From Roseibium sp. Sym1 (GTDB taxonomy: Bacteria; Pseudomonadota; Alphaproteobacteria; Rhizobiales; Stappiaceae), in the NCBI RefSeq assembly GCF_027359675.1, contig NZ_CP114788.1:96137-160136 (forward strand): a DNA stretch of 64,000 bases, given 5' to 3'. The notes below the pieces were generated by a model. The model made no database searches, was not told the DNA's origin, and saw only the letters and a list, made by a program, of their open reading frames with translations. Positions 1 to 64,000 of the stretch are shown piece after piece. The position numbers and the translations under genes were made by a program. Each line of letters opens with the position of its first letter. Within the stretch, counting starts at the first letter, position 1.

Positions 1-553
1 ATACGACGGGTGTTCCCAGGACCAATTCGATCCAGAGCGTTATCCGCTCGCCGAAGATATCGCGCACGCCCGACAGGCCCACATAGGGTCCCATGGTGAA
101 GACGAGCAGGGGAACGGTCAGGACAGCGCCGACCCATAGCCGGTGTGTGAAATCCACGAGTTCCGGGTTCGGCCCCTCGTCGGCCATCGCCGCGTTTTCA
201 AGTTCCAGTCCCATGCCGCAGATCGGGCAGGATCCCGGTTCGGTGCGGCGGACTTCCGGGTGCATCGGGCAGGTATAGACAGATCCCGAATATCCCGCCG
301 GCACAGTATCGTATTGGCCGCCTTTTCCGGACGGCGCGTCACCGGTCGCGTGGGCATGATGGTGACCGTGACCATGACCGTGATGGTGCTGGCCGGCTTC
401 GCCCTCTGGAACCAGATGCATCCCGCATTTCGGACAGTCGCCGGGTTCCGGTTGCCTTATCTCCGGATGCATGGGGCAGGTGTAAACCATCTCGGCCCCA
501 TGCCCGGACGTCGTGGTCGGGGCATGGGAGTCACGGGTCTCATAGGACGACAT
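1..553 (-). CDS. copA: Copper-translocating P1B-type ATPase, N-terminal part, cut by the window edge
   Basis: Reading from 553 leftward there is an open frame of 184 codons with no stop before the edge. It opens with two heavy-metal-binding domains of the YTCPMHP...CPKCGM kind (about residues 24-50 and 93-115), separated by a His-rich linker (residues 56-68), followed by the [12 protein letters not shown] segment and the first membrane helices. This is the same architecture as the complete ATPase at 26723-29086, but the two proteins clearly differ, so it is a paralogue and not a recent copy. The catalytic domains lie outside the window. It follows copZ on the same strand, 248 bases downstream, so it may share the CueR-type promoter at 1037-1067. 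Function (Cu(I) export) is from the family. Confidence 0.93.
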   Translation of the reverse strand, partial: MSSYETRDSHAPTTTSGHGAEMVYTCPMHPEIRQPEPGDCPKCGMHLVPEGEAGQHHHGHGHGHHHAHATGDAPSGKGGQYDTVPAGYSGSVYTCPMHPEVRRTEPGSCPICGMGLELENAAMADEGPNPELVDFTHRLWVGAVLTVPLLVFTMGPYVGLSGVRDIFGERITLWIELVLGTPVV

Positions 554-801
554 TTCGGGTTCTCTCCGATTTTCGATGCGCCGGCCGAGGCGTTCGGGAC
601 AAGCAGGGCGTTCCGCTTTAGCTCGATATGACGGGCTTTGCTGCCAGGGCCACAAACGTTCCGAACGGGTAGCGGGCCGAAATCACTGTAACGGATAATA
701 GCGCCCTTGCCGGGCTGGAAAAGGCCGCATGGTGATACCATACGGCCAAAGACAGGCCCTGCCGACAGGTCTTACCGTTCGATCCTGCGGTGCAGGTGGA
801 A

Positions 802-1008
802 TCACAACGCCGACTGGGCCGGTGAGGCTTCATACCCGGCCGTCTTCAGAGCGGCCATGACCTGATCGGCAGAGAGCTGGCTTTCGACCGAAACGATCCT
901 GTTTTCCATATCGAAGTCCAGTTGCGCCGATCCGTCGGCGCCCTTGACGGACGTGTCGATAGCCGCCTTACAGTGGCCGCAGCTCATATCGGGTACGTGA
1001 AATCTCAT
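802..1008 (-). CDS. copZ: CopZ-like copper chaperone (HMA domain)
   Basis: A 68-residue protein that is a single heavy-metal-associated domain. The metal-binding motif is DMSCGHC near residue 10, followed by the expected beta-alpha-beta-beta-alpha-beta pattern and the terminal AGYEAS signature. CopZ proteins carry Cu(I) in the cytoplasm and hand it to P1B ATPases and to the copper sensor. A clear AAAGGAG ribosome site lies 8 bases before the ATG. The gene sits directly downstream of a MerR-family promoter (1037-1067) and is divergent from copA. A cytosolic chaperone of this size beside copA and cueR is standard, and the call is secure. Confidence 0.95.
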   Translation of the reverse strand: MRFHVPDMSCGHCKAAIDTSVKGADGSAQLDFDMENRIVSVESQLSADQVMAALKTAGYEASPAQSAL

Positions 1009-1036
1009 GGCAGTGCTCCTTTGCTGGAATTTTTCG

Positions 1037-1067
1037 AATATGGAGTTTCCAGTTGGTGGAAGGTCAA
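1037..1067 (-). promoter_or_regulatory. CueR-type promoter of copZ
   Basis: On the minus strand a -35 hexamer TTGACC (1062-1067) and a -10 CATATT (1037-1042) are separated by 19 bases. The spacer carries the dyad CTTCC...GGAA. A spacer of 19 instead of 17 bases filled by an inverted repeat is the hallmark of promoters untwisted by MerR-family activators. The predicted start is about 20 bases before the copZ ATG. CueR is encoded at 3685-4101. Confidence 0.85.
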
Positions 1068-1104
1068 GATCCGGGACCCGTTCAAAATTTTATTTCTGCC
1101 AGCC

Positions 1105-1135
1105 TTGACCTTCCAGTAACTGGAAACCCTATTTT
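1105..1135 (+). promoter_or_regulatory. CueR-type promoter of copA
   Basis: A -35 TTGACC (1105-1110) and a -10 TATTTT (1130-1135) are 19 bases apart. Between them lies the perfect palindrome TTCCAGTAACTGGAA (1111-1125). This matches the operator layout known for CueR/MerR regulators. It faces copA (ATG at 1163), and its sequence is nearly the same as the divergent copZ promoter 40 bases away, so one regulator probably fires both. Confidence 0.9.
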
Positions 1136-1162
1136 CGTGGAAATTCGAAAATCGGAGACGAC

Positions 1163-3673
1163 ATGTCCAGCGAAACCCATGCAACACTTTCCATCGAAGG
1201 AATGTCCTGTGCATCTTGCGTCGGGCGCGTGGATCGCGCTTTGGCCGTTCTGGAAGGCGTGAGCGATGTATCGGTCAACCTGGCCAGCGAAACCGCCCAG
1301 TTGACGGCTGACGGGCCGGAGCGGCTGATGACCGCGGCAAAGCGCCTTGATGAACTCGGGTATCCCGCACGCCGCGCCAGTGTGACGCTGAACGTTGGCT
1401 CCATGTCCTGCGCGTCCTGTGTCGGACGGGTGGACCGGGCGCTGTCCGCGGTCCCCGGCGTAACCGAGGTGAACGTCAACCTCGCCTCCGAGACGGCAAG
1501 TGTCACCTACCTGGAAGGCATGACCGGTCCCGCTGCATTGGCGGCTGCTGCGACGGCTGCCGGATATCCAGCGGAGGTTGCCGAAGCGAGTGCCACCCAG
1601 GACCGTACAGCCCGCAAGGAGGAGGAGGCCCGGGCGCTTGCCCGCCGGGTGGTCCTGGCCGCTATGCTGGCGCTGCCTGTCTTCCTGATGGAAATGGGCA
1701 GTCACGTGATCCCGGGGATGCACGACCTGATCGGGCACACCATCGGACATCGGACAAGCTGGCTGATCCAGTTCGCCCTGACGACCGCGGTCCTTGCCGG
1801 GCCGGGCCGTGCTTTCTATCTCAAGGGTATTCCGGCGCTTCTCAAGGGCGCCCCGGACATGAACAGCCTCGTCGCCGTCGGCACGGCGGCGGCCTATGCC
1901 TATTCCGTGATTGCCACCTTCTTTCCGGTACTGCTGCCGGATGCGGTCAGGTCGGTCTATTACGAGGCCGCTGCTGTGATCGTCGTGCTGATCCTGTTCG
2001 GACGGTTTCTGGAGGCGCGCGCCAAGGGCCGCACCGGAGCGGCAATCCAGAAGCTGCTCGGTCTTCAGGTTCGAACCGCGCGGGTTCTGCGCGATGGCGA
2101 ACCGGTTGAACTGTCAATTGAAGACCTGCATGCGGGCGACATCGTCGTCGTCCGGCCGGGAGAACGCATCGCCGTCGACGGCGAGGTGACGGAAGGCGAA
2201 AGCCACGTCGATGAAAGCATGATCACCGGTGAACCGGTGCCAGTTGCCAAGACGCTGGGGGCCGGCGTCACTGGCGGAACTGTGAACGGGGCGGGGGCCT
2301 TTCAGTTCCGCGCCACCCGGGTCGGGGCCGACACCACACTTGCGCAGATCATCCGGATGGTCGAAGAGGCGCAAGGGGCCAAGCTGCCGATCCAGGGGCT
2401 CGTGGATCGCATCACCCTCTGGTTTGTCCCGGTGGTCATGTCCGTTGCGGCGCTGACGGTGCTGGTGTGGCTAATCCTCGGTCCCAGTCCCGCGTTGACG
2501 CTGGCGCTGGTCGCGGGCGTGTCCGTGCTGATCATTGCCTGTCCCTGCGCCATGGGCCTGGCCACGCCGACGTCGATCATGGTCGGCACTGGCCGCGCGG
2601 CCGAGATGGGCGTGTTGTTCAGAAAGGGCGATGCCCTGCAGCAACTGACCGCGGTCGAGGTCGTCGCGCTCGACAAGACCGGCACAGTGACCGAAGGCCG
2701 GCCGGAGCTGACCGATCTTGTCCTCGCCCAAGGATTTGACCGCGATGACGTTTTGGCGCGGGTCGCGGCGGTCGAGGACCGGTCGGAACACCCGATTGCC
2801 GCCGCCATCGTGCGGGCGGCGCGCGGCGAAGGCGTCGCGCAGGTCGGCGTCGCGGACTTCACCTCGATCACCGGTTACGGCGTTCAGGCGACCGCCGGTG
2901 GAGCGCAGGTGATCGTTGGCGCGGACCGCCTGATGAGCCGCGAGGGTATCGACCTGGGGCCGTTGGCGGAGATTGAAACCGACCTGGCCAGGCGCGGCCG
3001 GACCGCGCTCTTTGCCGCTATCGATGGCCGGATTGCCGCGGTTATGGGCGTTGCGGACCCGGTGAAGCCTGCAAGCCGCGCCGCGATTGCGGCCCTTCAT
3101 GCACAAGGGCTTCAGGTCGCCATGATCACCGGCGACAAGCGAGAAACGGCCGAGGCCATTGCCGTGGAGACGGGCATCGACCATGTCGTCGCCGGCGTCC
3201 TGCCCGAAGGCAAGGTTGCCGCCCTTCAGAAGCTGCGCGGGGTTGGCCGGAAGATCGCCTTTGTCGGCGACGGCATCAACGATGCGCCCGCGCTCGCCCA
3301 TGCGGACGTGGGCATCGCCATCGGCACCGGCACGGATGTGGCCATCGAATCCGCCGATGTCGTGCTGATGTCGGGCGACTTGCGCGGCGTGGTCAATGCG
3401 TTCGAAGTGTCGAAGCGGACCATGACCAATATCCGGGAAAACCTGTTCTGGGCATTCGGTTACAATACCGCGTTGATCCCGGTCGCCGCCGGCGTGCTTT
3501 ACCCGGCCTTCGGGCTCCTACTGTCACCGGTTCTCGCCGCCGCCGCCATGGCCCTATCCTCGGTCTTCGTACTGACGAACGCACTGCGCCTTCGCCGGAT
3601 CAAGCCTCCGATGGACGAAAAGGAAACGCCGGCACCGCAAGTAGCAGCTTTATTGGCGGAAGCGGCCGAATAA
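1163..3673 (+). CDS. copA: Cu(I)-exporting P1B-1 ATPase with two HMA domains
   Basis: An 836-residue ATPase that pumps Cu(I) from cytoplasm to periplasm. It has two N-terminal HMA domains (CASC at C16/C19 and C83/C86), eight expected membrane segments, the TGE actuator loop, the copper-site motif CPC (C460-P-C462), the phosphorylation motif DKTGT (D504), and the [10 protein letters not shown] hinge near the C-terminus. No key residue is missing. The ATG is preceded by GGAG at a good distance. Expression is expected from the CueR-type promoter just upstream. cueR follows 11 bases after the stop, so sensor and pump probably form one operon. Unlike the ATPases at 1-553 and 26723-29086, it has HMA domains and not YHS-like metal-binding domains. 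Confidence 0.97.
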
Positions 3674-3684
3674 GGGAGAGCATT

Positions 3685-4101
3685 ATGAATATCGGCGACG
3701 TATCACAACTGTCCGGTGTTCCGGCAAAGACGATCCGTTATTACGAGGATATCGGGTTGATCAAACCCTTGCGAGGGGACAATGGCTATCGCAGCTTCCA
3801 GGACAGAGATCTTTATAAATTGGCCTTTCTTGGCCGGGCAAGGTCTCTCGGTTTTTCGATCGAAGATTGCAGAAGCCTCCTGGAGCTTTACGAAAACGAT
3901 GGTCGGGCGAGCGCCGACGTGAAACAGATCGCGGAGAAGCATCTGGCTCGGATCGAAGAGAAGATTTCCCAACTCCATTCCATGCAAAGGACATTGGCAC
4001 ATTTGATCGATGCTTGCGCGGGAGATCATCGCCCCGACTGTCCGATCCTTAATGACCTTGGCCAGGCTTCCGGACTTTCGGCGACTCGCAAGCGGCAGTG
4101 A
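3685..4101 (+). CDS. cueR: CueR, MerR-family copper-responsive regulator
   Basis: A 138-residue MerR-family activator. The N-terminal winged helix begins MNIGDVSQLSGVPAKTIRYYE, followed by the long dimerisation helix and a C-terminal metal loop with two cysteines in the spacing C-x7-C (CAGDHRPDC), the arrangement that binds one Cu(I) in CueR. An AAGGGAGAG ribosome site precedes the ATG, 11 bases after copA. It most likely activates the two 19-base-spacer promoters at 1037-1067 and 1105-1135. The orphan MerR-type promoter at 18277-18307 has a different half-site, and I would not assume this protein serves it. Confidence 0.95.
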   Translation: MNIGDVSQLSGVPAKTIRYYEDIGLIKPLRGDNGYRSFQDRDLYKLAFLGRARSLGFSIEDCRSLLELYENDGRASADVKQIAEKHLARIEEKISQLHSMQRTLAHLIDACAGDHRPDCPILNDLGQASGLSATRKRQ

Positions 4102-4229
4102 TACCCGGGCTATGCCCATTGGCAATGCGGTAACTGGATAGCTGTATCCTTGCCGATATTGACCCAGCGGCGTCCGGAGGCGCTTCTGCGGATCCAATGC
4201 CGAAAAGACTTGCTGAGAGATGCTGCCAG

Positions 4230-4736
4230 ATGCCGGGAATTGAAAACACAGCCCAAACGGCGCACCGCTATACACGATTGCAGATCGTGCTTCACTGGTC
4301 CGTCGTTATCCTGATCGCCGAGCAGTGGTATACGTCAAAGGCGATCCCGCGAACACACAACCCGTTCCTGCCACCATCGAAAGCCGATCTGTTGATGCAC
4401 ATGGTGCACAATTATGCCGGCATGTTGATCGGGCTGCTCATGGTGATCCGTCTCGGATTGATTTTCCTGAACCCCCGTCAGGGCAAAACCGGAAGCCGGG
4501 ACTGGCAAACGAAGGGGGCCCATGCGGTGCACTGGGCACTGTATCTGGCTGTTCTCGGTCAGGCGTTGACCGGCTTTGTCGCGTCCTATCTCTGGAAGGG
4601 CGCTGTTCCCTTCCATCTGATGTTCTGGAATCTGATCCTGACCCTGGTGAGCGTGCACGTCCTCGCGGCGGCCTATCACCTTGTCTGCGGAGATGGTGTC
4701 GTCCGGAACATGGTTGTCTGGCGCCCGAAACGGTAG
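4230..4736 (+). CDS. Cytochrome b561-family membrane haem protein
   Basis: A four-helix inner-membrane cytochrome b561 homologue. Likely haem-ligand histidines are in RLQIVLHW (helix 1), MVHNYAG (helix 2), AVHWALYL (helix 3) and VHVLAAAYH (helix 4). Such proteins pass electrons between quinol and other carriers. I start it at the ATG at 4230, which leaves about ten residues before the RYTRLQ segment. An ATG at 4197 is also possible, and neither has a strong ribosome site. It is convergent with ppk2. A decayed homologue lies at 17362-17832. The physiological partner is unknown; the setting suggests copper-linked electron transfer. Confidence 0.88.
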   Translation: MPGIENTAQTAHRYTRLQIVLHWSVVILIAEQWYTSKAIPRTHNPFLPPSKADLLMHMVHNYAGMLIGLLMVIRLGLIFLNPRQGKTGSRDWQTKGAHAVHWALYLAVLGQALTGFVASYLWKGAVPFHLMFWNLILTLVSVHVLAAAYHLVCGDGVVRNMVVWRPKR

Positions 4737-4814
4737 GAGCCGAACCGTTCCAGATCGGCCGGGCTGAAGTTGGCACTACCGACGAGGTAAGTTTGGCATG
4801 TACCATCCGGCCGT

Positions 4815-5621
4815 TCACGGGATGATCATTCCATTGCGGACATAGTCTTCGTGATACGGGAACACGATTTCCGGATCCGACCGCAGGACGTTGCTATCCT
4901 TGTCGCAATAGTGCAGGCGTAGGAGCAGGTCGCGGATCAGGTTGAGCCGGGCACGCCGCTTGTTGTCACCATGCACAATTGTCCAGGGCGTGATTGCATT
5001 GTGCGTCCGCGACAGCATTTCGTTCCGCGCGGAACTGTAGTCGTCCCAGAGCTTGACGGCCTTTGCATCGATAGGGCTGATCTTCCACTGCTTGAGCGGA
5101 TTGGTGCGCCGGTCTTCAAGGCGGCGTTTCTGTTCGTCCCGGGAAATGTCGAGATAGTATTTCAGCAGCTTGATACCCGAACGCACCAGCATGTGCTCGA
5201 AGTCGAGGACCGTCTCCATGAATTCCTCGTACTCTGCTTCCGTGCAGAATTTCATGACCCGCTCCACCCCCGCGCGGTTATACCAGCTGCGGTTGAACAG
5301 CACGAACTCCCGGGCTTTGGGAAGGTGTGCGGTGTAGCGCTGGAAGTACCAGCCGGTGCGGTCGAGATCCGATGGCTTTCCGAGTGCCACGACGCGCGTT
5401 TCCCGCGGGCTCAGATGCTCAACGATCCTTTTTATGACACCGTCCTTGCCGGCCGTGTCACGGCCTTCGATCAGGACCAGAATCCGATCGTCGCATTGAA
5501 TGAAATGCTTCTGAAGTTTCACCAGTTCGATTTGCAGGGCATGCAATTGGGCACGGTATTCCTTCTTGTCCAATTGCATGCCCCTTTGAGACTGGTTCTT
5601 GTTTCGGCTTTGGCGTTTCAT
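4815..5621 (-). CDS. ppk2: Polyphosphate kinase 2 (PPK2 family)
   Basis: A single-domain PPK2 protein of 268 residues. It has the P-loop GRDTAGKDG (residues 53-61), the FNRSWYNRAGVE segment near 109-120 and the C-terminal lid region with DRRTNPLKQWK. PPK2 enzymes transfer phosphate between polyphosphate and nucleotides, usually making NTPs or NDPs; which direction and nucleotide this one prefers cannot be read from sequence. It is the last gene of a minus-strand cluster beginning near 9609 and lies 105 bases after the CBS-BON gene. A second in-frame ATG (residue 15) has a GGGG stretch too close to serve well, so I keep the longer start. Confidence 0.94.
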   Translation of the reverse strand: MKRQSRNKNQSQRGMQLDKKEYRAQLHALQIELVKLQKHFIQCDDRILVLIEGRDTAGKDGVIKRIVEHLSPRETRVVALGKPSDLDRTGWYFQRYTAHLPKAREFVLFNRSWYNRAGVERVMKFCTEAEYEEFMETVLDFEHMLVRSGIKLLKYYLDISRDEQKRRLEDRRTNPLKQWKISPIDAKAVKLWDDYSSARNEMLSRTHNAITPWTIVHGDNKRRARLNLIRDLLLRLHYCDKDSNVLRSDPEIVFPYHEDYVRNGMIIP

Positions 5622-5726
5622 GGCCTTTTAACCGTACCTCCCAAATTCTGTCCTGGACGGCTTTGGGCGATGGTCTCGCTGACGAAGCTTTCTTAGACAG
5701 GACAGGGCGGCATGCGGCGCTCCTGA

Positions 5727-6428
5727 TTAGTCGGCCCACATGGCGGCGCGTACCATCGGCGGAAAGACATTGATTTTGTTGTCGACCTCCCTGACACCGG
5801 CCACGTTCTCCGTTGCCACGCGTATAGCCTGCCTTTCCGGATCTGAATCGACGGCTCCCCAAAGATGGGCGATGCCGCCGGATACGGTAACGGTCACAAA
5901 TTGCCGGTCTATTCCGGTTTCCTTCAAAGCCTGTTCCACTTTGCCACGGATCGTTTTGTCATCCTTCGCAGCCTGTTCCGTGGCCGGCTTTGGCGTCGCC
6001 AGTCCACGCAGCAGATCGGCACGGCTCACGACCCCCACGAGTTGTCCGTTTGTGACGACCGGGACCCGTTTTATGTGGTTGCGTTCCAGCAAGTCGGCGA
6101 CTTCCTCGAGAGACGCGTCCTCACCCACGGTTTTTACGTCCCGTGTCATCACGTCCTTCGCCGTGCCGCCGTGCGACTTGATATAGTCGAGTGCCTTGTC
6201 CTCCGGGGCGGCCAGAAGCGCCATCCACCATGAAGGATGGCGCTCCGTTTGGGTTTCGGTGCGCCGGATCAGGTCACCCTCGCTGACGATGCCGACCATG
6301 TTGCCTTTGGCATTCACAACTGGTACTGCGCTGATCCGCTTGTCGGCTAGGGCTTTTGCGACGTCGCGCACGCTTGTGTCCGGGCCGACCGTTATTACGG
6401 ACGTCGTCATCACGTCTTTCGCAAACAT
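5727..6428 (-). CDS. CBS-CBS-BON domain protein
   Basis: A cytoplasmic protein of 233 residues with two CBS motifs (the first starts MFAKDVMTTSVITVGPD; the second includes AKDVMTRDVKTVGED) and a C-terminal BON domain ending in the VREVDNKINV segment. Paired CBS domains bind adenine nucleotides and act as energy sensors; BON domains bind membranes or proteins. I place the start at the ATG at 6428 because GGAGGG lies 7 bases before it; the upstream ATG at 6443 overlaps that site. It lies between cytochrome c and ppk2 on the same strand. A role in tuning a neighbour by nucleotide level is inference. Confidence 0.9.
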   Translation of the reverse strand: MFAKDVMTTSVITVGPDTSVRDVAKALADKRISAVPVVNAKGNMVGIVSEGDLIRRTETQTERHPSWWMALLAAPEDKALDYIKSHGGTAKDVMTRDVKTVGEDASLEEVADLLERNHIKRVPVVTNGQLVGVVSRADLLRGLATPKPATEQAAKDDKTIRGKVEQALKETGIDRQFVTVTVSGGIAHLWGAVDSDPERQAIRVATENVAGVREVDNKINVFPPMVRAAMWAD

Positions 6429-6532
6429 GATATTTCCCTCCATTAGATAATATCCTTATCCAACAACCTATTATGGGAAGCCATTCAGGGGGTATGTCAA
6501 TCACCCAGCCCGACCTCCCGCCATTTGGCCTT

Positions 6533-6970
6533 CTACATGGTGTGCGGCCGGTAGGTGATGCCGTTGGCTGCCTGCAGTTCGCGCACATATTTGATGATCG
6601 TTGCCACCTCTTCCTGACTCATTTGTGGCTGTGCAGGCATGTTTCCATAGGGCCAGTGGTGCTGGCGCACGCCGAACCTCGCCGCGACTAGGAATGACTC
6701 GTCGGTATGGTGTCCGGGATTGTAGATGTCGTGGACCAGCGGCGGGCCCTTGTCGGTTCCCGCCGCGTTGGCGCCGTGGCAATCCGCGCATACTGAATCA
6801 AACGCTTGTTTGCCTTTCAGGGCGATTTCGGAGAGTTGCGGCACTGAGACTGCTACGCTGACGGCAGATGTTCTTTTTTCCGATCCGAATGTTTTCCAGA
6901 GCCACAGACCTCCGCCAATTACGAAAAAGCCCAGCACCAGATATCTCGGCAGATTGTCGCGCAGGTTCAT
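6533..6970 (-). CDS. Membrane-anchored c-type cytochrome
   Basis: A 145-residue protein with an N-terminal membrane anchor (residues 9-27) and one haem c site, CADCH (C61, C64, H65). A Met-rich stretch around NMPAQPQMS can supply the axial methionine. It should face the periplasm. The start codon overlaps the stop of the preceding small ORF (ATGA), with AAAGGGA upstream. The protein closely resembles the cytochrome at 46647-47078; both share the GPPL.DIYNPGHH.DESF block and the C-terminal ANGITY.PHTM, so they form one subfamily on this element. Confidence 0.92.
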   Translation of the reverse strand: MNLRDNLPRYLVLGFFVIGGGLWLWKTFGSEKRTSAVSVAVSVPQLSEIALKGKQAFDSVCADCHGANAAGTDKGPPLVHDIYNPGHHTDESFLVAARFGVRQHHWPYGNMPAQPQMSQEEVATIIKYVRELQAANGITYRPHTM

Positions 6971-7173
6971 TTGGCGGATTTCCCTTTCTGTGTAAGTGGT
7001 CGAACCATTGTTTTCGACGCAGTGGACATCCGGCCATGCGCACGTTCGGATTGGTTCGCATTGTTGATGCGGACGACGACGTCAAACGGCGCAAACGCAC
7101 CGGTTCTGGCTCCCTGCGGGTCGTCGTAGGTGGCACCTCCCATTCTCCGGGACATGGTCTGGAGCACTTTCAT
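6967..7173 (-). CDS. Small hypothetical protein coupled to cytochrome c
   Basis: A 68-residue frame that exactly fills the space between the DUF3141 gene and the cytochrome c gene. Its ATG is three bases after the DUF3141 stop, and its TGA overlaps the cytochrome ATG. The product is basic, has no signal peptide or membrane segment, and contains FDVVVRINNAN. I do not recognise it. The support is the perfect fit in the operon, not homology, so it might be a spacer frame that only couples translation. Confidence 0.45.
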   Translation of the reverse strand: MKVLQTMSRRMGGATYDDPQGARTGAFAPFDVVVRINNANQSERAHGRMSTASKTMVRPLTQKGKSAK

Positions 7174-7176
7174 TTT

Positions 7177-8955
7177 CTATTGCCCGTAAAGCGCGGTGAA
7201 GATGCGTTCGTACGCTGCATCGCGGAATTCCCTACAGACTTCGAAGCTCTTGCCGACATCCTCAAAAATTTCGCGCTCATGCACGATCGCCGAATTATCG
7301 GCCTCAAGAGGTTTACGGTCTTTCCGGATCGTTTCAGCCGCTGCCGCCACACCGGGCATCCACGGATTGAACGCCTCGGAATAAAGATACCGGCTGGCCC
7401 TCATCGGATGCAGCCATTTGAGAATTTCCGCCGACCATGGATTGGAAAACGCCCGAACCCAGGGGCTGAAGAATGTCGCATATACATTCTCGCTGAATTC
7501 GGATGTCCGGCGGACACGCTCAAAGGCGTCACGCGGATAGTCGGTTTGAAGGTCCTCAACCCGGCGCGGCTCGAAACGAACCTCATAAGCAGGCTTGTGA
7601 CAGTCGGGATCTCTGGACGGATTGTCGATCTTCATTTCATAGAGACCGGGGGGGAGGGCCTCGATCTCTTCAAGGCTTTCCAGGATGGCCCTGTGTTCCA
7701 GTCGGGCGATGCTGGCCGAGACGAAAATTCCCAAGTGCCCCACATGGGGATTGGTCAGGTAGACGATCCGCTGACCGGCCTGTTTCAGGTCGTCCGTGTC
7801 CTTGTATACCGCAGGTATCCAGCCCAGGGCCTGATGCGGTGGGGTGATATTGTCGCCGTAAGACGCGAAGATAACGATCGGGTTGGCGATGCGGCGCAAG
7901 TTCGCAAGGCAGCCTTCGCAGATACGCACCAGGCCTTGTTCGAGCTTGTTGCCGACAAACAGATTTTCGACGATTGCCAGCATTTCCTCGCGGCTGAGGA
8001 AATAGAAGCCGTTCCACCAGCGCTCAAAATCAAGGAAACGCTCGCGTTCGGTATCGATATGGCTGAAGAGGTTCGCATATTTTTCCCAAATCGCCTTTTC
8101 CGGCTTCAGGTTCTCGAAGTTCTGAGCCAGCCATGCACCATCGAAACGACCATCCGCGAGATCTGCGGTTAGATGGGTGAGCCATGCACCGCCGAGCAAA
8201 CCTCCGGCGACCCGCATCGGGTTTACACCCGATTCACCCGCCCAGTAGGACAGCGGCGAACCGTTCAACACGATTGGCCCCGCCAGGCCTTCACAATCGG
8301 TCGCAAGCAGCGTCACCACCCAGCCGGCCTGACAGTTTCCGTAAAGCACCGGAGGGCTATCCAGATGTCGGCGTGCCACCTCTTCGACGAAGAGCCTGAG
8401 GGCATGGAGAACATCCATCAGGGTCTGTTCAGGTTCAGGCTCCGGATAGAAAATGACGAAGTAGACCGGATGCCCCTCGCGCATCGCCATTCCGACCTCT
8501 GAATCGCGTTTGAAACCGCCTATACCCGGGCCATGGCCTGCACGGGGATCGACGACGATGACCGGTTGTTTGTCGACATCGATACAGTTCTCGAGGCAGT
8601 CTTCTCCGACCGATGTGATCCGCAGCAGCGCATAGTTCGCCGGGCGTTCGAAACGCCGCGCGTCGAGCACCGTCTCGTATTTGAAGTCGAGCAGAGGCGG
8701 CATCCCAGAGCGCTCATGCGCCAGCATGTTGTCGGCACGTTGACGCAGCGTGTCCCAGAATAGGATGCAACGTTCCAGAAAATCGCGCTGATAGGCGGCT
8801 ATTTCCTGGACGGAGTGAAAAGGATCGCCGACGGCAGGCCGGGGTGCTGCTTTGGCAACATCGCCGCCATTGTTGCTCGCGGGACGATCCAAACGCTGTT
8901 TCCGGCGGCTTTCCCGGGATGCCAGAGATTTCAATGTTGTGGTGATCGTTTCCAT
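7177..8955 (-). CDS. DUF3141 protein, PhaC-like alpha/beta hydrolase
   Basis: A 592-residue protein of the DUF3141 family, related to polyhydroxyalkanoate synthases. The nucleophile site GNCQAG (C208) matches the G-x-C-x-G pattern of PhaC. Candidate acid and histidine partners lie in ASYGDNITPP and NPHVGHLG. The family has no firmly assigned substrate, so polymerase, depolymerase or transferase activity is open. The frame extends 63 codons further upstream, but the ATG at 8955 has a strong GAGGAGG site and its first base overlaps the stop of the DUF5676 gene (TAATG). It is the largest gene of the YHS-DUF5676-DUF3141-cytochrome operon. Confidence 0.88.
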   Translation of the reverse strand: METITTTLKSLASRESRRKQRLDRPASNNGGDVAKAAPRPAVGDPFHSVQEIAAYQRDFLERCILFWDTLRQRADNMLAHERSGMPPLLDFKYETVLDARRFERPANYALLRITSVGEDCLENCIDVDKQPVIVVDPRAGHGPGIGGFKRDSEVGMAMREGHPVYFVIFYPEPEPEQTLMDVLHALRLFVEEVARRHLDSPPVLYGNCQAGWVVTLLATDCEGLAGPIVLNGSPLSYWAGESGVNPMRVAGGLLGGAWLTHLTADLADGRFDGAWLAQNFENLKPEKAIWEKYANLFSHIDTERERFLDFERWWNGFYFLSREEMLAIVENLFVGNKLEQGLVRICEGCLANLRRIANPIVIFASYGDNITPPHQALGWIPAVYKDTDDLKQAGQRIVYLTNPHVGHLGIFVSASIARLEHRAILESLEEIEALPPGLYEMKIDNPSRDPDCHKPAYEVRFEPRRVEDLQTDYPRDAFERVRRTSEFSENVYATFFSPWVRAFSNPWSAEILKWLHPMRASRYLYSEAFNPWMPGVAAAAETIRKDRKPLEADNSAIVHEREIFEDVGKSFEVCREFRDAAYERIFTALYGQ

Positions 8956-9275
8956 TACTGCCACCTCCTCGCAAAGAAGTTGAACAAGGGCGCGAAAATC
9001 AGCGCGACATACCAGCCGTAGGCGAAGCTTTCGACGAGGCCGAGCAGGAAGCTGGGCAAGCTCAGCCATTTGAAGCCGGGCAGCAGGCGCAACCAGGTTT
9101 CGTACATGGCCTGTTGCGGAAAGATGAGGTCGAAGATCACGCACAACACGTACGTGACTGCGAGAAACAGGCCGAGGCTCATCCCGAGGGTCAAAACGGG
9201 TATGCGGATCGCAGACGGGGCGGGAAGCGGTGTGCCGGAAGGGCTTTGCCGCCCTGGAGAAACTCGGTCAACCAT
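8955..9275 (-). CDS. DUF5676-like small membrane protein
   Basis: A 106-residue membrane protein with two hydrophobic segments: one around LTLGMSLGLFLAVTYVLCVI, and a C-terminal one around VESFAYGWYVALIFAPLFNFF. This layout matches the DUF5676 family commonly found beside heavy-metal genes. The start at 9275 has GGAGA 7 bases upstream and lies 8 bases inside the preceding YHS gene; a longer frame reaches 9452 but would overlap that gene heavily. Function is unknown. Confidence 0.75.
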   Translation of the reverse strand: MVDRVSPGRQSPSGTPLPAPSAIRIPVLTLGMSLGLFLAVTYVLCVIFDLIFPQQAMYETWLRLLPGFKWLSLPSFLLGLVESFAYGWYVALIFAPLFNFFARRWQ

Positions 9276-9609
9276 GAGCGCTCTCCGTGGTTTCTTCGAC
9301 AACGGTAGCCTTCGAACCCGCATACAGATGCGGAGCGGCCTCGAATTGCTCACGGCAGTCGCGTGAGCAGAAATAATAGACCGATCCGTTGTATACGGAG
9401 GGTTTGGAGTCCTTTGTCTGAACGGTCTTTCCACATACAGGATCGACGTCATTCACGGGGGGGATCCAGCGAAGTTCGCCTTCGCTGTTTGAGTTTTCTT
9501 TTCCGGCTTTCTTGTGCGAATGATGTCCAGTTATGTGAGAACCGCAGCCGAACCTCATCATTAAGAAGAAGAGACCCGCCCAGAATAGAAAATAGACCAA
9601 TGTTTCCAT
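9268..9609 (-). CDS. YHS-domain protein with N-terminal membrane anchor
   Basis: A 113-residue protein. Residues 3-18 form a membrane helix, then a Gly/His-rich link (GCGSHITGHHSHKK) and a C-terminal YHS domain with DPVCGKTV and the paired cysteine YFCSRDCREQF. YHS domains bind metal through these cysteines and are common in copper and mercury resistance proteins. The N-terminal part resembles DUF2933 proteins such as 14812-15117. It is the first gene of the minus-strand operon running to about 4815. A role as a membrane-tethered metal ligand is inferred. Confidence 0.82.
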   Translation of the reverse strand: METLVYFLFWAGLFFLMMRFGCGSHITGHHSHKKAGKENSNSEGELRWIPPVNDVDPVCGKTVQTKDSKPSVYNGSVYYFCSRDCREQFEAAPHLYAGSKATVVEETTESAHG

Positions 9610-9754
9610 TTTAATCTGTCCATTTGTTATTTTACGTGCATCTGCTCAGGTGTTTATGTCTTTGCCGTAGTATAGCAGTGGCACCTTTGGTTCGTGGCAA
9701 TTGCCTCTGTAAAGTACGTGTTTCTGTTTCCACGAATTTGGATTAGAAATTCAT

Positions 9755-9766
9755 GTGTCTAGACAC
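9755..9766. promoter_or_regulatory. 12-bp perfect palindrome in front of the YHS operon
   Basis: GTGTCTAGACAC is perfectly self-complementary and lies in an A+T-rich non-coding gap between the YHS gene (start 9609, minus) and the end of the hypothetical gene at 9805. It could be an operator for the minus-strand operon. No regulator can be assigned. The short length means chance is possible. Confidence 0.3.
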
Positions 9767-9804
9767 GTTTCACTTTAACGACGGGGCATTGCCGAGCTAA
9801 TTAC

Positions 9805-10188
9805 CTAAATCAGCGACATTCGTATCGATTTGGGAGGATGAGGTCGTGGGATAATGTATCTTGTCCAGTCGACAATTGCCTGAACAGAGAGCCCAGAAAA
9901 TGTTGTTTCAGGAAAAAATGAAGTGAAGATTCCAGCCAGTGCGAAATGACTACACTGCTCATTTTCGCTGCAATCCCATTTGTTTTCCGGTGCAAAGTAC
10001 GATGCAGAAAGATCTGTATCTGTTGACAGCGTAGAAACGCAAACAACTGTCTCGGGAAGATCGCCCAAAGATTCGTTTGATACCAGGAAGGCAAATATTG
10101 TTACCGCAACAGCAATCAGAAGCCCGGCAGTAAGCCGAAGTAATGAGACCAATTGTCCATCAGCAAGATTATGCGCTAAATTGAGCAT
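9805..10188 (-). CDS. Hypothetical membrane or secreted protein with Pro-rich tail
   Basis: A 127-residue frame starting with ATG. One strong hydrophobic segment (about residues 17-37, LLRLTAGLLIAVAVTIFAFL) is followed by a polar region with three cysteines (VVCVS, KWDCSENEQCSH) and a C-terminal PRPHPPKS motif. I do not recognise a family. The layout of hydrophobic N-terminus, Cys/His middle and short Pro-rich tail recurs in the small proteins at 10486, 13829, 33973 and 35530, all next to copper or cytochrome genes. The local A+T content is higher than in the operons on both sides, and the ribosome site is weak. Confidence 0.55.
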   Translation of the reverse strand: MLNLAHNLADGQLVSLLRLTAGLLIAVAVTIFAFLVSNESLGDLPETVVCVSTLSTDTDLSASYFAPENKWDCSENEQCSHFALAGIFTSFFPETTFSGLSVQAIVDWTRYIIPRPHPPKSIRMSLI

Positions 10189-10328
10189 TTCTGGCTAACT
10201 TTCTCTCACTGAGCTTGCAGTATTTCAAGCACGCGAAATGGCTGAGCTCGTCTCGACGATAGTTAGGCATTCGATCAGTAGGGGCATGATGAATAAACTC
10301 TAGTATATCCTCACGCGTCAGTTTTTGT

Positions 10329-10342
10329 TTGATCAAAATCAA
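10329..10342. promoter_or_regulatory. FNR/Anr-type box
   Basis: TTGATCAAAATCAA is a perfect match to the FNR-family consensus TTGAT-N4-ATCAA. It lies in the 297-base gap between divergent genes starting at 10188 (minus) and 10486 (plus). The downstream plus-strand genes encode cytochrome c', a dihaem cytochrome c and a multicopper oxidase, which would suit control by oxygen-sensing FnrL/Anr. The match is seen; the function is inferred. Confidence 0.6.
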
Positions 10343-10389
10343 TATGGAGACTTGGTTCTCTACCGTGCAATTATTTCCTCTGGCTGGTG

Positions 10390-10458
10390 GGTTGAAAACA
10401 AGTCAGCCCCTATTTAATAAAGTCATGAACTCGGTGCGGCTTTGTGGTCGGTTGAAAA
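10390..10458 (+). repeat. Two direct GGTTGAAAA repeats, 60 bp apart
   Basis: GGTTGAAAA occurs at 10390-10398 and 10450-10458 in the leader of the gene at 10486, with a 60-base period (about six helical turns). The rest of the gap is A+T-rich. It may be a paired activator site; nothing identifies the protein. Confidence 0.3.
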
Positions 10459-10485
10459 GCGATTGCGTTAAACGGAATTTTTTAT

Positions 10486-10839
10486 ATGAGGCGCGGTTCC
10501 TGTAAGCTTTTGATATTGGTTTTCGCTCTTGCTGTAAGCCTAGTGGTAGCGGGAGGTGCGTTCACCCACTCGGTAGGCTCAACTGTTGAGGCTCACGTAA
10601 ACCAATCGGTCACATCAGTTGATATTTTGCACGGTGAAATGTCCAATGATCAGGGGGGAACATTTTCAGGGAACGAAACAGTTCACTGTGGTGCCTACCT
10701 GCTTGCCTTGACCTCGGACGTGCCTCTGTCGGGGCCCGATCTCCTGCAGGTCATTGGCACAGTTCCGCCGAGTTTGGCACTGTCCAGACAGGCGAACCTG
10801 GACCCGCCACCACCACGACCTGTTCCTCTGCCCGCTTGA
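10486..10839 (+). CDS. Short secreted protein with Pro-rich C-terminus
   Basis: A 117-residue protein with a clear signal peptide (LLILVFALAVSLVVAGGAFT), a His-containing middle, one cysteine in the mature part (VHCGAYLL) and the tail LDPPPPRPVPLPA. The ATG is followed by sequence with normal coding character, and the gene lies 49 bases before the cytochrome c' gene. It belongs to the same pattern of small copper-associated secreted proteins seen elsewhere in the window, which recall DUF2946/CopL-type proteins. I cannot assign a function; metal binding in the periplasm is the simplest guess. Confidence 0.65.
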   Translation: MRRGSCKLLILVFALAVSLVVAGGAFTHSVGSTVEAHVNQSVTSVDILHGEMSNDQGGTFSGNETVHCGAYLLALTSDVPLSGPDLLQVIGTVPPSLALSRQANLDPPPPRPVPLPA

Positions 10840-10888
10840 ACTCTTACTCGGCGAACGCCGCCGATCAACCGGTTACAGGAACAGATTG

Positions 10889-11470
10889 ATGAAATTCAAA
10901 GTAATGACCATCGCCGGCACGCTGGTGCTGGCGGGTGCCGCCGCGGCCCTGGCGCATGGTGGCGCTACGGGAGTCGTCAAGGAACGCATGGATGCCATGG
11001 GCGAGATGGGGGATGTGATGAAGTCCCTCTCTTCGATCATGCGCGGCGACAAGGGCTATGACGCGGCCGCGGTGCGCAGCGGCGCCGAGGCGATCCAGTC
11101 CCATTCGGGCGAGGCCCTGACGAAGCTCTTTCCCGAACACAGCATCGAGGGATCCTCGGAAGCAAAGCCCGAGATCTGGTCGAACTGGCAGGAATTCAAG
11201 AGCCTTGCCGATCAGCTGGACCTCTTCGCCGCGGCGCTTGGTCAGGGCGCGGACAATGGGCTGGCCCATGGTGGCGACGGTGCCGGTATGATGGGTGGCA
11301 GCTCCATGATGTCCCAGGACGGGATGATGGGGACCGCACCCATGATGGGCGACGCATCGCAGATGGCGAACCCGGAGATGCTTGCGCAGATGCCGGCGGA
11401 CGGGCTTTTCAACATGGTGGCCCAAACCTGTTCGGCCTGCCACTCCAAGTTCCGGGTTGAGAAGAAATAG
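10889..11470 (+). CDS. Cytochrome c'-type protein (c-556 family)
   Basis: A 193-residue periplasmic four-helix-bundle cytochrome with a signal peptide (cleavage near AAALAHG) and the haem site CSACH close to the C-terminus (C181, C184, H185), as in cytochrome c'/c-556. It carries an unusual Met- and Gly-rich insertion (about residues 132-162, many MM pairs) of the kind that binds Cu(I). I start at 10889 (AGGA 8 bases upstream); the frame is open to 10754, but that part overlaps the preceding gene. A dihaem cytochrome follows after 3 bases. Cytochromes c' bind NO or transfer electrons; here copper handling is plausible. Confidence 0.9.
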   Translation: MKFKVMTIAGTLVLAGAAAALAHGGATGVVKERMDAMGEMGDVMKSLSSIMRGDKGYDAAAVRSGAEAIQSHSGEALTKLFPEHSIEGSSEAKPEIWSNWQEFKSLADQLDLFAAALGQGADNGLAHGGDGAGMMGGSSMMSQDGMMGTAPMMGDASQMANPEMLAQMPADGLFNMVAQTCSACHSKFRVEKK

Positions 11471-11473
11471 CCG

Positions 11474-12364
11474 ATGCGCCGCTGGTTCATTGTTGCGATG
11501 GCTGCTCCCGCGGTAGCGGGAATGGCTTTTGCCGTGTTGCACTATTGGCCGATCAGCAAGACTGAGGAAATTCAGAACCTTGTTGGGGATCCTGGGCGAG
11601 GTGCCTATCTCGCGAGAATGTCCGGATGCATTGCTTGCCATACCAACTCTGCTCAAGGTGGCAAGCCACTCGCGGGCGGTGTCCGCTTGCCGACAGACTT
11701 TGGGACATTCTATTCGCCCAACCTAACAACCGATCCCGAACACGGGATCGGCGACTGGAACCTGGAAGACTTCGCGCGTGCACTGCGCCAGGGAGTGGCT
11801 CCCGACGGAAGCCCGTATTTTCCGTCGTTCCCCTATCCGTTCTACAGCAGCTTGAGCGACCAAGATGTCGCCGATCTCTGGGCGGCGTTCAAAACCGTCC
11901 CACCCGTCGCCGAAGCGTCAAAAGAACATGACATGCTGCCACCGTTCAATCTCAGGGCCGGGCTCAAGGTCTGGCGTGCGCGCTACTATGATCCGGCACC
12001 TTTTTCACCGGACCCCGGGAAGAGCGATCTCTGGAACCGGGGCAAGTTCATCGTGGAAGGGCCCGCTCATTGCGGCGCTTGCCACACACCGCGCAACCTG
12101 CTTGGCGCCCGGGAGGTGGAAATGGCGCTGCATGGTGCCGAAGAGCTGCCGGATGGCGGCAAATCGCCTCCCATTACCAGCGAGGCCTTGAAGGAGGGCG
12201 GCTGGGACATAAACTCCTTGTCTTACGCGCTCAAGACCGGAATTTTGCCGGATGGCGACGTCTTTGGCGGCTCGATGGGCGAAGTGGTTCGGGACGGCAC
12301 CGCTTTCCTGACCAACGAAGACCGGAAGGCGATCGCGACCTATCTTCTTGAAAGAGAGAACTGA
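11474..12364 (+). CDS. Dihaem cytochrome c
   Basis: A 296-residue exported protein with an N-terminal hydrophobic anchor/signal (residues 5-24) and two c-haem sites, CIACH (C52-H56) and CGACH (C200-H204), each followed by a typical cytochrome c fold. This arrangement resembles small-subunit dihaem cytochromes that take electrons from periplasmic dehydrogenases. It lies 3 bases after the cytochrome c' gene and immediately before the multicopper oxidase, so it may connect that oxidase with the respiratory chain. The redox partner is inference. Confidence 0.92.
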   Translation: MRRWFIVAMAAPAVAGMAFAVLHYWPISKTEEIQNLVGDPGRGAYLARMSGCIACHTNSAQGGKPLAGGVRLPTDFGTFYSPNLTTDPEHGIGDWNLEDFARALRQGVAPDGSPYFPSFPYPFYSSLSDQDVADLWAAFKTVPPVAEASKEHDMLPPFNLRAGLKVWRARYYDPAPFSPDPGKSDLWNRGKFIVEGPAHCGACHTPRNLLGAREVEMALHGAEELPDGGKSPPITSEALKEGGWDINSLSYALKTGILPDGDVFGGSMGEVVRDGTAFLTNEDRKAIATYLLEREN

Positions 12365-12368
12365 GACC

Positions 12369-13763
12369 ATGCTGACAAGGCGCAGAATGCTTCAACTGGC
12401 CGGGATGGGGACGGCGGCTTTTTCAGTGCCGCCGATCCTGACCGCTGCACGGGCGTCCGACAGATTTCTGGAACTGACCGCCGGTCCTTCTCGCAAGAAG
12501 CTTTATCGAAACGACGCCGCGGAGTCCGAACTGTGGACCTATAACGGTAGCTCGCCTGGCCCTGAGATCCGGGTACGGGTTGGCGAGACTGTGAAGGTTC
12601 GGCTGTTCAACAATCTTGAGGAGCCGACCTCCATTCACTGGCACGGGATCAGGATCGACAACGCCATGGACGGCGTTTCCGGGCTCACGCAACCCGCGGT
12701 GCCGCCTGGCGAGAGTTTTGACTACGAGTTTGTCGTGCCGGATGCCGGAACCTACTGGTATCATGCGCATAACAAGAGCTGGAACCAGGTGGCACGCGGT
12801 CTCTATGGCCCCCTGATCGTGGAAGAGGCCAAGCCGGCCTTCAGCAGGGACAATGATCTGACCCTGGTGATCGACGACTGGCGTCTCAACCGGGACGGAA
12901 GCCTCGACGTTGCCAGTCTCGGCCATCTGATGGACTGGAGCCATGGTGGTCGGTTCGGCAATTGGCTGACGGTGAACGGCGAAAGCAATCCGGAAATTCA
13001 GGTGGTGCGCGGACAGGCCACCCGTCTCAGGCTGATCAACGCGGCCAACGCCCGGATCTTCGAGATCAACCCCGGCCGGTTCGGTGCGAAAATCCTGGCT
13101 TATGACGGCCAGGCGCTCTCAAAGCCCCAAATACCGGCCTATGCCCCATTGCTGCTTGGCCCGGCGCAACGCATGGATCTTCTGGTGACACCTGACGATG
13201 ACTTCTTGCTGGAGGAGCTTTCGGGAGACGATCCCTATCCCTTTGCCCGGTTCCGGACCGTTGAGGGGGATGGGACGCAGCACAGTGCGGGCTCCTTGCC
13301 AGTGAACGCCATCCCCGAACCTGACCTGGACAACGCGCGGGTGGTGCGTGTCGACATGACCGGCGGCGCCATGGGCCGGATGGTCCAGACGGTCTACCAG
13401 GGCAAGATCCTTTCAGGGGAGGATTATCCGCGCACCGGACAGCTCTGGGCCTTCAACGGGGTCGCGAACCTGGCGGAGGAACCGCTTTTGGCGGCCCAAA
13501 GAGGGGAAACAATCATTCTGGAGGTGTTCAACGATACCGCCTTCATGCATGCCATGCATGTGCACGGACACCATTTCCGGGTGATCGAGCGAAGTGGGGC
13601 GACCATCGATGACGGTGATCCCTGGCGGGATACGTTTCTGGTCGGTCCCGAACAGACGGTCCGGATTGCCTTCGTGGCGGACAATCCCGGCAAGTGGCTG
13701 TTTCATTGCCACATGCTGGAACACGCGGCCGCCGGCATGAATACCTGGTTTGATGTTGCCTAG
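12369..13763 (+). CDS. Tat-exported multicopper oxidase (CueO/laccase type)
   Basis: A 464-residue three-domain multicopper oxidase. Copper ligands are HWHG (H90, H92), HAH (H132, H134), the HAMHVHG segment and HCHMLEH near the C-terminus with the axial methionine a few residues later, so the type 1 site and trinuclear cluster look complete. The N-terminus carries the twin-arginine motif RRRMLQLAG, so it is exported folded. I use the ATG at 12369, five bases after the cytochrome stop; the frame is also open to a TTG at 12348. Likely oxidises Cu(I) or an organic/metal substrate in the periplasm. Confidence 0.95.
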   Translation: MLTRRRMLQLAGMGTAAFSVPPILTAARASDRFLELTAGPSRKKLYRNDAAESELWTYNGSSPGPEIRVRVGETVKVRLFNNLEEPTSIHWHGIRIDNAMDGVSGLTQPAVPPGESFDYEFVVPDAGTYWYHAHNKSWNQVARGLYGPLIVEEAKPAFSRDNDLTLVIDDWRLNRDGSLDVASLGHLMDWSHGGRFGNWLTVNGESNPEIQVVRGQATRLRLINAANARIFEINPGRFGAKILAYDGQALSKPQIPAYAPLLLGPAQRMDLLVTPDDDFLLEELSGDDPYPFARFRTVEGDGTQHSAGSLPVNAIPEPDLDNARVVRVDMTGGAMGRMVQTVYQGKILSGEDYPRTGQLWAFNGVANLAEEPLLAAQRGETIILEVFNDTAFMHAMHVHGHHFRVIERSGATIDDGDPWRDTFLVGPEQTVRIAFVADNPGKWLFHCHMLEHAAAGMNTWFDVA

Positions 13764-13828
13764 TGCGCTAACTCAATTGTGTAATTTTCGGTATAGAATT
13801 ATTTAATCTTATCGGGTATTCAAAATCT

Positions 13829-14182
13829 ATGAGCTCTTGGATTTCGGTCTTTCTTGTTGCTGTTTTTGCAGTGGTTCACACGGCTGCTGCGTTTAGTGCT
13901 GACGAAGTCGAAATCCAGACGCTTTCTCAGAAGCCCTCGGTTCTTCAGACAAGCTTGACAGTTCTGGCGATTGCAGGCGCACACCAAATGAAGTGCTGCG
14001 AGCAATCAGGAAATCAGTACAAATCCCCGAAAGTATCGAATTGCAGCGTGGATTGCGTTACCTTTATCGGCACGCGCTCGGTGGTTCTGCCAAAACTAAT
14101 GATCGCCCATGAACAGTTGCAGCCACCCCCATTCAACGCCTCCAACCCATCTCCGGATAAACGGCCTCCAAGACACGTCTGA
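13829..14182 (+). CDS. Short secreted Cys-containing protein with Pro-rich tail
   Basis: A 117-residue frame with a signal peptide (residues 4-21, ISVFLVAVFAVVHTAAAFSA), a Cys cluster in the mature part (KCCEQ and NCSVDC) and the tail KRPPRHV. The CC...C and RPP features recall DUF2946-like proteins of metal islands. It sits between the multicopper oxidase and an L,D-transpeptidase on the same strand. The ribosome site is weak, and I could not identify a family with certainty. Confidence 0.6.
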   Translation: MSSWISVFLVAVFAVVHTAAAFSADEVEIQTLSQKPSVLQTSLTVLAIAGAHQMKCCEQSGNQYKSPKVSNCSVDCVTFIGTRSVVLPKLMIAHEQLQPPPFNASNPSPDKRPPRHV

Positions 14183-14248
14183 CCAGGCACACATGCGTGA
14201 GTCCGCAAGGACCGCGCGCGACAGGTCAATCATGATTGGAGTGAAACG

Positions 14249-14815
14249 ATGCTATCCAGGCGAAGCCTGCTCGCATGTTCCGCCGCAATTTGCGGGACCA
14301 TAGTTGTCCCTGCGTCGGCGCATCCGACCGGAAAAAAACCATTTAAGGTCGACCCGAAGTTTGAACCGCAATCCGTCCGGTATTTTTCCCATCCCCCCGG
14401 CACAATCGTGGTGGATACGGGAAAACACTTCCTGTACCTCGTCGAGAGTTATGGGAGCGCAAGACGCTACGGTATTGGAGTTGGAAAAGCCGGGCGCTCT
14501 CTGAAAGGTGAAGCGGTTGTGGAGCGCAAAGCAAAATGGCCTAGCTGGCGTCCGACTGCCAATATGATCCGACGAGAACCCGGCAAGTACGCCAAATACG
14601 CAGCCGGTGTGCCAGGTGGCCCAGGAAATCCACTCGGGTCCAGAGCCCTGTATCTTTACCGCAATGGCCGGGACACGATGTACCGGATTCATGGCACAAC
14701 TGAACCATCCTCAATCGGACGATCCGTCTCGAACGGCTGTGTACGCATGATCAACGTACACGTCGAAGATCTTTTTGAACGCGTCCCGTTGGGAACAAGG
14801 GTAATCATCTTATGA
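14249..14815 (+). CDS. L,D-transpeptidase (YkuD domain)
   Basis: A 188-residue protein with an N-terminal signal peptide containing the RR pair (SRRSLLACSAA) and a YkuD catalytic domain. The active-site signature is HGTTEP followed by SNGCVRM with catalytic C164. Such enzymes make 3-3 cross-links in peptidoglycan or, in some Alphaproteobacteria, attach outer-membrane proteins to it. GGAG precedes the ATG. The stop overlaps the start of the DUF2933 gene (ATGA). A second enzyme of the same kind lies at 15300-15968. These ligases are often carried in copper modules, but the reason is not known. Confidence 0.93.
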   Translation: MLSRRSLLACSAAICGTIVVPASAHPTGKKPFKVDPKFEPQSVRYFSHPPGTIVVDTGKHFLYLVESYGSARRYGIGVGKAGRSLKGEAVVERKAKWPSWRPTANMIRREPGKYAKYAAGVPGGPGNPLGSRALYLYRNGRDTMYRIHGTTEPSSIGRSVSNGCVRMINVHVEDLFERVPLGTRVIIL

Positions 14816-15117
14816 CTATGCAATACACGAACAACCAAATCAAAACGTCCGTTCCTCAGGTCAAGGCGGCTCCCAAAACAGGAAACTCTATCGGCAGTCT
14901 TTTCGCAGGACATAACATTTTCATGATGGCTTGTTGTGCGGCGATGGTGATCGGAACTGGATTCCTGATCGCAACTGCGCCAGCGGGACAGACGATCGGC
15001 CAAACACTTCTTCTGGCTGCTCCAATGCTCGGATGCGTTGGCATGCATCTCGTAATGCATCGCTTCATGGGAAAGTCTTGTCACGGTGACTCTAAGTCAG
15101 AGTCAAAAAATGACTAG
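14812..15117 (+). CDS. DUF2933 small membrane protein
   Basis: A 101-residue protein with a polar N-terminus and two membrane helices: one around FMMACCAAMVIGTGFLIA, another around LLLAAPMLGCVGMHLVMH, and a Cys/His end (KSCHGDS). This is the DUF2933 pattern, usually found beside heavy-metal and thiol-redox genes. It overlaps the L,D-transpeptidase by four bases and the next small frame by eight. The intramembrane CC pair and terminal Cys/His suggest metal binding, but function is unknown. Confidence 0.82.
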   Translation: MTMQYTNNQIKTSVPQVKAAPKTGNSIGSLFAGHNIFMMACCAAMVIGTGFLIATAPAGQTIGQTLLLAAPMLGCVGMHLVMHRFMGKSCHGDSKSESKND

Positions 15118-15292
15118 ACTAAGCTTGCTTCAGAGGGTTTTGCAGCAGCTCGTGATTTGGAGCATGCGAGCTCCCGGATTGCCTAAGGACACATTGGGCA
15201 TGGGCTTTGCCCCATTCGCGAATTCCACGAACTCCGCGCAGGAAGACCCGTGGAAGCGTAACCCGAAATGCAATATGACGATGGGTGAATGA
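15110..15292 (+). CDS. Small hypothetical protein between DUF2933 and L,D-transpeptidase
   Basis: A 60-residue frame starting at an ATG that lies eight bases inside the DUF2933 gene and ending seven bases before the next ATG. The product has an amphipathic N-terminus (LSLLQRVLQQLVIW) and a polar end with one cysteine (NPKCNMTMGE). No family is recognised. Its fit in a run of overlapping genes is the main support; it could equally be non-coding linker. Confidence 0.45.
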   Translation: MTRLSLLQRVLQQLVIWSMRAPGLPKDTLGMGFAPFANSTNSAQEDPWKRNPKCNMTMGE

Positions 15293-15299
15293 TCTTCAA

Positions 15300-15968
15300 A
15301 TGAGAAAACTGACAAGAAGATCTTTTCTTGCCGGGGCGGCGAGCCTTTCAGGGCTCGCCGTAACCGGCTGTATTTCGAGCAATGCACCTCAGGAGCCTCT
15401 TCCGCTCGCGGAGGACCCGGCCTACCTGAGCATGTATGGTGCAAAGCCTGCCGAACAATTTCCGCTTCCTGCGATCAACCTCAAGAAAGTGCCGGAGCGC
15501 TTCTATCGTCAACAGGTCGACTATCGAACGAGCGAAAAGGTAGGAACGCTGGTGGTCGATACACCAAACTATTACCTCTACCTCGTCCAGGAAAACGGGA
15601 AGGCGATGCGCTACGGAGTCGGCCTCGGGCGCGCCGGGTTCGAGTGGTCGGGGAGGGCACGTATTGCGCGCAAGTCGGAATGGCCTACATGGACGCCGCC
15701 CGATGAGATGATCGAGCGCCAGCCCGAGCTCGAGAAATGGAGTTGGCGCAATGGTGGCATGCCGCCTGGACTGGAAAACCCGCTTGGGGCTCGCGCGCTC
15801 TACATTTTTCAGGGCAACAAGGACACGCTCTACCGTCTCCACGGAACCGCCGAATACTGGACGATCGGAACCGCTGTTTCGAGCGGCTGCGTCAGGCTCA
15901 TGAATCAGGACATCATTGACCTGTATGGTCGGGTTCCCGTCGGTTCCCCGATTGTGGTGCTGTCATGA
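15300..15968 (+). CDS. L,D-transpeptidase, Tat-type lipoprotein
   Basis: A 222-residue YkuD-domain protein. The N-terminus has a twin-arginine motif (LTRRSFLAG) followed by a lipobox VTGC (C24), so it may be a Tat-exported lipoprotein. The catalytic signature is HGTAEY followed by SSGCVRL (C197). It resembles the neighbour at 14249 but is not a recent copy. I use the ATG at 15300; the frame is open to a GTG at 15285. Its TGA overlaps the ATG of the cytochrome gene. Expected to act on periplasmic peptidoglycan. Confidence 0.93.
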   Translation: MRKLTRRSFLAGAASLSGLAVTGCISSNAPQEPLPLAEDPAYLSMYGAKPAEQFPLPAINLKKVPERFYRQQVDYRTSEKVGTLVVDTPNYYLYLVQENGKAMRYGVGLGRAGFEWSGRARIARKSEWPTWTPPDEMIERQPELEKWSWRNGGMPPGLENPLGARALYIFQGNKDTLYRLHGTAEYWTIGTAVSSGCVRLMNQDIIDLYGRVPVGSPIVVLS

Positions 15969-16453
15969 ACCGTGCAATCAAGATCTGGTCGGTCCCCATC
16001 ATTCTGCTCATTTCGATCGGTGTTGCTGTCGGCGTTTTTCTAAGGGGTAGCAGCCGCTCTGCCTCCTTGGAATTGAGGCCGGGTGAAGCGGAACTCGTAC
16101 GCAGAGGCGCCGAAGTTTATGCGCAAAATTGCGCCTCCTGCCATGGCGTGGATCTTAAAGGGGAGGAGGATTGGCAATCGGGCAATACCGACGGCACGCT
16201 CAAAGCCCCACCCCATGATGAAACCGGTCACACCTGGCATCACGACGACGAACTGCTTTTCCGGGTCACCAAATTCGGAACGGCAAAGGCCGTGGATCTC
16301 AAGGACTTCAAATCGAACATGCCTGCCTTTGAAGGCACGCTGACCGATACGGATATTGTCGCCGCGCTGTCCTGGATCAAAGCCCAGTGGCCCGAGGAAA
16401 TCCAGGAGCGGCATGACATGATGAATGAGCGAAAGAGGAGCAACAACCAATGA
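15965..16453 (+). CDS. Membrane-anchored monohaem cytochrome c
   Basis: A 162-residue cytochrome with one N-terminal membrane anchor (residues 8-26) and the haem site CASCH (C56, C59, H60); the axial methionine is probably in SNMPAFEG. It has start and stop overlaps with both neighbours (ATGA on each side), so it is co-translated with the L,D-transpeptidase and the DsbA-like protein. The HDETGHTWHHDDE loop is rich in histidine. Its electron donor and acceptor are not evident. Confidence 0.92.
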   Translation: MNRAIKIWSVPIILLISIGVAVGVFLRGSSRSASLELRPGEAELVRRGAEVYAQNCASCHGVDLKGEEDWQSGNTDGTLKAPPHDETGHTWHHDDELLFRVTKFGTAKAVDLKDFKSNMPAFEGTLTDTDIVAALSWIKAQWPEEIQERHDMMNERKRSNNQ

Positions 16454-17193
16454 ATTTCCGATTGCCAAGCCTTGGGACCGTACTGATTGCCCTGTTGTTC
16501 ACCGCGTCAACCGCTTCTGCAGACCAGGAAGAAGGACTGACGGAAGCCAGGATCAAGGAGTTGGCACTCGAGGCAATTCTTGAAAACCCAGAGATCATCG
16601 AACAGGCGATCGGCTTGCTTCAACAAAAGCAACTCGCGCGTCAACAAGCAGATGTGGCTTCCATTTTGGCCGAAAGGCGCAACGAACTTGAAGAAGATCC
16701 TAACGCACCGGTTCTCGGCAATCCGGCTGGGGATGTCACCCTTGTCGAATTTTTCGACTACAATTGTCCCTACTGCAAACGCGCGATGCAGGAAGTCAAA
16801 ACTCTGCTCCAAGCAGATCCGAATATCAGGCTTGTCTATCGGGAGTGGCCCATTTTGAGCCCTGGTTCCATATTTGCTGCAAGGGCTGCACTCGCGGCTC
16901 GAAAGCAAGGCAAATATGAGGAGTTCCACTGGGCGCTGATGGGCTTCAAAGGGAAGGTAGAGGAAGGTTCAACGATCAAGATCGCAAAAGAGGTCGGTCT
17001 GGATGTCGAGAAGCTTAAGGTTGACATGTTGGCACCCGAAATCGAGGAACATATCAGGTTGTCTATGAACCTGGCCGAAGCGCTTAACATCAACGGCACG
17101 CCGGCGTTTATCGCAGGGGAAAAAGTTTATCCGGGTCTTCTCACGTCCGAACAATTGTCTCAGGCAATCGAGGATGCCCGGAGCGCCCAATGA
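16450..17193 (+). CDS. DsbA-family thiol-disulphide oxidoreductase
   Basis: A 247-residue periplasmic protein with a signal peptide, a helical N-terminal extension (residues 28-80) and a thioredoxin-like DsbA domain. The active site is CPYC (C106, C109), with the cis-proline loop NGTPAF near 215. The helical extension is typical of the Com1/ScsC-like branch, some members of which oligomerise through it and act in copper tolerance. It may keep haem-site cysteines or copper-protein cysteines in the right state. It is the last gene of the overlapping run that begins at 14249. Confidence 0.92.
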   Translation: MNFRLPSLGTVLIALLFTASTASADQEEGLTEARIKELALEAILENPEIIEQAIGLLQQKQLARQQADVASILAERRNELEEDPNAPVLGNPAGDVTLVEFFDYNCPYCKRAMQEVKTLLQADPNIRLVYREWPILSPGSIFAARAALAARKQGKYEEFHWALMGFKGKVEEGSTIKIAKEVGLDVEKLKVDMLAPEIEEHIRLSMNLAEALNINGTPAFIAGEKVYPGLLTSEQLSQAIEDARSAQ

Positions 17194-17361
17194 AGGTAAC
17201 ACAGGATCTTGGTTCCGACGCACTTGGCGAAGTTGGTAGATATGTTCATCGCCATTGCAGTCTCCAATGATGCGATGGAAGCGGCTCCTTTACCTAGGTC
17301 GCAAGATCTGACCGACCCATCGTCAGTCACTTATTGGTTGTGCTGATTTGCCGGTTCTTCA

Positions 17362-17832
17362 TTGAAATTCGACAAGATCTCCCAAGCCACTGCCGTTGCC
17401 ATTTCGGTGACCGGTAATCCGTATCTTTGCCGTAGGTCTTTGCATGGATGTAAGGATCCCTTCCTGCCGCCGTCGAAGACAGACTTGCTGACAAATATGG
17501 CTCATAAATATGCCGTCATAGTCATAGGGTTGCTCATAACAGTCCGTCTCGGACTAAGGTTTCTGAACCCTCAACAGGGTGACGCCGGGCACCGATCCTG
17601 GCAAACGAAGGCAGCGTCAACGGTGCATCGGGCTCTCTATCTTTCCGTTCTCGGTCAGGCGGCGACCGGCTTTGTCTCGTCCTATCTCTGGAAAGGGGTG
17701 GTCCCGTTCCACCAAATGCTCTGGAACCTGACACTGACCCTGGTGAACCTGCATGTCCTCGCCGTTGCAATTCATCTTGTCCGCCGCGACGGGGTTGTCG
17801 GGAAAATGGTCCCGAGGCGAGCAGAACGGTAG
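17362..17832 (+). pseudogene. Decayed cytochrome b561 gene
   Basis: From about 17452 the translated frame closely follows the cytochrome b561 at 4230-4736 (DPFLPPSK.DLL, then ..YA..IGLL, QTK.., HRALYL.VLGQ.., LHVLAVAIH). The first helix with its LHW haem ligand is missing, no in-frame ATG or ribosome site precedes the homologous part, and the first methionine is deep inside. It therefore looks like a 5'-truncated, non-functional relative. The frame itself is still open, so a short membrane protein cannot be fully excluded. Confidence 0.7.
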
Positions 17833-18276
17833 GAAAATATCTCAAGTTAACTGTCCAAGTTTGATTTATTTTCGATGCTACCTGGTTGGCATCCGTTTCG
17901 AAAAGTCACGCTTCAAACGTGGTTTCTTATTTGCAGTGTCGGCTAGGCAGCATTCCCATCGTATGATGACTTAATATGTCGGCAAAGCACTGACGCCTAC
18001 AATCACGAAGAAGGGTGTCGAGATACCAGGCTCGCCATGGCAATTCGGAGAATACGCTGCAGTTCTACTTCAACATCCGGTCAATACTTGCGTCGGAAAA
18101 AGACCCGCTAAAGAACCTGCGCTTGGTTGGACCGAACACCGGGCACCCGACTTTATCAGTTCTATTTTTTCAATTTGGGTCGGCTAAGATTTGAAAAAAC
18201 TGGCTGAGGTTCGTGCTCTGAGGCACACCCTCAACTAATGAAAATGACCGGGCCAACTGTCAGAATTCGGGTCATC
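17833..18276. other. Non-coding stretch before the CcdA-like gene
   Basis: About 440 bases without a supportable gene. Short frames here have no ribosome site and no family features. The only structured element I see is the MerR-type promoter at its right end, described separately. The DNA may be the worn remains of whatever followed the truncated b561 gene. Confidence 0.5.
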
Positions 18277-18307
18277 TTGAGCTTCCAGCAGGTAGAAGCT
18301 GTATAAA
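18277..18307 (+). promoter_or_regulatory. MerR-family-type promoter of the ccdA-like/MFS operon
   Basis: A -35 TTGAGC (18277-18282) and a -10 TATAAA (18302-18307) are separated by exactly 19 bases, and the inverted repeat AGCTTC...GAAGCT (18280-18285 and 18295-18300) is centred in the spacer. This is the layout of promoters controlled by MerR-family activators. The half-site differs from the CueR operators at 1 kb, so another MerR-family protein, not encoded nearby, may act here. The predicted start lies only about 10-20 bases before the gene. Confidence 0.75.
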
Positions 18308-18334
18308 CGGCAATGAACCTGATTGGAAACCGCG

Positions 18335-19003
18335 TTGGACCTGACCTTTCAAACATTCAGTCTGGCATTTGGTCTTGGACTGCTGGGTTTTATCGAACCC
18401 TGCACGATCGGTGCGCACCTCATATTCGTAAACCGGCAATTACAAAATCCGTCTGAATATCGACTGGCGGCAGTAAGTACCTTCATTCTTGCACGCGTTA
18501 TCGTCATGGCCGGATTTGGCGGGGCTATTGTCATGTTGGGCCAAATGTTGATCGGGGTTCAGACCGGCTTCTGGCTGGTGTTTGGGATCCTTTACCTGGC
18601 CCTGGGTCTGTTCATGATTGCAGGCTTTGGCCGGATTTTGCGCCGAAAGTTCGAGGTCGCTCCGGAGCGCTGGCGAATTGCCGGAAATCCACTCCTGCAG
18701 GGGCTCGCCTTTGGTTTGAACATTCCTGCATGTGCGGCGCCGATCCTATTCGCTCTTATTGGAACAGTGGCACTCACCGGTTCCCCTGTCTCTGGCGTAG
18801 TGCTGATGGGTACTTTTGCTCTGGCCCTGTCTTTGCCGCTTCTGCCGCTGACCGTTTGGCCACGATCTGCGGGTTTTCTTTCCCGGATGGCGGACTGGTT
18901 GAGGGCACGGCGCTGGTTTCTCGGCCTAGTATTCGTCCTGCTTGGCATTTGGTCGATATGGTTCGGCCTTTTTGTCGATCCTGTGGACTGGAGCGGAAGG
19001 TGA
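18335..19003 (+). CDS. CcdA/DsbD-type transmembrane protein
   Basis: A six-helix membrane protein of about 222 residues. Two conserved prolyl-cysteine motifs sit in helices 1 and 4: LGFIEPCTIG and NIPACAAPIL. CcdA-like proteins pass reducing power across the membrane, or in a related branch help metal transport. No ATG exists at the front; I take the TTG at 18335, which has GGAAA upstream, though the frame is open to a TTG at 18323. The 5' leader would be very short. Its stop overlaps the GTG of the MFS gene (GTGA). A MerR-type promoter lies directly upstream. Confidence 0.85.
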   Translation: MDLTFQTFSLAFGLGLLGFIEPCTIGAHLIFVNRQLQNPSEYRLAAVSTFILARVIVMAGFGGAIVMLGQMLIGVQTGFWLVFGILYLALGLFMIAGFGRILRRKFEVAPERWRIAGNPLLQGLAFGLNIPACAAPILFALIGTVALTGSPVSGVVLMGTFALALSLPLLPLTVWPRSAGFLSRMADWLRARRWFLGLVFVLLGIWSIWFGLFVDPVDWSGR

Positions 19004-20247
19004 CGCCGCGCCGAAGATTTTGGCATGTGGCCGGTGCCGGAGCCGCTTTCCAGGCGGGATCGTCCGCGGTTGACAGCTCCACAGTGATGTCAGCCCTGGT
19101 CTTTCAACTGACGGGGAGCGCTGTCGCGGTCGGTGCTGTCCCGGCCATCCTTCGCTGCGGCTGGCTATTGCCGCAGCTCTTCGTTGGATACCTTGCGGGA
19201 AAAGGCGGGGCCTTGATGCCCTTTTATGTCGTCGGTGCCTTCGGCCGCACCGCTGCCATCGCTGCGCTCTCGGTGGTGCTCTGGACCGGTGCCGTTGCCG
19301 AATGGGGGTTCGAAGTCCTCGGCATCGCAACGATGACGCTTTGGACAATTTATGCCGTCCTCAGCGGCATCGTCGGTGTTCCATACAACGATATTGTCGC
19401 CCGGTCGGTTCCTTCCGGACTACGCAGCCGACTGTTGGCTTTGCGGTTTTTCGGCGGCGGGATCGCCGCAATTGGTGTCGCCGCAGTAGCCGATCAGCTC
19501 ATACGCACGCTACCGGTGCCAGTCTCCTACGCGGCTGTGCTCGGCGTCGCCGCTTGCCTGATGCTCGTGTCGTCCATCGTCTTCGTCAGTATGGGAGAGC
19601 CTCCGCGGTCCACACCCGTCAATACCGGTACGAGTTTCGGTTCTTATCTGCGGGAAGGACTGACGGTCTTTCGCGATGATCCGGTATTCCGCCGCTTCGT
19701 GTTCGCCCAGTGGGCGGGAGCTGCAGTCCTGATGGCGGCACCGTTCTATATCGTTGCAGCCGGAAAGACAGGCGCAGGACTGCAGAATGTTGCAATGCTC
19801 CTGGCAGCGCAAACCGCCGGCGGAATTGCTGCCAATCCGCTGTGGGGCTGGTGGGGAGACCGCTTTGGCAAGATCAGCCTAATGCGCGGGATCGCCATCG
19901 CCAGATTACTACCGCCATTTGCGATGGTGGGGCTCTTGACTATCGCCGCAGCGACCGAAAGCGCGCTTGCGCTCCTATCAGCGATGTTCTTTTGCCTCGG
20001 CGCCCTCGCCAACGGATTGACGATCGCAGTGATCGGTCTCTTGATGGAGATTTCACCCGATCAACGTCGCCCCGCCTATAGCGGATATTTCAATGCGCTG
20101 ACGGCGCCTGCGTTCATTCTGCCTATGATTGGCGGCGTGATCGTGGCCGTTTCAGGGCTTGAAACAGTGTTCGTGATTTCTGCCGCGTCGGCATTGCTCC
20201 AGGCGGCGTTGTTATTCAGATTGAATGCAGGAATTCGATCTCGATAA
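19000..20247 (+). CDS. Major facilitator superfamily transporter
   Basis: A 415-residue protein with about twelve membrane helices in two halves and MFS loop features (WWGDRFGKI between helices 8 and 9). The start is a GTG at 19000 overlapping the CcdA-like stop by four bases; the longer upstream frame runs antiparallel in sense through the CcdA-like gene and is not real. The substrate is unknown. Control by a MerR-type promoter suggests a metal, a thiol compound or a drug as inducer. Confidence 0.88.
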   Translation: MTPRRRFWHVAGAGAAFQAGSSAVDSSTVMSALVFQLTGSAVAVGAVPAILRCGWLLPQLFVGYLAGKGGALMPFYVVGAFGRTAAIAALSVVLWTGAVAEWGFEVLGIATMTLWTIYAVLSGIVGVPYNDIVARSVPSGLRSRLLALRFFGGGIAAIGVAAVADQLIRTLPVPVSYAAVLGVAACLMLVSSIVFVSMGEPPRSTPVNTGTSFGSYLREGLTVFRDDPVFRRFVFAQWAGAAVLMAAPFYIVAAGKTGAGLQNVAMLLAAQTAGGIAANPLWGWWGDRFGKISLMRGIAIARLLPPFAMVGLLTIAAATESALALLSAMFFCLGALANGLTIAVIGLLMEISPDQRRPAYSGYFNALTAPAFILPMIGGVIVAVSGLETVFVISAASALLQAALLFRLNAGIRSR

Positions 20248-20257
20248 AGCAGCCCGA

Positions 20258-20587
20258 TCAAACGCGTGAGTGAGGCGCGGCAATTATAATCGCAGCCCCG
20301 ACGATACAGATGGTTGCACCTAAGAGATCCCAGCGGTCAGGATAGACGCCCTCGACCAGCCAGAGCCATATGAGTGAACTCGCAATGTAGATACCTCCAT
20401 AGGCCGCATAGGCACGACCTGCGGCCGCGCTATTTACCAACGTGAGCAAATATGCAAATAGACTCAGCGCGGCGAGACCCGGAACGATCCACCAGATTGA
20501 TTTGTCGAGCCGCAGCCAAGCCCAAAATGCAAAACATCCTGCTATTTCAAAAACGGCTGCGCCGACATATGCCGTGAAAGTTTGCAT
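20258..20587 (-). CDS. ynfA: YnfA family (UPF0060) membrane protein
   Basis: A 109-residue four-helix protein with the UPF0060 signature: [10 protein letters not shown] in helix 1, [12 protein letters not shown] in the middle, and [20 protein letters not shown] at the end. YnfA proteins are small multidrug-resistance-like transporters. I start at the ATG at 20587; 22 further codons are open upstream. It is convergent with the MFS gene (10 bases between stops). A degraded piece of a second ynfA lies at 23790-23906 on the other side of the IS66 element. Confidence 0.92.
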
Positions 20588-20858
20588 TCTTGATAGCCCT
20601 CGTTTCGAAGAATGAAGATCGGACCCTGGCTCTTGATTAAGTGTCTTTGTCACACACTTGCATGATTTTCAGCCTACTGGTGCGTGATGTTTGGTAAGGG
20701 GTGTGCCGCTCACACGTTGACCGAACTCGTATATAGTCGATTTTGTTCTTTGCAGCGTCGTGGACGCGGCAGCCATGCGCCAGCATCGGAGATAAACGTT
20801 TTCCAGTGAAGATTTCTGCCCTCACACGCCGCTAAGTATTTCACCAAGGGAAAGGGCT

Positions 20859-21149
20859 ATGATCAAAGGCTTTGATATCCAGCGCCTCGCAGAGCGCGCG
20901 CCAGTTTTGATAGCAACCTCCATTCTTCTAGGAATGGTTCCTCAAGTTTTGAGAATGTCGGGCATCAATGGATTTTATATCGGCCTGACAATTTTCCTTC
21001 TTAACCTAGCACTCTGCACTGTGGGGCTGGCGTCGGGGAAATTCCGTTTGTTTTGGCTGCTTTGGGCTGCTGCATCCATAGCGTCATTCATCCTTTTCGG
21101 TATGGCAACGCCTGTTGGAGTGGTCTTGACTTTACCCATTATCGTATAG
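20859..21149 (+). CDS. Small hypothetical membrane protein
   Basis: A 96-residue protein with three hydrophobic stretches (about residues 14-32, 37-58 and 64-92), a good AAGGG ribosome site and an ATG. I recognise no family. It stands alone between ynfA and the IS66 element. Composition and spacing look like a real inner-membrane protein. Confidence 0.6.
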   Translation: MIKGFDIQRLAERAPVLIATSILLGMVPQVLRMSGINGFYIGLTIFLLNLALCTVGLASGKFRLFWLLWAAASIASFILFGMATPVGVVLTLPIIV

Positions 21150-21199
21150 CCTTGGCTTTGATGCTCGGCCAATGGCGTGTCCGCAGCTTACCAACTCGA

Positions 21200-22765
21200 T
21201 CACGGGTAAGGAGTGCTATGTAGGGCTGGAAAATTCCATGGCAGGAGTTCGTCGATCCGGCTTTTCGGATGGCCGCCAGCAATAGCTTCGAGGGTCGCCT
21301 TGAGATAGGCGAAGGGCTCGACGTTGTTGATCTTCGCGGTCTCGATGAGGGATGCGATGCGGCCCCAGGTGCGGCCGCCCTCGTCATGGCCGGCGAACAA
21401 TGCATTTTTCCTGTTCAGGGCAATTGGCCGGATCAAATTCTCGACACTGTTGCTATCGATCTCGACACGGCCGTCGTGGAGGAAGGTCTGCAAACCGTCC
21501 CAGTGACGATGGATGTAGGCAAGCTTCTCGCCGAGGCGGGACTTGGCGGAGACCCGGCGGCGTTGCTCTTGCAGCCATTGTCCGAAGGCGGCGACCAGAG
21601 GCGCGGTGCGGGCCTGCCTTGCCGAGAGCCGCTGCCCGGGCGCCGTTCCGCGGATATCGGCCTCGACCCTGTAGAAGTCGGCGATCCGGCGCAAGCCTTC
21701 GGCGGCGATCTCGGAGCCGTCTCTATCGAACACCTCCTTCAGTTTCCGCCGTGCGTGCGCCCAGCAATGGGCCACGCGGATCGGATCGCCACCCTTGCGG
21801 GACGGGCGCGTCAGGCAGTTGTAGCCCTGGTAGCCGTCGAGTTGCAGGACCCCGTCGAAGCCACGAAGGATTTTCTCCGCGTTTTCTCCGCGGCGGTCAG
21901 GCGCATAGAAGAAGACCACGCCGGGTGGATCGTCCCCGCCCCAGGCCCGGTCGTCTCGGGCCAATGCCCAGAGGTATCCGGTTTTCGTCTTGCCGCGGCC
22001 CGGATCCAGCACCGGCGCCGTGGTCTCGTCCATGAACAGCTTGGTCGACACCTTCAGATGCTCTGCCAGCCGGTTGATCACCGGGGCGAGGTGGAACGCG
22101 GCGGTGCCGACCCAATCCGCCAGCGTGCTGCGATGGATATCGATGCCCGACCGGGCAAGGATCTGGCTTTGCCGGTGCAAGGGCAAATGGTCCGCGTACT
22201 TGGCAACCAGAACATGCGCAATGGCGCCTTCCGTCGGCAGACCGCCTTCGATGAGATGCGCCGGCGCCAGCATCTGAGTGACGCCGTCGGTACAGGCGCG
22301 GCAGGCGTATTTGGGGCGGACGGTGACGATCACGCGCAGCTGTGCGGGCACGATGTCGAGCCGCTCCGTGCGATCCTCGCCAATCTTGTGCATCACCCCG
22401 CAACCGCAGGGACACTCAAGACTGTCAGGCTCGATCAAACGCTCGATGCGGGGAAGGTCCTTCGGCAGGTAGCCCCTATTGCGACGGGCCGGACGGCGGG
22501 TTTTGCCTTTAGAGGAGAGCTGCGTGTCCTGGCTTTCCTCAACCTCGGCGATGGCTGTCTCGAGGTCTTCGAAAGCCAGCTGCCGTTCGTCTTCGCTGAG
22601 CTTCTCCGACCTTTTGCCGTGAACCGCGTGGTTCAACTCCGCGACCAGATGCTCCAGGCGCCTGTTGATCTCCTTGAGCGCATCCCTTTCGCGCAGGAGC
22701 GCGGCGACAGCATCACGCTGGTCGGCGGGGATCGCGGAAAGATCGATGGCGACAGTGGAAGGCAT
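21200..22765 (-). CDS. tnpC: IS66 transposase TnpC
   Basis: A 521-residue transposase. It has an N-terminal coiled coil with the basic block NHAVHGKRSEKL, a zinc-finger-like region (CPCGCGVM and ACRAC), the DDE domain (LFMDETTAP, LQLDGYQGYN, DSNSVENLIRP) and the C-terminal LIETAKINNVEPFAYL segment. All landmarks are intact, so the element may be active. The large plus-strand frame opposite it (21269-23098) is a mirror of this gene. Confidence 0.97.
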   Translation of the reverse strand: MPSTVAIDLSAIPADQRDAVAALLRERDALKEINRRLEHLVAELNHAVHGKRSEKLSEDERQLAFEDLETAIAEVEESQDTQLSSKGKTRRPARRNRGYLPKDLPRIERLIEPDSLECPCGCGVMHKIGEDRTERLDIVPAQLRVIVTVRPKYACRACTDGVTQMLAPAHLIEGGLPTEGAIAHVLVAKYADHLPLHRQSQILARSGIDIHRSTLADWVGTAAFHLAPVINRLAEHLKVSTKLFMDETTAPVLDPGRGKTKTGYLWALARDDRAWGGDDPPGVVFFYAPDRRGENAEKILRGFDGVLQLDGYQGYNCLTRPSRKGGDPIRVAHCWAHARRKLKEVFDRDGSEIAAEGLRRIADFYRVEADIRGTAPGQRLSARQARTAPLVAAFGQWLQEQRRRVSAKSRLGEKLAYIHRHWDGLQTFLHDGRVEIDSNSVENLIRPIALNRKNALFAGHDEGGRTWGRIASLIETAKINNVEPFAYLKATLEAIAGGHPKSRIDELLPWNFPALHSTPYP

Positions 22766-22819
22766 GGGCCGAGAATAGCCCGGGACCGCTCCGGATGCCC
22801 GCCATTTCCGGCACCTGAT

Positions 22820-23173
22820 TCATTCAGCCGCAGCCGGAGACCGAGCCTCCAATGCCTTCACCTTGCGCCAGTCCAGACCCGAGAACAGCGCCTCGAACTG
22901 AGCATGGTTCAGCGACATGGTGCCATCCCTGATGACGGGCCAGGTGAAGGTCGTATCTTCCAGCCGCTTGTAGGCCATCACAAGACCGGACCCGTCCCAA
23001 TAAAGCAATTTGAGCCGGTCGGCTCGCCTGGACCGGAACACAAAAACCGTGCCGGTGAACGGGTCCTTGCGCAACACGGTCTGGACCAGAGCGCTTAGAC
23101 CATCATGTCCTTTTCTGAAATCGACCGGCTTTGTTGCCACCAGGATACGCACCCGGTTCGAGGGGAAAATCAT
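22820..23173 (-). CDS. tnpB: IS66 accessory protein TnpB (IS66 Orf2)
   Basis: A 117-residue protein with the conserved family features VATKPVDFRKGHDGLSALV, GTVFVFRSRRADRLKLLYWDGSG and a W-rich C-terminal part. It is required with TnpA and TnpC for transposition of IS66 elements. Its ATG overlaps the stop of tnpA. Confidence 0.96.
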   Translation of the reverse strand: MIFPSNRVRILVATKPVDFRKGHDGLSALVQTVLRKDPFTGTVFVFRSRRADRLKLLYWDGSGLVMAYKRLEDTTFTWPVIRDGTMSLNHAQFEALFSGLDWRKVKALEARSPAAAE

Positions 23174-23553
23174 GATCCACGCTCAAGGGCGCGCACAATT
23201 CCGGCAATCCTGTCCGGGCTCGCGGAAGCATCCAAGCGGATTGTGGTTCCGCCGTGAATGATCTCCACCGCCGCCAGCGGCTTCGCATCCTCTTCAACGG
23301 ACGTCGGGGTCGGCTCCAGAACGGCCGGTACAAACTTGGCTCCCGGAAGATCCGGCACCACAAGTTTGCCCTCCCGCGCCAAACGTCGCCACGACGAAAG
23401 ATGGTTGGGCTTCATGCCCACACGCCGGGCGACCTCGTTCACGGTCACACCGGGCACATAGGTCTCCGCGACAAGCTGACCCTTCACTTCATCCGGCCAG
23501 TGCCGCTTCCCTGCGGGGCCGACCAAAATCTCATATCCGCAAATGGACTCCAT
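23170..23553 (-). CDS. tnpA: IS66 protein TnpA (helix-turn-helix)
   Basis: A 127-residue protein with the helix-turn-helix block PGVTVNEVARRVGMKPNHLSSW after WPDEVKGQLVAE. The frame is open further upstream (ATG at 23622). I choose the ATG at 23553 because it gives the usual length. It overlaps tnpB by four bases, as in other IS66 elements. Confidence 0.9.
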   Translation of the reverse strand: MESICGYEILVGPAGKRHWPDEVKGQLVAETYVPGVTVNEVARRVGMKPNHLSSWRRLAREGKLVVPDLPGAKFVPAVLEPTPTSVEEDAKPLAAVEIIHGGTTIRLDASASPDRIAGIVRALERGS

Positions 23554-23789
23554 ATGGAGCGATCTATGGACTCCCAACCCTTCCTCCATTCCCAAATCAA
23601 CAATGGGTATGGATTCCAGCATCACGACGGAAGCGAATAGGTGGGGTCCAGCCGCCGCTTACGATGTTTGTGAAATTGCGGAAACCGTTTCCCTAACAAT
23701 TAAGCTTGCCCATCCGCTGTTAGCAATCAGTCTTGCTGGTCTCAATAAAGAGGTCAGTTCTGGCGGGGGCGGGCGAATTCACATCCCCA

Positions 23790-23906
23790 AGCAGCTTGGC
23801 TTCGCATTTGGTCGCTGGAAAAGTTCGAATCGATCATTGGGATGTGACTGGAGCTGCGATCTGCCTCGCGGGTCCCTCGATCATAATCAGGGCCCTTGTC
23901 AGTCGG
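23790..23906 (+). pseudogene. C-terminal fragment of a second ynfA gene
   Basis: The translated frame reads SSLASHLVAGKVRIDHWD and then VTGAAICLAGPSIII, which aligns without gaps to [18 protein letters not shown] and [15 protein letters not shown] of the ynfA at 20258. There is no start, and the upstream part is missing before the IS66 end at about 23662. It is on the plus strand whereas the intact ynfA is on the minus strand, so it is a separate decayed copy, possibly disrupted when IS66 inserted. The rest of 23663-23940 holds nothing else recognisable. Confidence 0.7.
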
Positions 23907-23940
23907 ATAGTTGTTCCGACAGTGTGCAGAAAAGTTGCAA

Positions 23941-24600
23941 TCAATTTGCTTCGACCGGCAGACCCGCCGCCCGCCACTCGGGCAAACCATCCTCCAGACG
24001 CCGTATATTGAAGCCACGGGCGCGCAATGCCGCCACTGCTTCAAAAGAGAGTACGCACCATGGACCGCGGCAATACGCAACGATCTCGGTATCCGGATCG
24101 AGTTCAGCGAGCCGCGCTTCCAGCTCGTTCAAGGGAATATTGACGGCTCCCGGCACGTGGGAGGTTGCGAATTCGTCCGGTGGACGGACATCGAGCACTG
24201 TAACCCGACCGTCTCGCGTTTTGGCCAGAAGTTCCTCGCGCGTGACCGCTTCCATGCTGTCGCGATCGTCGAAATAACTCCGCCGGATCTTTTCGACTTC
24301 GGCGAGATTGCGCTCCGCGACGCCGGAAAGAGCTGCCATCAGGTCGAGCACACCGTCATCCGCAAGCCGATAGAGCACATACTTGCCGTCCCGTCTTGAG
24401 GCGACCAGTCCGGCTCGCCTCAATTGCTGCAAATGCTGCGACGTGTTGGCGATGGTGAGCCTAACACGCTCGGCCAGCGCGTCCACGCTGCGTTCGCCTT
24501 GCCCAAGATGTTCGAGAACCTCGAGGCGGTGCGGACTCCCGAGGGCGCGGGCGACTGCGGCGAATTCTGAATAGAGCGCTTGTTTAGGGCCGATTGACAT
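23941..24600 (-). CDS. ArsR-family regulator fused to a rhodanese domain
   Basis: A 219-residue two-domain protein. Residues 10-100 form a winged helix of the ArsR family (ALGSPHRLEVLEHL; recognition helix ANTSQHLQQLRRAGL). Residues 115-215 form a rhodanese domain with active loop CRGPWC (C177 and C182). No cysteine occurs in the DNA-binding domain, so sensing must use the rhodanese loop, most likely reactive or sulfane sulphur; that is inference. It is divergent from the hydroxylase gene, with the inverted repeat 24623-24644 between them as the probable operator for both. Confidence 0.92.
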   Translation of the reverse strand: MSIGPKQALYSEFAAVARALGSPHRLEVLEHLGQGERSVDALAERVRLTIANTSQHLQQLRRAGLVASRRDGKYVLYRLADDGVLDLMAALSGVAERNLAEVEKIRRSYFDDRDSMEAVTREELLAKTRDGRVTVLDVRPPDEFATSHVPGAVNIPLNELEARLAELDPDTEIVAYCRGPWCVLSFEAVAALRARGFNIRRLEDGLPEWRAAGLPVEAN

Positions 24601-24622
24601 TGTCCGGTTACCGACATTATAT

Positions 24623-24644
24623 CATTCAAGTGATTAGTTGAATG
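24623..24644. promoter_or_regulatory. Inverted-repeat operator between the ArsR-rhodanese and hydroxylase genes
   Basis: CATTCAA (24623-24629) and TTGAATG (24638-24644) form a perfect 7-bp inverted repeat with an 8-base spacer. It is centred in the 99-base gap between divergent genes, in A+T-rich DNA. ArsR-family repressors bind such dyads over promoters. It is the natural candidate for autoregulation by the neighbouring gene. Confidence 0.7.
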
Positions 24645-24699
24645 TAATCTGTGCAAGAGGTCATGGCAAGGCTTCTTGACGACCGACGAACGGCTCCCA

Positions 24700-25548
24700 A
24701 TGACCGACTTACTGCTGGCGAACGAACCGCTGATCCGCCTGAGATTCTTTCTCGGCATCCTTTTGGCGATGGCGCTCTGGGAGGTGGCGGCGCCGCGCAG
24801 ACGCAGGGAGATTCCGCGTTTGCTGCGCTGGAGCAACAATCTCGGCATCGTCATCGTAGACACGCTGTTGGTGCGTCTCACGTTTCCCATAGTGGCGGTC
24901 GCACTCGCCGTCATCGCCGAAGAGCGTGGCTGGGGGCTGTTCAATGCCTTCGAAACGCATGCCTGGGTCGCCTTCATCGTATCGATGCTGGCGCTCGACC
25001 TTGCGATCTATCTCCAGCACGTGATGTTCCATGCCGTTCCGGCTCTCTGGCGGTTGCACCGCATGCATCATGCGGATCTGGAATTCGACGTGACCACCGG
25101 TCTGCGCTTTCACCCGGTAGAAATCCTGCTGTCGATGGCCATCAAGCTCGCCGTCGTCGTGGCCCTTGGCCCGCCTGCGGTTGCTGTGCTTGTCTTCGAA
25201 GTGCTTTTGAATGCCACCGCGATGTTCAACCATTCAAATGTCCGAATTCCGGCCGGGATCGACCGTATCCTGCGGCTTGTCGTGGTGACGCCGGACATGC
25301 ACCGGGTTCATCACTCGATCCATCCGAGCGAGACGAACAGCAATTTCGGCTTCAACCTGCCCTGGTGGGATCGTCTGCTCGGGACCTATCGGCCGCAGCC
25401 CCGTGAAGGTCACGAGGCCATGACCATCGGCATCGAACAATTCCGAACCCGGCGAGACCTGTGGCTCGACCGGATGCTGATCCAGCCACTGATCGGCCGC
25501 GCCAGCAATTATCCAATCAACCGCGAGCGAAACGGAGACAAGCAGTGA
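24700..25548 (+). CDS. Fatty acid hydroxylase/sterol desaturase family protein
   Basis: A 282-residue membrane di-iron enzyme. The His boxes are HVMFH (H107-H111), HRMHH (H120-H124), a lone FHPVE histidine (H138), a mid HS motif and HRVHHS near 204-209. Such enzymes hydroxylate or desaturate lipids in the inner membrane. I start at the ATG at 24700, since a TTG eight codons earlier is less likely. It is divergent from the ArsR-rhodanese regulator and overlaps the next gene by four bases (GTGA). The lipid substrate is unknown. Confidence 0.9.
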   Translation: MTDLLLANEPLIRLRFFLGILLAMALWEVAAPRRRREIPRLLRWSNNLGIVIVDTLLVRLTFPIVAVALAVIAEERGWGLFNAFETHAWVAFIVSMLALDLAIYLQHVMFHAVPALWRLHRMHHADLEFDVTTGLRFHPVEILLSMAIKLAVVVALGPPAVAVLVFEVLLNATAMFNHSNVRIPAGIDRILRLVVVTPDMHRVHHSIHPSETNSNFGFNLPWWDRLLGTYRPQPREGHEAMTIGIEQFRTRRDLWLDRMLIQPLIGRASNYPINRERNGDKQ

Positions 25549-26550
25549 ACGCCCGTCGTCTGCTTCCACGCGTCCTCCTGCTCCTGGGTATTCTCACAGC
25601 AACCTTTTGGGCAGCCTTGCTGCGCGACCGGTTGAACCTGGAAGCACTCGACGCCTGGCTTTCCGGGCTCGGGTTCTGGACGCCTCTTGCCTTTCTCGGT
25701 CTTTATGCCGTTGGAACGGTCGCCTTCGTGCCGGGGACCCTGTTCGCATTGGCGGGGGGGGGCGCTGTTCGGACCTGTCTGGGGCACGGTGCTCAATCTT
25801 TTGGGCGCGACTATTGGTGCAAGCCTTGCCTTTCTCATCGCCCGCTATGTCGCCAGCGATTGGGTGACGGCCAGGACCGGCGGGCGAATGAAGCGGCTGA
25901 CAGAGGGAGTGGAAGCCGAGGGCTGGCGGTTCGTCGCCTTCGTGCGCCTCGTGCCGCTGTTCCCCTTCAACCTCACCAACTACGCCCTTGGTCTCACACG
26001 CATCCGGTTCCTGGCCTATGTTGTGACGTCCCTTGTCTGCATGGCGCCGGGTGCCATCGCATATACCTGGTTCGGGCACGCTGGACGTAAGGCCCTTTCC
26101 GGCGACGTTTCGGCGATACGCTACGGCCTGATGGCCCTCGGTCTGCTCGCGGCCATCGTCTTCCTGCCTCGTCTGGTTCGCCGCTTGCGTGGCTGCGCGG
26201 CAGTCAGCTGGGTGGAGACGGACGCGGTGACCGATCGCCCTAGAGAAAGCGGGGTCACCGTTATCGACGTGCGCTCGCCCGATGAGTTCACCGGTCCGCT
26301 CGGCCACATCGAAACCGCTCTGAACATTCCGTTTGGCGATTTGCCCGATCGTTTGAGCGAGTTAAGGGAACTCCGGGGTCGATCTGTCGTTCTTGTCTGC
26401 AAGAGTGACAAGCGCTCCTCGACCGCAGCGGCCAAGCTCGGTGACGCCGGATTCCGCGATGTCAGCGTTCTGCGCGGTGGTATGGAGAAATGGAACCGGG
26501 ACGGCAGAGCGGTCTGCAACGGCGATGCCAGCAGAACAGACCCGATTTGA
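25545..26550 (+). pseudogene. TVP38/TMEM64 membrane protein fused to rhodanese, frame broken at a 9-G tract
   Basis: The GTG at 25545 (GGAG upstream) opens a frame that gives the TVP38/DedA start (GFWTPLAFLGLYAVGTVAF, VPGTLFALAGGG). After nine Gs (25754-25762) the homologous sequence continues in the next frame (ALFGPVWGTVLNLLGATIG and onward through four more helices). With eight Gs the two join perfectly as FALAGGALFGPVWGT. The C-terminus (from about 26210) is a rhodanese domain with VIDVRSPDEF and loop CKSDKRS. So this is either a switched-off or mutated copy, a slippage-translated gene, or a sequencing error. Intact, it would couple a membrane transport-like domain to sulphur chemistry. 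Confidence 0.85.
25754..25762 (+). repeat. Run of nine Gs at the frame break
   Basis: A poly-G tract inside the GG motif of the TVP38 domain. Nine Gs put the rest of the gene out of frame; eight would restore it. Tracts of this length are prone to slippage in replication and transcription, and also to base-calling error. Confidence 0.9.
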
Positions 26551-26582
26551 AGTAATTCAAGATCTCCTGCACACTTTAGTCC

Positions 26583-26687
26583 CTATTTGCGAAGATATTT
26601 CACCAGCGCGGCGATTGCGAGAACCAGCAGTACCAGGATGAGGATCATCCAGATCCCACCGAAGCCCATGCCATAGCCTTCCATCAT
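26583..26687 (-). CDS. 34-residue single-helix membrane peptide downstream of copA
   Basis: A very small gene: ATG at 26687, stop at 26583, with AAAGGA 7 bases before the start. The peptide begins MMEGYGMGFGG, followed by one strongly hydrophobic helix (IWMILILVLLVLAIAALV) and a basic end KYLRK. It lies 35 bases after the copper ATPase on the same strand. Met/Gly-rich single-helix peptides like this often follow metal genes. It may be a Cu(I) ligand or a small partner of the pump. Confidence 0.7.
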   Translation of the reverse strand: MMEGYGMGFGGIWMILILVLLVLAIAALVKYLRK

Positions 26688-26722
26688 GCCGTGTCCTTTC
26701 GTTTCAGACGTAGATTGCCCTG

Positions 26723-29086
26723 TCAGATTTTGGCGCCGCGTAACCGCAGCGAATTCAGCACCACAGAGATCGATGAGGCACTCATTGCAAATGCCGCGAA
26801 CATCGGACTGATCAGGATACCGAAGACCGGGTACAAGACACCCGCCGCAACAGGCACACCGGCGGCGTTGTAGATGAGCGCGAAGAACAGGTTCTGGCGT
26901 ATGTTGCCCATTGTCGCGCGCGCCAATCGACGGGCGCGGACAATCCCGTCGAGATTGCCCTTTACCAGCGTGATCCCCGCACTCTCGATCGCCACATCGG
27001 CACCAGTGCCCATCGCGATCCCGACATCCGCCTGGGCGAGCGCAGGAGCATCGTTGACGCCATCGCCGGCCATCGCGACCTTCTCTCCCTGACCTTGCAG
27101 TTCCTTGATGATCGAGGCCTTGTCCTCGGGCAGCACGTCCGCACGGATCTCATCTATTCCCAGCCGAGCCGCAACCGCTCTCGCGGTCCGTTCGTTGTCG
27201 CCGGTCGCCATGATGATGCGGAACCCCAGTTCGTGAAGCGCCTTGAGAGCTGCCGGCGTCGTTTCCTTCACAGGGTCGGCTACGCTGACCAGGCCGGCGA
27301 TCTTGCCTTCGACAACCACGAACATGACCGTTTCTCCCGCGTCACGCCGTTCGTTTGCTCGGTTGGTCAGATCATCGGCCTGAAGCCCGAGATCCTGGAC
27401 AAGCTTGATGTTCCCGAGCGCAACGGGTCTGCCGTCGACGGTGCCCTTGACACCCTTGCCGGTCACCGCCTCGAATTCCCCGGCTGAGCCCAGTTTGACA
27501 CCGCGTTCCTCCGCACCGTCGACAATGGCCTCGGCCAGCGGGTGCTCGGATCCTTTTTCCAGAGTGGCCGCAAGTCGCAGCACTTCGCTTTCGTCGTGAC
27601 CGGGCTCTGCAAACACGCCAATGAGGCGTGGCTTGCCCTCGGTCAAGGTACCGGTCTTGTCGACGATGAGCGTCCCTACTTTTTCAAAACGCTCCAGAGC
27701 TTCGGCGTTCTTAATCAGAACGCCTGCCTGCGCGCCGCGCCCGGTGGCGGTCATGATCGACATCGGCGTTGCAAGCCCAAGCGCACAGGGACACGCTATG
27801 ATCAGGACCGCGACCGCGGCGATGAGGGCATAGGAGAGCGCCGGTGACGGCCCCCAGACGGCCCAGCCGACGAAGGCCAACAGGGCAACGCCGATTACCG
27901 CCGGCACAAAAAAACCGGCAATCTTGTCGGCGTATTTCTGTATCGGGGCGCGTGAACGTTGTGCATTGGCAACCATTTCGACGATCTGGCTCAGCATCGT
28001 GTCCGCACCGACCCTTCGTGCTTCAATCACCAGGGATCCTGTCCCGTTGATCGTTGCTCCGGTTACGGACTCGCCTGCGACTTTTTCGACTGGAACCGGT
28101 TCGCCGGTGATCATGCTTTCGTCAACCGACGACCGGCCGTCGAGGACCACTCCGTCGACCGGCACCTTGTCGCCGGGCCTGACCCTGAGCCGGTCGCCGA
28201 CCTGAACATCGTCGAGCGGGATTTCTTCCTCGGTGCCGTCCTCCCGAACGATCCGGGCCGTCTTGGCAGCGAGATCCAGGAGGGCACGGATTGCCTTGCC
28301 GGTCCCCTCACGCGCGCGCAACTCCATCACCTGGCCCAGAAGCACAAGGGTGACGATCACCGCTGCCGCTTCGAAATAGACGCCGACATGCCCATCCGGA
28401 TCGCGAAATCCTGCCGGGAAAATGTCCGGGGCGAGCACGGCGACGACACTGAATGTCCAGGCCGACATCACGCCCATTCCGATCAGCGAGAACATGTTGA
28501 GGTTCATGCTTCGAAACGAGTTCCAGCCCCTTGTCAGAAATGGCCAGCCGCACCAAAGGACTACGGGAGTACCAAGGACCAGTTCAATCCAGAGCGTCGC
28601 GCGTTCACCAAATATCCCGCGTACGCCGGACAGGCCGAGATAGGGACCCATCGTCAAGACAAGCAAAGGGACGGTCAGTGCTGTTCCAACCCAGAACCGG
28701 TGGGTGAAATCGACAAGTTCCGGATTCGGCCCTTCAGCAGCCATCGCTGCGTTTTCGAGTTCAAGTCCCATGCCGCAAATGGGACAGGACCCCGGTTCGA
28801 TCCGACGCACCTGTGCATGCATGGGACATGTGTAGACCGGTCCATCGTATCCGGAAGGAACCGTATCGTAGCTTTTGTCCGCCGCAGCTGCGTGATCTTG
28901 ATGAGCATGAGCATGTTGACCGTGGCCGTGGCCGGAATGGGCGTGGACTTCATTCTCCGGGACAAGGTGCATTCCGCACTTAGGGCAATTGCCCGGTTTG
29001 TCTTGCTTGACTTCCGGATGCATTGGACATGTGTATTCAACGCCGTTTGCAGACGTTTCTTTATGGGAGCCTTCTGCTTCGTTCAT
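26723..29086 (-). CDS. copA: Copper-translocating P1B ATPase with two YHS-like metal-binding domains
   Basis: A 787-residue copper pump. Two N-terminal heavy-metal-binding domains have the form YTCPMHP...CPKCGM and YTCPMHA...CPICGM, with a His-rich linker between them, as in the truncated paralogue at 1-553. Then come eight membrane segments, the TGEPVP actuator loop, CPC (C432-P-C434), DKTGT and [11 protein letters not shown] start at the ATG at 29086, which overlaps the stop of the PRPP-synthetase gene (ATGA); a further ATG at 29104 would extend it by six residues. Unusually, it is translationally coupled to nucleotide-salvage genes. The small peptide at 26583-26687 follows. Confidence 0.95.
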
Positions 29087-30033
29087 TTTTTCGGTCCAGT
29101 CCATGTTGGTGCAGGATTGCCAGTACCACTTGCAGCGTCGCGAAGAGGCGGGGTCGCCAGAAAAGCAGAGACGGCTTGGCCGATCATCTCTCCGAGATAG
29201 ATAGCGTTGCTTTCGTGCGGAATGCTGTCAGTCGAAACGATCCTCGCAGCGCCAGCGGATCGTATCTCGTGGTAGGCACTTCCGGCAAAGACTGCATGAA
29301 TGAGGATACAGACCGGTGGCCTCACGCCTGCAGCAAGAACGCGTTCGACCACCCGAACCATCGTGCGGCCAGAAGAAGCGATATCGTCGAGAATGACCGG
29401 CGTTCCCTGACGAAGGTCGACGCCGTCAGGCACGCTAACCTCTACCAGCCGGTCGCCGCTCCGGCTCTTCTGCAATACCTCGAAGGGACGTCCGGCCATC
29501 CCTGCAACTTCAGCAACCCATTGCCTGCTTTCGCTGTCGGGCCCAAGCAGGATCGCATCGGGAACTTCCCGGGAAATCCATGTTGCGATCGATCGGGCCG
29601 TCGCAACCCGCATTGCCGGAACCCGGAAGATATCCTCCAGCCGCGCGATCCGGTGGAGGTGAGGGTCGACGGTCAAGAGCCAATCGAAACTCTGGCAAAG
29701 GAAGTCAGCAAACAGCGGAGCGCTCACTGCCTGTCCGGGCAAAAAACTTTTGTCCTGCCGCATGTATCCTAGATAGGGAGCTATGAGGCCGACGCGGCAA
29801 GCACCCATCTCGCGCGCTGTTGCCGCGGCAAAGCGCAGTGGAAGCGCCATGTGGTCCGGATCGCGCAAAGTTGCGACGAAACCTACATCGGCACCGTCCA
29901 GCCCGTCCGGCAAAGTCACCAGGCTTTCGCCATCGGGAAACCGGTGCAAACCGAGCTGCCGGACCTTCGCCCCCATGCTGCCGCCGATGTCATGCGCCAA
30001 TGCAGTCATTTCCGGGAACGGGATCAAGATCAT
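29083..30033 (-). CDS. Ribose-phosphate pyrophosphokinase homologue
   Basis: A 316-residue protein of the PRPP-synthetase fold. It has the [10 protein letters not shown] flexible loop, VDPHLHR (metal and ATP-site aspartate/histidine), the [10 protein letters not shown] pyrophosphate loop and the PRPP loop [13 protein letters not shown]. These differ from the housekeeping enzyme (for example DPHLHR and DSESR in place of the usual DLH..Q and D.GG..R), so it is an atypical relative whose true substrate may not be ribose-5-phosphate. It overlaps the phosphorylase upstream and the copper ATPase downstream by four bases each. Confidence 0.9.
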
Positions 30034-31538
30034 GACGCGATCTCGCCGATCTTCATCACGTCAACGTGTGCCTGTGCATAGGCATGGGCATAGTCGAGCT
30101 CCCCTGAAGTCTCGGCATGAATCTCGAAGAGGGGTTGACCACGTTGCACAAGCGCTCCCGGATGCACATTGAGCCTCACACCGGCGTTTTTCTGGCGCGG
30201 TGCACCAGCGAGCTTCGCAATACGGGCGATGACCCGGTTGTCCACAGTGGTGAGGACGCCGGTGCGGCTCGCTACGACTTCCAGCCGTTGCCGCGCCACG
30301 CAGGGTTCGCGAAATCCGCCCTGGGCATTGCAAATTGCCAGGAACTTCGCCTCCGCCTCGCCGCTTTCGATCAGCGCTTCCGCACAGGCGCGTCCCGAGC
30401 CGTCGTCGGCAAGTCCGCCGAGTTGGAGCAGTTCTCCTGCCAGGTCAATTGCCCGAGCACGCAGATCGGCCGGTGCATCGCTGCGGCGTCGCAACACCGA
30501 CAGCACATCTGCCGCTTCGAGTGCCGGACCGATACCCCGTCCGACGGGTGCGGTTCCATCGCTGATGTGCAGCACAACTTTCAATCCGATCTGGCGTCCC
30601 GCTTCCCTGAGCCGATTTCCAAGAGCAACTGCAGCTTCTCTGGAGCGGACCTTGGCGGTAGGCCCGACAGGCATGTCGATCAGGACGTCACTCGATCCGA
30701 CGGCAGCCTTTTTCGACAGGACACTGGCCACCAACTGCCCCGTTGAATCGAGATCAAGAGGCCGTTCTATGCGGATAAAATGATCGTCGGCCGGACTTAA
30801 GTTCAATGCACCACCCCAGACGACGCAGCCACCTTCGGCCTCGACCACCTTGCGCAATTCCGCGGTGTCCAGATCGACACGTGCCATGACTTCCATGGTG
30901 TCGGCGGTGCCGGCGGGAGACGTGATCGCACGGCTCGATGTTTTGGGTATCAAGCCGCCTGCGGCGGCGACAATCGCCACAACGATGGGCGTTGTGCGAT
31001 TGCCGGGCAACCCTCCGACACAATGCTTGTCGAGGACCGTCTGCGTTCCCCAATCGAGACGCGTGCCTGCTGCCAGCATCGCCCGGGTTAGGGCCACCGT
31101 CTCAGCTTCGTCGAGTCGATCTCCGGTACATGCGGTTAGGAACGCCGCCAATTCAATCTCCGACAGCCGATTTTCGAGCGTGTCGCCTACAATCGCTGTA
31201 AAATCTCCCTCGGATAACCGATCACCATACGCTTTGGCCCGGATCAGAGAGGCTGACGCCGGTGGTTCCGGATGCGAGAAACGCCCGCGATCTCCGGGCT
31301 CGGCGCCAATTGCCTGCCATGCCGAAATCGAAAGCGCCGCTGTATTTGCTTCCAGCCATTCGCCGCGCTTCACTACATTCAGGGTTGCGATGATCCAGCG
31401 ACCGTGCAAGTCGAGCCTGACGCGGGTCTGAGCTGCAAAGCCTTCCGAGCGGCAGACATGGCAATCTTCGGTCATATAGATCACCGGCTGGCGATAGGTG
31501 TCGATACCTGAGGGGACAAGAGCAAGCGTGTCGGTCAT
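30030..31538 (-). CDS. AMP/thymidine phosphorylase (archaeal AMP-phosphorylase-like)
   Basis: A 502-residue enzyme of the pyrimidine nucleoside phosphorylase family. Length, the extra N-terminal domain (first 85 residues) and the block DKHCVGGLPGNRTTPIV followed by SSRAITSPAGTADTMEV match the archaeal AMP-phosphorylase-like group and not the shorter DeoA enzymes. That group splits NMPs with phosphate to base and ribose-1,5-bisphosphate. I start at the ATG at 31538 overlapping the nuclease stop (ATGA). With its neighbours it suggests RNA or nucleotide recycling. NMP versus thymidine specificity is not decided by what I can see. Confidence 0.9.
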   Translation of the reverse strand: MTDTLALVPSGIDTYRQPVIYMTEDCHVCRSEGFAAQTRVRLDLHGRWIIATLNVVKRGEWLEANTAALSISAWQAIGAEPGDRGRFSHPEPPASASLIRAKAYGDRLSEGDFTAIVGDTLENRLSEIELAAFLTACTGDRLDEAETVALTRAMLAAGTRLDWGTQTVLDKHCVGGLPGNRTTPIVVAIVAAAGGLIPKTSSRAITSPAGTADTMEVMARVDLDTAELRKVVEAEGGCVVWGGALNLSPADDHFIRIERPLDLDSTGQLVASVLSKKAAVGSSDVLIDMPVGPTAKVRSREAAVALGNRLREAGRQIGLKVVLHISDGTAPVGRGIGPALEAADVLSVLRRRSDAPADLRARAIDLAGELLQLGGLADDGSGRACAEALIESGEAEAKFLAICNAQGGFREPCVARQRLEVVASRTGVLTTVDNRVIARIAKLAGAPRQKNAGVRLNVHPGALVQRGQPLFEIHAETSGELDYAHAYAQAHVDVMKIGEIAS

Positions 31539-32920
31539 CGCGGCTTGTCCAGATTGATGATGTCGAGATGTTCGGGAGCGCGCGCCGGCCAACCGAGCTC
31601 ATGTTCAATTCTGCCGCGCAGCGTATCAGACGCGGATGGCTCGCCGTGCGTGACATATGTCATTGCCGGTGGCCGTGACGCTCCGCGCATCCAGCGCAGA
31701 ATCTCGTCTGCGTCAGCATGGCCGGAGAAGCTTTGCAACTGAACGACCTCGGCTTTGATCGGAAACTCGCGTCCAAAAATTCGCAAGGTTCTGGCTCCTT
31801 CGGCCAAGGCTGAACCACGTGTGCCGCCCGCCTGAAACCCGGACAGGAGAATGGTATTGCGGCGATCAGGACCAAAGCTGATAAGATGATGGAGGATGCG
31901 GCCTCCCGTGAGCATTCCGGACGCCGAGATGATGATCATCGGGCCCTGGCGGGTGTTCAACTCTTTCGATTGCTCAACCGTTTGCACCCGCTGAGCCAGG
32001 CGATACATGTCCACGCATTCGGCCCATGGAACATGATGCTCATCGTGATGCCGATGATAAATCTCGGTCGCATCGATTGACATCGGGCTGTTGAGAAAGA
32101 CGGGCACGGGCGGGATCTCGCCATGCTTTATCAACCGGGCAATGTGATACATCAGTCCTTGTGCCCGGCCTACCGCGAACGACGGGATTAGAACAGTACC
32201 GCCTCGTGCGAAGGTGCGTTTCAAGATAGGGGCAAGTTCCGCCTCCGGATCGATATCCGGATGCTTTCGATTGCCGTAGGTGGATTCGCAGACAAGAATA
32301 TCCGCCCCCTCAAAGGGGATGGGTGGCCGCATCAGCGGATCGGGATCGTGACCAAGATCCCCGCTGAAATGAACGACTTTGTTTCCTGTTTCGAGCCTGA
32401 TCTGAGCTGCACCCTGAAGGTGACCGGCCGGGATGAACGTTGCTGCGACCCCGCCTCCGAGATCGACACGGCGGTCGAAATCTACGGTATCGAGGTGTTT
32501 GAGCGCTGCTTCTGCGTCCTTCAAGGTGTAAAGAGGCGTCGGATTTTTGTGCCTTGAATATCCGTTCCGCTTGGCATGGCGAGCTTCTTCTTCCTGAAGA
32601 TGTCCACTGTCGGGCAATATCAGGCCACATAGTTCGGCGGTCGCGGCGGTGCATAAAACCCTTCCGGAATAACCGGATCGGATAAGCGCAGGAAGATAGC
32701 CACTATGGTCAAGATGTGCGTGGGTCAAAAGTACGGTGTCTATGCCCTTCGGTCGTGTGGGAAAGGGCTTGCGGTTGCGGGCGCGCAGGTTCTTGAAGCC
32801 CTGGAACAGGCCACAATCCACCAGGATGCGACGGGATCCAGCTTCAATCAGGTAGCGCGAACCGGTGACAGTGCCTGCCGCACCGAGAAATCGCAGGGTG
32901 TGGGATGCCGTCCGGGTCAT
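31535..32920 (-). CDS. Metallo-beta-lactamase fold beta-CASP ribonuclease
   Basis: A 461-residue protein with the dizinc motif HAHLDH (H67-H72), further ligands in PAGHLQGA and SGDLGHD, the beta-CASP insert (ISASGMLTGGRI) and the C-terminal FSGHADADE and VTHGE motifs. These belong to the CPSF-like/YsgF-type RNA-processing nucleases. It probably degrades or trims RNA. It is the first gene of the overlapping cassette nuclease-phosphorylase-PRPP synthetase homologue-copper ATPase. No specific promoter is evident in the 206 bases upstream. Confidence 0.92.
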   Translation of the reverse strand: MTRTASHTLRFLGAAGTVTGSRYLIEAGSRRILVDCGLFQGFKNLRARNRKPFPTRPKGIDTVLLTHAHLDHSGYLPALIRSGYSGRVLCTAATAELCGLILPDSGHLQEEEARHAKRNGYSRHKNPTPLYTLKDAEAALKHLDTVDFDRRVDLGGGVAATFIPAGHLQGAAQIRLETGNKVVHFSGDLGHDPDPLMRPPIPFEGADILVCESTYGNRKHPDIDPEAELAPILKRTFARGGTVLIPSFAVGRAQGLMYHIARLIKHGEIPPVPVFLNSPMSIDATEIYHRHHDEHHVPWAECVDMYRLAQRVQTVEQSKELNTRQGPMIIISASGMLTGGRILHHLISFGPDRRNTILLSGFQAGGTRGSALAEGARTLRIFGREFPIKAEVVQLQSFSGHADADEILRWMRGASRPPAMTYVTHGEPSASDTLRGRIEHELGWPARAPEHLDIINLDKPR

Positions 32921-33126
32921 GCTGTTATTCCTTCCCTAGCGAGCGTTTTGAATAAAACGCCCATGAAGAGCACTGCAGGCCTGGCAACCAGGCAGGGGCT
33001 GCAGAAATGTCATCGCTTGAATTGACGCAGAAACCGGGATTTGCGGCGCAGATGCCCGGGTTCTCTCCGATTTGCACGGTCAGTAGGCCCGGGAGCTGGC
33101 ATCCCGGGCCGGCACTTCGAGTCTCG

Positions 33127-33687
33127 TCAGTCTTCAGAGGGTGCCTGCCTGTTCATCATCCCTTGCGATCCCGGCGTCATTCCCCGCATTTTCATTCTGC
33201 GTGCCGGAGCGGCCATCTCGGCCTCGGTTATCTTTCCATCGCCATCGGCGTCGAGATGCTGGAAACGGTCCACCGTGGTGTCGCGGATCATTGCCGCGTG
33301 CAGGGTCTCGAATTCACTCAGAGACAAGGTCCCGTCACCGTCGGCATCAAACTCCTTGAGCCGGGACAGCATATTGGTCCTGCCCTCACCGGCGCCGGGC
33401 GCACCCATCATGTCGCCACCCATCATCATGCGCATCATCTTGCCGTCCATCATTGCCATGGGGTTTCCCCCCCCCTGGCCTTGCATATTGTTCTCCATCA
33501 TCTGGCCGTGCATCTGCATCATCATGCGCATCATATTCTGCATCATGCCGGCCTGACCGCCCATAGGTCCTGTTTCTTCCGCACTCTGTTCCGAAGCTCC
33601 GTGCCCGTGTTCGCTGTCGGCAAGAGCAAGACCCGGAGTTGCCACCGAAAGGATCATCGCGGCAGCGATCATTGGGAAAATTTTCAT
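33127..33687 (-). CDS. Met-rich EF-hand protein, periplasmic
   Basis: A 186-residue protein with a signal peptide (cleavage near ALADSE), a very Met-rich segment (22 methionines between residues 42 and 94) and a pair of EF-hands at the C-terminus, DADGDGTLSLSE (114-125) and DADGDGKITEAE (146-157), with all loop ligands present. Calcium should bind the EF-hands; the Met-rich part could bind Cu(I) or Ag(I). Similar proteins occur in copper gene clusters. The coding strand holds a 9-G tract at 33467-33475, here in frame. Confidence 0.9.
   Translation of the reverse strand: MKIFPMIAAAMILSVATPGLALADSEHGHGASEQSAEETGPMGGQAGMMQNMMRMMMQMHGQMMENNMQGQGGGNPMAMMDGKMMRMMMGGDMMGAPGAGEGRTNMLSRLKEFDADGDGTLSLSEFETLHAAMIRDTTVDRFQHLDADGDGKITEAEMAAPARRMKMRGMTPGSQGMMNRQAPSED
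33467..33475 (-). repeat. 9-G tract (nine Cs on plus strand) within the EF-hand gene
   Basis: Nine consecutive Gs on the coding strand encode the GGG stretch in QGGGNP at about residues 71-75. The frame is intact. One added or lost base would remove the EF-hands. It has the same length as the tract that breaks the TVP38-rhodanese gene. Confidence 0.9.
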
Positions 33688-33972
33688 TAGAGATATCCAG
33701 TTCAGTTTTGCTGTTCAGATGATGTCCAAACCAAAGCTGGGTCGATCCCGATCGCCAAGCCTGGGTGCCATTGGCTCCAACTTTGGCTGTCCGAGACGAC
33801 TGCCTTTAATGGCTTGAAACCACCGTTTTGACGTTTGTTGAGTTTCATCCGAGGGGCACACCGCACGGCCAATTTCTATTCGGCTGGTGCAACGGCTTAC
33901 CCTAGGCTCGACCCTGTGCGCTCAACCAGCGAAAGACAGAGAAGCTGGTTCGTTCACATTGGCGGCGCTGTG

Positions 33973-34335
33973 TTACCGGCTCTGTGGTGGCCGCAATAAC
34001 CCAGAGACAGCCGCGGATAGTGCTCCACGCGGCTCCATTCCAACCCAGGCGTGGCTGGAACTTGGCAAACTGGGAAGATCTGTCGAGTTGGACGCAATTG
34101 CAAAGCAGATGCCTGCAAGGCCCGGGCAATGGCCAACTGCACTTATGTGATCGCTCATGCCTGAGGTCGTTCCGGCTTCATCGGAATTCGACAACATATC
34201 CGAGTGCAATGATGTGGCGATTGAGGCGGTGTGCGCATGCGCCATTCCACCAACGCCTGTTGAGAACACAAGAATGACCAGCACCAGGGCCCGGACAATC
34301 ATGTGAAACAGGGGGGATGAAAACGTATGGCGCAC
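33973..34335 (-). CDS. Short secreted protein with RPP tail
   Basis: A 120-residue protein. I start at the GTG at 34335 because AAGGAG lies 7 bases upstream; an ATG at 34302 is also possible. Residues 13-34 form a signal peptide (VRALVLVILVFSTGVGGMAHA), and the mature part has His, Met and two cysteines (GHCPGLAGICFA) and ends GLLRPPQSR. This fits the set of small secreted copper-island proteins with Cys/His middle and Pro-rich end seen here (DUF2946-like). No function is known. About 285 bases of unannotated DNA separate it from the EF-hand gene. Confidence 0.65.
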   Translation of the reverse strand: MRHTFSSPLFHMIVRALVLVILVFSTGVGGMAHAHTASIATSLHSDMLSNSDEAGTTSGMSDHISAVGHCPGLAGICFAIASNSTDLPSLPSSSHAWVGMEPRGALSAAVSGLLRPPQSR

Positions 34336-34465
34336 AGACACTCTCCTTCCGAGTGTATTAAAGCAGATGCGCCGGGAAATTCCTTGATGCAGGTCAAACC
34401 GAGCAAACTCGGGTGAGGCCCTCATCAAAGAACGCCCCCTTGAACGAAACCTCAGTTTTTGCTTT

Positions 34466-35152
34466 TCACCGTCGCCCGGCAGTCGCAGCGGCACCAGATT
34501 GCCTCAGCAGGCTGAAACCACGCCAGAGTGCACCTGCGTCGGCTTGCGAGATCAGTCCCGATGCCCCCAGCAATCGGGCGAGCACCATTCCGGCCGCGAC
34601 ATTTACCCCGAGATTCACGATCCCGTTGACCAGGGCTTCGTCGCCGGCGCGCATAAGTTGCCGTCCAGCATGGCCGTAAAGTCGGGAATAGAGCTCGTTG
34701 CCTGCCCCAACGCGCACAATTCCGCCCATGGGCAGGCCAGGCCCCGTCGCGATAAGCAGGCCACGGGTGTGCATGTGAGGGTGTGGATGCGGTCTGAAAC
34801 GTGTCACTGAAAAATTGCTTCCGTTCAGGTAGACAAGAACTTCAGAGCTTGAATCGATAGCCTGCAATATGTCGCCGACCTTGTCAGCATGAGCTTCCCA
34901 ATGGAATTCATGAATTGCGTTTGCGACCGAAGCGACAACACTCGCGAAATGCTGCTGGGGATTGTTGAACTCGAAAAGGCGCAGAATGCCCTGGATCTTG
35001 ACGTCGATGTGCGGTGGCCTCGTCAAGGTGGCCAGGTGCTGGTGATTGTCCCGAAGATCCTGATATTGAATGCAGTTTGAAAAGAGTCTGCTCAGTATTT
35101 GCTTGAGATTTCGCTCACTTTGAGCCGTGGGAGCATAGATTATAACCGGCAT
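34466..35152 (-). CDS. Hypothetical protein, 228 residues
   Basis: A frame with GGAGA upstream of its ATG and ordinary amino-acid composition. Residues 1-115 look like a mixed alpha/beta domain with an early block (MPVIIYAPT) and several histidines. The middle contains HPHPHMHT. The C-terminal half is Gly/Ala-rich and hydrophobic around VNGIVNLGVNVAAGMVLARL, perhaps a membrane segment. I recognise no family. It lies between two copper-associated small proteins and is read divergently from the 35.5-40 kb operon. Confidence 0.6.
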   Translation of the reverse strand: MPVIIYAPTAQSERNLKQILSRLFSNCIQYQDLRDNHQHLATLTRPPHIDVKIQGILRLFEFNNPQQHFASVVASVANAIHEFHWEAHADKVGDILQAIDSSSEVLVYLNGSNFSVTRFRPHPHPHMHTRGLLIATGPGLPMGGIVRVGAGNELYSRLYGHAGRQLMRAGDEALVNGIVNLGVNVAAGMVLARLLGASGLISQADAGALWRGFSLLRQSGAAATAGRR

Positions 35153-35529
35153 GGGAAGTTCTCCGCGTTATGTGCTCACTCATTTCTAGAAATACTCTAA
35201 TATTTGAAGACCAAGATTATCATTCTTGGCACAATCAGACAATTCGGAAGCGTATCATTCCATGATCTGATTTCTCCACCTCCACCAATATATTAAAACA
35301 TATCTAAGGGAAAAAATCGGAAAGCTATCGAAGTAACCTGTTTGGGAGTACCCCGTCTCGTCGCGAGTATTTTTTGTGCTTGATCGCTCAATGATCTTGG
35401 AAGCTAGGATCTCAAGCCTCATATGGTGCGTTCACAAATGTGCTGGACAAATGCGGGTTTCACGAAGAATTCAGTTGCTGCGTTGCATAGTTCCAGATAC
35501 AGAAATTGCGATCCTCAATTAGGTGACCT
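35153..35529. other. A+T-rich gap upstream of the second copper operon
   Basis: About 380 bases without a gene, much richer in A+T than either side. It must hold the promoters of the divergent genes at 35152 and 35530. I see no MerR-type 19-base-spacer promoter, no FNR box and no copy of the TTGTATC-N23-GATACAA operator. Confidence 0.5.
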
Positions 35530-35904
35530 TTGCGCAACCTGCTTCTAATCCTCATCGCGAGCATATTTCTCCTCGGAACTTTCATTCCCGGGGCGAGAAC
35601 ACATGCTTCTGTAGAAGGGGTGCAGATTGTGACAGGTGCAGCCGGACAGGCTTTCCAAGACCTGCATCAGGAGCTTGGTTCTGGCGACACACAGGGCGCG
35701 ATACCTGATTGCCCGGCATCAACGGCAAAGAAGAACGGAAAGACGTCCTCGCATGCGTGCTGCCCGGCATCATGCGTTGCAGACCTTGTTATCCTGCATA
35801 GCCCCATTTCCCCGGACTGGAAGGGTCTTCCTGCCTATCTGCCGATGATCGGTTCGCTGACGGATGCGAGCGGACATCGCCTGGAGCATCCTCCCAAGCA
35901 CTGA
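35530..35904 (+). CDS. DUF2946-like small secreted protein
   Basis: A 124-residue protein with a signal peptide (LLLILIASIFLLGTFIPGA), a Cys cluster HACCPASCV in the middle and the tail HRLEHPPKH. The Cys motif and Pro-rich end are like DUF2946 proteins of metal-resistance islands. The start appears to be a TTG at 35530; AGGTGA lies just upstream but rather close. It begins the plus-strand copper cluster that continues with lipoprotein and TolC. Probably binds metal in the periplasm. Confidence 0.65.
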   Translation: MRNLLLILIASIFLLGTFIPGARTHASVEGVQIVTGAAGQAFQDLHQELGSGDTQGAIPDCPASTAKKNGKTSSHACCPASCVADLVILHSPISPDWKGLPAYLPMIGSLTDASGHRLEHPPKH

Positions 35905-35987
35905 TCTCGATCCGGAGTTTTGTCCGGACAAACCGTGCGCCGCGGTCGCCGCGGCGACGATCAGAAAATCGAGATCAGAGAGTTTCT

Positions 35988-36221
35988 ATGAAGCTAAGCG
36001 TTATTGCAGCGCTCTCGCCGCTATTGGTCGGGGGTTGCGCATCGACGGCATCCTTGCCGAGCCTTTCCGCCGGCTCCGGCCCGGAAGATCCGGGCACTGC
36101 CATTCATGCCCTATATCCGTCTTCTGTGACCGAAGGTTACACTGCGCGCGGTCCGGTCGATCCGGGTTCCTGGCGCAAACTCAATGACGACCAGGCTCCC
36201 AGCCGGGGAGGTGGTTCATGA
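35988..36221 (+). CDS. Small lipoprotein preceding the TolC-like gene
   Basis: A 77-residue protein with a lipobox VGGC (C17) and a Pro/Gly-rich mature part with no recognised domain. Its TGA overlaps the ATG of the TolC-like gene, so the two are co-translated. Such small lipoproteins often precede this type of outer-membrane factor in copper clusters. It may help insert or anchor the channel. Confidence 0.75.
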   Translation: MKLSVIAALSPLLVGGCASTASLPSLSAGSGPEDPGTAIHALYPSSVTEGYTARGPVDPGSWRKLNDDQAPSRGGGS

Positions 36222-37729
36222 GGGCTTTGGCTGTCAAACCAATCCTTTTCGCTTTAACTGCGAGCGTGCTGGCCGGATGTGTTTCCCCGGAGCAGATTGC
36301 CTCCTATTCCGAACAGCAGCCGGGATTTCAGCAAGTGTCTTCCGGCACCTCCTTACGATCACGCAACAAGGAAACCGTCTGGATCCAGAATGCGGATCAG
36401 GCGAAGGCCGTCTCTGACAGGGTCCGTACCCTCGTGCACAAGAAGACGATCAGCGCGGATACCGCCGTTCAGGTCGCGCTACTAAACAATCGCGGCCTTC
36501 AGGCTTCCTATGCGGCCCTTGGCATGAGCGCCGCGGAGGCCTGGCAGGAGACGATGCTGGAGAACCCGGTCGTTTCCGTCGGGTTCCTCGGTCTCGCTCA
36601 TCCGGAGATCGGCGGGCTGCGCACAATCGAAAGCACGATTGCGGCCAACCTCTTGTCGCTTGCGACCCAGAAACAGCGGGTCGACATCGCAGATACCAGG
36701 TTCCGTCAGGCTCAGGCAGTCGCGATCGGCGATACGCTTTCGCTTGCGGGTGAAACCAGGCGGGCCTGGATAGATGCCGTCGCTGCCTTCGAGACAGTTG
36801 CCTACCTCAATCAGGCGCAGGTTGCGGCGGATGCGGCATCGCAGCTTGCACAGAAACTGGGCGAGACCGGGGCAATGCCCAAGGCTGGGCAGGCACGTGA
36901 ACATGCCTTCTATTCCGAACTGACCGGCCAGAAGGCCGAAGCACGCCTGGCTGCGACCCTTGCAAAGGAACGGCTGACGCGCCTGATGGGGCTGTGGGGA
37001 CAGGACGTGCAGTATTTCGTGCCCGACAGCTTGCCGGGTCTGCCGAAGGCGCCGCGCGGCAATCCGTCGATCGAGGCCGATGCACTCCGAAACCGGATCG
37101 ATCTCCAGGTCGCGAAGCTTGAGCTCGAGGCCGTTGCCAAAAGCTACCGCCTGACGGAAGCAACCAGATACGTCACAGATCTGGAATTGATCGCGGGCGT
37201 TGAGGCAGAGAGGGAAGTCGAGACCGAGTATGAACTCGAAGGCGGCGAACTGGAGGAAAAGTCCAAGTCCAAGACCATCGTCACGCCCCAGATCGAGCTG
37301 GAATTTGCCATCCCGATCTTCGATAGCGGTAAGGCGAGACAGCGCAAGGCGGAATACGCCTACATGCAGGCGGCCAACAAGCTTGCCGAGAAGGCCGTGA
37401 ATATCCGGTCCGAAGCAAGGTCGGCTTACACTGCCTTCAAATCCTCACACGAGATCGCCCGCCACTATCGCGATGCGGTGCTGCCTCTGCGCAAGGCGGT
37501 CGAGGAAGAAGGTCTGCTGACCTACAACGGCATGATCACCAACACCTTCGATCTGCTTGCGGACACCAGAGCGCGTGTCGACACCCAGCTTCTTGCCGTC
37601 AACGCGCGCAAGAACTTCTGGCTCGCCGACGCCGACCTTGCGGCAGCTACCTTTGGCGGTGGAATGGGCGGGGGTACTGAAGGCTCCGAGCCGATGAGAA
37701 CCGCATCTGCGGAAGGGGGCGGACACTGA
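36218..37729 (+). CDS. TolC/CusC-family outer-membrane efflux lipoprotein
   Basis: A 503-residue outer-membrane factor with a lipobox SVLAGC (C21) and two TolC-type repeats rich in long helices; the second begins near PSIEADALRNRIDLQVAKLELEA. A charged acidic insertion (VETEYELEGGELEEKSKSK) lies near residue 330. No RND pump or membrane-fusion partner is encoded nearby, which is unusual for a CusC-like channel; it may work with a chromosomal pump, or export copper proteins. The stop overlaps the first ATG of the multicopper oxidase gene. Confidence 0.9.
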   Translation: MRALAVKPILFALTASVLAGCVSPEQIASYSEQQPGFQQVSSGTSLRSRNKETVWIQNADQAKAVSDRVRTLVHKKTISADTAVQVALLNNRGLQASYAALGMSAAEAWQETMLENPVVSVGFLGLAHPEIGGLRTIESTIAANLLSLATQKQRVDIADTRFRQAQAVAIGDTLSLAGETRRAWIDAVAAFETVAYLNQAQVAADAASQLAQKLGETGAMPKAGQAREHAFYSELTGQKAEARLAATLAKERLTRLMGLWGQDVQYFVPDSLPGLPKAPRGNPSIEADALRNRIDLQVAKLELEAVAKSYRLTEATRYVTDLELIAGVEAEREVETEYELEGGELEEKSKSKTIVTPQIELEFAIPIFDSGKARQRKAEYAYMQAANKLAEKAVNIRSEARSAYTAFKSSHEIARHYRDAVLPLRKAVEEEGLLTYNGMITNTFDLLADTRARVDTQLLAVNARKNFWLADADLAAATFGGGMGGGTEGSEPMRTASAEGGGH

Positions 37730-37755
37730 TGGGGCCACACGAAAGGACGATGACG

Positions 37756-39123
37756 ATGATGAACAGACGTCAACTTCTTGGAGCGGGCGCCGGCGGAGCC
37801 GCGCTCGTTTCCACCGCCGCCTGGGCGAAGACATCCAACATGGGGCTGCCGGAAGCCGCCCTCATGGACGGCCCGTCGACACAGGCGCCTAAGGCACCAG
37901 ACACGGGAGTGCCTTACAATCCCGTGGTTACCCTGAACGGTTGGACGCTGCCCTTCCGAATGAACAACGGCGTGAAGGAGTTCCATCTGGTTGCAGAACC
38001 TGTGGAGCGTGAACTGGCGGAGGGGATGACGGCCTATCTCTGGGGCTACAACGGCCAGTCAATCGGCCCGACCATAGAGGCGATCGAGGGAGACCGGGTC
38101 CGGATCTATGTGACCAACAAGCTGCCCGAGCACACATCGGTGCACTGGCACGGTCTCATTCTGCCATCGGGCATGGATGGCGTCGGTGGTCTGTCCCATC
38201 CCGGCATCCCGCCAGGAAAGACCTTCGTCTACGAGTTCGATCTCGTGAAATCCGGCACCTTCATGTACCATCCCCATGCCGACGAGATGGTCCAGATGGC
38301 CATGGGCATGATGGGGTTTTTCATCGTGCATCCGAAGGACCCGTCCTTCATGCCGGTGGACCGCGATTTCCTGATCATGCTCAACGCGTTTGATATCGAC
38401 CCGGGGTCCTATGTGCCAAAGGTCATGACCATGACCGACTTCAATCTGTGGACCTGGAACAGTCGGATCTTCCCTGACATCGATCCGCTGGTCGTGTCAA
38501 AGAATGACCGGGTGCGGGTGCGTGTTGGCAATCTCACCATGACCAACCACCCGATTCACATGCATGGTTACGACTTTGAGGTCACCTGCACCGACGGCGG
38601 TTGGGTGCGCCCGGAAGCCCGTTGGCCGGAAGTCTCAATCGACATCCCGGTTGGAGCGATGCGTGCCTATGAGTTCGATGCCGTGCATCTGGGCGACTGG
38701 GCGATCCACTGCCACAAGTCGCACCACACGATGAATGCCATGGGCCATGACGTTCCGACCTTCATCGGGGCGGACAAGTCCGCGCTCACCCACAAGATCC
38801 GTCTGGTCCAGCCTGAATATATGCCCATGGGCACCAACGGCATGGCGGAAATGGCGGAAATGGCCATGCCGATCCCCGACAACACCGTGCCGATGATGGC
38901 CGGGTGGGGACCGCATGGCCCGCTTGAAATGGGCGGGATGTTCTCGGTGGTGAAGGTTCGCGAGGGAATTTCCGCCGGCGATTACAGCGATCCCGGCTGG
39001 TACGAGAACCCTCCGGGCACCGAGGCCTGGGAATGGACCGGCGCCCTACCGGAACACGCAAAGGCAGAAAGTCCTGACACCCAACTCAATCCGGCAAACT
39101 CAATCGTAAGCGACCGCGGATGA
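37756..39123 (+). CDS. Multicopper oxidase (CopA-type periplasmic)
   Basis: A 455-residue multicopper oxidase with ligands HWHG (H130, H132), YHPHAD (H172, H174), HPIHMHG and HCHKSHH with an axial Met five residues later. The N-terminus has NRRQLLGAG, a Tat-type signal. Several ATGs are in frame at the front; I choose 37756, which is 8 bases after AAGGA. C-terminal MAEMAEMAMPIP is Met-rich, as in copper-resistance oxidases. It resembles but is distinct from the oxidase at 12369. Likely detoxifies periplasmic Cu(I). Confidence 0.93.
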   Translation: MMNRRQLLGAGAGGAALVSTAAWAKTSNMGLPEAALMDGPSTQAPKAPDTGVPYNPVVTLNGWTLPFRMNNGVKEFHLVAEPVERELAEGMTAYLWGYNGQSIGPTIEAIEGDRVRIYVTNKLPEHTSVHWHGLILPSGMDGVGGLSHPGIPPGKTFVYEFDLVKSGTFMYHPHADEMVQMAMGMMGFFIVHPKDPSFMPVDRDFLIMLNAFDIDPGSYVPKVMTMTDFNLWTWNSRIFPDIDPLVVSKNDRVRVRVGNLTMTNHPIHMHGYDFEVTCTDGGWVRPEARWPEVSIDIPVGAMRAYEFDAVHLGDWAIHCHKSHHTMNAMGHDVPTFIGADKSALTHKIRLVQPEYMPMGTNGMAEMAEMAMPIPDNTVPMMAGWGPHGPLEMGGMFSVVKVREGISAGDYSDPGWYENPPGTEAWEWTGALPEHAKAESPDTQLNPANSIVSDRG

Positions 39124-39206
39124 AGACCTTTAGCCAACTGGAAGTTTGCCAGATATGGCGACGCCTCGAAGTCTCGTCTGAAACAAACCTGAGAAAGGTA
39201 GATATT

Positions 39207-39731
39207 GTGAGAAAAATTTTGATGTCCACTACAGTCGCGCTTGCCCTCACGAGTGCCGCGTGGGCGGGAGGCAGTCATACGGGTGGCCACTCTGATGGCC
39301 ACGAAGGTTCCCACGGACATGTAGAAGAAATGGCCGTTGGTCAGCCCGGAGAGCGGAAGCGGGTGACCCGCGTCGTGCATGTCGAGCTGAAAGAAACCGA
39401 TGATGGAATGACCATCGAGCCAGGATCTCTCGTCGTAAAAAAAGGCGAAACGATCCTGTTCAGTATAAAGAATACGGGAGAAATCGAGCACGAATTTGTG
39501 CTTGATACTCTTGAGAAGAACCATGAGCACAAAGAACTCATGGCTAAATTCCCTGAAATGGAACACGACGATCCGAATTCGGTGAGGCTGGATTCCGGCG
39601 AACAGGCAGAAATTGTCTGGTCCTTCACCAACGCTGGAAAATTCGAGTTCGCTTGCCTCATTCCAGGTCACTACGAGTCCGGAATGCACGGTGAGATCAC
39701 CGTCAAAAAGAACATTCGTCCTTCAAGCTGA
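39207..39731 (+). CDS. Cupredoxin, periplasmic copper protein
   Basis: A 174-residue protein starting at a GTG with AAAGG 8 bases before it, so the signal peptide MRKILMSTTVALALTSAAWA is complete. A His-rich N-terminal linker (23-38) precedes a cupredoxin fold with type 1 ligands H95, C150, H155 and M160 (C-x4-H-x4-M). The family binds a single copper. A longer frame begins at an ATG overlapping the oxidase stop (39120), but it would bury the signal peptide. CusF follows. Confidence 0.93.
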   Translation: MRKILMSTTVALALTSAAWAGGSHTGGHSDGHEGSHGHVEEMAVGQPGERKRVTRVVHVELKETDDGMTIEPGSLVVKKGETILFSIKNTGEIEHEFVLDTLEKNHEHKELMAKFPEMEHDDPNSVRLDSGEQAEIVWSFTNAGKFEFACLIPGHYESGMHGEITVKKNIRPSS

Positions 39732-39754
39732 TACATCTCAACCAAGGTGCCAAG

Positions 39755-40042
39755 ATGAAACACATTCTCACTATCTCGCTCGCGGTTTTTCTGGCAGTTG
39801 CCGGCATAACCAGCACCTTCGCGACCGAATTCACAAAAGGTACGGTCAAGAAAATCGACCTCAAGGGTGGAAAAATTACCATCATTCATGAGGAGCTAAA
39901 GAACCTTGAAATGCCTGCAATGACCATGGTCTTCGTCGCGAAAGAAGAAGGCATGCTCTCTGATCTGTCAGAGGGCAGTCAAATCGAATTCATCGCGGAT
40001 AGGGTTGCGGGAAAACTGACTGTCATTGAAATAAAGAAATAG
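39755..40042 (+). CDS. CusF-type periplasmic copper-binding protein
   Basis: A 95-residue secreted protein with signal peptide and an OB-like fold. Metal ligands by position are H45, M56 and M58 (EMPAMTM). The tryptophan that caps the copper in E. coli CusF (W44) is replaced here by M53, a change also seen in other CusF-like proteins and likely to alter the site. It ends the copper operon that starts near 35530. Confidence 0.92.
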   Translation: MKHILTISLAVFLAVAGITSTFATEFTKGTVKKIDLKGGKITIIHEELKNLEMPAMTMVFVAKEEGMLSDLSEGSQIEFIADRVAGKLTVIEIKK

Positions 40043-40140
40043 CTTTCGCGAAATCCCATCGCCCATACGGCCGGAGTTTCCGTCAAAATCTCGATTTTTG
40101 AGTGGGAACTTCGGTCGATCTTCTTTTAAAGGAATAGAAT

Positions 40141-41403
40141 TTGAGAAAGGAGTGCAACAACGTATCGTTAATCAGAGTAGATACTACCCGGGAGATCCGT
40201 TGGAACGCGTTTCGCATTGTTGCCTTCGGAATTATCACGGTAAACCTGTTTCTTGAAAGTTCGCATCATAATATTACCGCTTATTCAATTGTTGCCTTTA
40301 CCTATTTTCTTACTACGGTGACCGCCATAATTACCAGCCTTTACCGGCCAAGATGGCGCAATGCAACCATGATTTACATTTTAATTGATGCTATTTTGGT
40401 TTCGTTTGTACTTTATAGTAATTTGCTTGATATTGAAATGTCAGGAGACCACAATCTGACAACCACGAGCCTTGTAATTCCCTTTATTTTGCTAAACCAT
40501 GTTGCTCTTCGTCAGGATCGAAAACGAGTTGTCCTTTTTTCATCCATAGTCTTCGTTGCATGGCTGGGAATATTGATTGTTCAGTCAATCTGGCATCACA
40601 ATTTGGGGACGGTGTCCTTTTTCAGTAGTTTGTTTAACAAGGACCTGGGGTTGGCTGTAAGTTTTGGCTTCACCTCGTTAGCAGTTTACCTTTTTACAGC
40701 GGAGTTGCAGGCAACCAAGGTGCTGGCTCTTCAGTCTGACAAGATGCGCCTGAATCTATCCAGGTTTTTCTCGCCACAGTTGGCGACAACGCTACAGGAA
40801 AAAGGTAGCGGTCTAGAACTCATACCTAGTCATGCAGCAGTCATGTTTATTGATATTCGCGGCTTTACACGGATATCGGAAACTATTGCGCCGGAAACCT
40901 TGGCGAAAATTTTGGCGGAGTACAGACAGATCGCATCTCGGTCAATTTTCAACAACGGTGGTGTAGTCGACAAGTTTACCGGGGATGGAATTCTCGCGGT
41001 CTTTGGAATTCCGAAGGAAACTTATGATGATTGCGATAGGGCTCTGGCATGCGCACTTGAGATTTCAAGCTCGCTTGATAGTTGGTTCCTCGGAATGGAA
41101 AAATTTGTGGGGCAAAAGCTTTCAATCGGAATTGGGTTGCATTTTGGCGGCATTCTAAGTGGTGTCGTGAGGAGTGGGCACCATGATGAATTTACAGTTC
41201 TTGGAGACACTGTGAACGTGGCTCATCGATTAGAGCGAATTACCAAGGACCACGCTGCATCGATCGTCGTATCGATGGATTTGGTACATGCGTTGAAATT
41301 CGGTTTCCCATCCCAACAATTCATGCAGTTGAAAGGCACCAAACTGCCAGGACGGGATGCAAGACTGGATATATTGTACTTACCTAGAGCAAAGACACAG
41401 TAG
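40141..41403 (+). CDS. Membrane-bound class III adenylate/guanylate cyclase
   Basis: A 420-residue protein. Residues 20-200 hold about six membrane helices, followed by a coiled linker and a class III cyclase domain (about 225-410). The metal aspartate is in MFIDIRGFT (D238), the second is in KFTGDGILAVFG, and the base- and transition-state motif LGDTVNVAHRLE is complete, so it should be active; the K and D point to ATP. The start is a TTG with AAAGGA 7 bases upstream. It is A+T-richer than the copper genes before it. The signal it senses is unknown. Confidence 0.92.
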   Translation: MRKECNNVSLIRVDTTREIRWNAFRIVAFGIITVNLFLESSHHNITAYSIVAFTYFLTTVTAIITSLYRPRWRNATMIYILIDAILVSFVLYSNLLDIEMSGDHNLTTTSLVIPFILLNHVALRQDRKRVVLFSSIVFVAWLGILIVQSIWHHNLGTVSFFSSLFNKDLGLAVSFGFTSLAVYLFTAELQATKVLALQSDKMRLNLSRFFSPQLATTLQEKGSGLELIPSHAAVMFIDIRGFTRISETIAPETLAKILAEYRQIASRSIFNNGGVVDKFTGDGILAVFGIPKETYDDCDRALACALEISSSLDSWFLGMEKFVGQKLSIGIGLHFGGILSGVVRSGHHDEFTVLGDTVNVAHRLERITKDHAASIVVSMDLVHALKFGFPSQQFMQLKGTKLPGRDARLDILYLPRAKTQ

Positions 41404-41943
41404 GATGAGCCGTTGTCGGCGTCTTCGTTCGCGGTCTCTCATCGACCGCGCAAGCTTGCGCCTTGGCTGACAAATTGGTGGATTGGTTGTGTCGGCAGAG
41501 ACGGCTAAATTGTGGTGGCTGAACCGGACGATCAAGCTGCTGTAAAATGATCTGGTGAGTTTCGATGTGACTGCTTCTTTCGCACGGGGCAGTCGTATCA
41601 GCGACGGTTTAGTCGAGTTGCTTGGTGGGTTTATCCGGACAGATTTACCATGGTTGCGGAAGTTAGAGGTTCTGCGTGCTTCAATCGCTCACATGGGGTT
41701 GGTGATTGTATCGAAACGTATCCTTGACCTTTGCGACGGAGCAGGTCGTATTGCCCGCGATGAAATGTTTGCATCAGCCTGATCTCGAGGTGGAGCGGAA
41801 AGACTTGATTTAGAGATCTTTCGTCGCGCTGGCAGCACGAAATCACTTGTGCGCTGAGGTTAGAACGCCGGCATTAGTTGCCTCAATGAACGTATTCATG
41901 CCGCCGCATAGTTCTTAGGTGATTTGTTTTTTTGGAACTCAAA
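41404..41943. other. Intergenic region before the ScsB-like gene
   Basis: About 540 bases. Short frames on both strands (such as 41555-41782 and 41631-41846) have no ribosome site or recognisable domain. One half-site TTGTATC occurs at 41706-41712 without its partner at the expected distance. Nothing else identified; it may contain worn mobile-element DNA. Confidence 0.5.
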
Positions 41944-44094
41944 ATGTCGATGTTTAAGCAGCAATTCGGTGTGTTGACGGTCTTAACTGTTGTCGTTGGT
42001 CTAGGAACTATGTTCTTTGACAACGCGAGAGCTGCGACTTCCGAGACCATCTCGAAGCCAGCGGTAAGTGCCAGGCTTATCACGGTTCAAGATGGTGTTG
42101 CTGGTGGTATGTCTACGCTTTCTGCCGGCATTCAGATTGAACTGAATAAAGGTTGGAAGACGTATTGGCGCTCTCCGGGCGAGGTCGGTATTCCGCCTCA
42201 GGTTGATTGGTCTGCGTCTCAAAACGTAAAAAACGTTCGTTTCGAATGGCCGGCGCCTGAGCGTTTCACGGCATTTGGTATCGAAAACTTCGGATATAAA
42301 GGCGAGGTCGTTTTTCCACTTCAGATAAATTTGGAGCGACCTGGAGAAGCAACCCTCCTGTCGGCCAATGTCTCGCTTCTGGTCTGTTCAGATGTTTGTG
42401 TACCTGAAACTCTTCATTTATCCCTACTACTATCACCAGGAACAGGTATTGACCGCGTCTCGGGCTCCCTCATTGCCAAGTATGCTGACAAGATTCCGCT
42501 TGAAGGTGCCGAGACAAGTATCACGGAGGCCGCTGCATTTCTGGATGAGAACCGCACTGAGTTGGTTATCAACTTGGTGGCTACGGAGCTATTTCAAGAT
42601 CCAGATGTTTTTCCCGAACTGGGCTCCGGAATAGCGCTTGGAAAACCGGATATCCGTCTGGGAGACGGGAAAAAAAGGCTCTGGGCGCGTTTTCCCGTTC
42701 TCTCTTTTGAAGAAACTGCCTTTCGTCATACGTCACTAACAATTACGGACGGGCAGGAGCGTGCCGTCACCGTATCGCCAAAAATGGTATCAGCTGTTCC
42801 TGCGCCCCCATTCAGTATGGCGGCGCTTGCCCCTGGTGTCGATGAAGTGGCCTGGATTGCTTTGATCGCCTTCATTGGCGGATTGATCCTGAATGTCATG
42901 CCGTGCGTTTTGCCGGTTCTTTCGATTAAGTTGTCCTCGGCGTTGAAGCATCAGGGTCGGAATATGCAGTCAGTCAGAGGCGGCTTTCTTGCAGCTGCCT
43001 TCGGCGTAATGATTTTCGTTTGGGGACTTGCCGGCGCACTTTTTGCGTTGCAGCGCATGGGTATTGCTGTTGGTTGGGGGCTCCAGTTTCAAAATCCCGT
43101 CTTCCTTGCCTTCATGGCAGTCGTACTTGTCGTTTTCACCGCCAATCTGTTTGGTCTATTCGAAATCTCGCTTCCAACCTCCATACAAAGCTGGCTCTCT
43201 ACCAAAGGGACGGGCAGAGGATATTGGGCTGACTTTCTGACGGGGCTGTTCGGTGCTGTCCTGGCTACGCCCTGTTCGGCTCCGTTTCTGGGGACAGCCG
43301 TCGCCTTTGCGCTCGCTGGACGCGGGCTCGATATTCTAATCGTATTCACAAGTCTGGGATTGGGGTTGGCGGTACCCTATCTGGTCGTTGCGGCTTTACC
43401 TGGATTGGTCAACGTTCTTCCAAAGCCAGGACGATGGATGGTCTATCTGAAGTTTTTGCTCGGACTCATGCTGGGCGGAACAGTTCTTTGGTTGCTCTTG
43501 GTTCTGAAAGGTGTTGCAGGCTTCCCGGCATCAGTTGCCGTTTGGTTATTTGCGACTGCGCTGGTTTTCGTGCTGTCTTGGCGGCGGAGCGCATTTTGGA
43601 TCCGGCTGATCGCCGGTGGAACTCTGGCTAGCCTGGCGTTAGCCGCCCCCGTTGCGCTTTCACAGGCACAACAAAAGGCGCCTCACGAGCTTCCAGCTTT
43701 GAAATGGGTCCAATTCGACCGGGGAGAAATTGCACGTCTGGTTTCTCGGGGACAGGTGGTCTTTGTGGATGTGACGGCAGATTGGTGCATTACGTGTAAA
43801 GCAAACAAGGCTCTGGTCATCGAACGTGATCCTGTGCTTTCTGCTCTTGGAACGGAAAACGTTACCGCGATGCAGGCGGACTGGACGCGGCCCGACGAAG
43901 GGATTTCCCGCTACCTTGCGTCGTTCGGCCGATTTGGCATTCCCTTTAATGCAGTTTACGGACCGAGCGCTCCGCAAGGGATCGTGTTATCGGAACTGCT
44001 CACCTCGTCGGAGATCATAGATGCTCTCAGGATTGCGAAGGGTTCTTCTATCGGGTTTAATCTCCGTCAGAATGAAAGGTCTAATTCCAAGTAG
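41944..44094 (+). CDS. ScsB/DsbD-type transmembrane thiol-disulphide reductase
   Basis: A 716-residue protein with signal peptide, a periplasmic N-terminal domain (cysteines in VCSDVCVPE), about eight membrane helices with redox cysteines in VMPCVLPVLS and ATPCSAPFLG, and a C-terminal thioredoxin-like domain with WCITC. It passes electrons from cytoplasmic thioredoxin to the periplasm. The long N-terminal domain places it near ScsB, known for copper tolerance. I start at the ATG at 41944. It would supply reductant to the DsbA-like and CcmG proteins encoded nearby. Confidence 0.93.
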   Translation: MSMFKQQFGVLTVLTVVVGLGTMFFDNARAATSETISKPAVSARLITVQDGVAGGMSTLSAGIQIELNKGWKTYWRSPGEVGIPPQVDWSASQNVKNVRFEWPAPERFTAFGIENFGYKGEVVFPLQINLERPGEATLLSANVSLLVCSDVCVPETLHLSLLLSPGTGIDRVSGSLIAKYADKIPLEGAETSITEAAAFLDENRTELVINLVATELFQDPDVFPELGSGIALGKPDIRLGDGKKRLWARFPVLSFEETAFRHTSLTITDGQERAVTVSPKMVSAVPAPPFSMAALAPGVDEVAWIALIAFIGGLILNVMPCVLPVLSIKLSSALKHQGRNMQSVRGGFLAAAFGVMIFVWGLAGALFALQRMGIAVGWGLQFQNPVFLAFMAVVLVVFTANLFGLFEISLPTSIQSWLSTKGTGRGYWADFLTGLFGAVLATPCSAPFLGTAVAFALAGRGLDILIVFTSLGLGLAVPYLVVAALPGLVNVLPKPGRWMVYLKFLLGLMLGGTVLWLLLVLKGVAGFPASVAVWLFATALVFVLSWRRSAFWIRLIAGGTLASLALAAPVALSQAQQKAPHELPALKWVQFDRGEIARLVSRGQVVFVDVTADWCITCKANKALVIERDPVLSALGTENVTAMQADWTRPDEGISRYLASFGRFGIPFNAVYGPSAPQGIVLSELLTSSEIIDALRIAKGSSIGFNLRQNERSNSK

Positions 44095-44198
44095 ACATAG
44101 TAGTTTTCAGTCTGCATTGCCTGTCGATTAGAAATTATATTCGGATTTGATCGTAGATCTTGTTGTGCGAATGAGCGATCTACAGAATTGTGTCGCGT

Positions 44199-44235
44199 TG
44201 TATCAAAAGCCTCAATTGCGACGAGCCGATACAAT
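44199..44235. promoter_or_regulatory. TTGTATC-N23-GATACAA operator upstream of lgt
   Basis: TTGTATC (44199-44205) and its exact inverse GATACAA (44229-44235) are 23 bases apart. The identical half-sites with the identical spacing occur at 47486-47522 before the response-regulator gene. The centres are 30 bp apart (three helical turns). The right half overlaps TACAAT, a possible -10. Probably bound by the same regulator, perhaps the two-component system itself. Confidence 0.7.
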
Positions 44236-44360
44236 CAGAATAGTGATGACGAGGCGTTTCTATGTTTTCGATAGTCTTACTCGAGAGCTTACGAGTTTGA
44301 AGGTGTATTGGACGATCCTGCCTGACACACGAGACAATAACACTCGAAACGGAGAGCGAA

Positions 44361-45263
44361 ATGCAGATTGCGGCGATTCCCTTCCCGGAAATCAGCCCGG
44401 AACTTTTTTCGATTGAAATCGGCACCTTCAGATTTGCGCTACGTTGGTACGCTCTTGCTTATATTGCCGGTATCCTGATCGGCTGGCGTCTATGCGTTTC
44501 CTTGATCCGTAACGCCAAGCTTTGGCGACCCGGGAATCCCCCCATGACATCGGCGCAATTCGAAGATCTCATGATTTGGATCGTGCTCGGTGTCATACTG
44601 GGCGGGCGCCTTGGCTTCATCTTATTTTACCAGCCTGCATTCTATCTGCAGAACCCGCTTGAAATTCTGAAAGTGTGGCAAGGTGGAATGTCATTTCACG
44701 GCGGCTTTCTGGGCGTATCGATAGCAGTGCTCGTCTACTGCATCCGCTATCGCTTCCCGTTTTTCTCGATCACTGACCTTTTGGCGCTAGCCGCCCCTAT
44801 CGGATTGTTTTTCGGCCGAGTTGCAAACTTCATAAATAATGAACTTTGGGGACGGCCGACGGAGGTTTGGTGGGGTGTCGTTTTTCCGGGAGAACTGGCA
44901 CAGAGTTGTCCAGGCATAGAAGGTCTTTGCGCCCGTCACCCTTCCCAGCTTTACGAGGCTGTTCTCGAAGGCATCGTTCTGGGCGGATTGTTGCTGTATC
45001 TGGCTTTGAAACACGGCTCGTTGAAACGGCCTGGGGCCCTAACGGGCGTATTTCTGACCGGCTACGGAATCGCAAGGAGCTTGGTTGAACTTTTCCGGCA
45101 ACCGGACGCGCAATTTATCACTCTTGGAAATCCGATCGGGCACGTTCTACATTTCGAAACTTGGGGCGTTACCATGGGACAATTGCTGTCACTACCAATG
45201 GTCATGGTTGGTCTTGGTTTAATCTGTATGCGGCCTCGTGGGCATCATGCGTCAGTCTCCTAG
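44361..45263 (+). CDS. lgt: Prolipoprotein diacylglyceryl transferase
   Basis: A 300-residue inner-membrane enzyme with about seven helices and the Lgt signature [23 protein letters not shown] near residue 113 and the HPSQLYEA motif. It transfers diacylglyceryl from phosphatidylglycerol to the lipobox cysteine of lipoproteins. GGAG lies before the ATG. An accessory copy beside genes for several lipoproteins (TolC-like, L,D-transpeptidase, 36-kb small lipoprotein) may serve them, but the chromosome must also carry one. Confidence 0.95.
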
Positions 45264-45425
45264 AGAAGGAGAAGAACCCGAGCGTCTACCTGTCAATTCC
45301 GTGTAACCGTCCGGTTCTGTAAAACAGCTTCTTGCTTCCCGGAAAATAGTCCATCCGGTTTCTCAACGTCGATCAGCTTGGCTTAGACCCACCGAGAGCG
45401 GGCTCACAACTCAAAGAGACCTAAA

Positions 45426-46490
45426 ATGAAACGTAATACTGTTCTTCGTCTCCTGACAGCATCATCCCTCATTACACTTTCCATCGGAGTTGCCTTTTCG
45501 CAAACGGTCTACATTCCCGAGGGTAGTTCGAATTCCGTGTCGGTTGTGGATGTAAAAAGCGGATCTGTGGTGGGTCGGTTCACAAATGTCGAAGCTGCGC
45601 ACGGGCTTTCGGTGGTAAAACACAAAAAAACTCTTGTTGCCGGTAGTCTTTCGGAAATTGGCGATGAAGCTGTTGATGAAAGCAAACCCGATACAATTAC
45701 GAAAGAGGATCATGCAGCGCATCATTCATCCTCAAAGAAACAGGCAGGCACTCCGGTCGGGGCAGGCAAAAGCCTATTGAGCTTTCTGAATTTGGAGACC
45801 GGCGAGGTCGTGCGAAAGGTCGAAGTCCCAGGGGCTGTGCATCACGTTGCGGTTTCTCCCGATGAACGCTTCGCTGTTGCAACTCACCCGTCAAACGATG
45901 GCATATCGATCATCGATCTGTCCACTTTTGAACTAAAGACTTTTGTTCCAACAGGTGGCAACCCAAACTACCTGGCATTTGGTGGTGAGCCGGGTTCGGT
46001 CTACGTGTCAAATGCCGGCAACGGAACAATCAGTGAAGTCGATCTGGACCGTGGCATCGTTCGGCGAAACATGCTGGTCGGCCAGTCTCCGGAACATATG
46101 GCTGCAGATAGGTCATCTGGGAAACTTTATGTTGCCGACCCCACTGTCGGACAAGTGTTTGAATTGGCACTCAATACAGGCAACATTCAGCGTACCTTTG
46201 ATATTGGCGGCGATATTCACGGTCTTGATCTGACGAACGACCAACAACGATTGCTTGTCAGCGTTACCGACGAGGACAAGATGGCGTCAGTCGATCTGGT
46301 CTCCGGAGACATTATCACAGTTTCCTTGTCACCTGCCCCCTATCATTTGACCACTGTAAGGGGGACGGATCGCGCCTTCGTTTCGTCAAGAGCCGAGCCC
46401 TTTGTCTGGGTTGTCGATCTGTCCGATCTGAGTATCGCAGATAAGATTGCCATTAAGGGTGAAGGCCATCAGATGTTCAGTTTGCGCTGA
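45426..46490 (+). CDS. YVTN-type beta-propeller protein, periplasmic
   Basis: A 354-residue protein with signal peptide and a seven-bladed-type repeat pattern (VYIPEGSSNSVSVVD, VAVSPDERFAVA, VYVSNAGNGTISEVD, LYVADPTVGQVFE, LLVSVTDEDKMASVD). A His-rich insert (DHAAHHSSSKK) lies in the first third and could bind metal. It resembles the propeller domain of cytochrome d1-like and YncE proteins, but no haem-binding residue is assigned. A monohaem cytochrome c follows, perhaps its partner. Confidence 0.88.
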   Translation: MKRNTVLRLLTASSLITLSIGVAFSQTVYIPEGSSNSVSVVDVKSGSVVGRFTNVEAAHGLSVVKHKKTLVAGSLSEIGDEAVDESKPDTITKEDHAAHHSSSKKQAGTPVGAGKSLLSFLNLETGEVVRKVEVPGAVHHVAVSPDERFAVATHPSNDGISIIDLSTFELKTFVPTGGNPNYLAFGGEPGSVYVSNAGNGTISEVDLDRGIVRRNMLVGQSPEHMAADRSSGKLYVADPTVGQVFELALNTGNIQRTFDIGGDIHGLDLTNDQQRLLVSVTDEDKMASVDLVSGDIITVSLSPAPYHLTTVRGTDRAFVSSRAEPFVWVVDLSDLSIADKIAIKGEGHQMFSLR

Positions 46491-46646
46491 ACGGATGAGC
46501 TTTCAACAAAAAGTCGGATGAATGATTTCGTAGTCTCTTCTCTACTGTCGAAAAAAGGGGGGCGGGAGCTCAAACGGCAAACATATGCGATATCGTCATT
46601 GTGGAAAAACACGTCTCCAGCATTAACGGAGACACGGAGATTTGGA

Positions 46647-47078
46647 ATGAAAATATCTGAAAACCTGCCTAAATTTTTCGTTCTCGGCTTTTTTGGCCTT
46701 GGAATAGGCTTGTTCGTCTTCAGGGCCTTTCAGCCTGAAGCCGGGGTGAATAGTCTAACCGTACAGCTGCCAGCATTTTCAGGTGAAGCTGAAGCTGGAG
46801 AGGTACTTTTCAATGACAACTGCGCCGCATGTCATGGAGTGAATGCGACAGGAACGAAAAGCGGTCCGCCACTGCTTAATGACATCTACAACCCCGGACA
46901 TCATCCGGACGAATCCTTTTATTCTGCTGCAAAGAAAGGCGTCAGGCGACATCATTGGTCCTTTGGCAACATGCCGAGTCAACCCCAGGTCACGCAAGAC
47001 GAAGTGACTTTGATCATACGTTACGTCCGCGAACTGCAAACGGCGAATGGGATCACATACAAACCGCATACCATGTGA
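46647..47078 (+). CDS. Membrane-anchored c-type cytochrome
   Basis: A 143-residue cytochrome with an N-terminal anchor (residues 10-27) and haem site CAACH (C59, C62, H63). It closely matches the cytochrome at 6533-6970 along the full length (for example DIYNPGHH.DESF and ANGITY.PHTM). I start at the ATG at 46647 with GGAGA before it; the frame is open to 46518 without a convincing start. It lies downstream of the beta-propeller gene. Confidence 0.92.
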   Translation: MKISENLPKFFVLGFFGLGIGLFVFRAFQPEAGVNSLTVQLPAFSGEAEAGEVLFNDNCAACHGVNATGTKSGPPLLNDIYNPGHHPDESFYSAAKKGVRRHHWSFGNMPSQPQVTQDEVTLIIRYVRELQTANGITYKPHTM

Positions 47079-47482
47079 CGCATACTCGATCATGTTGCAA
47101 CGCTAGCGAGATTGGCGTTGATGGACGCACTGCAATCCATCTACGCCTGTCCGGGCATCAAACCGCAATCCCTATTTTTTGCGTTTCAGCGACACCGGTA
47201 GCCATTAATGCTCCTTAGCATTTTTTAGGTGCCATGTTGCTCTGAGCGCAGCTAACGCTGACCTGTCATCTCGCGCAATCTCCCCGCCGCGGCATGAACA
47301 AAGCGACTAAAGTTCCTTTAATCAAACGGGGTGTCGAGCCGGCATGAGCCGCGTATGCTGCCGTCCCTAAGAGAAGTAACAACGCCGCAGATCTAGAAGA
47401 AATTTGCCTCCTTTGTGTCTGTATCCCAATCGTCCAGAAAAACATTGATAGCAAAACATAGATCTGGCATGCGGCGCGAGCT
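47079..47482. other. Intergenic region upstream of the two-component operon
   Basis: About 400 bases. A minus-strand frame (47266-47454) begins with a stretch like a signal peptide (SAALLLLLGTAAYAAHA) but is only 62 residues and has no support around it, so I leave it unannotated. At the right end lies the inverted repeat 47483-47525. Confidence 0.5.
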
Positions 47483-47525
47483 CGATTGTATCGGGCAGTA
47501 GTAATTTGTCATTTTGATACAATCG
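47483..47525. promoter_or_regulatory. 10-bp inverted repeat operator before the response-regulator gene
   Basis: CGATTGTATC (47483-47492) and GATACAATCG (47516-47525) are perfect inverses separated by 23 bases, ending 51 bases before the start codon. The core TTGTATC-N23-GATACAA recurs at 44199-44235 before lgt. It suits a dimeric or tetrameric regulator bound on one face of the DNA; autoregulation by this response regulator is the simplest hypothesis. Confidence 0.75.
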
Positions 47526-47576
47526 GAGACAAAACGGCCTCTGACGAGCTGAGCGATTATCCAGTAAAACAAGACC

Positions 47577-48299
47577 ATGTCAGAAGCAGCGCATATTCTG
47601 GTCGTCGATGACCATCAGCAAATTCGGGATAGCGTAACGTGCTTTCTCGAAAAGAATGGTCTTAGAGCATCATCAGCAAAAGATGCCCGCGAAATGGATG
47701 TAAAGTTGTCCAATGGCCATTATGATTTGATCGTGTTGGACGTGATGATGCCTGGAGAAAGCGGATTGTCCGTATGCCAGCGAATTTCAACAACACGTAA
47801 ATTGCCGATCATCCTTCTGACTGCTCTTGGCGAAGATACCGACCGGATTGTCGGACTTGAAATCGGCGCGGACGACTATCTTGCCAAGCCGTTCAATCCG
47901 AGAGAGCTTCTCGCACGCATTAAGGCTATTCTTCGACGGGCAAACCAGCAGGAGAAACATGGAGGTGGGTTCGCCGGCAAAAAAATCCGCTTCGCGCATC
48001 TGATCTTGGATTCTGATCGTCGATCGTTGGTTGACACTTCAGGTGGCGAAACACCACTGACGACAGCGGACTACAAGCTTCTGATCGTGTTGCTGGAAAG
48101 AGCACGTATCGTGCTCAGCAGAGAGCAGTTGCTTGACCTGACAGCTGGAAAGTCCGCGGGCCCGCTTGACAGAATAATTGACAATCAGATCAGCAGACTA
48201 AGACGTAAGATTGAGCCCGATGTGCTTCGACCGAGCATAATAACAACCGTTCGATACGGCGGGTATTGCCTGTCCGCCGACGTCGAGGTGCTCGAATGA
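47577..48299 (+). CDS. OmpR-family response regulator
   Basis: A 240-residue regulator with a receiver domain (acidic pocket VVDD, phospho-acceptor D55 in LIVLDVMMPG, and the KPF loop) and a winged-helix DNA-binding domain ending with VRYGGYCL. It overlaps the histidine kinase by four bases (ATGA). The operator with 23-base spacing lies 51 bases upstream, so it probably controls itself and, through the matching site, lgt. The signal is unknown. Confidence 0.95.
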   Translation: MSEAAHILVVDDHQQIRDSVTCFLEKNGLRASSAKDAREMDVKLSNGHYDLIVLDVMMPGESGLSVCQRISTTRKLPIILLTALGEDTDRIVGLEIGADDYLAKPFNPRELLARIKAILRRANQQEKHGGGFAGKKIRFAHLILDSDRRSLVDTSGGETPLTTADYKLLIVLLERARIVLSREQLLDLTAGKSAGPLDRIIDNQISRLRRKIEPDVLRPSIITTVRYGGYCLSADVEVLE

Positions 48300-49741
48300 T
48301 AAAGTGGCCGTTCAACACACTGATCGTTCAACTGACATTGTTGGTGATTGCCGCTTTGACCGCGGCCCAGGTGATTAGTCTTTGGTTGTTTGCAGATGAA
48401 AGAAGTCTCGCGATTCGGGCGGCGCTTGGATTTGAGGCAGCCGGAAGAGCGGCAAATGTTGCGCGGCTGTTGGAAAGCACACCGTCAGAGTTGCGGCCAG
48501 CGATTTTGGGAGCTGCAGATTCTCCCTTGGTTCGATTCGATGTTTCAACGAAGCCAGAGGTATCTGTTAGTGATTATTCAGACGGTGGTGTCATTGAAGC
48601 GCGTGTTCGCAAGCTTCTGGGAGACGGTTACAGTAAAGACATTCGAGTAGAGCTCCGGCAGATTGAAGGCAAGATACTTCCGCTGCCGCATTTGTCGGCA
48701 GAAATGGCCGAAATGCACAAGGCTATGATGCGGGGAGAGCTGTCGGCGGTTGAAATGAATCTGTCGATCGCCCTATCTGAAGGTCAATGGCTGAATGTGG
48801 GTACGCGCTTTGAACGCCCGCCACTGCAGTGGCCGTTTTTCGCCACACTGACCTTCGCTCTGACGGCTGCCCTAATTTTGATGGTCGTCTTCTGGTTTTT
48901 GCTCGCTCGCTTGACCGGGCCCCTGAGAAGACTGGTCTCTGCTGCCGACAAGTTGGGGCGCGGTGAAGAGGTCTCCGAACTTCCGGTTGCCGGTCCGTTG
49001 GAAGTGAAAAATCTTACCAGGGCGTTTAACCAAATGCAGGATAGGTTGACCCGGTTTGTCGCCGATCGGACGAAATTGCTGGCATCTCTGGGCCATGATT
49101 TGAAGTCCCCCCTCACAGCGATGCGCGTCCGCGCGGAGATGGTTGACGACGAAGAAACACGTACAAGCCTGGTCGCCTGTGTGGAGGAAATGCAATCTAT
49201 GGTCGAATCAACCATAACCTTCGCACGAGGCCTCATAGGCTCGGAGAACACACAACTTATCGAAGTCGGAGAGACTCTAAGTTCGCTGCAAAAAAACGTT
49301 GTGGAGCCTTTCAGTTTCGAAAAGGACCGCGAGGTTCACATCCGTGTCCGTCCCTTGGCCTTTAGGCGCGCTTTACGAAATCTAATTGAAAACGCTCTCC
49401 GTTACGGCGGAAACGCCAGAGTGAACTACGAGGTTCAGGACCAAACTCTGCTGGTCAGTATTGAAGACGACGGGCCGGGCATACCTGAAGTCCAGCTGGA
49501 ACAGGTTTTCGAACCGTTCTTCAGGCTAGAGGAATCAAGGTCACTTGAAACCGGCGGTCACGGCCTTGGCTTGTCCATTTCTCGGACCATCGCGCGTTCT
49601 CATGGTGGAGACATCTCGCTTTCAAACAGAGAAGGCAAAGGCTTGGTTGCCCAGTTAAGAATTCCGCTTTCCGAAGATTCTCTTACGCCAGAGCTGAAGG
49701 AAAGTGCAGGCAATGCGGGATTCGTAAAAACAGGATGCTGA
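48296..49741 (+). CDS. Sensor histidine kinase
   Basis: A 481-residue kinase. Two membrane helices (about 10-33 and 185-210) bracket a periplasmic sensor domain, then a HAMP segment, HisKA with the phosphorylated H267 (LGHDLKSPLTAM) and a HATPase domain with NLIENALRYG, DDGPGIPE and GHGLGLSIS. All catalytic motifs are intact. It is co-translated with the response regulator and the ccm genes follow after one base, so the system may be co-expressed with cytochrome c maturation. Confidence 0.95.
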   Translation: MIKWPFNTLIVQLTLLVIAALTAAQVISLWLFADERSLAIRAALGFEAAGRAANVARLLESTPSELRPAILGAADSPLVRFDVSTKPEVSVSDYSDGGVIEARVRKLLGDGYSKDIRVELRQIEGKILPLPHLSAEMAEMHKAMMRGELSAVEMNLSIALSEGQWLNVGTRFERPPLQWPFFATLTFALTAALILMVVFWFLLARLTGPLRRLVSAADKLGRGEEVSELPVAGPLEVKNLTRAFNQMQDRLTRFVADRTKLLASLGHDLKSPLTAMRVRAEMVDDEETRTSLVACVEEMQSMVESTITFARGLIGSENTQLIEVGETLSSLQKNVVEPFSFEKDREVHIRVRPLAFRRALRNLIENALRYGGNARVNYEVQDQTLLVSIEDDGPGIPEVQLEQVFEPFFRLEESRSLETGGHGLGLSISRTIARSHGGDISLSNREGKGLVAQLRIPLSEDSLTPELKESAGNAGFVKTGC

Positions 49742-49742
49742 C

Positions 49743-51740
49743 ATGACACCTGAAATTGGTCATTTTGCGCTGGCCTTGGCGCTGGCACTTGCACTCGTCC
49801 AGAGCATCGTGCCGATCGTAGGCGCTGTGCGGGGAAATCTGATATGGATGCGGACAGCCCGCTCACTCTCAATTGGTCAGGTTATCTTCACATTAATGGC
49901 CTTTGGCGCCTTGATGCAGGCATTCATCGTCAGTGATTTCACTGTTCGCAATGTTGCAGAAAACTCCCATTCACTTAAACCACTCCTGTTTAAAATTGCG
50001 GGTACCTGGGGTAGTCACGAAGGTTCGCTTCTTCTGTGGGTCCTTATCCTGACAATATTTGGGGCAGGTGTCTCTCTCTTCGGCAGAAATATTCCTGAAG
50101 CCACGAAGGCTCGTGTACTTGCTGTTCAGGCTTGGATCAGTGTCGGGTTTCTCTCCTTTTTGCTCCTGACGTCTAATCCGTTTGAACGGATATTTCCTCC
50201 ACCCAGCGATGGAAACGACCTAAACCCTCTCCTCCAGGACGTGGGCCTCGCGATGCACCCGCCGCTGCTTTATTTCGGATATGTCGGCTTCTCTATTGTC
50301 TTTTCATTCGCTGTTGCAGCTTTGCTTGAAGGCCGGATTGACGTTGTTTGGGCACGTTGGGTGCGTCCTTGGACGCTCGCTGCTTGGGTTAGCCTCACCG
50401 CTGGCATCGCGCTGGGGTCCTGGTGGGCATATTACGAGCTAGGGTGGGGTGGTTGGTGGTTTTGGGACCCGGTTGAAAACGTAAGTTTTATGCCTTGGTT
50501 GCTTGGTACTGCATTGCTACACTCCGCTATTGTTACCGAGAAGCGCGATGCCTTCAAAAGCTGGACAGTACTGCTGGCAATATTGACGTTTTCACTCTCG
50601 CTGCTTGGAACATTCATCGTCCGCTCTGGCCTTTTGACATCGGTTCATGCTTTCGCTGTTGATCCCGAACGAGGGCTCTACATTCTGATGCTACTTGCAT
50701 TGTCCATCGGAGGTTCGCTGCTGCTTTTTGCTTGGCGGGCGCCTACCATGGAACCCGGTGGGCTTTTTAAGCCCATCAGCAGAGAGGCTGGTTTACTTCT
50801 GAATAACTTAATCTTGGCAGCTGCCACCGGGATTGTTTTGTTTGGAACTCTTTACCCCCTGTTTCTAGAGGCAGTTAGTGGTGAAAAGGTCTCTGTCGGG
50901 CCTCCCTTTTTCAATTCCGCTTTTATTCCGATGATGCTGCCACTCGTTTTTTTCATGGGGCTGGGGCCGTTTCTTTCATGGAAACGAGCGGATCTTGCAG
51001 GAGTAGTGCAGAGGCTTAAATTCGTTGCACTCATTTGCGTAGCTGCAACGCTGATCGTCTGGTACGTGGCGCGCGGCGGTCCGGTTCTGGCATATGCAAG
51101 CCTTCTTCTCGCATTCTGGCTCGCCTTTGCGACAGTGCGGGAATGGATGTCGCGGATTCGCCTTTTCGAAGTGCCGTTCGCGGTGGCGATGCGGAGAGCC
51201 TACGGGCTCCCTAGAGCTGCTCACGGAATGACTGCTGCACATTTGGGGCTTGCGATCGCGATGTTCGGATTTATCGGTTCGAGCGCGTGGAAGTCTGAAG
51301 AAGTCGTCTTCGTCAAACCCGGTTCTTCAGTTTCTATTGCGGGCTTTGAGGTGTCGTTCCTGGGCGTGGATAAAATTCGCGGACCAAATTACATCGCTAA
51401 CCGTGGCGTCCTTCTTGTCGAGAGAAATGGCCAGTTCGTGACAACATTATATCCGGAACGCAGAAACTACCCAGTTGCCCAAAGTTCTACGACTGAATCT
51501 GCAATTCGCTCTACTCTCGCGGGCGACCTTTATGCGTCGATTGCAGAGCCCGCGGCAGAACAGGCGGGTACGTCGGACACCTGGACTCTCCGGATACTGT
51601 ACGAGCCGTTGGTCAATTTCATCTGGCTGGGGGCGTTGATGCTGGTCCTTGGTGGTTGTTTGTCATTGACTGACAGACGCCTGCGCATTGGAGCTCCAAA
51701 GAAAACCAAGATCGCGTGTGAAGTCGTTCCAGCGGAGTGA
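49743..51740 (+). CDS. ccmF: Haem lyase CcmF (CycK)
   Basis: A full-length 665-residue membrane protein with about fifteen helices and the haem-handling WWD motif (WGGWWFWDPVENVSFMPWL). It joins haem from CcmE to apocytochrome c in system I. It begins one base after the kinase stop. The operon has ccmFGHI but not ccmABCDE, so haem delivery by CcmE must come from elsewhere. Confidence 0.96.
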   Translation: MTPEIGHFALALALALALVQSIVPIVGAVRGNLIWMRTARSLSIGQVIFTLMAFGALMQAFIVSDFTVRNVAENSHSLKPLLFKIAGTWGSHEGSLLLWVLILTIFGAGVSLFGRNIPEATKARVLAVQAWISVGFLSFLLLTSNPFERIFPPPSDGNDLNPLLQDVGLAMHPPLLYFGYVGFSIVFSFAVAALLEGRIDVVWARWVRPWTLAAWVSLTAGIALGSWWAYYELGWGGWWFWDPVENVSFMPWLLGTALLHSAIVTEKRDAFKSWTVLLAILTFSLSLLGTFIVRSGLLTSVHAFAVDPERGLYILMLLALSIGGSLLLFAWRAPTMEPGGLFKPISREAGLLLNNLILAAATGIVLFGTLYPLFLEAVSGEKVSVGPPFFNSAFIPMMLPLVFFMGLGPFLSWKRADLAGVVQRLKFVALICVAATLIVWYVARGGPVLAYASLLLAFWLAFATVREWMSRIRLFEVPFAVAMRRAYGLPRAAHGMTAAHLGLAIAMFGFIGSSAWKSEEVVFVKPGSSVSIAGFEVSFLGVDKIRGPNYIANRGVLLVERNGQFVTTLYPERRNYPVAQSSTTESAIRSTLAGDLYASIAEPAAEQAGTSDTWTLRILYEPLVNFIWLGALMLVLGGCLSLTDRRLRIGAPKKTKIACEVVPAE

Positions 51741-51743
51741 ACA

Positions 51744-52307
51744 ATGAACCGATTACTTGCAATTGTCCCCTTGCTGATTGCCTTAATTGTTGGCGCTTTT
51801 TTTCTCTGGGGACTGAATCCGGAACGCGATCCGAATGAGATCCCGTCTGTTCTGATATCTCAACCTGCTCCCGAGTTTGCGCTTGAACCTGTCGCGGGAA
51901 TATCAGTTCCGGGTCTCTCGCGAGAAGATTTACTGAACAATGAAAATCCTGTGGTCGTGAACGTCTTCGCATCATGGTGTGTTCCATGTCGTGCGGAGCA
52001 TGCGGTTCTCACAAACCTGGTTGATCGTGACGGAATTCAGTTATTCGGCATCAATTACAAAGACAAACCGGAAGACGCAGCGCGATGGCTGGCTGAGTTG
52101 GGAAACCCCTATAAGCGGATTGGTGCTGACACGACAGGTCGCGCGGGGATTGAGTGGGGAATATCCGGTGTTCCCGAAACCTTTGTCGTTGGGTCGGATG
52201 GTATTGTTCTGTTCCGGTACGTTGGTCCGATCGTCGGAGAGGTGGCGATAAGCAAATTCCGGGCGGCACTGGTTGAAGCCGGTGTGCTCAGGGTGGGGAA
52301 TAGCTGA
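51744..52307 (+). CDS. ccmG: Thiol-disulphide protein CcmG (DsbE/CycY)
   Basis: A 187-residue membrane-anchored thioredoxin-like protein with active site WCVPC (C79, C82) and the GVPETF cis-proline loop. It reduces the cysteines of apocytochromes before haem attachment, taking electrons from a CcdA/DsbD-type protein such as that at 41944 or 18335. Confidence 0.95.
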   Translation: MNRLLAIVPLLIALIVGAFFLWGLNPERDPNEIPSVLISQPAPEFALEPVAGISVPGLSREDLLNNENPVVVNVFASWCVPCRAEHAVLTNLVDRDGIQLFGINYKDKPEDAARWLAELGNPYKRIGADTTGRAGIEWGISGVPETFVVGSDGIVLFRYVGPIVGEVAISKFRAALVEAGVLRVGNS

Positions 52308-52783
52308 TGCGGTTTATTCCGGTTCTCACACTGCTCTTTGTTTTTTCAACGGCCTTCGCAATGGCAGTTGAGCCTGACGAAAAATTATCCGACCCCGTTC
52401 TGGAAGCAAGAGCTAGAACGATTTCTAAGGAACTGCGATGCGTAGTCTGCCAGAACCAGGATATCGACAGTTCGAACGCAGGTGTCGCGCGCGACCTGCG
52501 CCTATTGGTACGCGAACGGCTTAAAGCCGGAGACAGCAACCAAGAGGTGATTGCGTTCATCCAGGCACGTTACGGCGACTATGTTTTACTGCGGCCTCCA
52601 TTCAAGCCAACGACATATGCCCTCTGGCTCTCACCGCTAGTTTTGGTGATGATAATTCTTGCATTTGGGTGGCGAATACTTACGAGGTTCAGTCGAAAAA
52701 ATTCGTTGAATACGCTGACCGTTGAAGAGGAAGCGCTGGTTGAACGCTTCGTTGCGGACCACAGGAATGGAGGCAAGAAATGA
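52307..52783 (+). CDS. ccmH: Cytochrome c maturation protein CcmH (CycL)
   Basis: A 158-residue protein with signal peptide, the redox motif RCVVCQNQ (C45, C48) and a single C-terminal helix. It presents apocytochrome c to CcmF. Start and stop codons overlap with both neighbours. Confidence 0.95.
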   Translation: MRFIPVLTLLFVFSTAFAMAVEPDEKLSDPVLEARARTISKELRCVVCQNQDIDSSNAGVARDLRLLVRERLKAGDSNQEVIAFIQARYGDYVLLRPPFKPTTYALWLSPLVLVMIILAFGWRILTRFSRKNSLNTLTVEEEALVERFVADHRNGGKK

Positions 52784-53934
52784 TCTGGCTCACTATCGCA
52801 GCACTGTCGTTGTTGGCCGTTTTGTTTGTTCTTGCACCACTTCTTTGGAAGAAAAGGACTGAAGTTACAGATGAACAAGTAACGCCTTCAATTCTTGTTG
52901 ACCAACTCGATGAGTTGGAAAGAGACAGCGAATCTGGCCTCATCTCCGAGAGTGAGGCAGATGCTGCCAGGCACGAAATCAAGCGGCGAATAGTCTCCGC
53001 AGCCCGTCGCAGCAAAAAAACGCGATCAGAGCCTGTCTCAAAGGGAAGCTTGGGACTCGTGTTTTGTGCGATCTTGGTGCCGGCAATTGCAGTTGGGTAC
53101 TACGTGGTTAGGGGATCGCCAGCGCTTCCCGGAATTGCGTATGCTGACCGCAATGGAGAACGGGAGGAAGCCGCGAAGGTTGCAGCACTGGTTGAACGAC
53201 TGCTTTTACGGTTACAACGAGATCCGAACGGCGGCGACGCCGAAGGCTGGCTGCTTCTCGGTCAAACCTATTTGCGGTTGGACCGTCTTGAAGAGGCTGT
53301 GCAAGCCTTGGAGGAGGTCTCTAACCGCGACGGCAACACGTCGGCAAGCTGGTCAATGCTCGCTGAAGCATTGGTCAGAATTGAACAAGGCATAGTTACT
53401 CCCCGTGCTGAGCGCGCGATTGAAAAAGCTTTGGAAATGAATCCGGAAAATCCGGCAGCAGTTTTCTATAAGGCTCTTGCCCTGTCGCAATCGGGCCAGG
53501 ACCAGGATGCCTACGAACTGCTTGTTACTAGGTTAGAATTGGCTCGTGCTTATGAACCATGGATGAACCCGCTTGTCGAACAAGCAAACAGAGTTGGCAA
53601 GTCCGAGGGCAAGCCGCGCCTTACAGTTTCTGATTTTGTTGACGTCAACGAAGTCGGCCCAACAGCTGCAGATATTATAGCCGCAACGGAATTGAGTGAC
53701 GAAGACCGCAGTGATTTTATCAGGTCCATGGTCGAACGCCTGGCCGGTCGGCTCGAGAGCGAGCCAGGCGATCTCGATGGCTGGCTGAGACTTGCAAATG
53801 CATACACGGTTCTTGGTGAACGCGAACAAGCTATAGGAGCTTTTGAACGAGCAAATGCGTTGCTTTCCAGTACGTCCTCGAACGACCCGAGGCGATTAAA
53901 GGTCAAAAAGGCGCTTGCGGATCTCAAGGGATGA
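52780..53934 (+). CDS. ccmI: Cytochrome c maturation protein CcmI (CycH)
   Basis: A 384-residue protein: N-terminal two-helix membrane part (residues 2-20 and 90-108), then a periplasmic TPR region (LLLGQTYLRLDRLEEAVQALEE and further repeats). It chaperones apocytochrome c for CcmH/F. It ends the operon begun at the response-regulator gene, and is convergent with the trb operon. Confidence 0.93.
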   Translation: MIWLTIAALSLLAVLFVLAPLLWKKRTEVTDEQVTPSILVDQLDELERDSESGLISESEADAARHEIKRRIVSAARRSKKTRSEPVSKGSLGLVFCAILVPAIAVGYYVVRGSPALPGIAYADRNGEREEAAKVAALVERLLLRLQRDPNGGDAEGWLLLGQTYLRLDRLEEAVQALEEVSNRDGNTSASWSMLAEALVRIEQGIVTPRAERAIEKALEMNPENPAAVFYKALALSQSGQDQDAYELLVTRLELARAYEPWMNPLVEQANRVGKSEGKPRLTVSDFVDVNEVGPTAADIIAATELSDEDRSDFIRSMVERLAGRLESEPGDLDGWLRLANAYTVLGEREQAIGAFERANALLSSTSSNDPRRLKVKKALADLKG

Positions 53935-54153
53935 ATCGAACCGACGCTGCTGTGCAGGTAGTGGCTGCGCCTAGACATTTTGAACGACACCGCGACGCGC
54001 CAATTTGCAGGTCTTCGCATTCCATTTTGAATGCCATAAAACGGTTTAAGTGCTAAAAAGGGAGCACTCATAGCAACAGTTCATTACTTGGAAAGTCAAC
54101 AGCTCCTAGTCAGCAAAAGCAGAAGTGAAACATGAGTTTGTTGAGGCTAAATC

Positions 54154-55494
54154 TTAACTGTGTTTTCCTGGAAAGATGATGTCCTGATCAACGAGGATGT
54201 TGAAATTATACCCCGGTCGGATCTGCAGTGTCGGCTGGACATCGAGGTTCTTGCTAATAGTCCGCTCAACCACCCTGCCGAACACTTCCGCAAAGTTTCG
54301 GCGGGCAGCATCGGACGCAGTCTCCTGGGTGGCAAGCGTAGAGCTTTCCGGTACTGCCATATCGATCCCCGTTCCGATAATCGCAAGAAGTGCTGCGGAT
54401 CCAAAAGTCCGAAGGTAATGATTGTTCACCTTGTCCTTGAAACCGCCATAGCCTTCACCATCGACTCCCCCCATTGAGCCGATCTGCAAGGTGGCGCCGT
54501 TCGGGAAAACAATATCCGTCCAGACGACCAGAACCCGGTTTTGACCAAACGACACATCGGAGTCGTACCGGCCGAACAGCTTGGTTCCTTGAGGGATCAG
54601 AAGCATATGGCCTGTTGCGCTGTCATAGACGTTCTGTCTGACCTGGCCAGTGATCCGGCCGGGAAGATCTGAATTGATACCGGTGATCAGCGTTGCCGGA
54701 ATCACGGATCCACGCTTCAATTCATAGGGCGACTGCTGAGGAACCACGCGGTTCGCTAGATATCCAGCTTCGGAAATGTCCTGGTTGAAAAAGGCTTGTT
54801 TGCCGTATTGCCCGTTGGGATCGGCATTGGCAGTCCCGCCTTGAGCCGCCTGCAGGGCAGCTGACAGGAGATCAGGAGACGTTGGACCTCGCGTAAAGGT
54901 GCCGTTACCCGTTTGATTGCCCTGGGTGGTTTGAACCCCCTCCCCCTGGCCTTGCAGGTCGCTCAGATTCACGGTGGTGGGGCTGTCATGGGCGGCATCG
55001 ATTGATTGAAGCCGCTTCATCCGTTGCCGATGCATCTCCTGCAGTTGTTGTTCCTCAAACCGCTGGTCCAGTTGAGCACGCCAATCCGGTTCGGATTGCT
55101 GAGGGGGAATGGTCTCGTCGGGGTTGCCTGGTTCCGGTTGAAACGGGTTCCCGAATGGCCTCTGAACTTGAACTGTCTCGGGGACCGCGGCTCTGACCGG
55201 GTCTGGTTGAACCGCTGCAATAAGCTGACTGGGAGGATCAATGACGCCGTTGCTGATGCCGGCTTTGAGCTGATCCGCAAAGCCACTCGCCGGCGCGCCG
55301 CCTTCGTCTCCGGCGACATTGTCGCCTGAGTTGATGCCACGGTTGGCAAGGCCGATGATGATCACGACGCCGAACACGACGACAAGCCCGACGAACAAGA
55401 AAATGGGAAGTTTGTTCAGGCGCCGGATCTTGGGGGCGTCATCGGGCCGGATATCGCCACCCGCCAGATGCACGTTCGAATCCGAATTGTTCAT
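54154..55494 (-). CDS. trbI: Conjugal transfer protein TrbI (VirB10-like)
   Basis: A 446-residue protein with a cytoplasmic N-terminus, one membrane helix (about 29-50), a Pro/Gln-rich periplasmic stretch and a C-terminal VirB10/TrbI beta-barrel domain (SPYELKRGSVIPATLITGINS, LLIPQGTKLFGRYDS). It spans the envelope and joins inner and outer membrane parts of the type IV secretion system. It is the last gene of the trb operon. Confidence 0.95.
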   Translation of the reverse strand: MNNSDSNVHLAGGDIRPDDAPKIRRLNKLPIFLFVGLVVVFGVVIIIGLANRGINSGDNVAGDEGGAPASGFADQLKAGISNGVIDPPSQLIAAVQPDPVRAAVPETVQVQRPFGNPFQPEPGNPDETIPPQQSEPDWRAQLDQRFEEQQLQEMHRQRMKRLQSIDAAHDSPTTVNLSDLQGQGEGVQTTQGNQTGNGTFTRGPTSPDLLSAALQAAQGGTANADPNGQYGKQAFFNQDISEAGYLANRVVPQQSPYELKRGSVIPATLITGINSDLPGRITGQVRQNVYDSATGHMLLIPQGTKLFGRYDSDVSFGQNRVLVVWTDIVFPNGATLQIGSMGGVDGEGYGGFKDKVNNHYLRTFGSAALLAIIGTGIDMAVPESSTLATQETASDAARRNFAEVFGRVVERTISKNLDVQPTLQIRPGYNFNILVDQDIIFPGKHS

Positions 55495-55506
55495 GAGTGC
55501 ACGCCT

Positions 55507-55974
55507 CTAGACAGTTCTGGTCAAAACGGAAACCGGGCTCGTCGGTGATGCTCCGCTTGGCGTTGCCTGATAGGTCCGTGCCAATTCGACAGTTGGCGTG
55601 GTGAGACGAGCGAAGATCTGCCCTGCATCGGAATCGATCGTGTAGGCCAGGGGAATGATGTTATCGCCTGATGGCTGTTGATCCGCTTCGGCGACCGCGT
55701 ACCCCCATCCGCGCAAGGAATTTTCCAAGGCCAGGGCGAACTCTGAATTGTCAGCCTTGAGGGCAATGGTTCCCGTTCCTGCCCCGACATGCTCGGAGAG
55801 TTTCGCAACCATATCGCCGGCGACGATGCTCGCAGCGGAAGGAGACAGATTGGCGGCATCAATGCTTGTTGTTGGGTTGAACCAACCACTTTCCGACGTC
55901 ATACAGCCAGCCATCGGCGTTGCCAGAACAGAAATGCCAATGGCCTTTAGAATTGAGCGGCGCGTGTGCGACAT
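55507..55974 (-). CDS. trbH: Conjugal transfer lipoprotein TrbH
   Basis: A 155-residue protein with lipobox MAGC (C24) after an RR-containing signal (SHTRRSILKAIG). Its position between trbG and trbI and its size fit TrbH, the outer-membrane lipoprotein of the mating-pair system. I start at the ATG at 55974 (GGAGG six bases upstream), not the GTG at 55980. Confidence 0.85.
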   Translation of the reverse strand: MSHTRRSILKAIGISVLATPMAGCMTSESGWFNPTTSIDAANLSPSAASIVAGDMVAKLSEHVGAGTGTIALKADNSEFALALENSLRGWGYAVAEADQQPSGDNIIPLAYTIDSDAGQIFARLTTPTVELARTYQATPSGASPTSPVSVLTRTV

Positions 55975-55976
55975 GG

Positions 55977-56810
55977 TCACCCTCCTCTGTTGATACGAAT
56001 TTTTTGCTGGCTGTAGCCAACACCAGAAACGAGCACCGCCTGGTCGATCATGTAGTCCACGATCATGAGGCTGCCCTTCAGGCGATAATTGACGATCTGG
56101 TTCTGTCCGCCGGCGGTGACATAAAGAACCGGGGCATCACCGGACGCCATTCCACTCGGAAATTGGATGTAGGTCTTGAGACCGTCCGAATAGACGCGCG
56201 TCGGCCGCCAGCGGGCTTGACCATGAACATGGAATTTGAAGTCCAGGTTTTCGGCCGGGACGCCTGCACCCGGAATGGTGTTGGCTTCGAGCTGTCGATT
56301 AGCCGCCTCGAACTTGGCCTGGATATCTTCCGGGTAATCGAAGCCTACCCGGGCCATGTAACGGTGACTGTCGCTTTGAAGTTTGATCTGATAGGTGCGC
56401 CTCGACGTCGTCACCACCATCGATGTGACAAGTCCGGGTTCTGTCGGCTTGATGATCAGGTGAACCGAGTTTCCGGTCGGGCCTCCAGATGTTGCAGGAT
56501 CCACCTTCCAGCGAACCGTATCCCCGACCATGACGTTGCGAACAGCTTCCCCGGGCTGCAATTCGATGTCGCAGACCTGCAGGGGAGCACAGACAACGGT
56601 CGGCTGAACCTGACCATAGAGATAGATCACCTTGCCGTCCGGACCTTTGGTGATGACGCCGCGACCATTGCGCCAGTCGCTCGACAGACCAAGGGCCCGC
56701 AGTTCCTTAGCTGTGTAGTCTGCAGCCAAGGCTTGAACAGGTAAGGCGGTGATGGCTGTCGCAGCCGCGAGCATACTCATGCCGGCGCGCAGCCAGTTTT
56801 TCTGAAACAT
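55977..56810 (-). CDS. trbG: Conjugal transfer protein TrbG (VirB9-like)
   Basis: A 277-residue periplasmic protein with a signal peptide and a VirB9/CagX-like pattern, including [18 protein letters not shown] and the final ASGDAPVLY region. It forms part of the outer-membrane core complex with TrbH and TrbI. Confidence 0.93.
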
Positions 56811-56839
56811 ATTTCTTACTCTTTGAGTGTGCGAATTGC

Positions 56840-57502
56840 TTACAGCTGGGCGGTCCAGTCGAAGTCCTTGAGATAAAGACCGATCGGGTTGAGCCGGATG
56901 ATCGCTTCGTCCTGCGGAGGCGAGAGCGTGACATTTGCTACCCCGCGCCAGCGCTTCGTTTGAAGCTCCTTGCCCTTCCGGTCCCGTTCGATTTCTGTCC
57001 AGTCGATCTGATAGGATTGATTGGAGAGCGGCACGATGCTCGTCACCTCGACGGAGACAGTGCGGGATTGCGCCCGGTCGAAAGGAGAGTTCGTCCGGTA
57101 GAAATTGTTGACCTTCTGGGTGGCCACATCTGTCTGCCGCAGCATCGCATAGACCCGGTCGATGTAGCCCTTCGCAACGACCGTATCTGGCGTGACAGAG
57201 CGGAAAGTCGCAATCCAGGCTCCGAGCATGGAGCGGACGACACGCTCATCGGCATATTCGATCTGAGCCGGGAAGCCGCCGATCGCAGGCGTGCCGAGTT
57301 TGTCCACCTCGACGATATACGGGACCAGTTTGACCTGAGTGCTCTGGTAGAGCGCAAAGCCGAAGCCGATTGTCGCCATCGCCAAGGAAATAAGACCGAC
57401 ACCCTGCCATACGCGGGCGGTACGGATGTACGATCCGTATCGCTCGTTCCATTCCATCCGCGCGGCAAGATAGGGATTATCAATTGAAGTATGTTTTGCC
57501 AT
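56840..57502 (-). CDS. trbF: Conjugal transfer protein TrbF (VirB8-like)
   Basis: A 220-residue protein with an early membrane helix (about 31-55) and a periplasmic VirB8-like domain. The N-terminal block [18 protein letters not shown] is typical of TrbF. It is an assembly factor of the secretion channel. Confidence 0.94.
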
Positions 57503-57517
57503 CTATTTGCCTATTGC

Positions 57518-58675
57518 TCAGGAGGATTTGGGCGAAGACCCGCCGCCAGTTGGCTTGTTCGGCAGGGATTGCCGCAGTTTGTGATTGGCGAGACCTAGCG
57601 CCGAGGCGTTTCCTGCATGAGGCGCGCCAGAGAGCTTGTCTGCGGCAGCTGATGAAAGGGCTGCAAAGGGAGCCATAGCGGCCTGCGCCGCAGCTTGCCC
57701 TCTCGAAGATCCATCGTTCCTGGCGGTTTCGTATGCTGCCTTCGCACCGGCGGCCATTTGAGCGCTGCCGATAGCGGTTCCGGCAGCGAAAGTGCTGGTC
57801 TGTGTTCCGTGACGAATGACTTCCATACCATTGCTGACGGAAACGCCTTGGACGACACCCTGAATGATCTGTGGGACGTAGATAGCGATCATGAAAATCA
57901 CGACCGATATGCCGGCGATTGTTAGAGCTGCAATGAACTCGTCATCTGGAGATACGTTTTGTGCTAATCCGATAAGGGTGTCAGATCCAATTTTTGCGAT
58001 CATCACGAGAGCCATAAGCTTCATGCCGACCGAGAACGAATAGACCAGGTATCTGATAGCGAAATCTTTGGTATGCGAGGAACCTCCCAAGCCGAGCATG
58101 ATAATGCCCGCCAGTATTCCAATATACATTTCGGCCATCACTGCGACGAAAATTGCAGCGACAAGGGAAAAGCAGATGACCACCACGACCATTGCTATGA
58201 CCGAAGCAATCGCGAGGCCGTTATCTGCCAATAGACCGAACTGTACATTGTTGGACATGATGCCGGCGACGGTAATCCCAGCGTTGAAAATGTTAGCAGG
58301 TGAAGCAGATCCACCTCCGGCACCGATCTGAAAAAGACTGTCTACAATCGCCTGAGCGAAACTCGGCCCATTGGTGAGCACGAAGGCAAAAAAGCCGACG
58401 AACATGACACGGCGAATGAGCTCTGAGACCCAGGTTTCCAAAGAGGCGGCCTGAACGGCCAGCCAGACGGCCGCTATGCCAAATTCAATTCCAGCAAGGA
58501 TCCAAAATAGCGAACGAGCGGCATCGGCTATCGTCGTTTGCCATCCTTGTGCCGCCGCTTGTATCTGATTTTGGACAGTCGACAATATTGTGCCGTCTTG
58601 TGCCAGTGCCATGCTTGATCCGAAAAACAGGCTCAAAATGGCTGTAAACAGAACAATCCGTTTTTTGGTGGTCAT
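57518..58675 (-). CDS. trbL: Conjugal transfer protein TrbL (VirB6-like)
   Basis: A 385-residue protein with signal-like start, six or so membrane helices and a soluble Ala/Gly-rich C-terminus. It fits TrbL, the polytopic membrane part of the channel. The ATG overlaps the stop of trbK (TGATG). Confidence 0.93.
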   Translation of the reverse strand: MTTKKRIVLFTAILSLFFGSSMALAQDGTILSTVQNQIQAAAQGWQTTIADAARSLFWILAGIEFGIAAVWLAVQAASLETWVSELIRRVMFVGFFAFVLTNGPSFAQAIVDSLFQIGAGGGSASPANIFNAGITVAGIMSNNVQFGLLADNGLAIASVIAMVVVVICFSLVAAIFVAVMAEMYIGILAGIIMLGLGGSSHTKDFAIRYLVYSFSVGMKLMALVMIAKIGSDTLIGLAQNVSPDDEFIAALTIAGISVVIFMIAIYVPQIIQGVVQGVSVSNGMEVIRHGTQTSTFAAGTAIGSAQMAAGAKAAYETARNDGSSRGQAAAQAAMAPFAALSSAAADKLSGAPHAGNASALGLANHKLRQSLPNKPTGGGSSPKSS

Positions 58676-58881
58676 CAGTTCCCACCTTTCGAATTGCCGA
58701 AATCAGGTTTCATTTCTTGCCCACCCGTCATGGGGTATTTGGTGGGATCAAAGGCGGTTGACCTATTTTCGTATTTCTCCTGCTTGGTTTCAGATTTGCC
58801 TTGAAATACAAAGATAAAGGTCGCGATCGCTGTAGCACTCAAAATCAGTAGAGCGACTATGAAGATATAAGATTTGTTCAT
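58675..58881 (-). CDS. trbK: Entry-exclusion-type protein TrbK
   Basis: A 68-residue protein with one N-terminal membrane helix (residues 5-28) and a charged tail containing MTGGQEMKPDF. Its place between trbJ and trbL and the GGQEMKP motif fit the alternative TrbK (entry exclusion) family. The MTGGQEMK block is repeated at the C-terminus of TrbJ (see repeat). Confidence 0.85.
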   Translation of the reverse strand: MNKSYIFIVALLILSATAIATFIFVFQGKSETKQEKYENRSTAFDPTKYPMTGGQEMKPDFGNSKGGN

Positions 58882-58922
58882 TTTCAGAACTCTACTTTCA
58901 TTTCTTGCCCGCCCGTCATGGG
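58708..58922 (-). repeat. 27-bp direct repeat at the C-termini of TrbK and TrbJ
   Basis: TTTCATTTCTTGCCC (A/G) CCCGTCATGGG occurs at 58708-58734 (in trbK) and 58896-58922 (in trbJ) with one mismatch and in the same codon phase, so both proteins carry PMTGGQEMK. It is either a partial duplication or a conserved shared tail. Confidence 0.85.
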
Positions 58923-59675
58923 TGGAAGTGTGGAATTGAAGAATTTTTCCCTTTTCGTCTGAGCGAGATCGCTCTTCGTCTGCTCGGACTGGTACCAGGT
59001 GCCCATCATGGTCATCTGCTGGGAGACAAGACCGCGAAGCTTCTGCATCTGTTCGACTTGCTGGGCTGCAATCTCATGACCCACTTGCAGGGCCTGCTTT
59101 TGGCCTTCGGCGGACTGAGAATGCTGCCGGAGCTGGCGCATGGTGTCCTCTTCGGTCGCGAACTGGTCTGAGGTGTATCCGGCCGCTTTCAAGGTCGAGG
59201 AGATCGTGTCCCGATTGGTATCGGACCAGCCTTGGTACATGGCCGAAAACGACTGTCCGTCCGGCAGGCCGTTCTTCGCGAAGTCGGCGTAGCTCTGGAA
59301 CCGCTGCTTCAGCGTGTCGTCGAGGTTGCCCATTGAGAACGCCATGGCCTGACCCTTCTGAACCAGGCTCTGCAGTTGACCGAGGTTCTGTTCAACCTCA
59401 CCCCAAACCTGCATCGGCAGGGAGAGCGTGTTCTGCAGCATGTTCTCGTAGATGGAGATCTGGTTTTCGATCATCTGGATCTGGTTGCCGATTTGCTGCA
59501 CCTGATTGGCAATCTGCTCGGCGTTCTGACCGCCGAGGGCAATAAGCTCGCTGTTGTTGAGGATCTGGGTGAACTCGGTCGCACCGGTGACCGCGCCACC
59601 AGCCTGGACCGGTCCTGCAATTCCGATCACACAAAGAACGCTGGCGAGCGATCTAGCCAAGAAGCTGTTCGGCAT
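58884..59675 (-). CDS. trbJ: Conjugal transfer protein TrbJ (VirB5-like)
   Basis: A 263-residue secreted protein with signal peptide, long helices rich in Gln (IANQVQQIGNQIQMIENQ) and a VirB5/TrbJ-like fold. It is a minor pilus component. I start at the ATG at 59675 with GAGG upstream; a much longer frame reaches 59948 but overlaps trbE deeply. It overlaps trbE by 23 bases. The C-terminus PMTGGQEMKVEF repeats that of TrbK. Confidence 0.92.
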   Translation of the reverse strand: MPNSFLARSLASVLCVIGIAGPVQAGGAVTGATEFTQILNNSELIALGGQNAEQIANQVQQIGNQIQMIENQISIYENMLQNTLSLPMQVWGEVEQNLGQLQSLVQKGQAMAFSMGNLDDTLKQRFQSYADFAKNGLPDGQSFSAMYQGWSDTNRDTISSTLKAAGYTSDQFATEEDTMRQLRQHSQSAEGQKQALQVGHEIAAQQVEQMQKLRGLVSQQMTMMGTWYQSEQTKSDLAQTKREKFFNSTLPPMTGGQEMKVEF

Positions 59676-62100
59676 TGGCAATTCCTCTTTGCTTGAGCCA
59701 TTCGGCGGGCCATTTGTCGCCGTGGTGGAGGTGAAGGTCTTCGATGCGCTTGAGATCGTCCTTCGCGGACGCGCCAACGAAGGACAGCGTGATCGGGCCG
59801 AGCGCCATGTCGAAGAGCCGGCGCCCATCCGGAGACGTGACGTAGTACTCGCGCTTCGGGATCGCCGAGGCGATGATTTCAATTTGTTGGTCGTTGAAGC
59901 CGAGCTTTTCGTAAAACGCGCGGGTCCCGGAAATCCTCGCCTCGCCATTGGGCAGGCAAACCTTTGTCGGGCAGCTTTCTTTCAGAACGTCGATGATGCC
60001 GGATCTGTCGGCATCCGAGATCGATTGCGTTGCCAGGACCACCGCGCAATTGGCCTTGCGCAGAACCTTCAGCCATTCCCGGATCTTGTCGCGGAACACC
60101 GGATGACCGAGCATCAGCCAGGCCTCGTCCAGGATAAGCAGGCTTGGTGTCCCAATCAGGCGCTTCTCAATACGGCGGAACAGATAGAGCAGGACCGGGA
60201 TCAGGTTCCGGTCACCCATATTCATCAGCTCCTCAATCTCGAAGGTCTGGAACCTGGAGAGCGAGAGGCCGTCTTCTTCGGCGTCGAGGAGCGAGCCCAT
60301 CGGGCCGTCCACCGTGTAATATTGCAGCGCGTCCTTGATCTCCCGGTTCTGGACGCCCGACACGAAATCGGTGAGCGACCGGCGCTGAGACTTCGACATC
60401 AGGTTAATCTGCGTGGTGATGGCGTTCCGGTGCTCCGGCAGGACCTTCACGCCCTGCATTTCGATCAGGGTTTCCAGCCACTCGGCAGCGAACGCCTTGT
60501 CGGTGTCGTCCTCGAGTGATGAGAGCGGTGCAAAGGAAAGGGTGTCCGACCTGCCGACGTCATAGTGATCCGCGCCGACGGCAAGCGTCAGCGGATACAT
60601 CGACTTGCCCTTGTCGAAGACAAACACTTGGGCGTTCTCATAGCGCCGGAACTGAGCTGCGATCAGCGCCAGAAGCGTCGATTTACCCGAACCTGTCGGC
60701 CCGAAGATCAGCGTATGCCCCAGATCCCCGACATGGAGATTGAACCGGAACGGCGAGGAGCCGGACGCCACCTGCATGAGGGGCGGCGATCCAACTGGGT
60801 AAAAGGGGCATGGCGCTTCCGGCGATCCGGCCCAGACGGAATTGAGCGGAGCCAGATCCGCGAGATTGCGTGTGCTCACCAGCGGCTCGCGAACGTTGGC
60901 ATAGGAAACGCCCGGCAGACTTCCCAGGAATGCCTCGGTGGTGTTCAGGGTTTCTATGCGGCCGCCAAAGCCTTCGTTCTGCACGAGCCGGCGCACCGCC
61001 TCGCACTTCTCCTGAAGCCGCGCCTGGTTCGTGTCGAAGAGCACAATGACAGGCGTGTAGTGGCCGAAGGCGACGAGTTGCGAGTTCGCCTCGGCAATCG
61101 CGTCCTCGGTTTCCCCGACCATCACCATGGCGTCTTGATCGAGCGATCCGGAATTGGTCTTGAAGAGCTGGTCCATCAGCGGCCGCACCTTCTGCAGCCA
61201 CTTCTTGCGTGTCTTTTCCAACACCGAGCGCGCCTCGATCGGATCGAGAAATATGAACCGGCTCGACCAGCGATAGGTGATCGGCATCAGATCGAGCGCG
61301 TTGAGGATCCCCGGCCAGCTTTCGGCCGGGAACCCGTCGATCGCCACGACACCGACATAGGTGCCGTCGATGATGGGGTTGAGACCGTGATGGAATTCCG
61401 CCGTCACCAGATAGTCGAGATACATCGCAATGTCAGGCAAGCGGATCGGATGGTTTTCTCCGATCAGCGCGAAGCGTGCGAACTGCAGGAGATCATCGTA
61501 ACGGCCACGCCTCTCCCCTGCCCTCCCCGCTTCTATTTCCGGCACTTCATGGGTTTCCATGCGCCGGATCGAGACGACATTCGCCATATACTGCTCAAAT
61601 TCCCGGATCGTCGTCTTGAAGTGCTCAAGCGTCCGGGAGGCAATAGACGTGTTGCGGCTGGCGTCGTCCGAATAGATGTATTTCACCAGTTTGGACTTGT
61701 TTTTCTCCGGCGGCCGGTAGGTCAGGATGATGGCGTGCTGGCTCTCAAAATGCCCCTCCCCGGCTTCGAACCGCTGGCGGCGCTCGTCATCGATCAAAGC
61801 CGTGACGGGGTCCGGAAAATGCGAGCTTTCCCTGTCCGGATATCCGGTTGAGGGAATGCGAACCGCTTCCATCTGGATCATCCAGCCGTTGCCGAGGCGG
61901 GCGAGAACCGAGTTGATCTGTCTGGAAACTTCGTTCCGCTCAGACGCGGTCGAACTCTCGCTGTCCGGCCCGGCAAAATACCAGCCGGCCATCAGGCCCC
62001 CGTCCTTCAGGAGCACAATGCCGTTGTCGACCAGCGCCGCGTAAGGGAGCAGGTCGGAAAAGGACGGCGCAACGTGCCGGAATTTTTTGAGGGCAACCAT
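59653..62100 (-). CDS. trbE: Conjugal transfer ATPase TrbE (VirB4-like)
   Basis: An 815-residue ATPase with the CagE/VirB4 N-terminal domain and the C-terminal P-loop GPTGSGKST (about residue 465), Walker B LLILDEAWLML and motif LATQSISDADRS. It powers pilus assembly and DNA transfer. The plus-strand frames opposite it are mirror frames. Confidence 0.96.
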   Translation of the reverse strand: MVALKKFRHVAPSFSDLLPYAALVDNGIVLLKDGGLMAGWYFAGPDSESSTASERNEVSRQINSVLARLGNGWMIQMEAVRIPSTGYPDRESSHFPDPVTALIDDERRQRFEAGEGHFESQHAIILTYRPPEKNKSKLVKYIYSDDASRNTSIASRTLEHFKTTIREFEQYMANVVSIRRMETHEVPEIEAGRAGERRGRYDDLLQFARFALIGENHPIRLPDIAMYLDYLVTAEFHHGLNPIIDGTYVGVVAIDGFPAESWPGILNALDLMPITYRWSSRFIFLDPIEARSVLEKTRKKWLQKVRPLMDQLFKTNSGSLDQDAMVMVGETEDAIAEANSQLVAFGHYTPVIVLFDTNQARLQEKCEAVRRLVQNEGFGGRIETLNTTEAFLGSLPGVSYANVREPLVSTRNLADLAPLNSVWAGSPEAPCPFYPVGSPPLMQVASGSSPFRFNLHVGDLGHTLIFGPTGSGKSTLLALIAAQFRRYENAQVFVFDKGKSMYPLTLAVGADHYDVGRSDTLSFAPLSSLEDDTDKAFAAEWLETLIEMQGVKVLPEHRNAITTQINLMSKSQRRSLTDFVSGVQNREIKDALQYYTVDGPMGSLLDAEEDGLSLSRFQTFEIEELMNMGDRNLIPVLLYLFRRIEKRLIGTPSLLILDEAWLMLGHPVFRDKIREWLKVLRKANCAVVLATQSISDADRSGIIDVLKESCPTKVCLPNGEARISGTRAFYEKLGFNDQQIEIIASAIPKREYYVTSPDGRRLFDMALGPITLSFVGASAKDDLKRIEDLHLHHGDKWPAEWLKQRGIANAEQLLG

Positions 62101-62102
62101 GT

Positions 62103-62399
62103 TCAGTATTTCCGCCAGGGCGTGGATGTCGGCCGGTAATAGGCGCGGTATTTGACGTGCCGCAGATAGACAGCGCGCATCAGAGGGTCCGCCTTGGCCA
62201 TCATCCGCAGCACGCCAACCACCACGATCCAGATCGCGATGCCGAGCACGGCGGCATAGGGCTTCAGGATCACGAAAATCAGAATGACCGAGGCAAGACC
62301 GGTCACGAGCACCAGCTCGCGGTCTGCCCCGAACAGCAATGTCGGGCGAGAAAGAGCGCGGTGGATCCGCGCTCTGTTGAGGCCCGGCGCGTCAGTCAC
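62103..62399 (-). CDS. trbD: Conjugal transfer protein TrbD (VirB3-like)
   Basis: A 98-residue inner-membrane protein with two helices, starting at a GTG that overlaps the end of trbC. Motifs [18 protein letters not shown] and the C-terminal [12 protein letters not shown] fit TrbD of Ti plasmids. Confidence 0.93.
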
Positions 62400-62751
62400 G
62401 AGCCGGGTCCACGGTTGCCGCGTTCCCTTCCGGAGCAATGCCGATGGAGGCACCGGAGGAACCAAACAGGCCGACGATAGTGGACGCGCCGAGCAGGACC
62501 CCGAGAACCAGAACCACGTAGGCCAGGCGGCGGGCAAAGTCGTTGAGTTCACCGCCGAAGATCAGCATCGCGCCGGCGATCGCCACCGCGATCAGGCCAA
62601 CGGCGCCAGCGACAGGACCGTTGATGGAGGCCTGGATTTGCTGAAGCGGGCCTTCCCAGGGAAGCGAGCCGCCGCCGGAGGCGAAGGCTGGTTCAATTAG
62701 GTACAGTCCTGCACCGGCGAGAAAGAGAAGAAATACAAAATTACGCGACAT
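62392..62751 (-). CDS. trbC: Conjugal transfer pilin TrbC (VirB2-like)
   Basis: A 119-residue pilin precursor with signal-like N-terminus ([20 protein letters not shown]), a [15 protein letters not shown] segment, and two hydrophobic helices. The ATG at 62751 lies within the trbB end. TrbC is processed and often cyclised to form the conjugative pilus. Confidence 0.94.
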
Positions 62752-63745
62752 GAAGAGTCCCTTGTCTGTCGTTGGAATTTTTGTTGAGGAACTGAGATGC
62801 AACTGCTGAGCGGATGTCATAGGTGCCGTCCCGAAAGCCGGACACAGTCACGATGTCCCGAACGATGCGCCCGTGTTCGGGGGAGCGCTCGATCGAGACG
62901 ATGAGGTCAACCGCTTCCGCTATGACTTGGGGCATCGGCTGCTGAGACACTTCGGCGATCAACTGTTCAAGGCGCGTCAGTGCGGTGAAGGCATTGTCGG
63001 AGTGAACCGTGGCGATGCCGCCCGGGTGGCCCGTGTTCCATGCCTTGAGCAGTGTCAGAGCCGCACCGTCGCGCACTTCGCCGACAATGATCCGGTCTGG
63101 TCGCAAGCGCATGGTCGATTTCAGGAGCCGTTGCATGTCCACGGTGTCGGACGTGTGCAGGATCACGGCGTTCCTGGCCGCACACTGGATTTCCGCTGTG
63201 TCTTCCAGAATGACAAGGCGGTGATCCGGAGCAACGGACACCATTTCGCCAATGATCGCGTTCGTCAGGGTCGTTTTGCCGGTGCCAGTGCCGCCCGAAA
63301 CCAGAATGTTTTTCCGGCCGGCAACCGCATCACGGATCACGGTGGCTTGGCCGTCCGTCATCACGCCATCCTCGACGTACCTGGAAAGCGGGATGAGCAG
63401 CGATGCCTTCTTGCGGATCGTGAAGGACGGCTTGGAAACGACCGGTGGCAGAAGACCCTCAAAACGATGACCGCCTATCGGCAGCTCGCCGGAAATGATC
63501 GGCTTGTCAGAGGTGATTTCCGTGCCGAGCGCATGGGCGACCTTGCCCATGATGATCTGGGCGTCATGGGGCGTCATCTCGCCGGAGGGCTCCATTCCCT
63601 TCCCGACGCGTTCGATGAACAACTGTCCGTCCGGGTTGAGCATGATCTCAACGACAGTGTCGTCCGACAGCGCCGACAGGATCGTAGACCCCAGCGAGTC
63701 TCCCAGCCCGGCGATAAGCCTGCGACGGCTTTCACCGTTCCTCAA
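62741..63745 (-). CDS. trbB: Conjugal transfer ATPase TrbB (VirB11-like)
   Basis: A 334-residue hexameric secretion ATPase with P-loop GGTGTGKTT (about residue 155), Asp box ILEDTAEIQ, Walker B region [12 protein letters not shown] and His box [11 protein letters not shown]. The start is a TTG with GGAGG six bases upstream. It is the first gene of the trb operon. Confidence 0.96.
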
Positions 63746-64000
63746 TGTCCCCTCCCCTACCGGTGAAAGCTGAGATGTTCAGGGGATCGTGCGGCCTCGC
63801 CGAGACAGCATTTATCGGACCGGGCATGAGGGTATGCCCAGGCTCTCCGGAGGTCATTCGGAGTGTCCTTTTATATTTGAGATCAATAAGATACGACTAC
63901 AGCAATCAGTGGTTGATTACCTTGCGAGAGGGCGCAACCCAACACGGAACGAAGTGTCATCGCAAGGTTGAGAAAAAGTTTTCCACACCTAAGGAGAGTT
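63746..64000. other. Region upstream of trbB with a possible start site of a rightward gene
   Basis: 255 bases with no complete gene. It should hold the trb promoter; no tra/lux-type dyad is obvious. A DnaA-box-like TTTTCCACA is at 63979-63987. AAGGAGA at 63991-63997 looks like a ribosome site facing right, so a gene may begin just beyond the window. traI, the usual neighbour of trbB in Ti plasmids, is not present here on the minus strand. Confidence 0.5.

Follow-up and report, generated by a model that had tools for sequence, protein, structure and literature searches.

The window, that is, the whole 64-kb stretch of DNA analysed, belongs to a Roseibium plasmid and carries a copper-gene cluster followed by several genes on the same, forward, strand. 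The cluster (36218..40042) encodes a TolC-like OEP, a CopA-like multicopper oxidase, a cupredoxin and CusF; the copper_res_A match scores 169.0 bits, below its cut-off of 478.95, and the assignment of these genes draws also on how NZ_CP045629.1, the matching plasmid of R. aggregatum, is annotated. Domain matches then identify a DsbD-like protein (41947..44094) and Lgt, the prolipoprotein diacylglyceryl transferase (44361..45263). They are followed by a YncE-like β-propeller (45426-46490; its YNCE match of 25.7 bits falls just below the Pfam cut-off of 27.1), a cytochrome c (46647-47078), an OmpR-family response regulator (47577..48299) and a sensor histidine kinase with HAMP, HisKA and HATPase_c domains (48296..49741). 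Directly downstream of this two-component system lie ccmF, ccmG/dsbE, ccmH and ccmI (49743..53934), assigned to cytochrome c maturation by domain matches. Second copies of lgt (54% identical) and ccmF (55% identical) are found on contig C1.

The sequence TTGTATC-N23-GATACAA occurs exactly twice in the window, at 44198-44234 before lgt and at 47486-47522 before the regulator gene, and in none of 100 dinucleotide shuffles. The initial annotation had located the second copy correctly and the first one base off, at 44199-44235; the 10-bp arms that it described at 47483-47525 (CGATTGTATC/GATACAATCG) and the nine bases common to the right sides of both sites (GATACAATC) are present in the sequence. 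With the gap allowed to vary from 10 to 40, the 7,257,095-bp genome holds these two sites only, and none of the reversed control pattern; the view that the pair is not a product of chance is thus borne out. The proposed search for the motif in related genomes was less favourable. Among 87 family genomes, gaps of 19-27 returned 9 sites in 7 genomes (gap 23 in seven, gap 20 in two) against 7 reversed-control sites in 6 genomes, all gaps together. In the family, the 7+7 pattern by itself is about as frequent as the control, and its counts were dropped as proof; the real signal is the gap of 23 together with shared interior bases and gene context. Class-wide, 15 of 385 genomes, this one included, match with gaps of 20-26. 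Since the 15 sites outside this genome scatter over gaps of 20 (five), 22 (four), 23 (two), 24 (two) and 25 (two), and the reversed control matches in 6 genomes, these look like background.

The 37-bp palindrome put forward at first as the unit turns out to be part of a larger, 47-bp element with four 7-bp half-sites, F1-n3-F2-n13-R1-n3-R2 (TTGTATC-n3-F2-n13-GATACAA-n3-R2), the two palindrome arms being one outer half-site (F1) and one inner (R1). The array comprises two opposed tandem direct-repeat pairs, separated by 13 bp or, in a few of the relatives, by 14, with a half-site consensus of TTGT(A/C)NC and the 10-bp period within pairs that is also seen with OmpR/PhoB regulators. Half-sites start at 0, 10, 30 and 40 bp, and all therefore lie on one face of the helix. 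Operator 2, at the response-regulator promoter (47486..47532, forward strand), consists of F1 (TTGTATC, 47486-47492), a weak F2 (CAGTAGT, 47496-47502), the gap (47503-47515), R1 (GATACAA, 47516-47522) and R2 (GAGACAA, 47526-47532). It was delineated from its sequence, by an array scan (0 of 1000 shuffles) and by alignment with 16 homologous sites, and its R1-R2 scores highest of all tandem pairs in the window. Operator 1, before lgt, is reversed (44188..44234, reverse strand): F1 occupies 44228-44234, F2 44218-44224, the gap 44205-44217, R1 44198-44204 and R2 44188-44194 (TTGTGTC read on the forward strand); its two pairs rank second and third among the window tandems. The initial annotation had overlooked the additional half-sites at 10-bp steps (F2 and R2) and the fact that the two sites run in opposite directions. 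Before the DsbD-like gene, a possible single pair, TTGTATC-GAA-ACGTATC (41706..41722, forward strand), is too weak to be taken as a third operator: its score of 11.0 is also reached inside ccmI, and the profile described below finds there a partial match only (41705-41740, reverse strand, E 0.83 genome-wide). A copper box, with a AAAATGACAA-type half in the operator 2 spacer, is not conserved in the aligned relatives and was rejected.

The array is conserved before homologous regulators. With a half-site score designed after some of these sites had been seen, 18 of the 26 homologues with at least 60% identity have an n13 array upstream (0 of 1000 shuffles; one of them, L144, has a weak F pair) and three have an n14 array (0 of 300 shuffles). 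The other five lack both; with the gap left free, the best gap is 19 in L142, L044 and L146, 18 in L150 and 7 in L147. A set unseen beforehand, 26 presumed chromosomal paralogues of 50-56% identity, was scanned with the gap free from 5 to 24 (20 gaps): 13 was best in 24 of them and 14 in two. In the 18 n13 cases the array lies at -88 to -112 from the start of the regulator, and further away, at -120 to -175, in the paralogues. Five of nine regulators from genome contigs in the 50-60% band are without a significant array, and below 50% identity it is rare, at 2 of 64. In several relatives an EF-hand gene and the regulator gene diverge from the array, which lies between them and could serve both.

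A profile (R1) built solely from 17 sites that lie upstream of regulators recovers operator 1, which is outside the training set, with an E-value of 2.0e-7 genome-wide and 1.6e-8 over 31 sources. In this genome, the full sites with E <0.1 are operators 1 and 2 alone; the chromosomal array is missed by R1 and appeared only in a scan restricted to gaps of 12-14. Elsewhere, R1 arrays precede a propeller gene in G021, G017 and Martelella (L143), directly between DsbD and the YncE-like propeller in the first two, a P-type ATPase with a heavy-metal-binding domain in G061, an EF-hand-DUF302-lgt-ATPase series on pDSHI03 of D. shibae and, on two Roseovarius plasmids, a DMT transporter. Among the 19 family genomes with R1 matches, 11 have the array upstream of a paralogue of the 50% type and four at a plasmid-type cassette, G061 being counted in both; six matches have no assigned target. 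Conservation in homologues, matches at target genes outside the training set and genome-wide rarity together uphold, at the level of sequence, the proposal of a shared operator and a small regulon tied to the regulator at 47577-48299. Three bare-pattern sites of the family were taken as chance: the gap-23 match of G036 (L007), where R1 finds nothing, and the gap-20 matches of G023 and G025 (L005 and L006), where R1 yields a partial match only (E 5e-4, L005) and nothing (L006), as compared with 6e-9 at the G061 site (L009). When homologues of 15 genes of the window were looked for within about 1.5 kb of these three sites, there were none. The true G061 site is likewise without such a homologue over the same distance.

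Two-component control of copper genes is known from the heavy-metal response regulators CopR, CusR and CzcR. The regulator of the window combines a receiver domain (Response_reg) with a winged-helix Trans_reg_C domain, in keeping with the OmpR/PhoB family, and the tandem half-sites before presumed target genes likewise show the period of about 10-11 bp expected for this family. The closest PDB entry to its DNA-binding domain is E. coli OmpR, while the full-length protein best matches RegX3. Its best NCBIfam model is OmpR (PRK09468; 229.8 bits, under the equivalog cut-off of 331), and it remains below the cut-offs of the heavy-metal CzcR/SilR/CopR model TIGR01387 (134.2 against 279.2 bits) and of the RstA model NF007977 (141.2 against 330). 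The recognition helix (I/V)DNQ(I/V)SRLR, which reads IDVQISRLR in E. coli OmpR, is found in 45 of 50 homologues; L049, L054 and L071 have the array without keeping the helix motif. Regulator matches are widespread: 87 plasmid records at E <= 1e-84 and 86 of the 87 family genomes at E <= 1e-50.

Very probably, then, both sites are operators of this response regulator, which would autoregulate the two-component system with ccmFGHI and control lgt, the propeller and the cytochrome c within the copper-gene cluster. The link between the array and the product of 47577-48299 is a predicted one, and a different regulator might bind the array and happen to govern both the two-component genes and those around them; a Crp/Fnr-type regulator or CueR does occur in the neighbourhood on two other plasmids. 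This is improbable, however, as the array accompanies this regulator clade on plasmids and presumed chromosomes alike, and its half-site and 10-bp period suit OmpR/RstA-type recognition, by a helix that is well conserved. A 37-bp palindrome read by a single symmetric dimer is a shade less credible still. Exact 7+7 arms with a gap of 23 are shared by the two sites of the window and by G017, G021 and G061, but conservation reaches the half-sites at +10 and +40 and the interior bases, a gap of 24 is also found with both tandem pairs intact (L123-L125), and the 50-56% paralogues keep the four-part geometry mostly without TTGTATC/GATACAA symmetry. That the element is a transcript hairpin, a recombination site or another mobile-element repeat, as arms able to pair in RNA and a plasmid-like contig might suggest, is very hard to reconcile with the narrow range of distances to the regulator start, the 10-bp tandem register and the mere two copies in the genome.

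The literature searches made here found no described operator for this regulator family. In the RstA box of E. coli and Klebsiella, TACATNTNGTTACA (PMC4117788), too, a dimer of the OmpR/PhoB family binds tandem TACA cores that lie 10 bp apart. Agreement with this box is close for the R1-R2 pairs of several relatives (e.g. GATACAAAGCGTTACAA, L041) and looser for that of the window (GATACAATCGGAGACAA); the box has a single tandem pair, to which the arrays described here add a second that faces it across 13-14 bp. OmpR is said in the same source to bind head-to-tail or head-to-head; the window regulator differs from it in the company of its gene, i.e. ccm, lgt and copper genes. Rhodobacter sphaeroides CenKR also involves an alphaproteobacterial OmpR-family regulator and direct-repeat half-sites 10 bp apart, but CenR recognises a single direct repeat, TGA-N8-TGA, and governs an essential envelope and cell-division regulon (PMC9275681); the motif as printed does not agree with the array consensus of the aligned sites. 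A 102-kb RepABC plasmid of D. shibae, a marine member of the Rhodobacterales, is rich in heavy-metal genes and is reported to carry the two-component system Dshi_6153-6154, for which the text consulted names no operator or target genes; for this plasmid, resistance to copper, cobalt and zinc is reported as unchanged and resistance to silver as slightly increased (PMC9426580). The 102-kb D. shibae plasmid NZ_CP097553.1, which may or may not be the same plasmid and system, encodes a homologous regulator (62.9% identical) and gives no R1 match. A link to PetR/PetP was dropped, the PetR described in PMC10141476 being a cyanobacterial protein of CopY type.

In the mechanism that we propose, the kinase (48296-49741) would phosphorylate the regulator in response to a signal from the envelope or a metal (copper/silver), copper being suggested by the gene company only. 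One head-to-tail dimer would bind each tandem pair, two dimers occupying the array together: operator 2 would serve autoregulation of the two-component system and ccmFGHI, and operator 1 the control of lgt, the propeller and the cytochrome c. Our guess is that activation of the targets is likelier than repression. Through the arrays, spare gene copies for membrane and cytochrome building seem to be subject to stress control. A broader scenario, tentative and just short of an even call, makes the array an ancestral, rigid n3-n13-n3 control element of an undescribed proteobacterial EF-hand/OmpR-EnvZ-like module. Marine plasmids would have copied it so that spare lgt, ccmFGHI and copper genes answer to one stress-responsive tetramer switch, and plasmid half-sites (TTGTATC) would have drifted from chromosomal ones (e.g. 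GTGTCGC), limiting cross-talk. If the operator reading itself is right, it provides a regulator family that is widespread with an operator open to test, and a clean system for two OmpR-family dimers sharing one array, and suggests why plasmids hold a second lgt and second cytochrome c maturation genes: these would obey a stress regulator and not housekeeping control.

As for promoter elements, the suggestion that TACAAT in the right half serves as a -10 finds no support in relatives, which read GTTACAC, GTTACAT, GATACTT or GTTACGT there. A consensus scan of 44090-47600 found no forward-strand promoter; its four matches, against a shuffle mean of 3.2, are all on the reverse strand, and one, ATGACA-16-TACAAT, sits within operator 2 and points away from the regulator gene.

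The initial annotation had placed a 37-bp operator, TTGTATC-N23-GATACAA, before lgt and before the response-regulator gene (47577-48299). Exact matches are found at 44198-44234 (site 1) and 47486-47522 (site 2), the former one base away from the coordinate first proposed; a whole-genome search, with gaps of 10-40 bp permitted, returns only these two sites in 7.26 Mb. The two arms are present, but comparison with the sites of relatives reveals that they are only parts of a larger array of four 7-bp half-sites, F1-n3-F2-n13-R1-n3-R2, in which F1-F2 and R1-R2 form tandem pairs. The layout is clearest in D. shibae plasmid pDSHI03: a 10-bp-period tandem repeat is followed by the same tandem in reverse (TTGTATC CAT CTGTAGC, 13 bp, GATACAA ACG GCTACAA). 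Site 2 reads TTGTATC GGG CAGTAGT (13) GATACAA TCG GAGACAA, and site 1, on the other strand, TTGTATC GGC TCGTCGC (13) GATACAA CGC GACACAA. With a half-site score derived from sites of relatives, three of the four pairs in sites 1 and 2 outscore every other tandem pair in the 64-kb window. At a cut-off of 10.5, under which the F1-F2 pair of site 2 falls, the window holds 11 tandem pairs, as compared to a shuffle mean of 5.6 and maximum of 10 (20 shuffles).

The contig is 160,136 bp long, and the window makes up its right end. On the 5' side of both sites are encoded a TolC-like protein, a CopA-like multicopper oxidase, a cupredoxin, CusF, a cyclase-domain protein and a DsbD-like protein. The interval between the sites holds lgt, a YncE-like propeller and a cytochrome c, while site 2 is followed by the OmpR-family regulator, its kinase, ccmF-G-H-I and then trb conjugation genes. 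Second copies of lgt and ccmF, each 54-55% identical, are carried by the 6.69-Mb contig C1. The regulator is 100% identical on two Roseibium aggregatum plasmids, one of which (NZ_CP045629.1) exhibits identical gene order and both sites. To note, an EF-hand gene (33127-33687, minus strand), a divergent neighbour in several relatives, lies ~14 kb from the regulator in the window and has no recognisable array.

Conservation was scanned in the 200 bp upstream of 30 regulator homologues, using plain letter shuffles and a score made after some sites had been seen. Among the 26 homologues of at least 60% identity, the array with a 13-bp gap occurs in 18 (0/1000 shuffles reach it), including L144 with its weak F pair, and an array with a 14-bp gap in three more (L123, L124, L125; 0/300 shuffles). 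Neither form is found upstream of the remaining five, whose best gaps, left free, are 19 (L142, L044, L146), 18 (L150) and 7 (L147); by eye, all but L147 retain an R1-R2-like pair. Below 60% identity, L046 and L051 possess the 13-bp-gap array and L047 and L050 do not. In 80 loci from genome contigs, partly overlapping these homologues, a significant 13-bp-gap array (at most 4/200 shuffles) is best in 6/7 loci at or above 60% identity, 4/9 at 50-60% and 2/64 below 50%; in the last class, 12 loci are significant with other gaps, a background level.

The strongest conservation test is the free-gap scan of 26 paralogues from the family (L014-L039), which are 50-56% identical and presumed to be chromosomal; their upstream DNA had not been seen before. 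With the gap free to range from 5 to 24, the best value is 13 in 24 paralogues and 14 in two; being related to one another, they do not represent 26 independent events. Their array scores span 17.7 to 22.4, and 6 of 520 shuffled stretches round to at least 19. The own-genome paralogue on C1 (51%), scanned for gaps 12-14 only, is preceded by GTGTCGC CAA GTGTCGC (13) GACACAC TTT GTTACAA and has a divergent EF-hand gene. Most paralogue flanks compared (a sample of L014-L039, L186, L188, L193) harbor an extra TTGTCGC-like half-site ~33 bp before F1, on the side of the divergent gene, often followed by a ACTATGCC- or ACTACACC-like stretch; these elements are probably part of the divergent gene's promoter. 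In five Rhizobium loci (L062, L064, L065, L068, L077), arrays such as TTGTATC-AGA-CTGTATC (13) GCTACAA are separated by ~1.3-1.4 kb from a downstream regulator of 47% identity, which suggests related operators distant from the regulator start.

A sequence-only profile, termed R1, was built from 17 regulator-upstream sites. It yields five matches up to E 10 in the own genome, two being strong full sites: site 2 (E 1.7e-8, in training) and site 1 (2.0e-7, outside training). The weaker three comprise site 1 on the opposite strand (0.35) and two partial matches, one on C1 (0.46) and one before DsbD (0.83). At E <= 0.01, 19 of 87 family genomes hold 26 matches: eight belong to the cassettes of genomes that carry the plasmid-type regulator (four in all: G000, G061, G021 and G017) and, by comparing positions, 12 lie upstream of the 50%-type paralogue in 11 genomes. 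The other six (G086:C3:620796, G073:C8:656483, G080:C1:709769, G074:C1:684661, G025:C18:52499, G021:C8:104203) are possible further regulon members. In G017 (L003, 1591-3036), matches to the regulator gene, and likewise to the kinase gene, fall in two overlapping frames; these frameshifts reflect either decay or assembly error.

Matches outside training also occur at the DsbD-propeller intergenic position (G021, G017), upstream of a P-type ATPase with a heavy-metal-binding domain (G061), of a YncE-like propeller (Martelella L143), of EF-hand-DUF302-lgt-copper-ATPase (pDSHI03) and of a DMT transporter (two Roseovarius plasmids). A sister match to that of pDSHI03 lies on pDSHI01. Weaker ones precede VTT genes (L142, E 1.6e-5; L144, 1.3e-3) and ccmF (L044, 4e-3; L146, 1e-2). 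Of whole plasmid records, 18/20 match at E <= 0.05; since training drew on nine of these records and the sequence of a training site recurs in two more (W01, W03), the new information lies in the extra sites only. PLSDB record CP070277.1, filed under Dysgonomonadaceae bacterium, gives a regulator match of 68.8% and 317 bits, the values of Martelella pMM259, and is possibly mislabelled.

The regulator is the likely binder of both arrays, a prediction based on its OmpR/PhoB type, its OmpR-like DNA-binding domain, a conserved helix and RstA-like R1-R2 pairs. The best PDB match is E. coli OmpR for the DNA-binding domain alone (E 7e-11) and RegX3 for the full-length protein; under curated cut-offs it is not an OmpR, RstA or CopR/CzcR orthologue. 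The helix motif (I/V)DNQ(I/V)SRLR is conserved in 45 of 50 homologues compared and differs in L049, L054, L071, L055 and L062, the first three of which have a significant 13-bp-gap array. OmpR-family sites in the literature consist of tandem half-sites; the RstA site, TACATNTNGTTACA (PMC4117788), resembles the R1-R2 pair of several relatives.

Tandem OmpR-type sites are already known, and opposed double tandems with a fixed gap, common to paralogues, were not found in the open-licence papers searched. With half-sites starting at 0, 10, 30 and 40 bp, four subunits would lie on one helix face; the proposed arrangement is a pair of head-to-tail dimers that meet across 13-14 bp. In seven of 20 plasmid loci (L123, L124, L141, L143 by Pfam, L149, L152, L153), an EF-hand/calcium-binding gene is divergent to the regulator, ~170-180 bp away; as the array is inside this gap, two promoters could be controlled from it. 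A consensus promoter scan of 44090-47600 gives four matches, all on the reverse strand, against a shuffle mean of 3.2. In the window, where the EF-hand gene is not adjacent to the regulator, an array precedes lgt.
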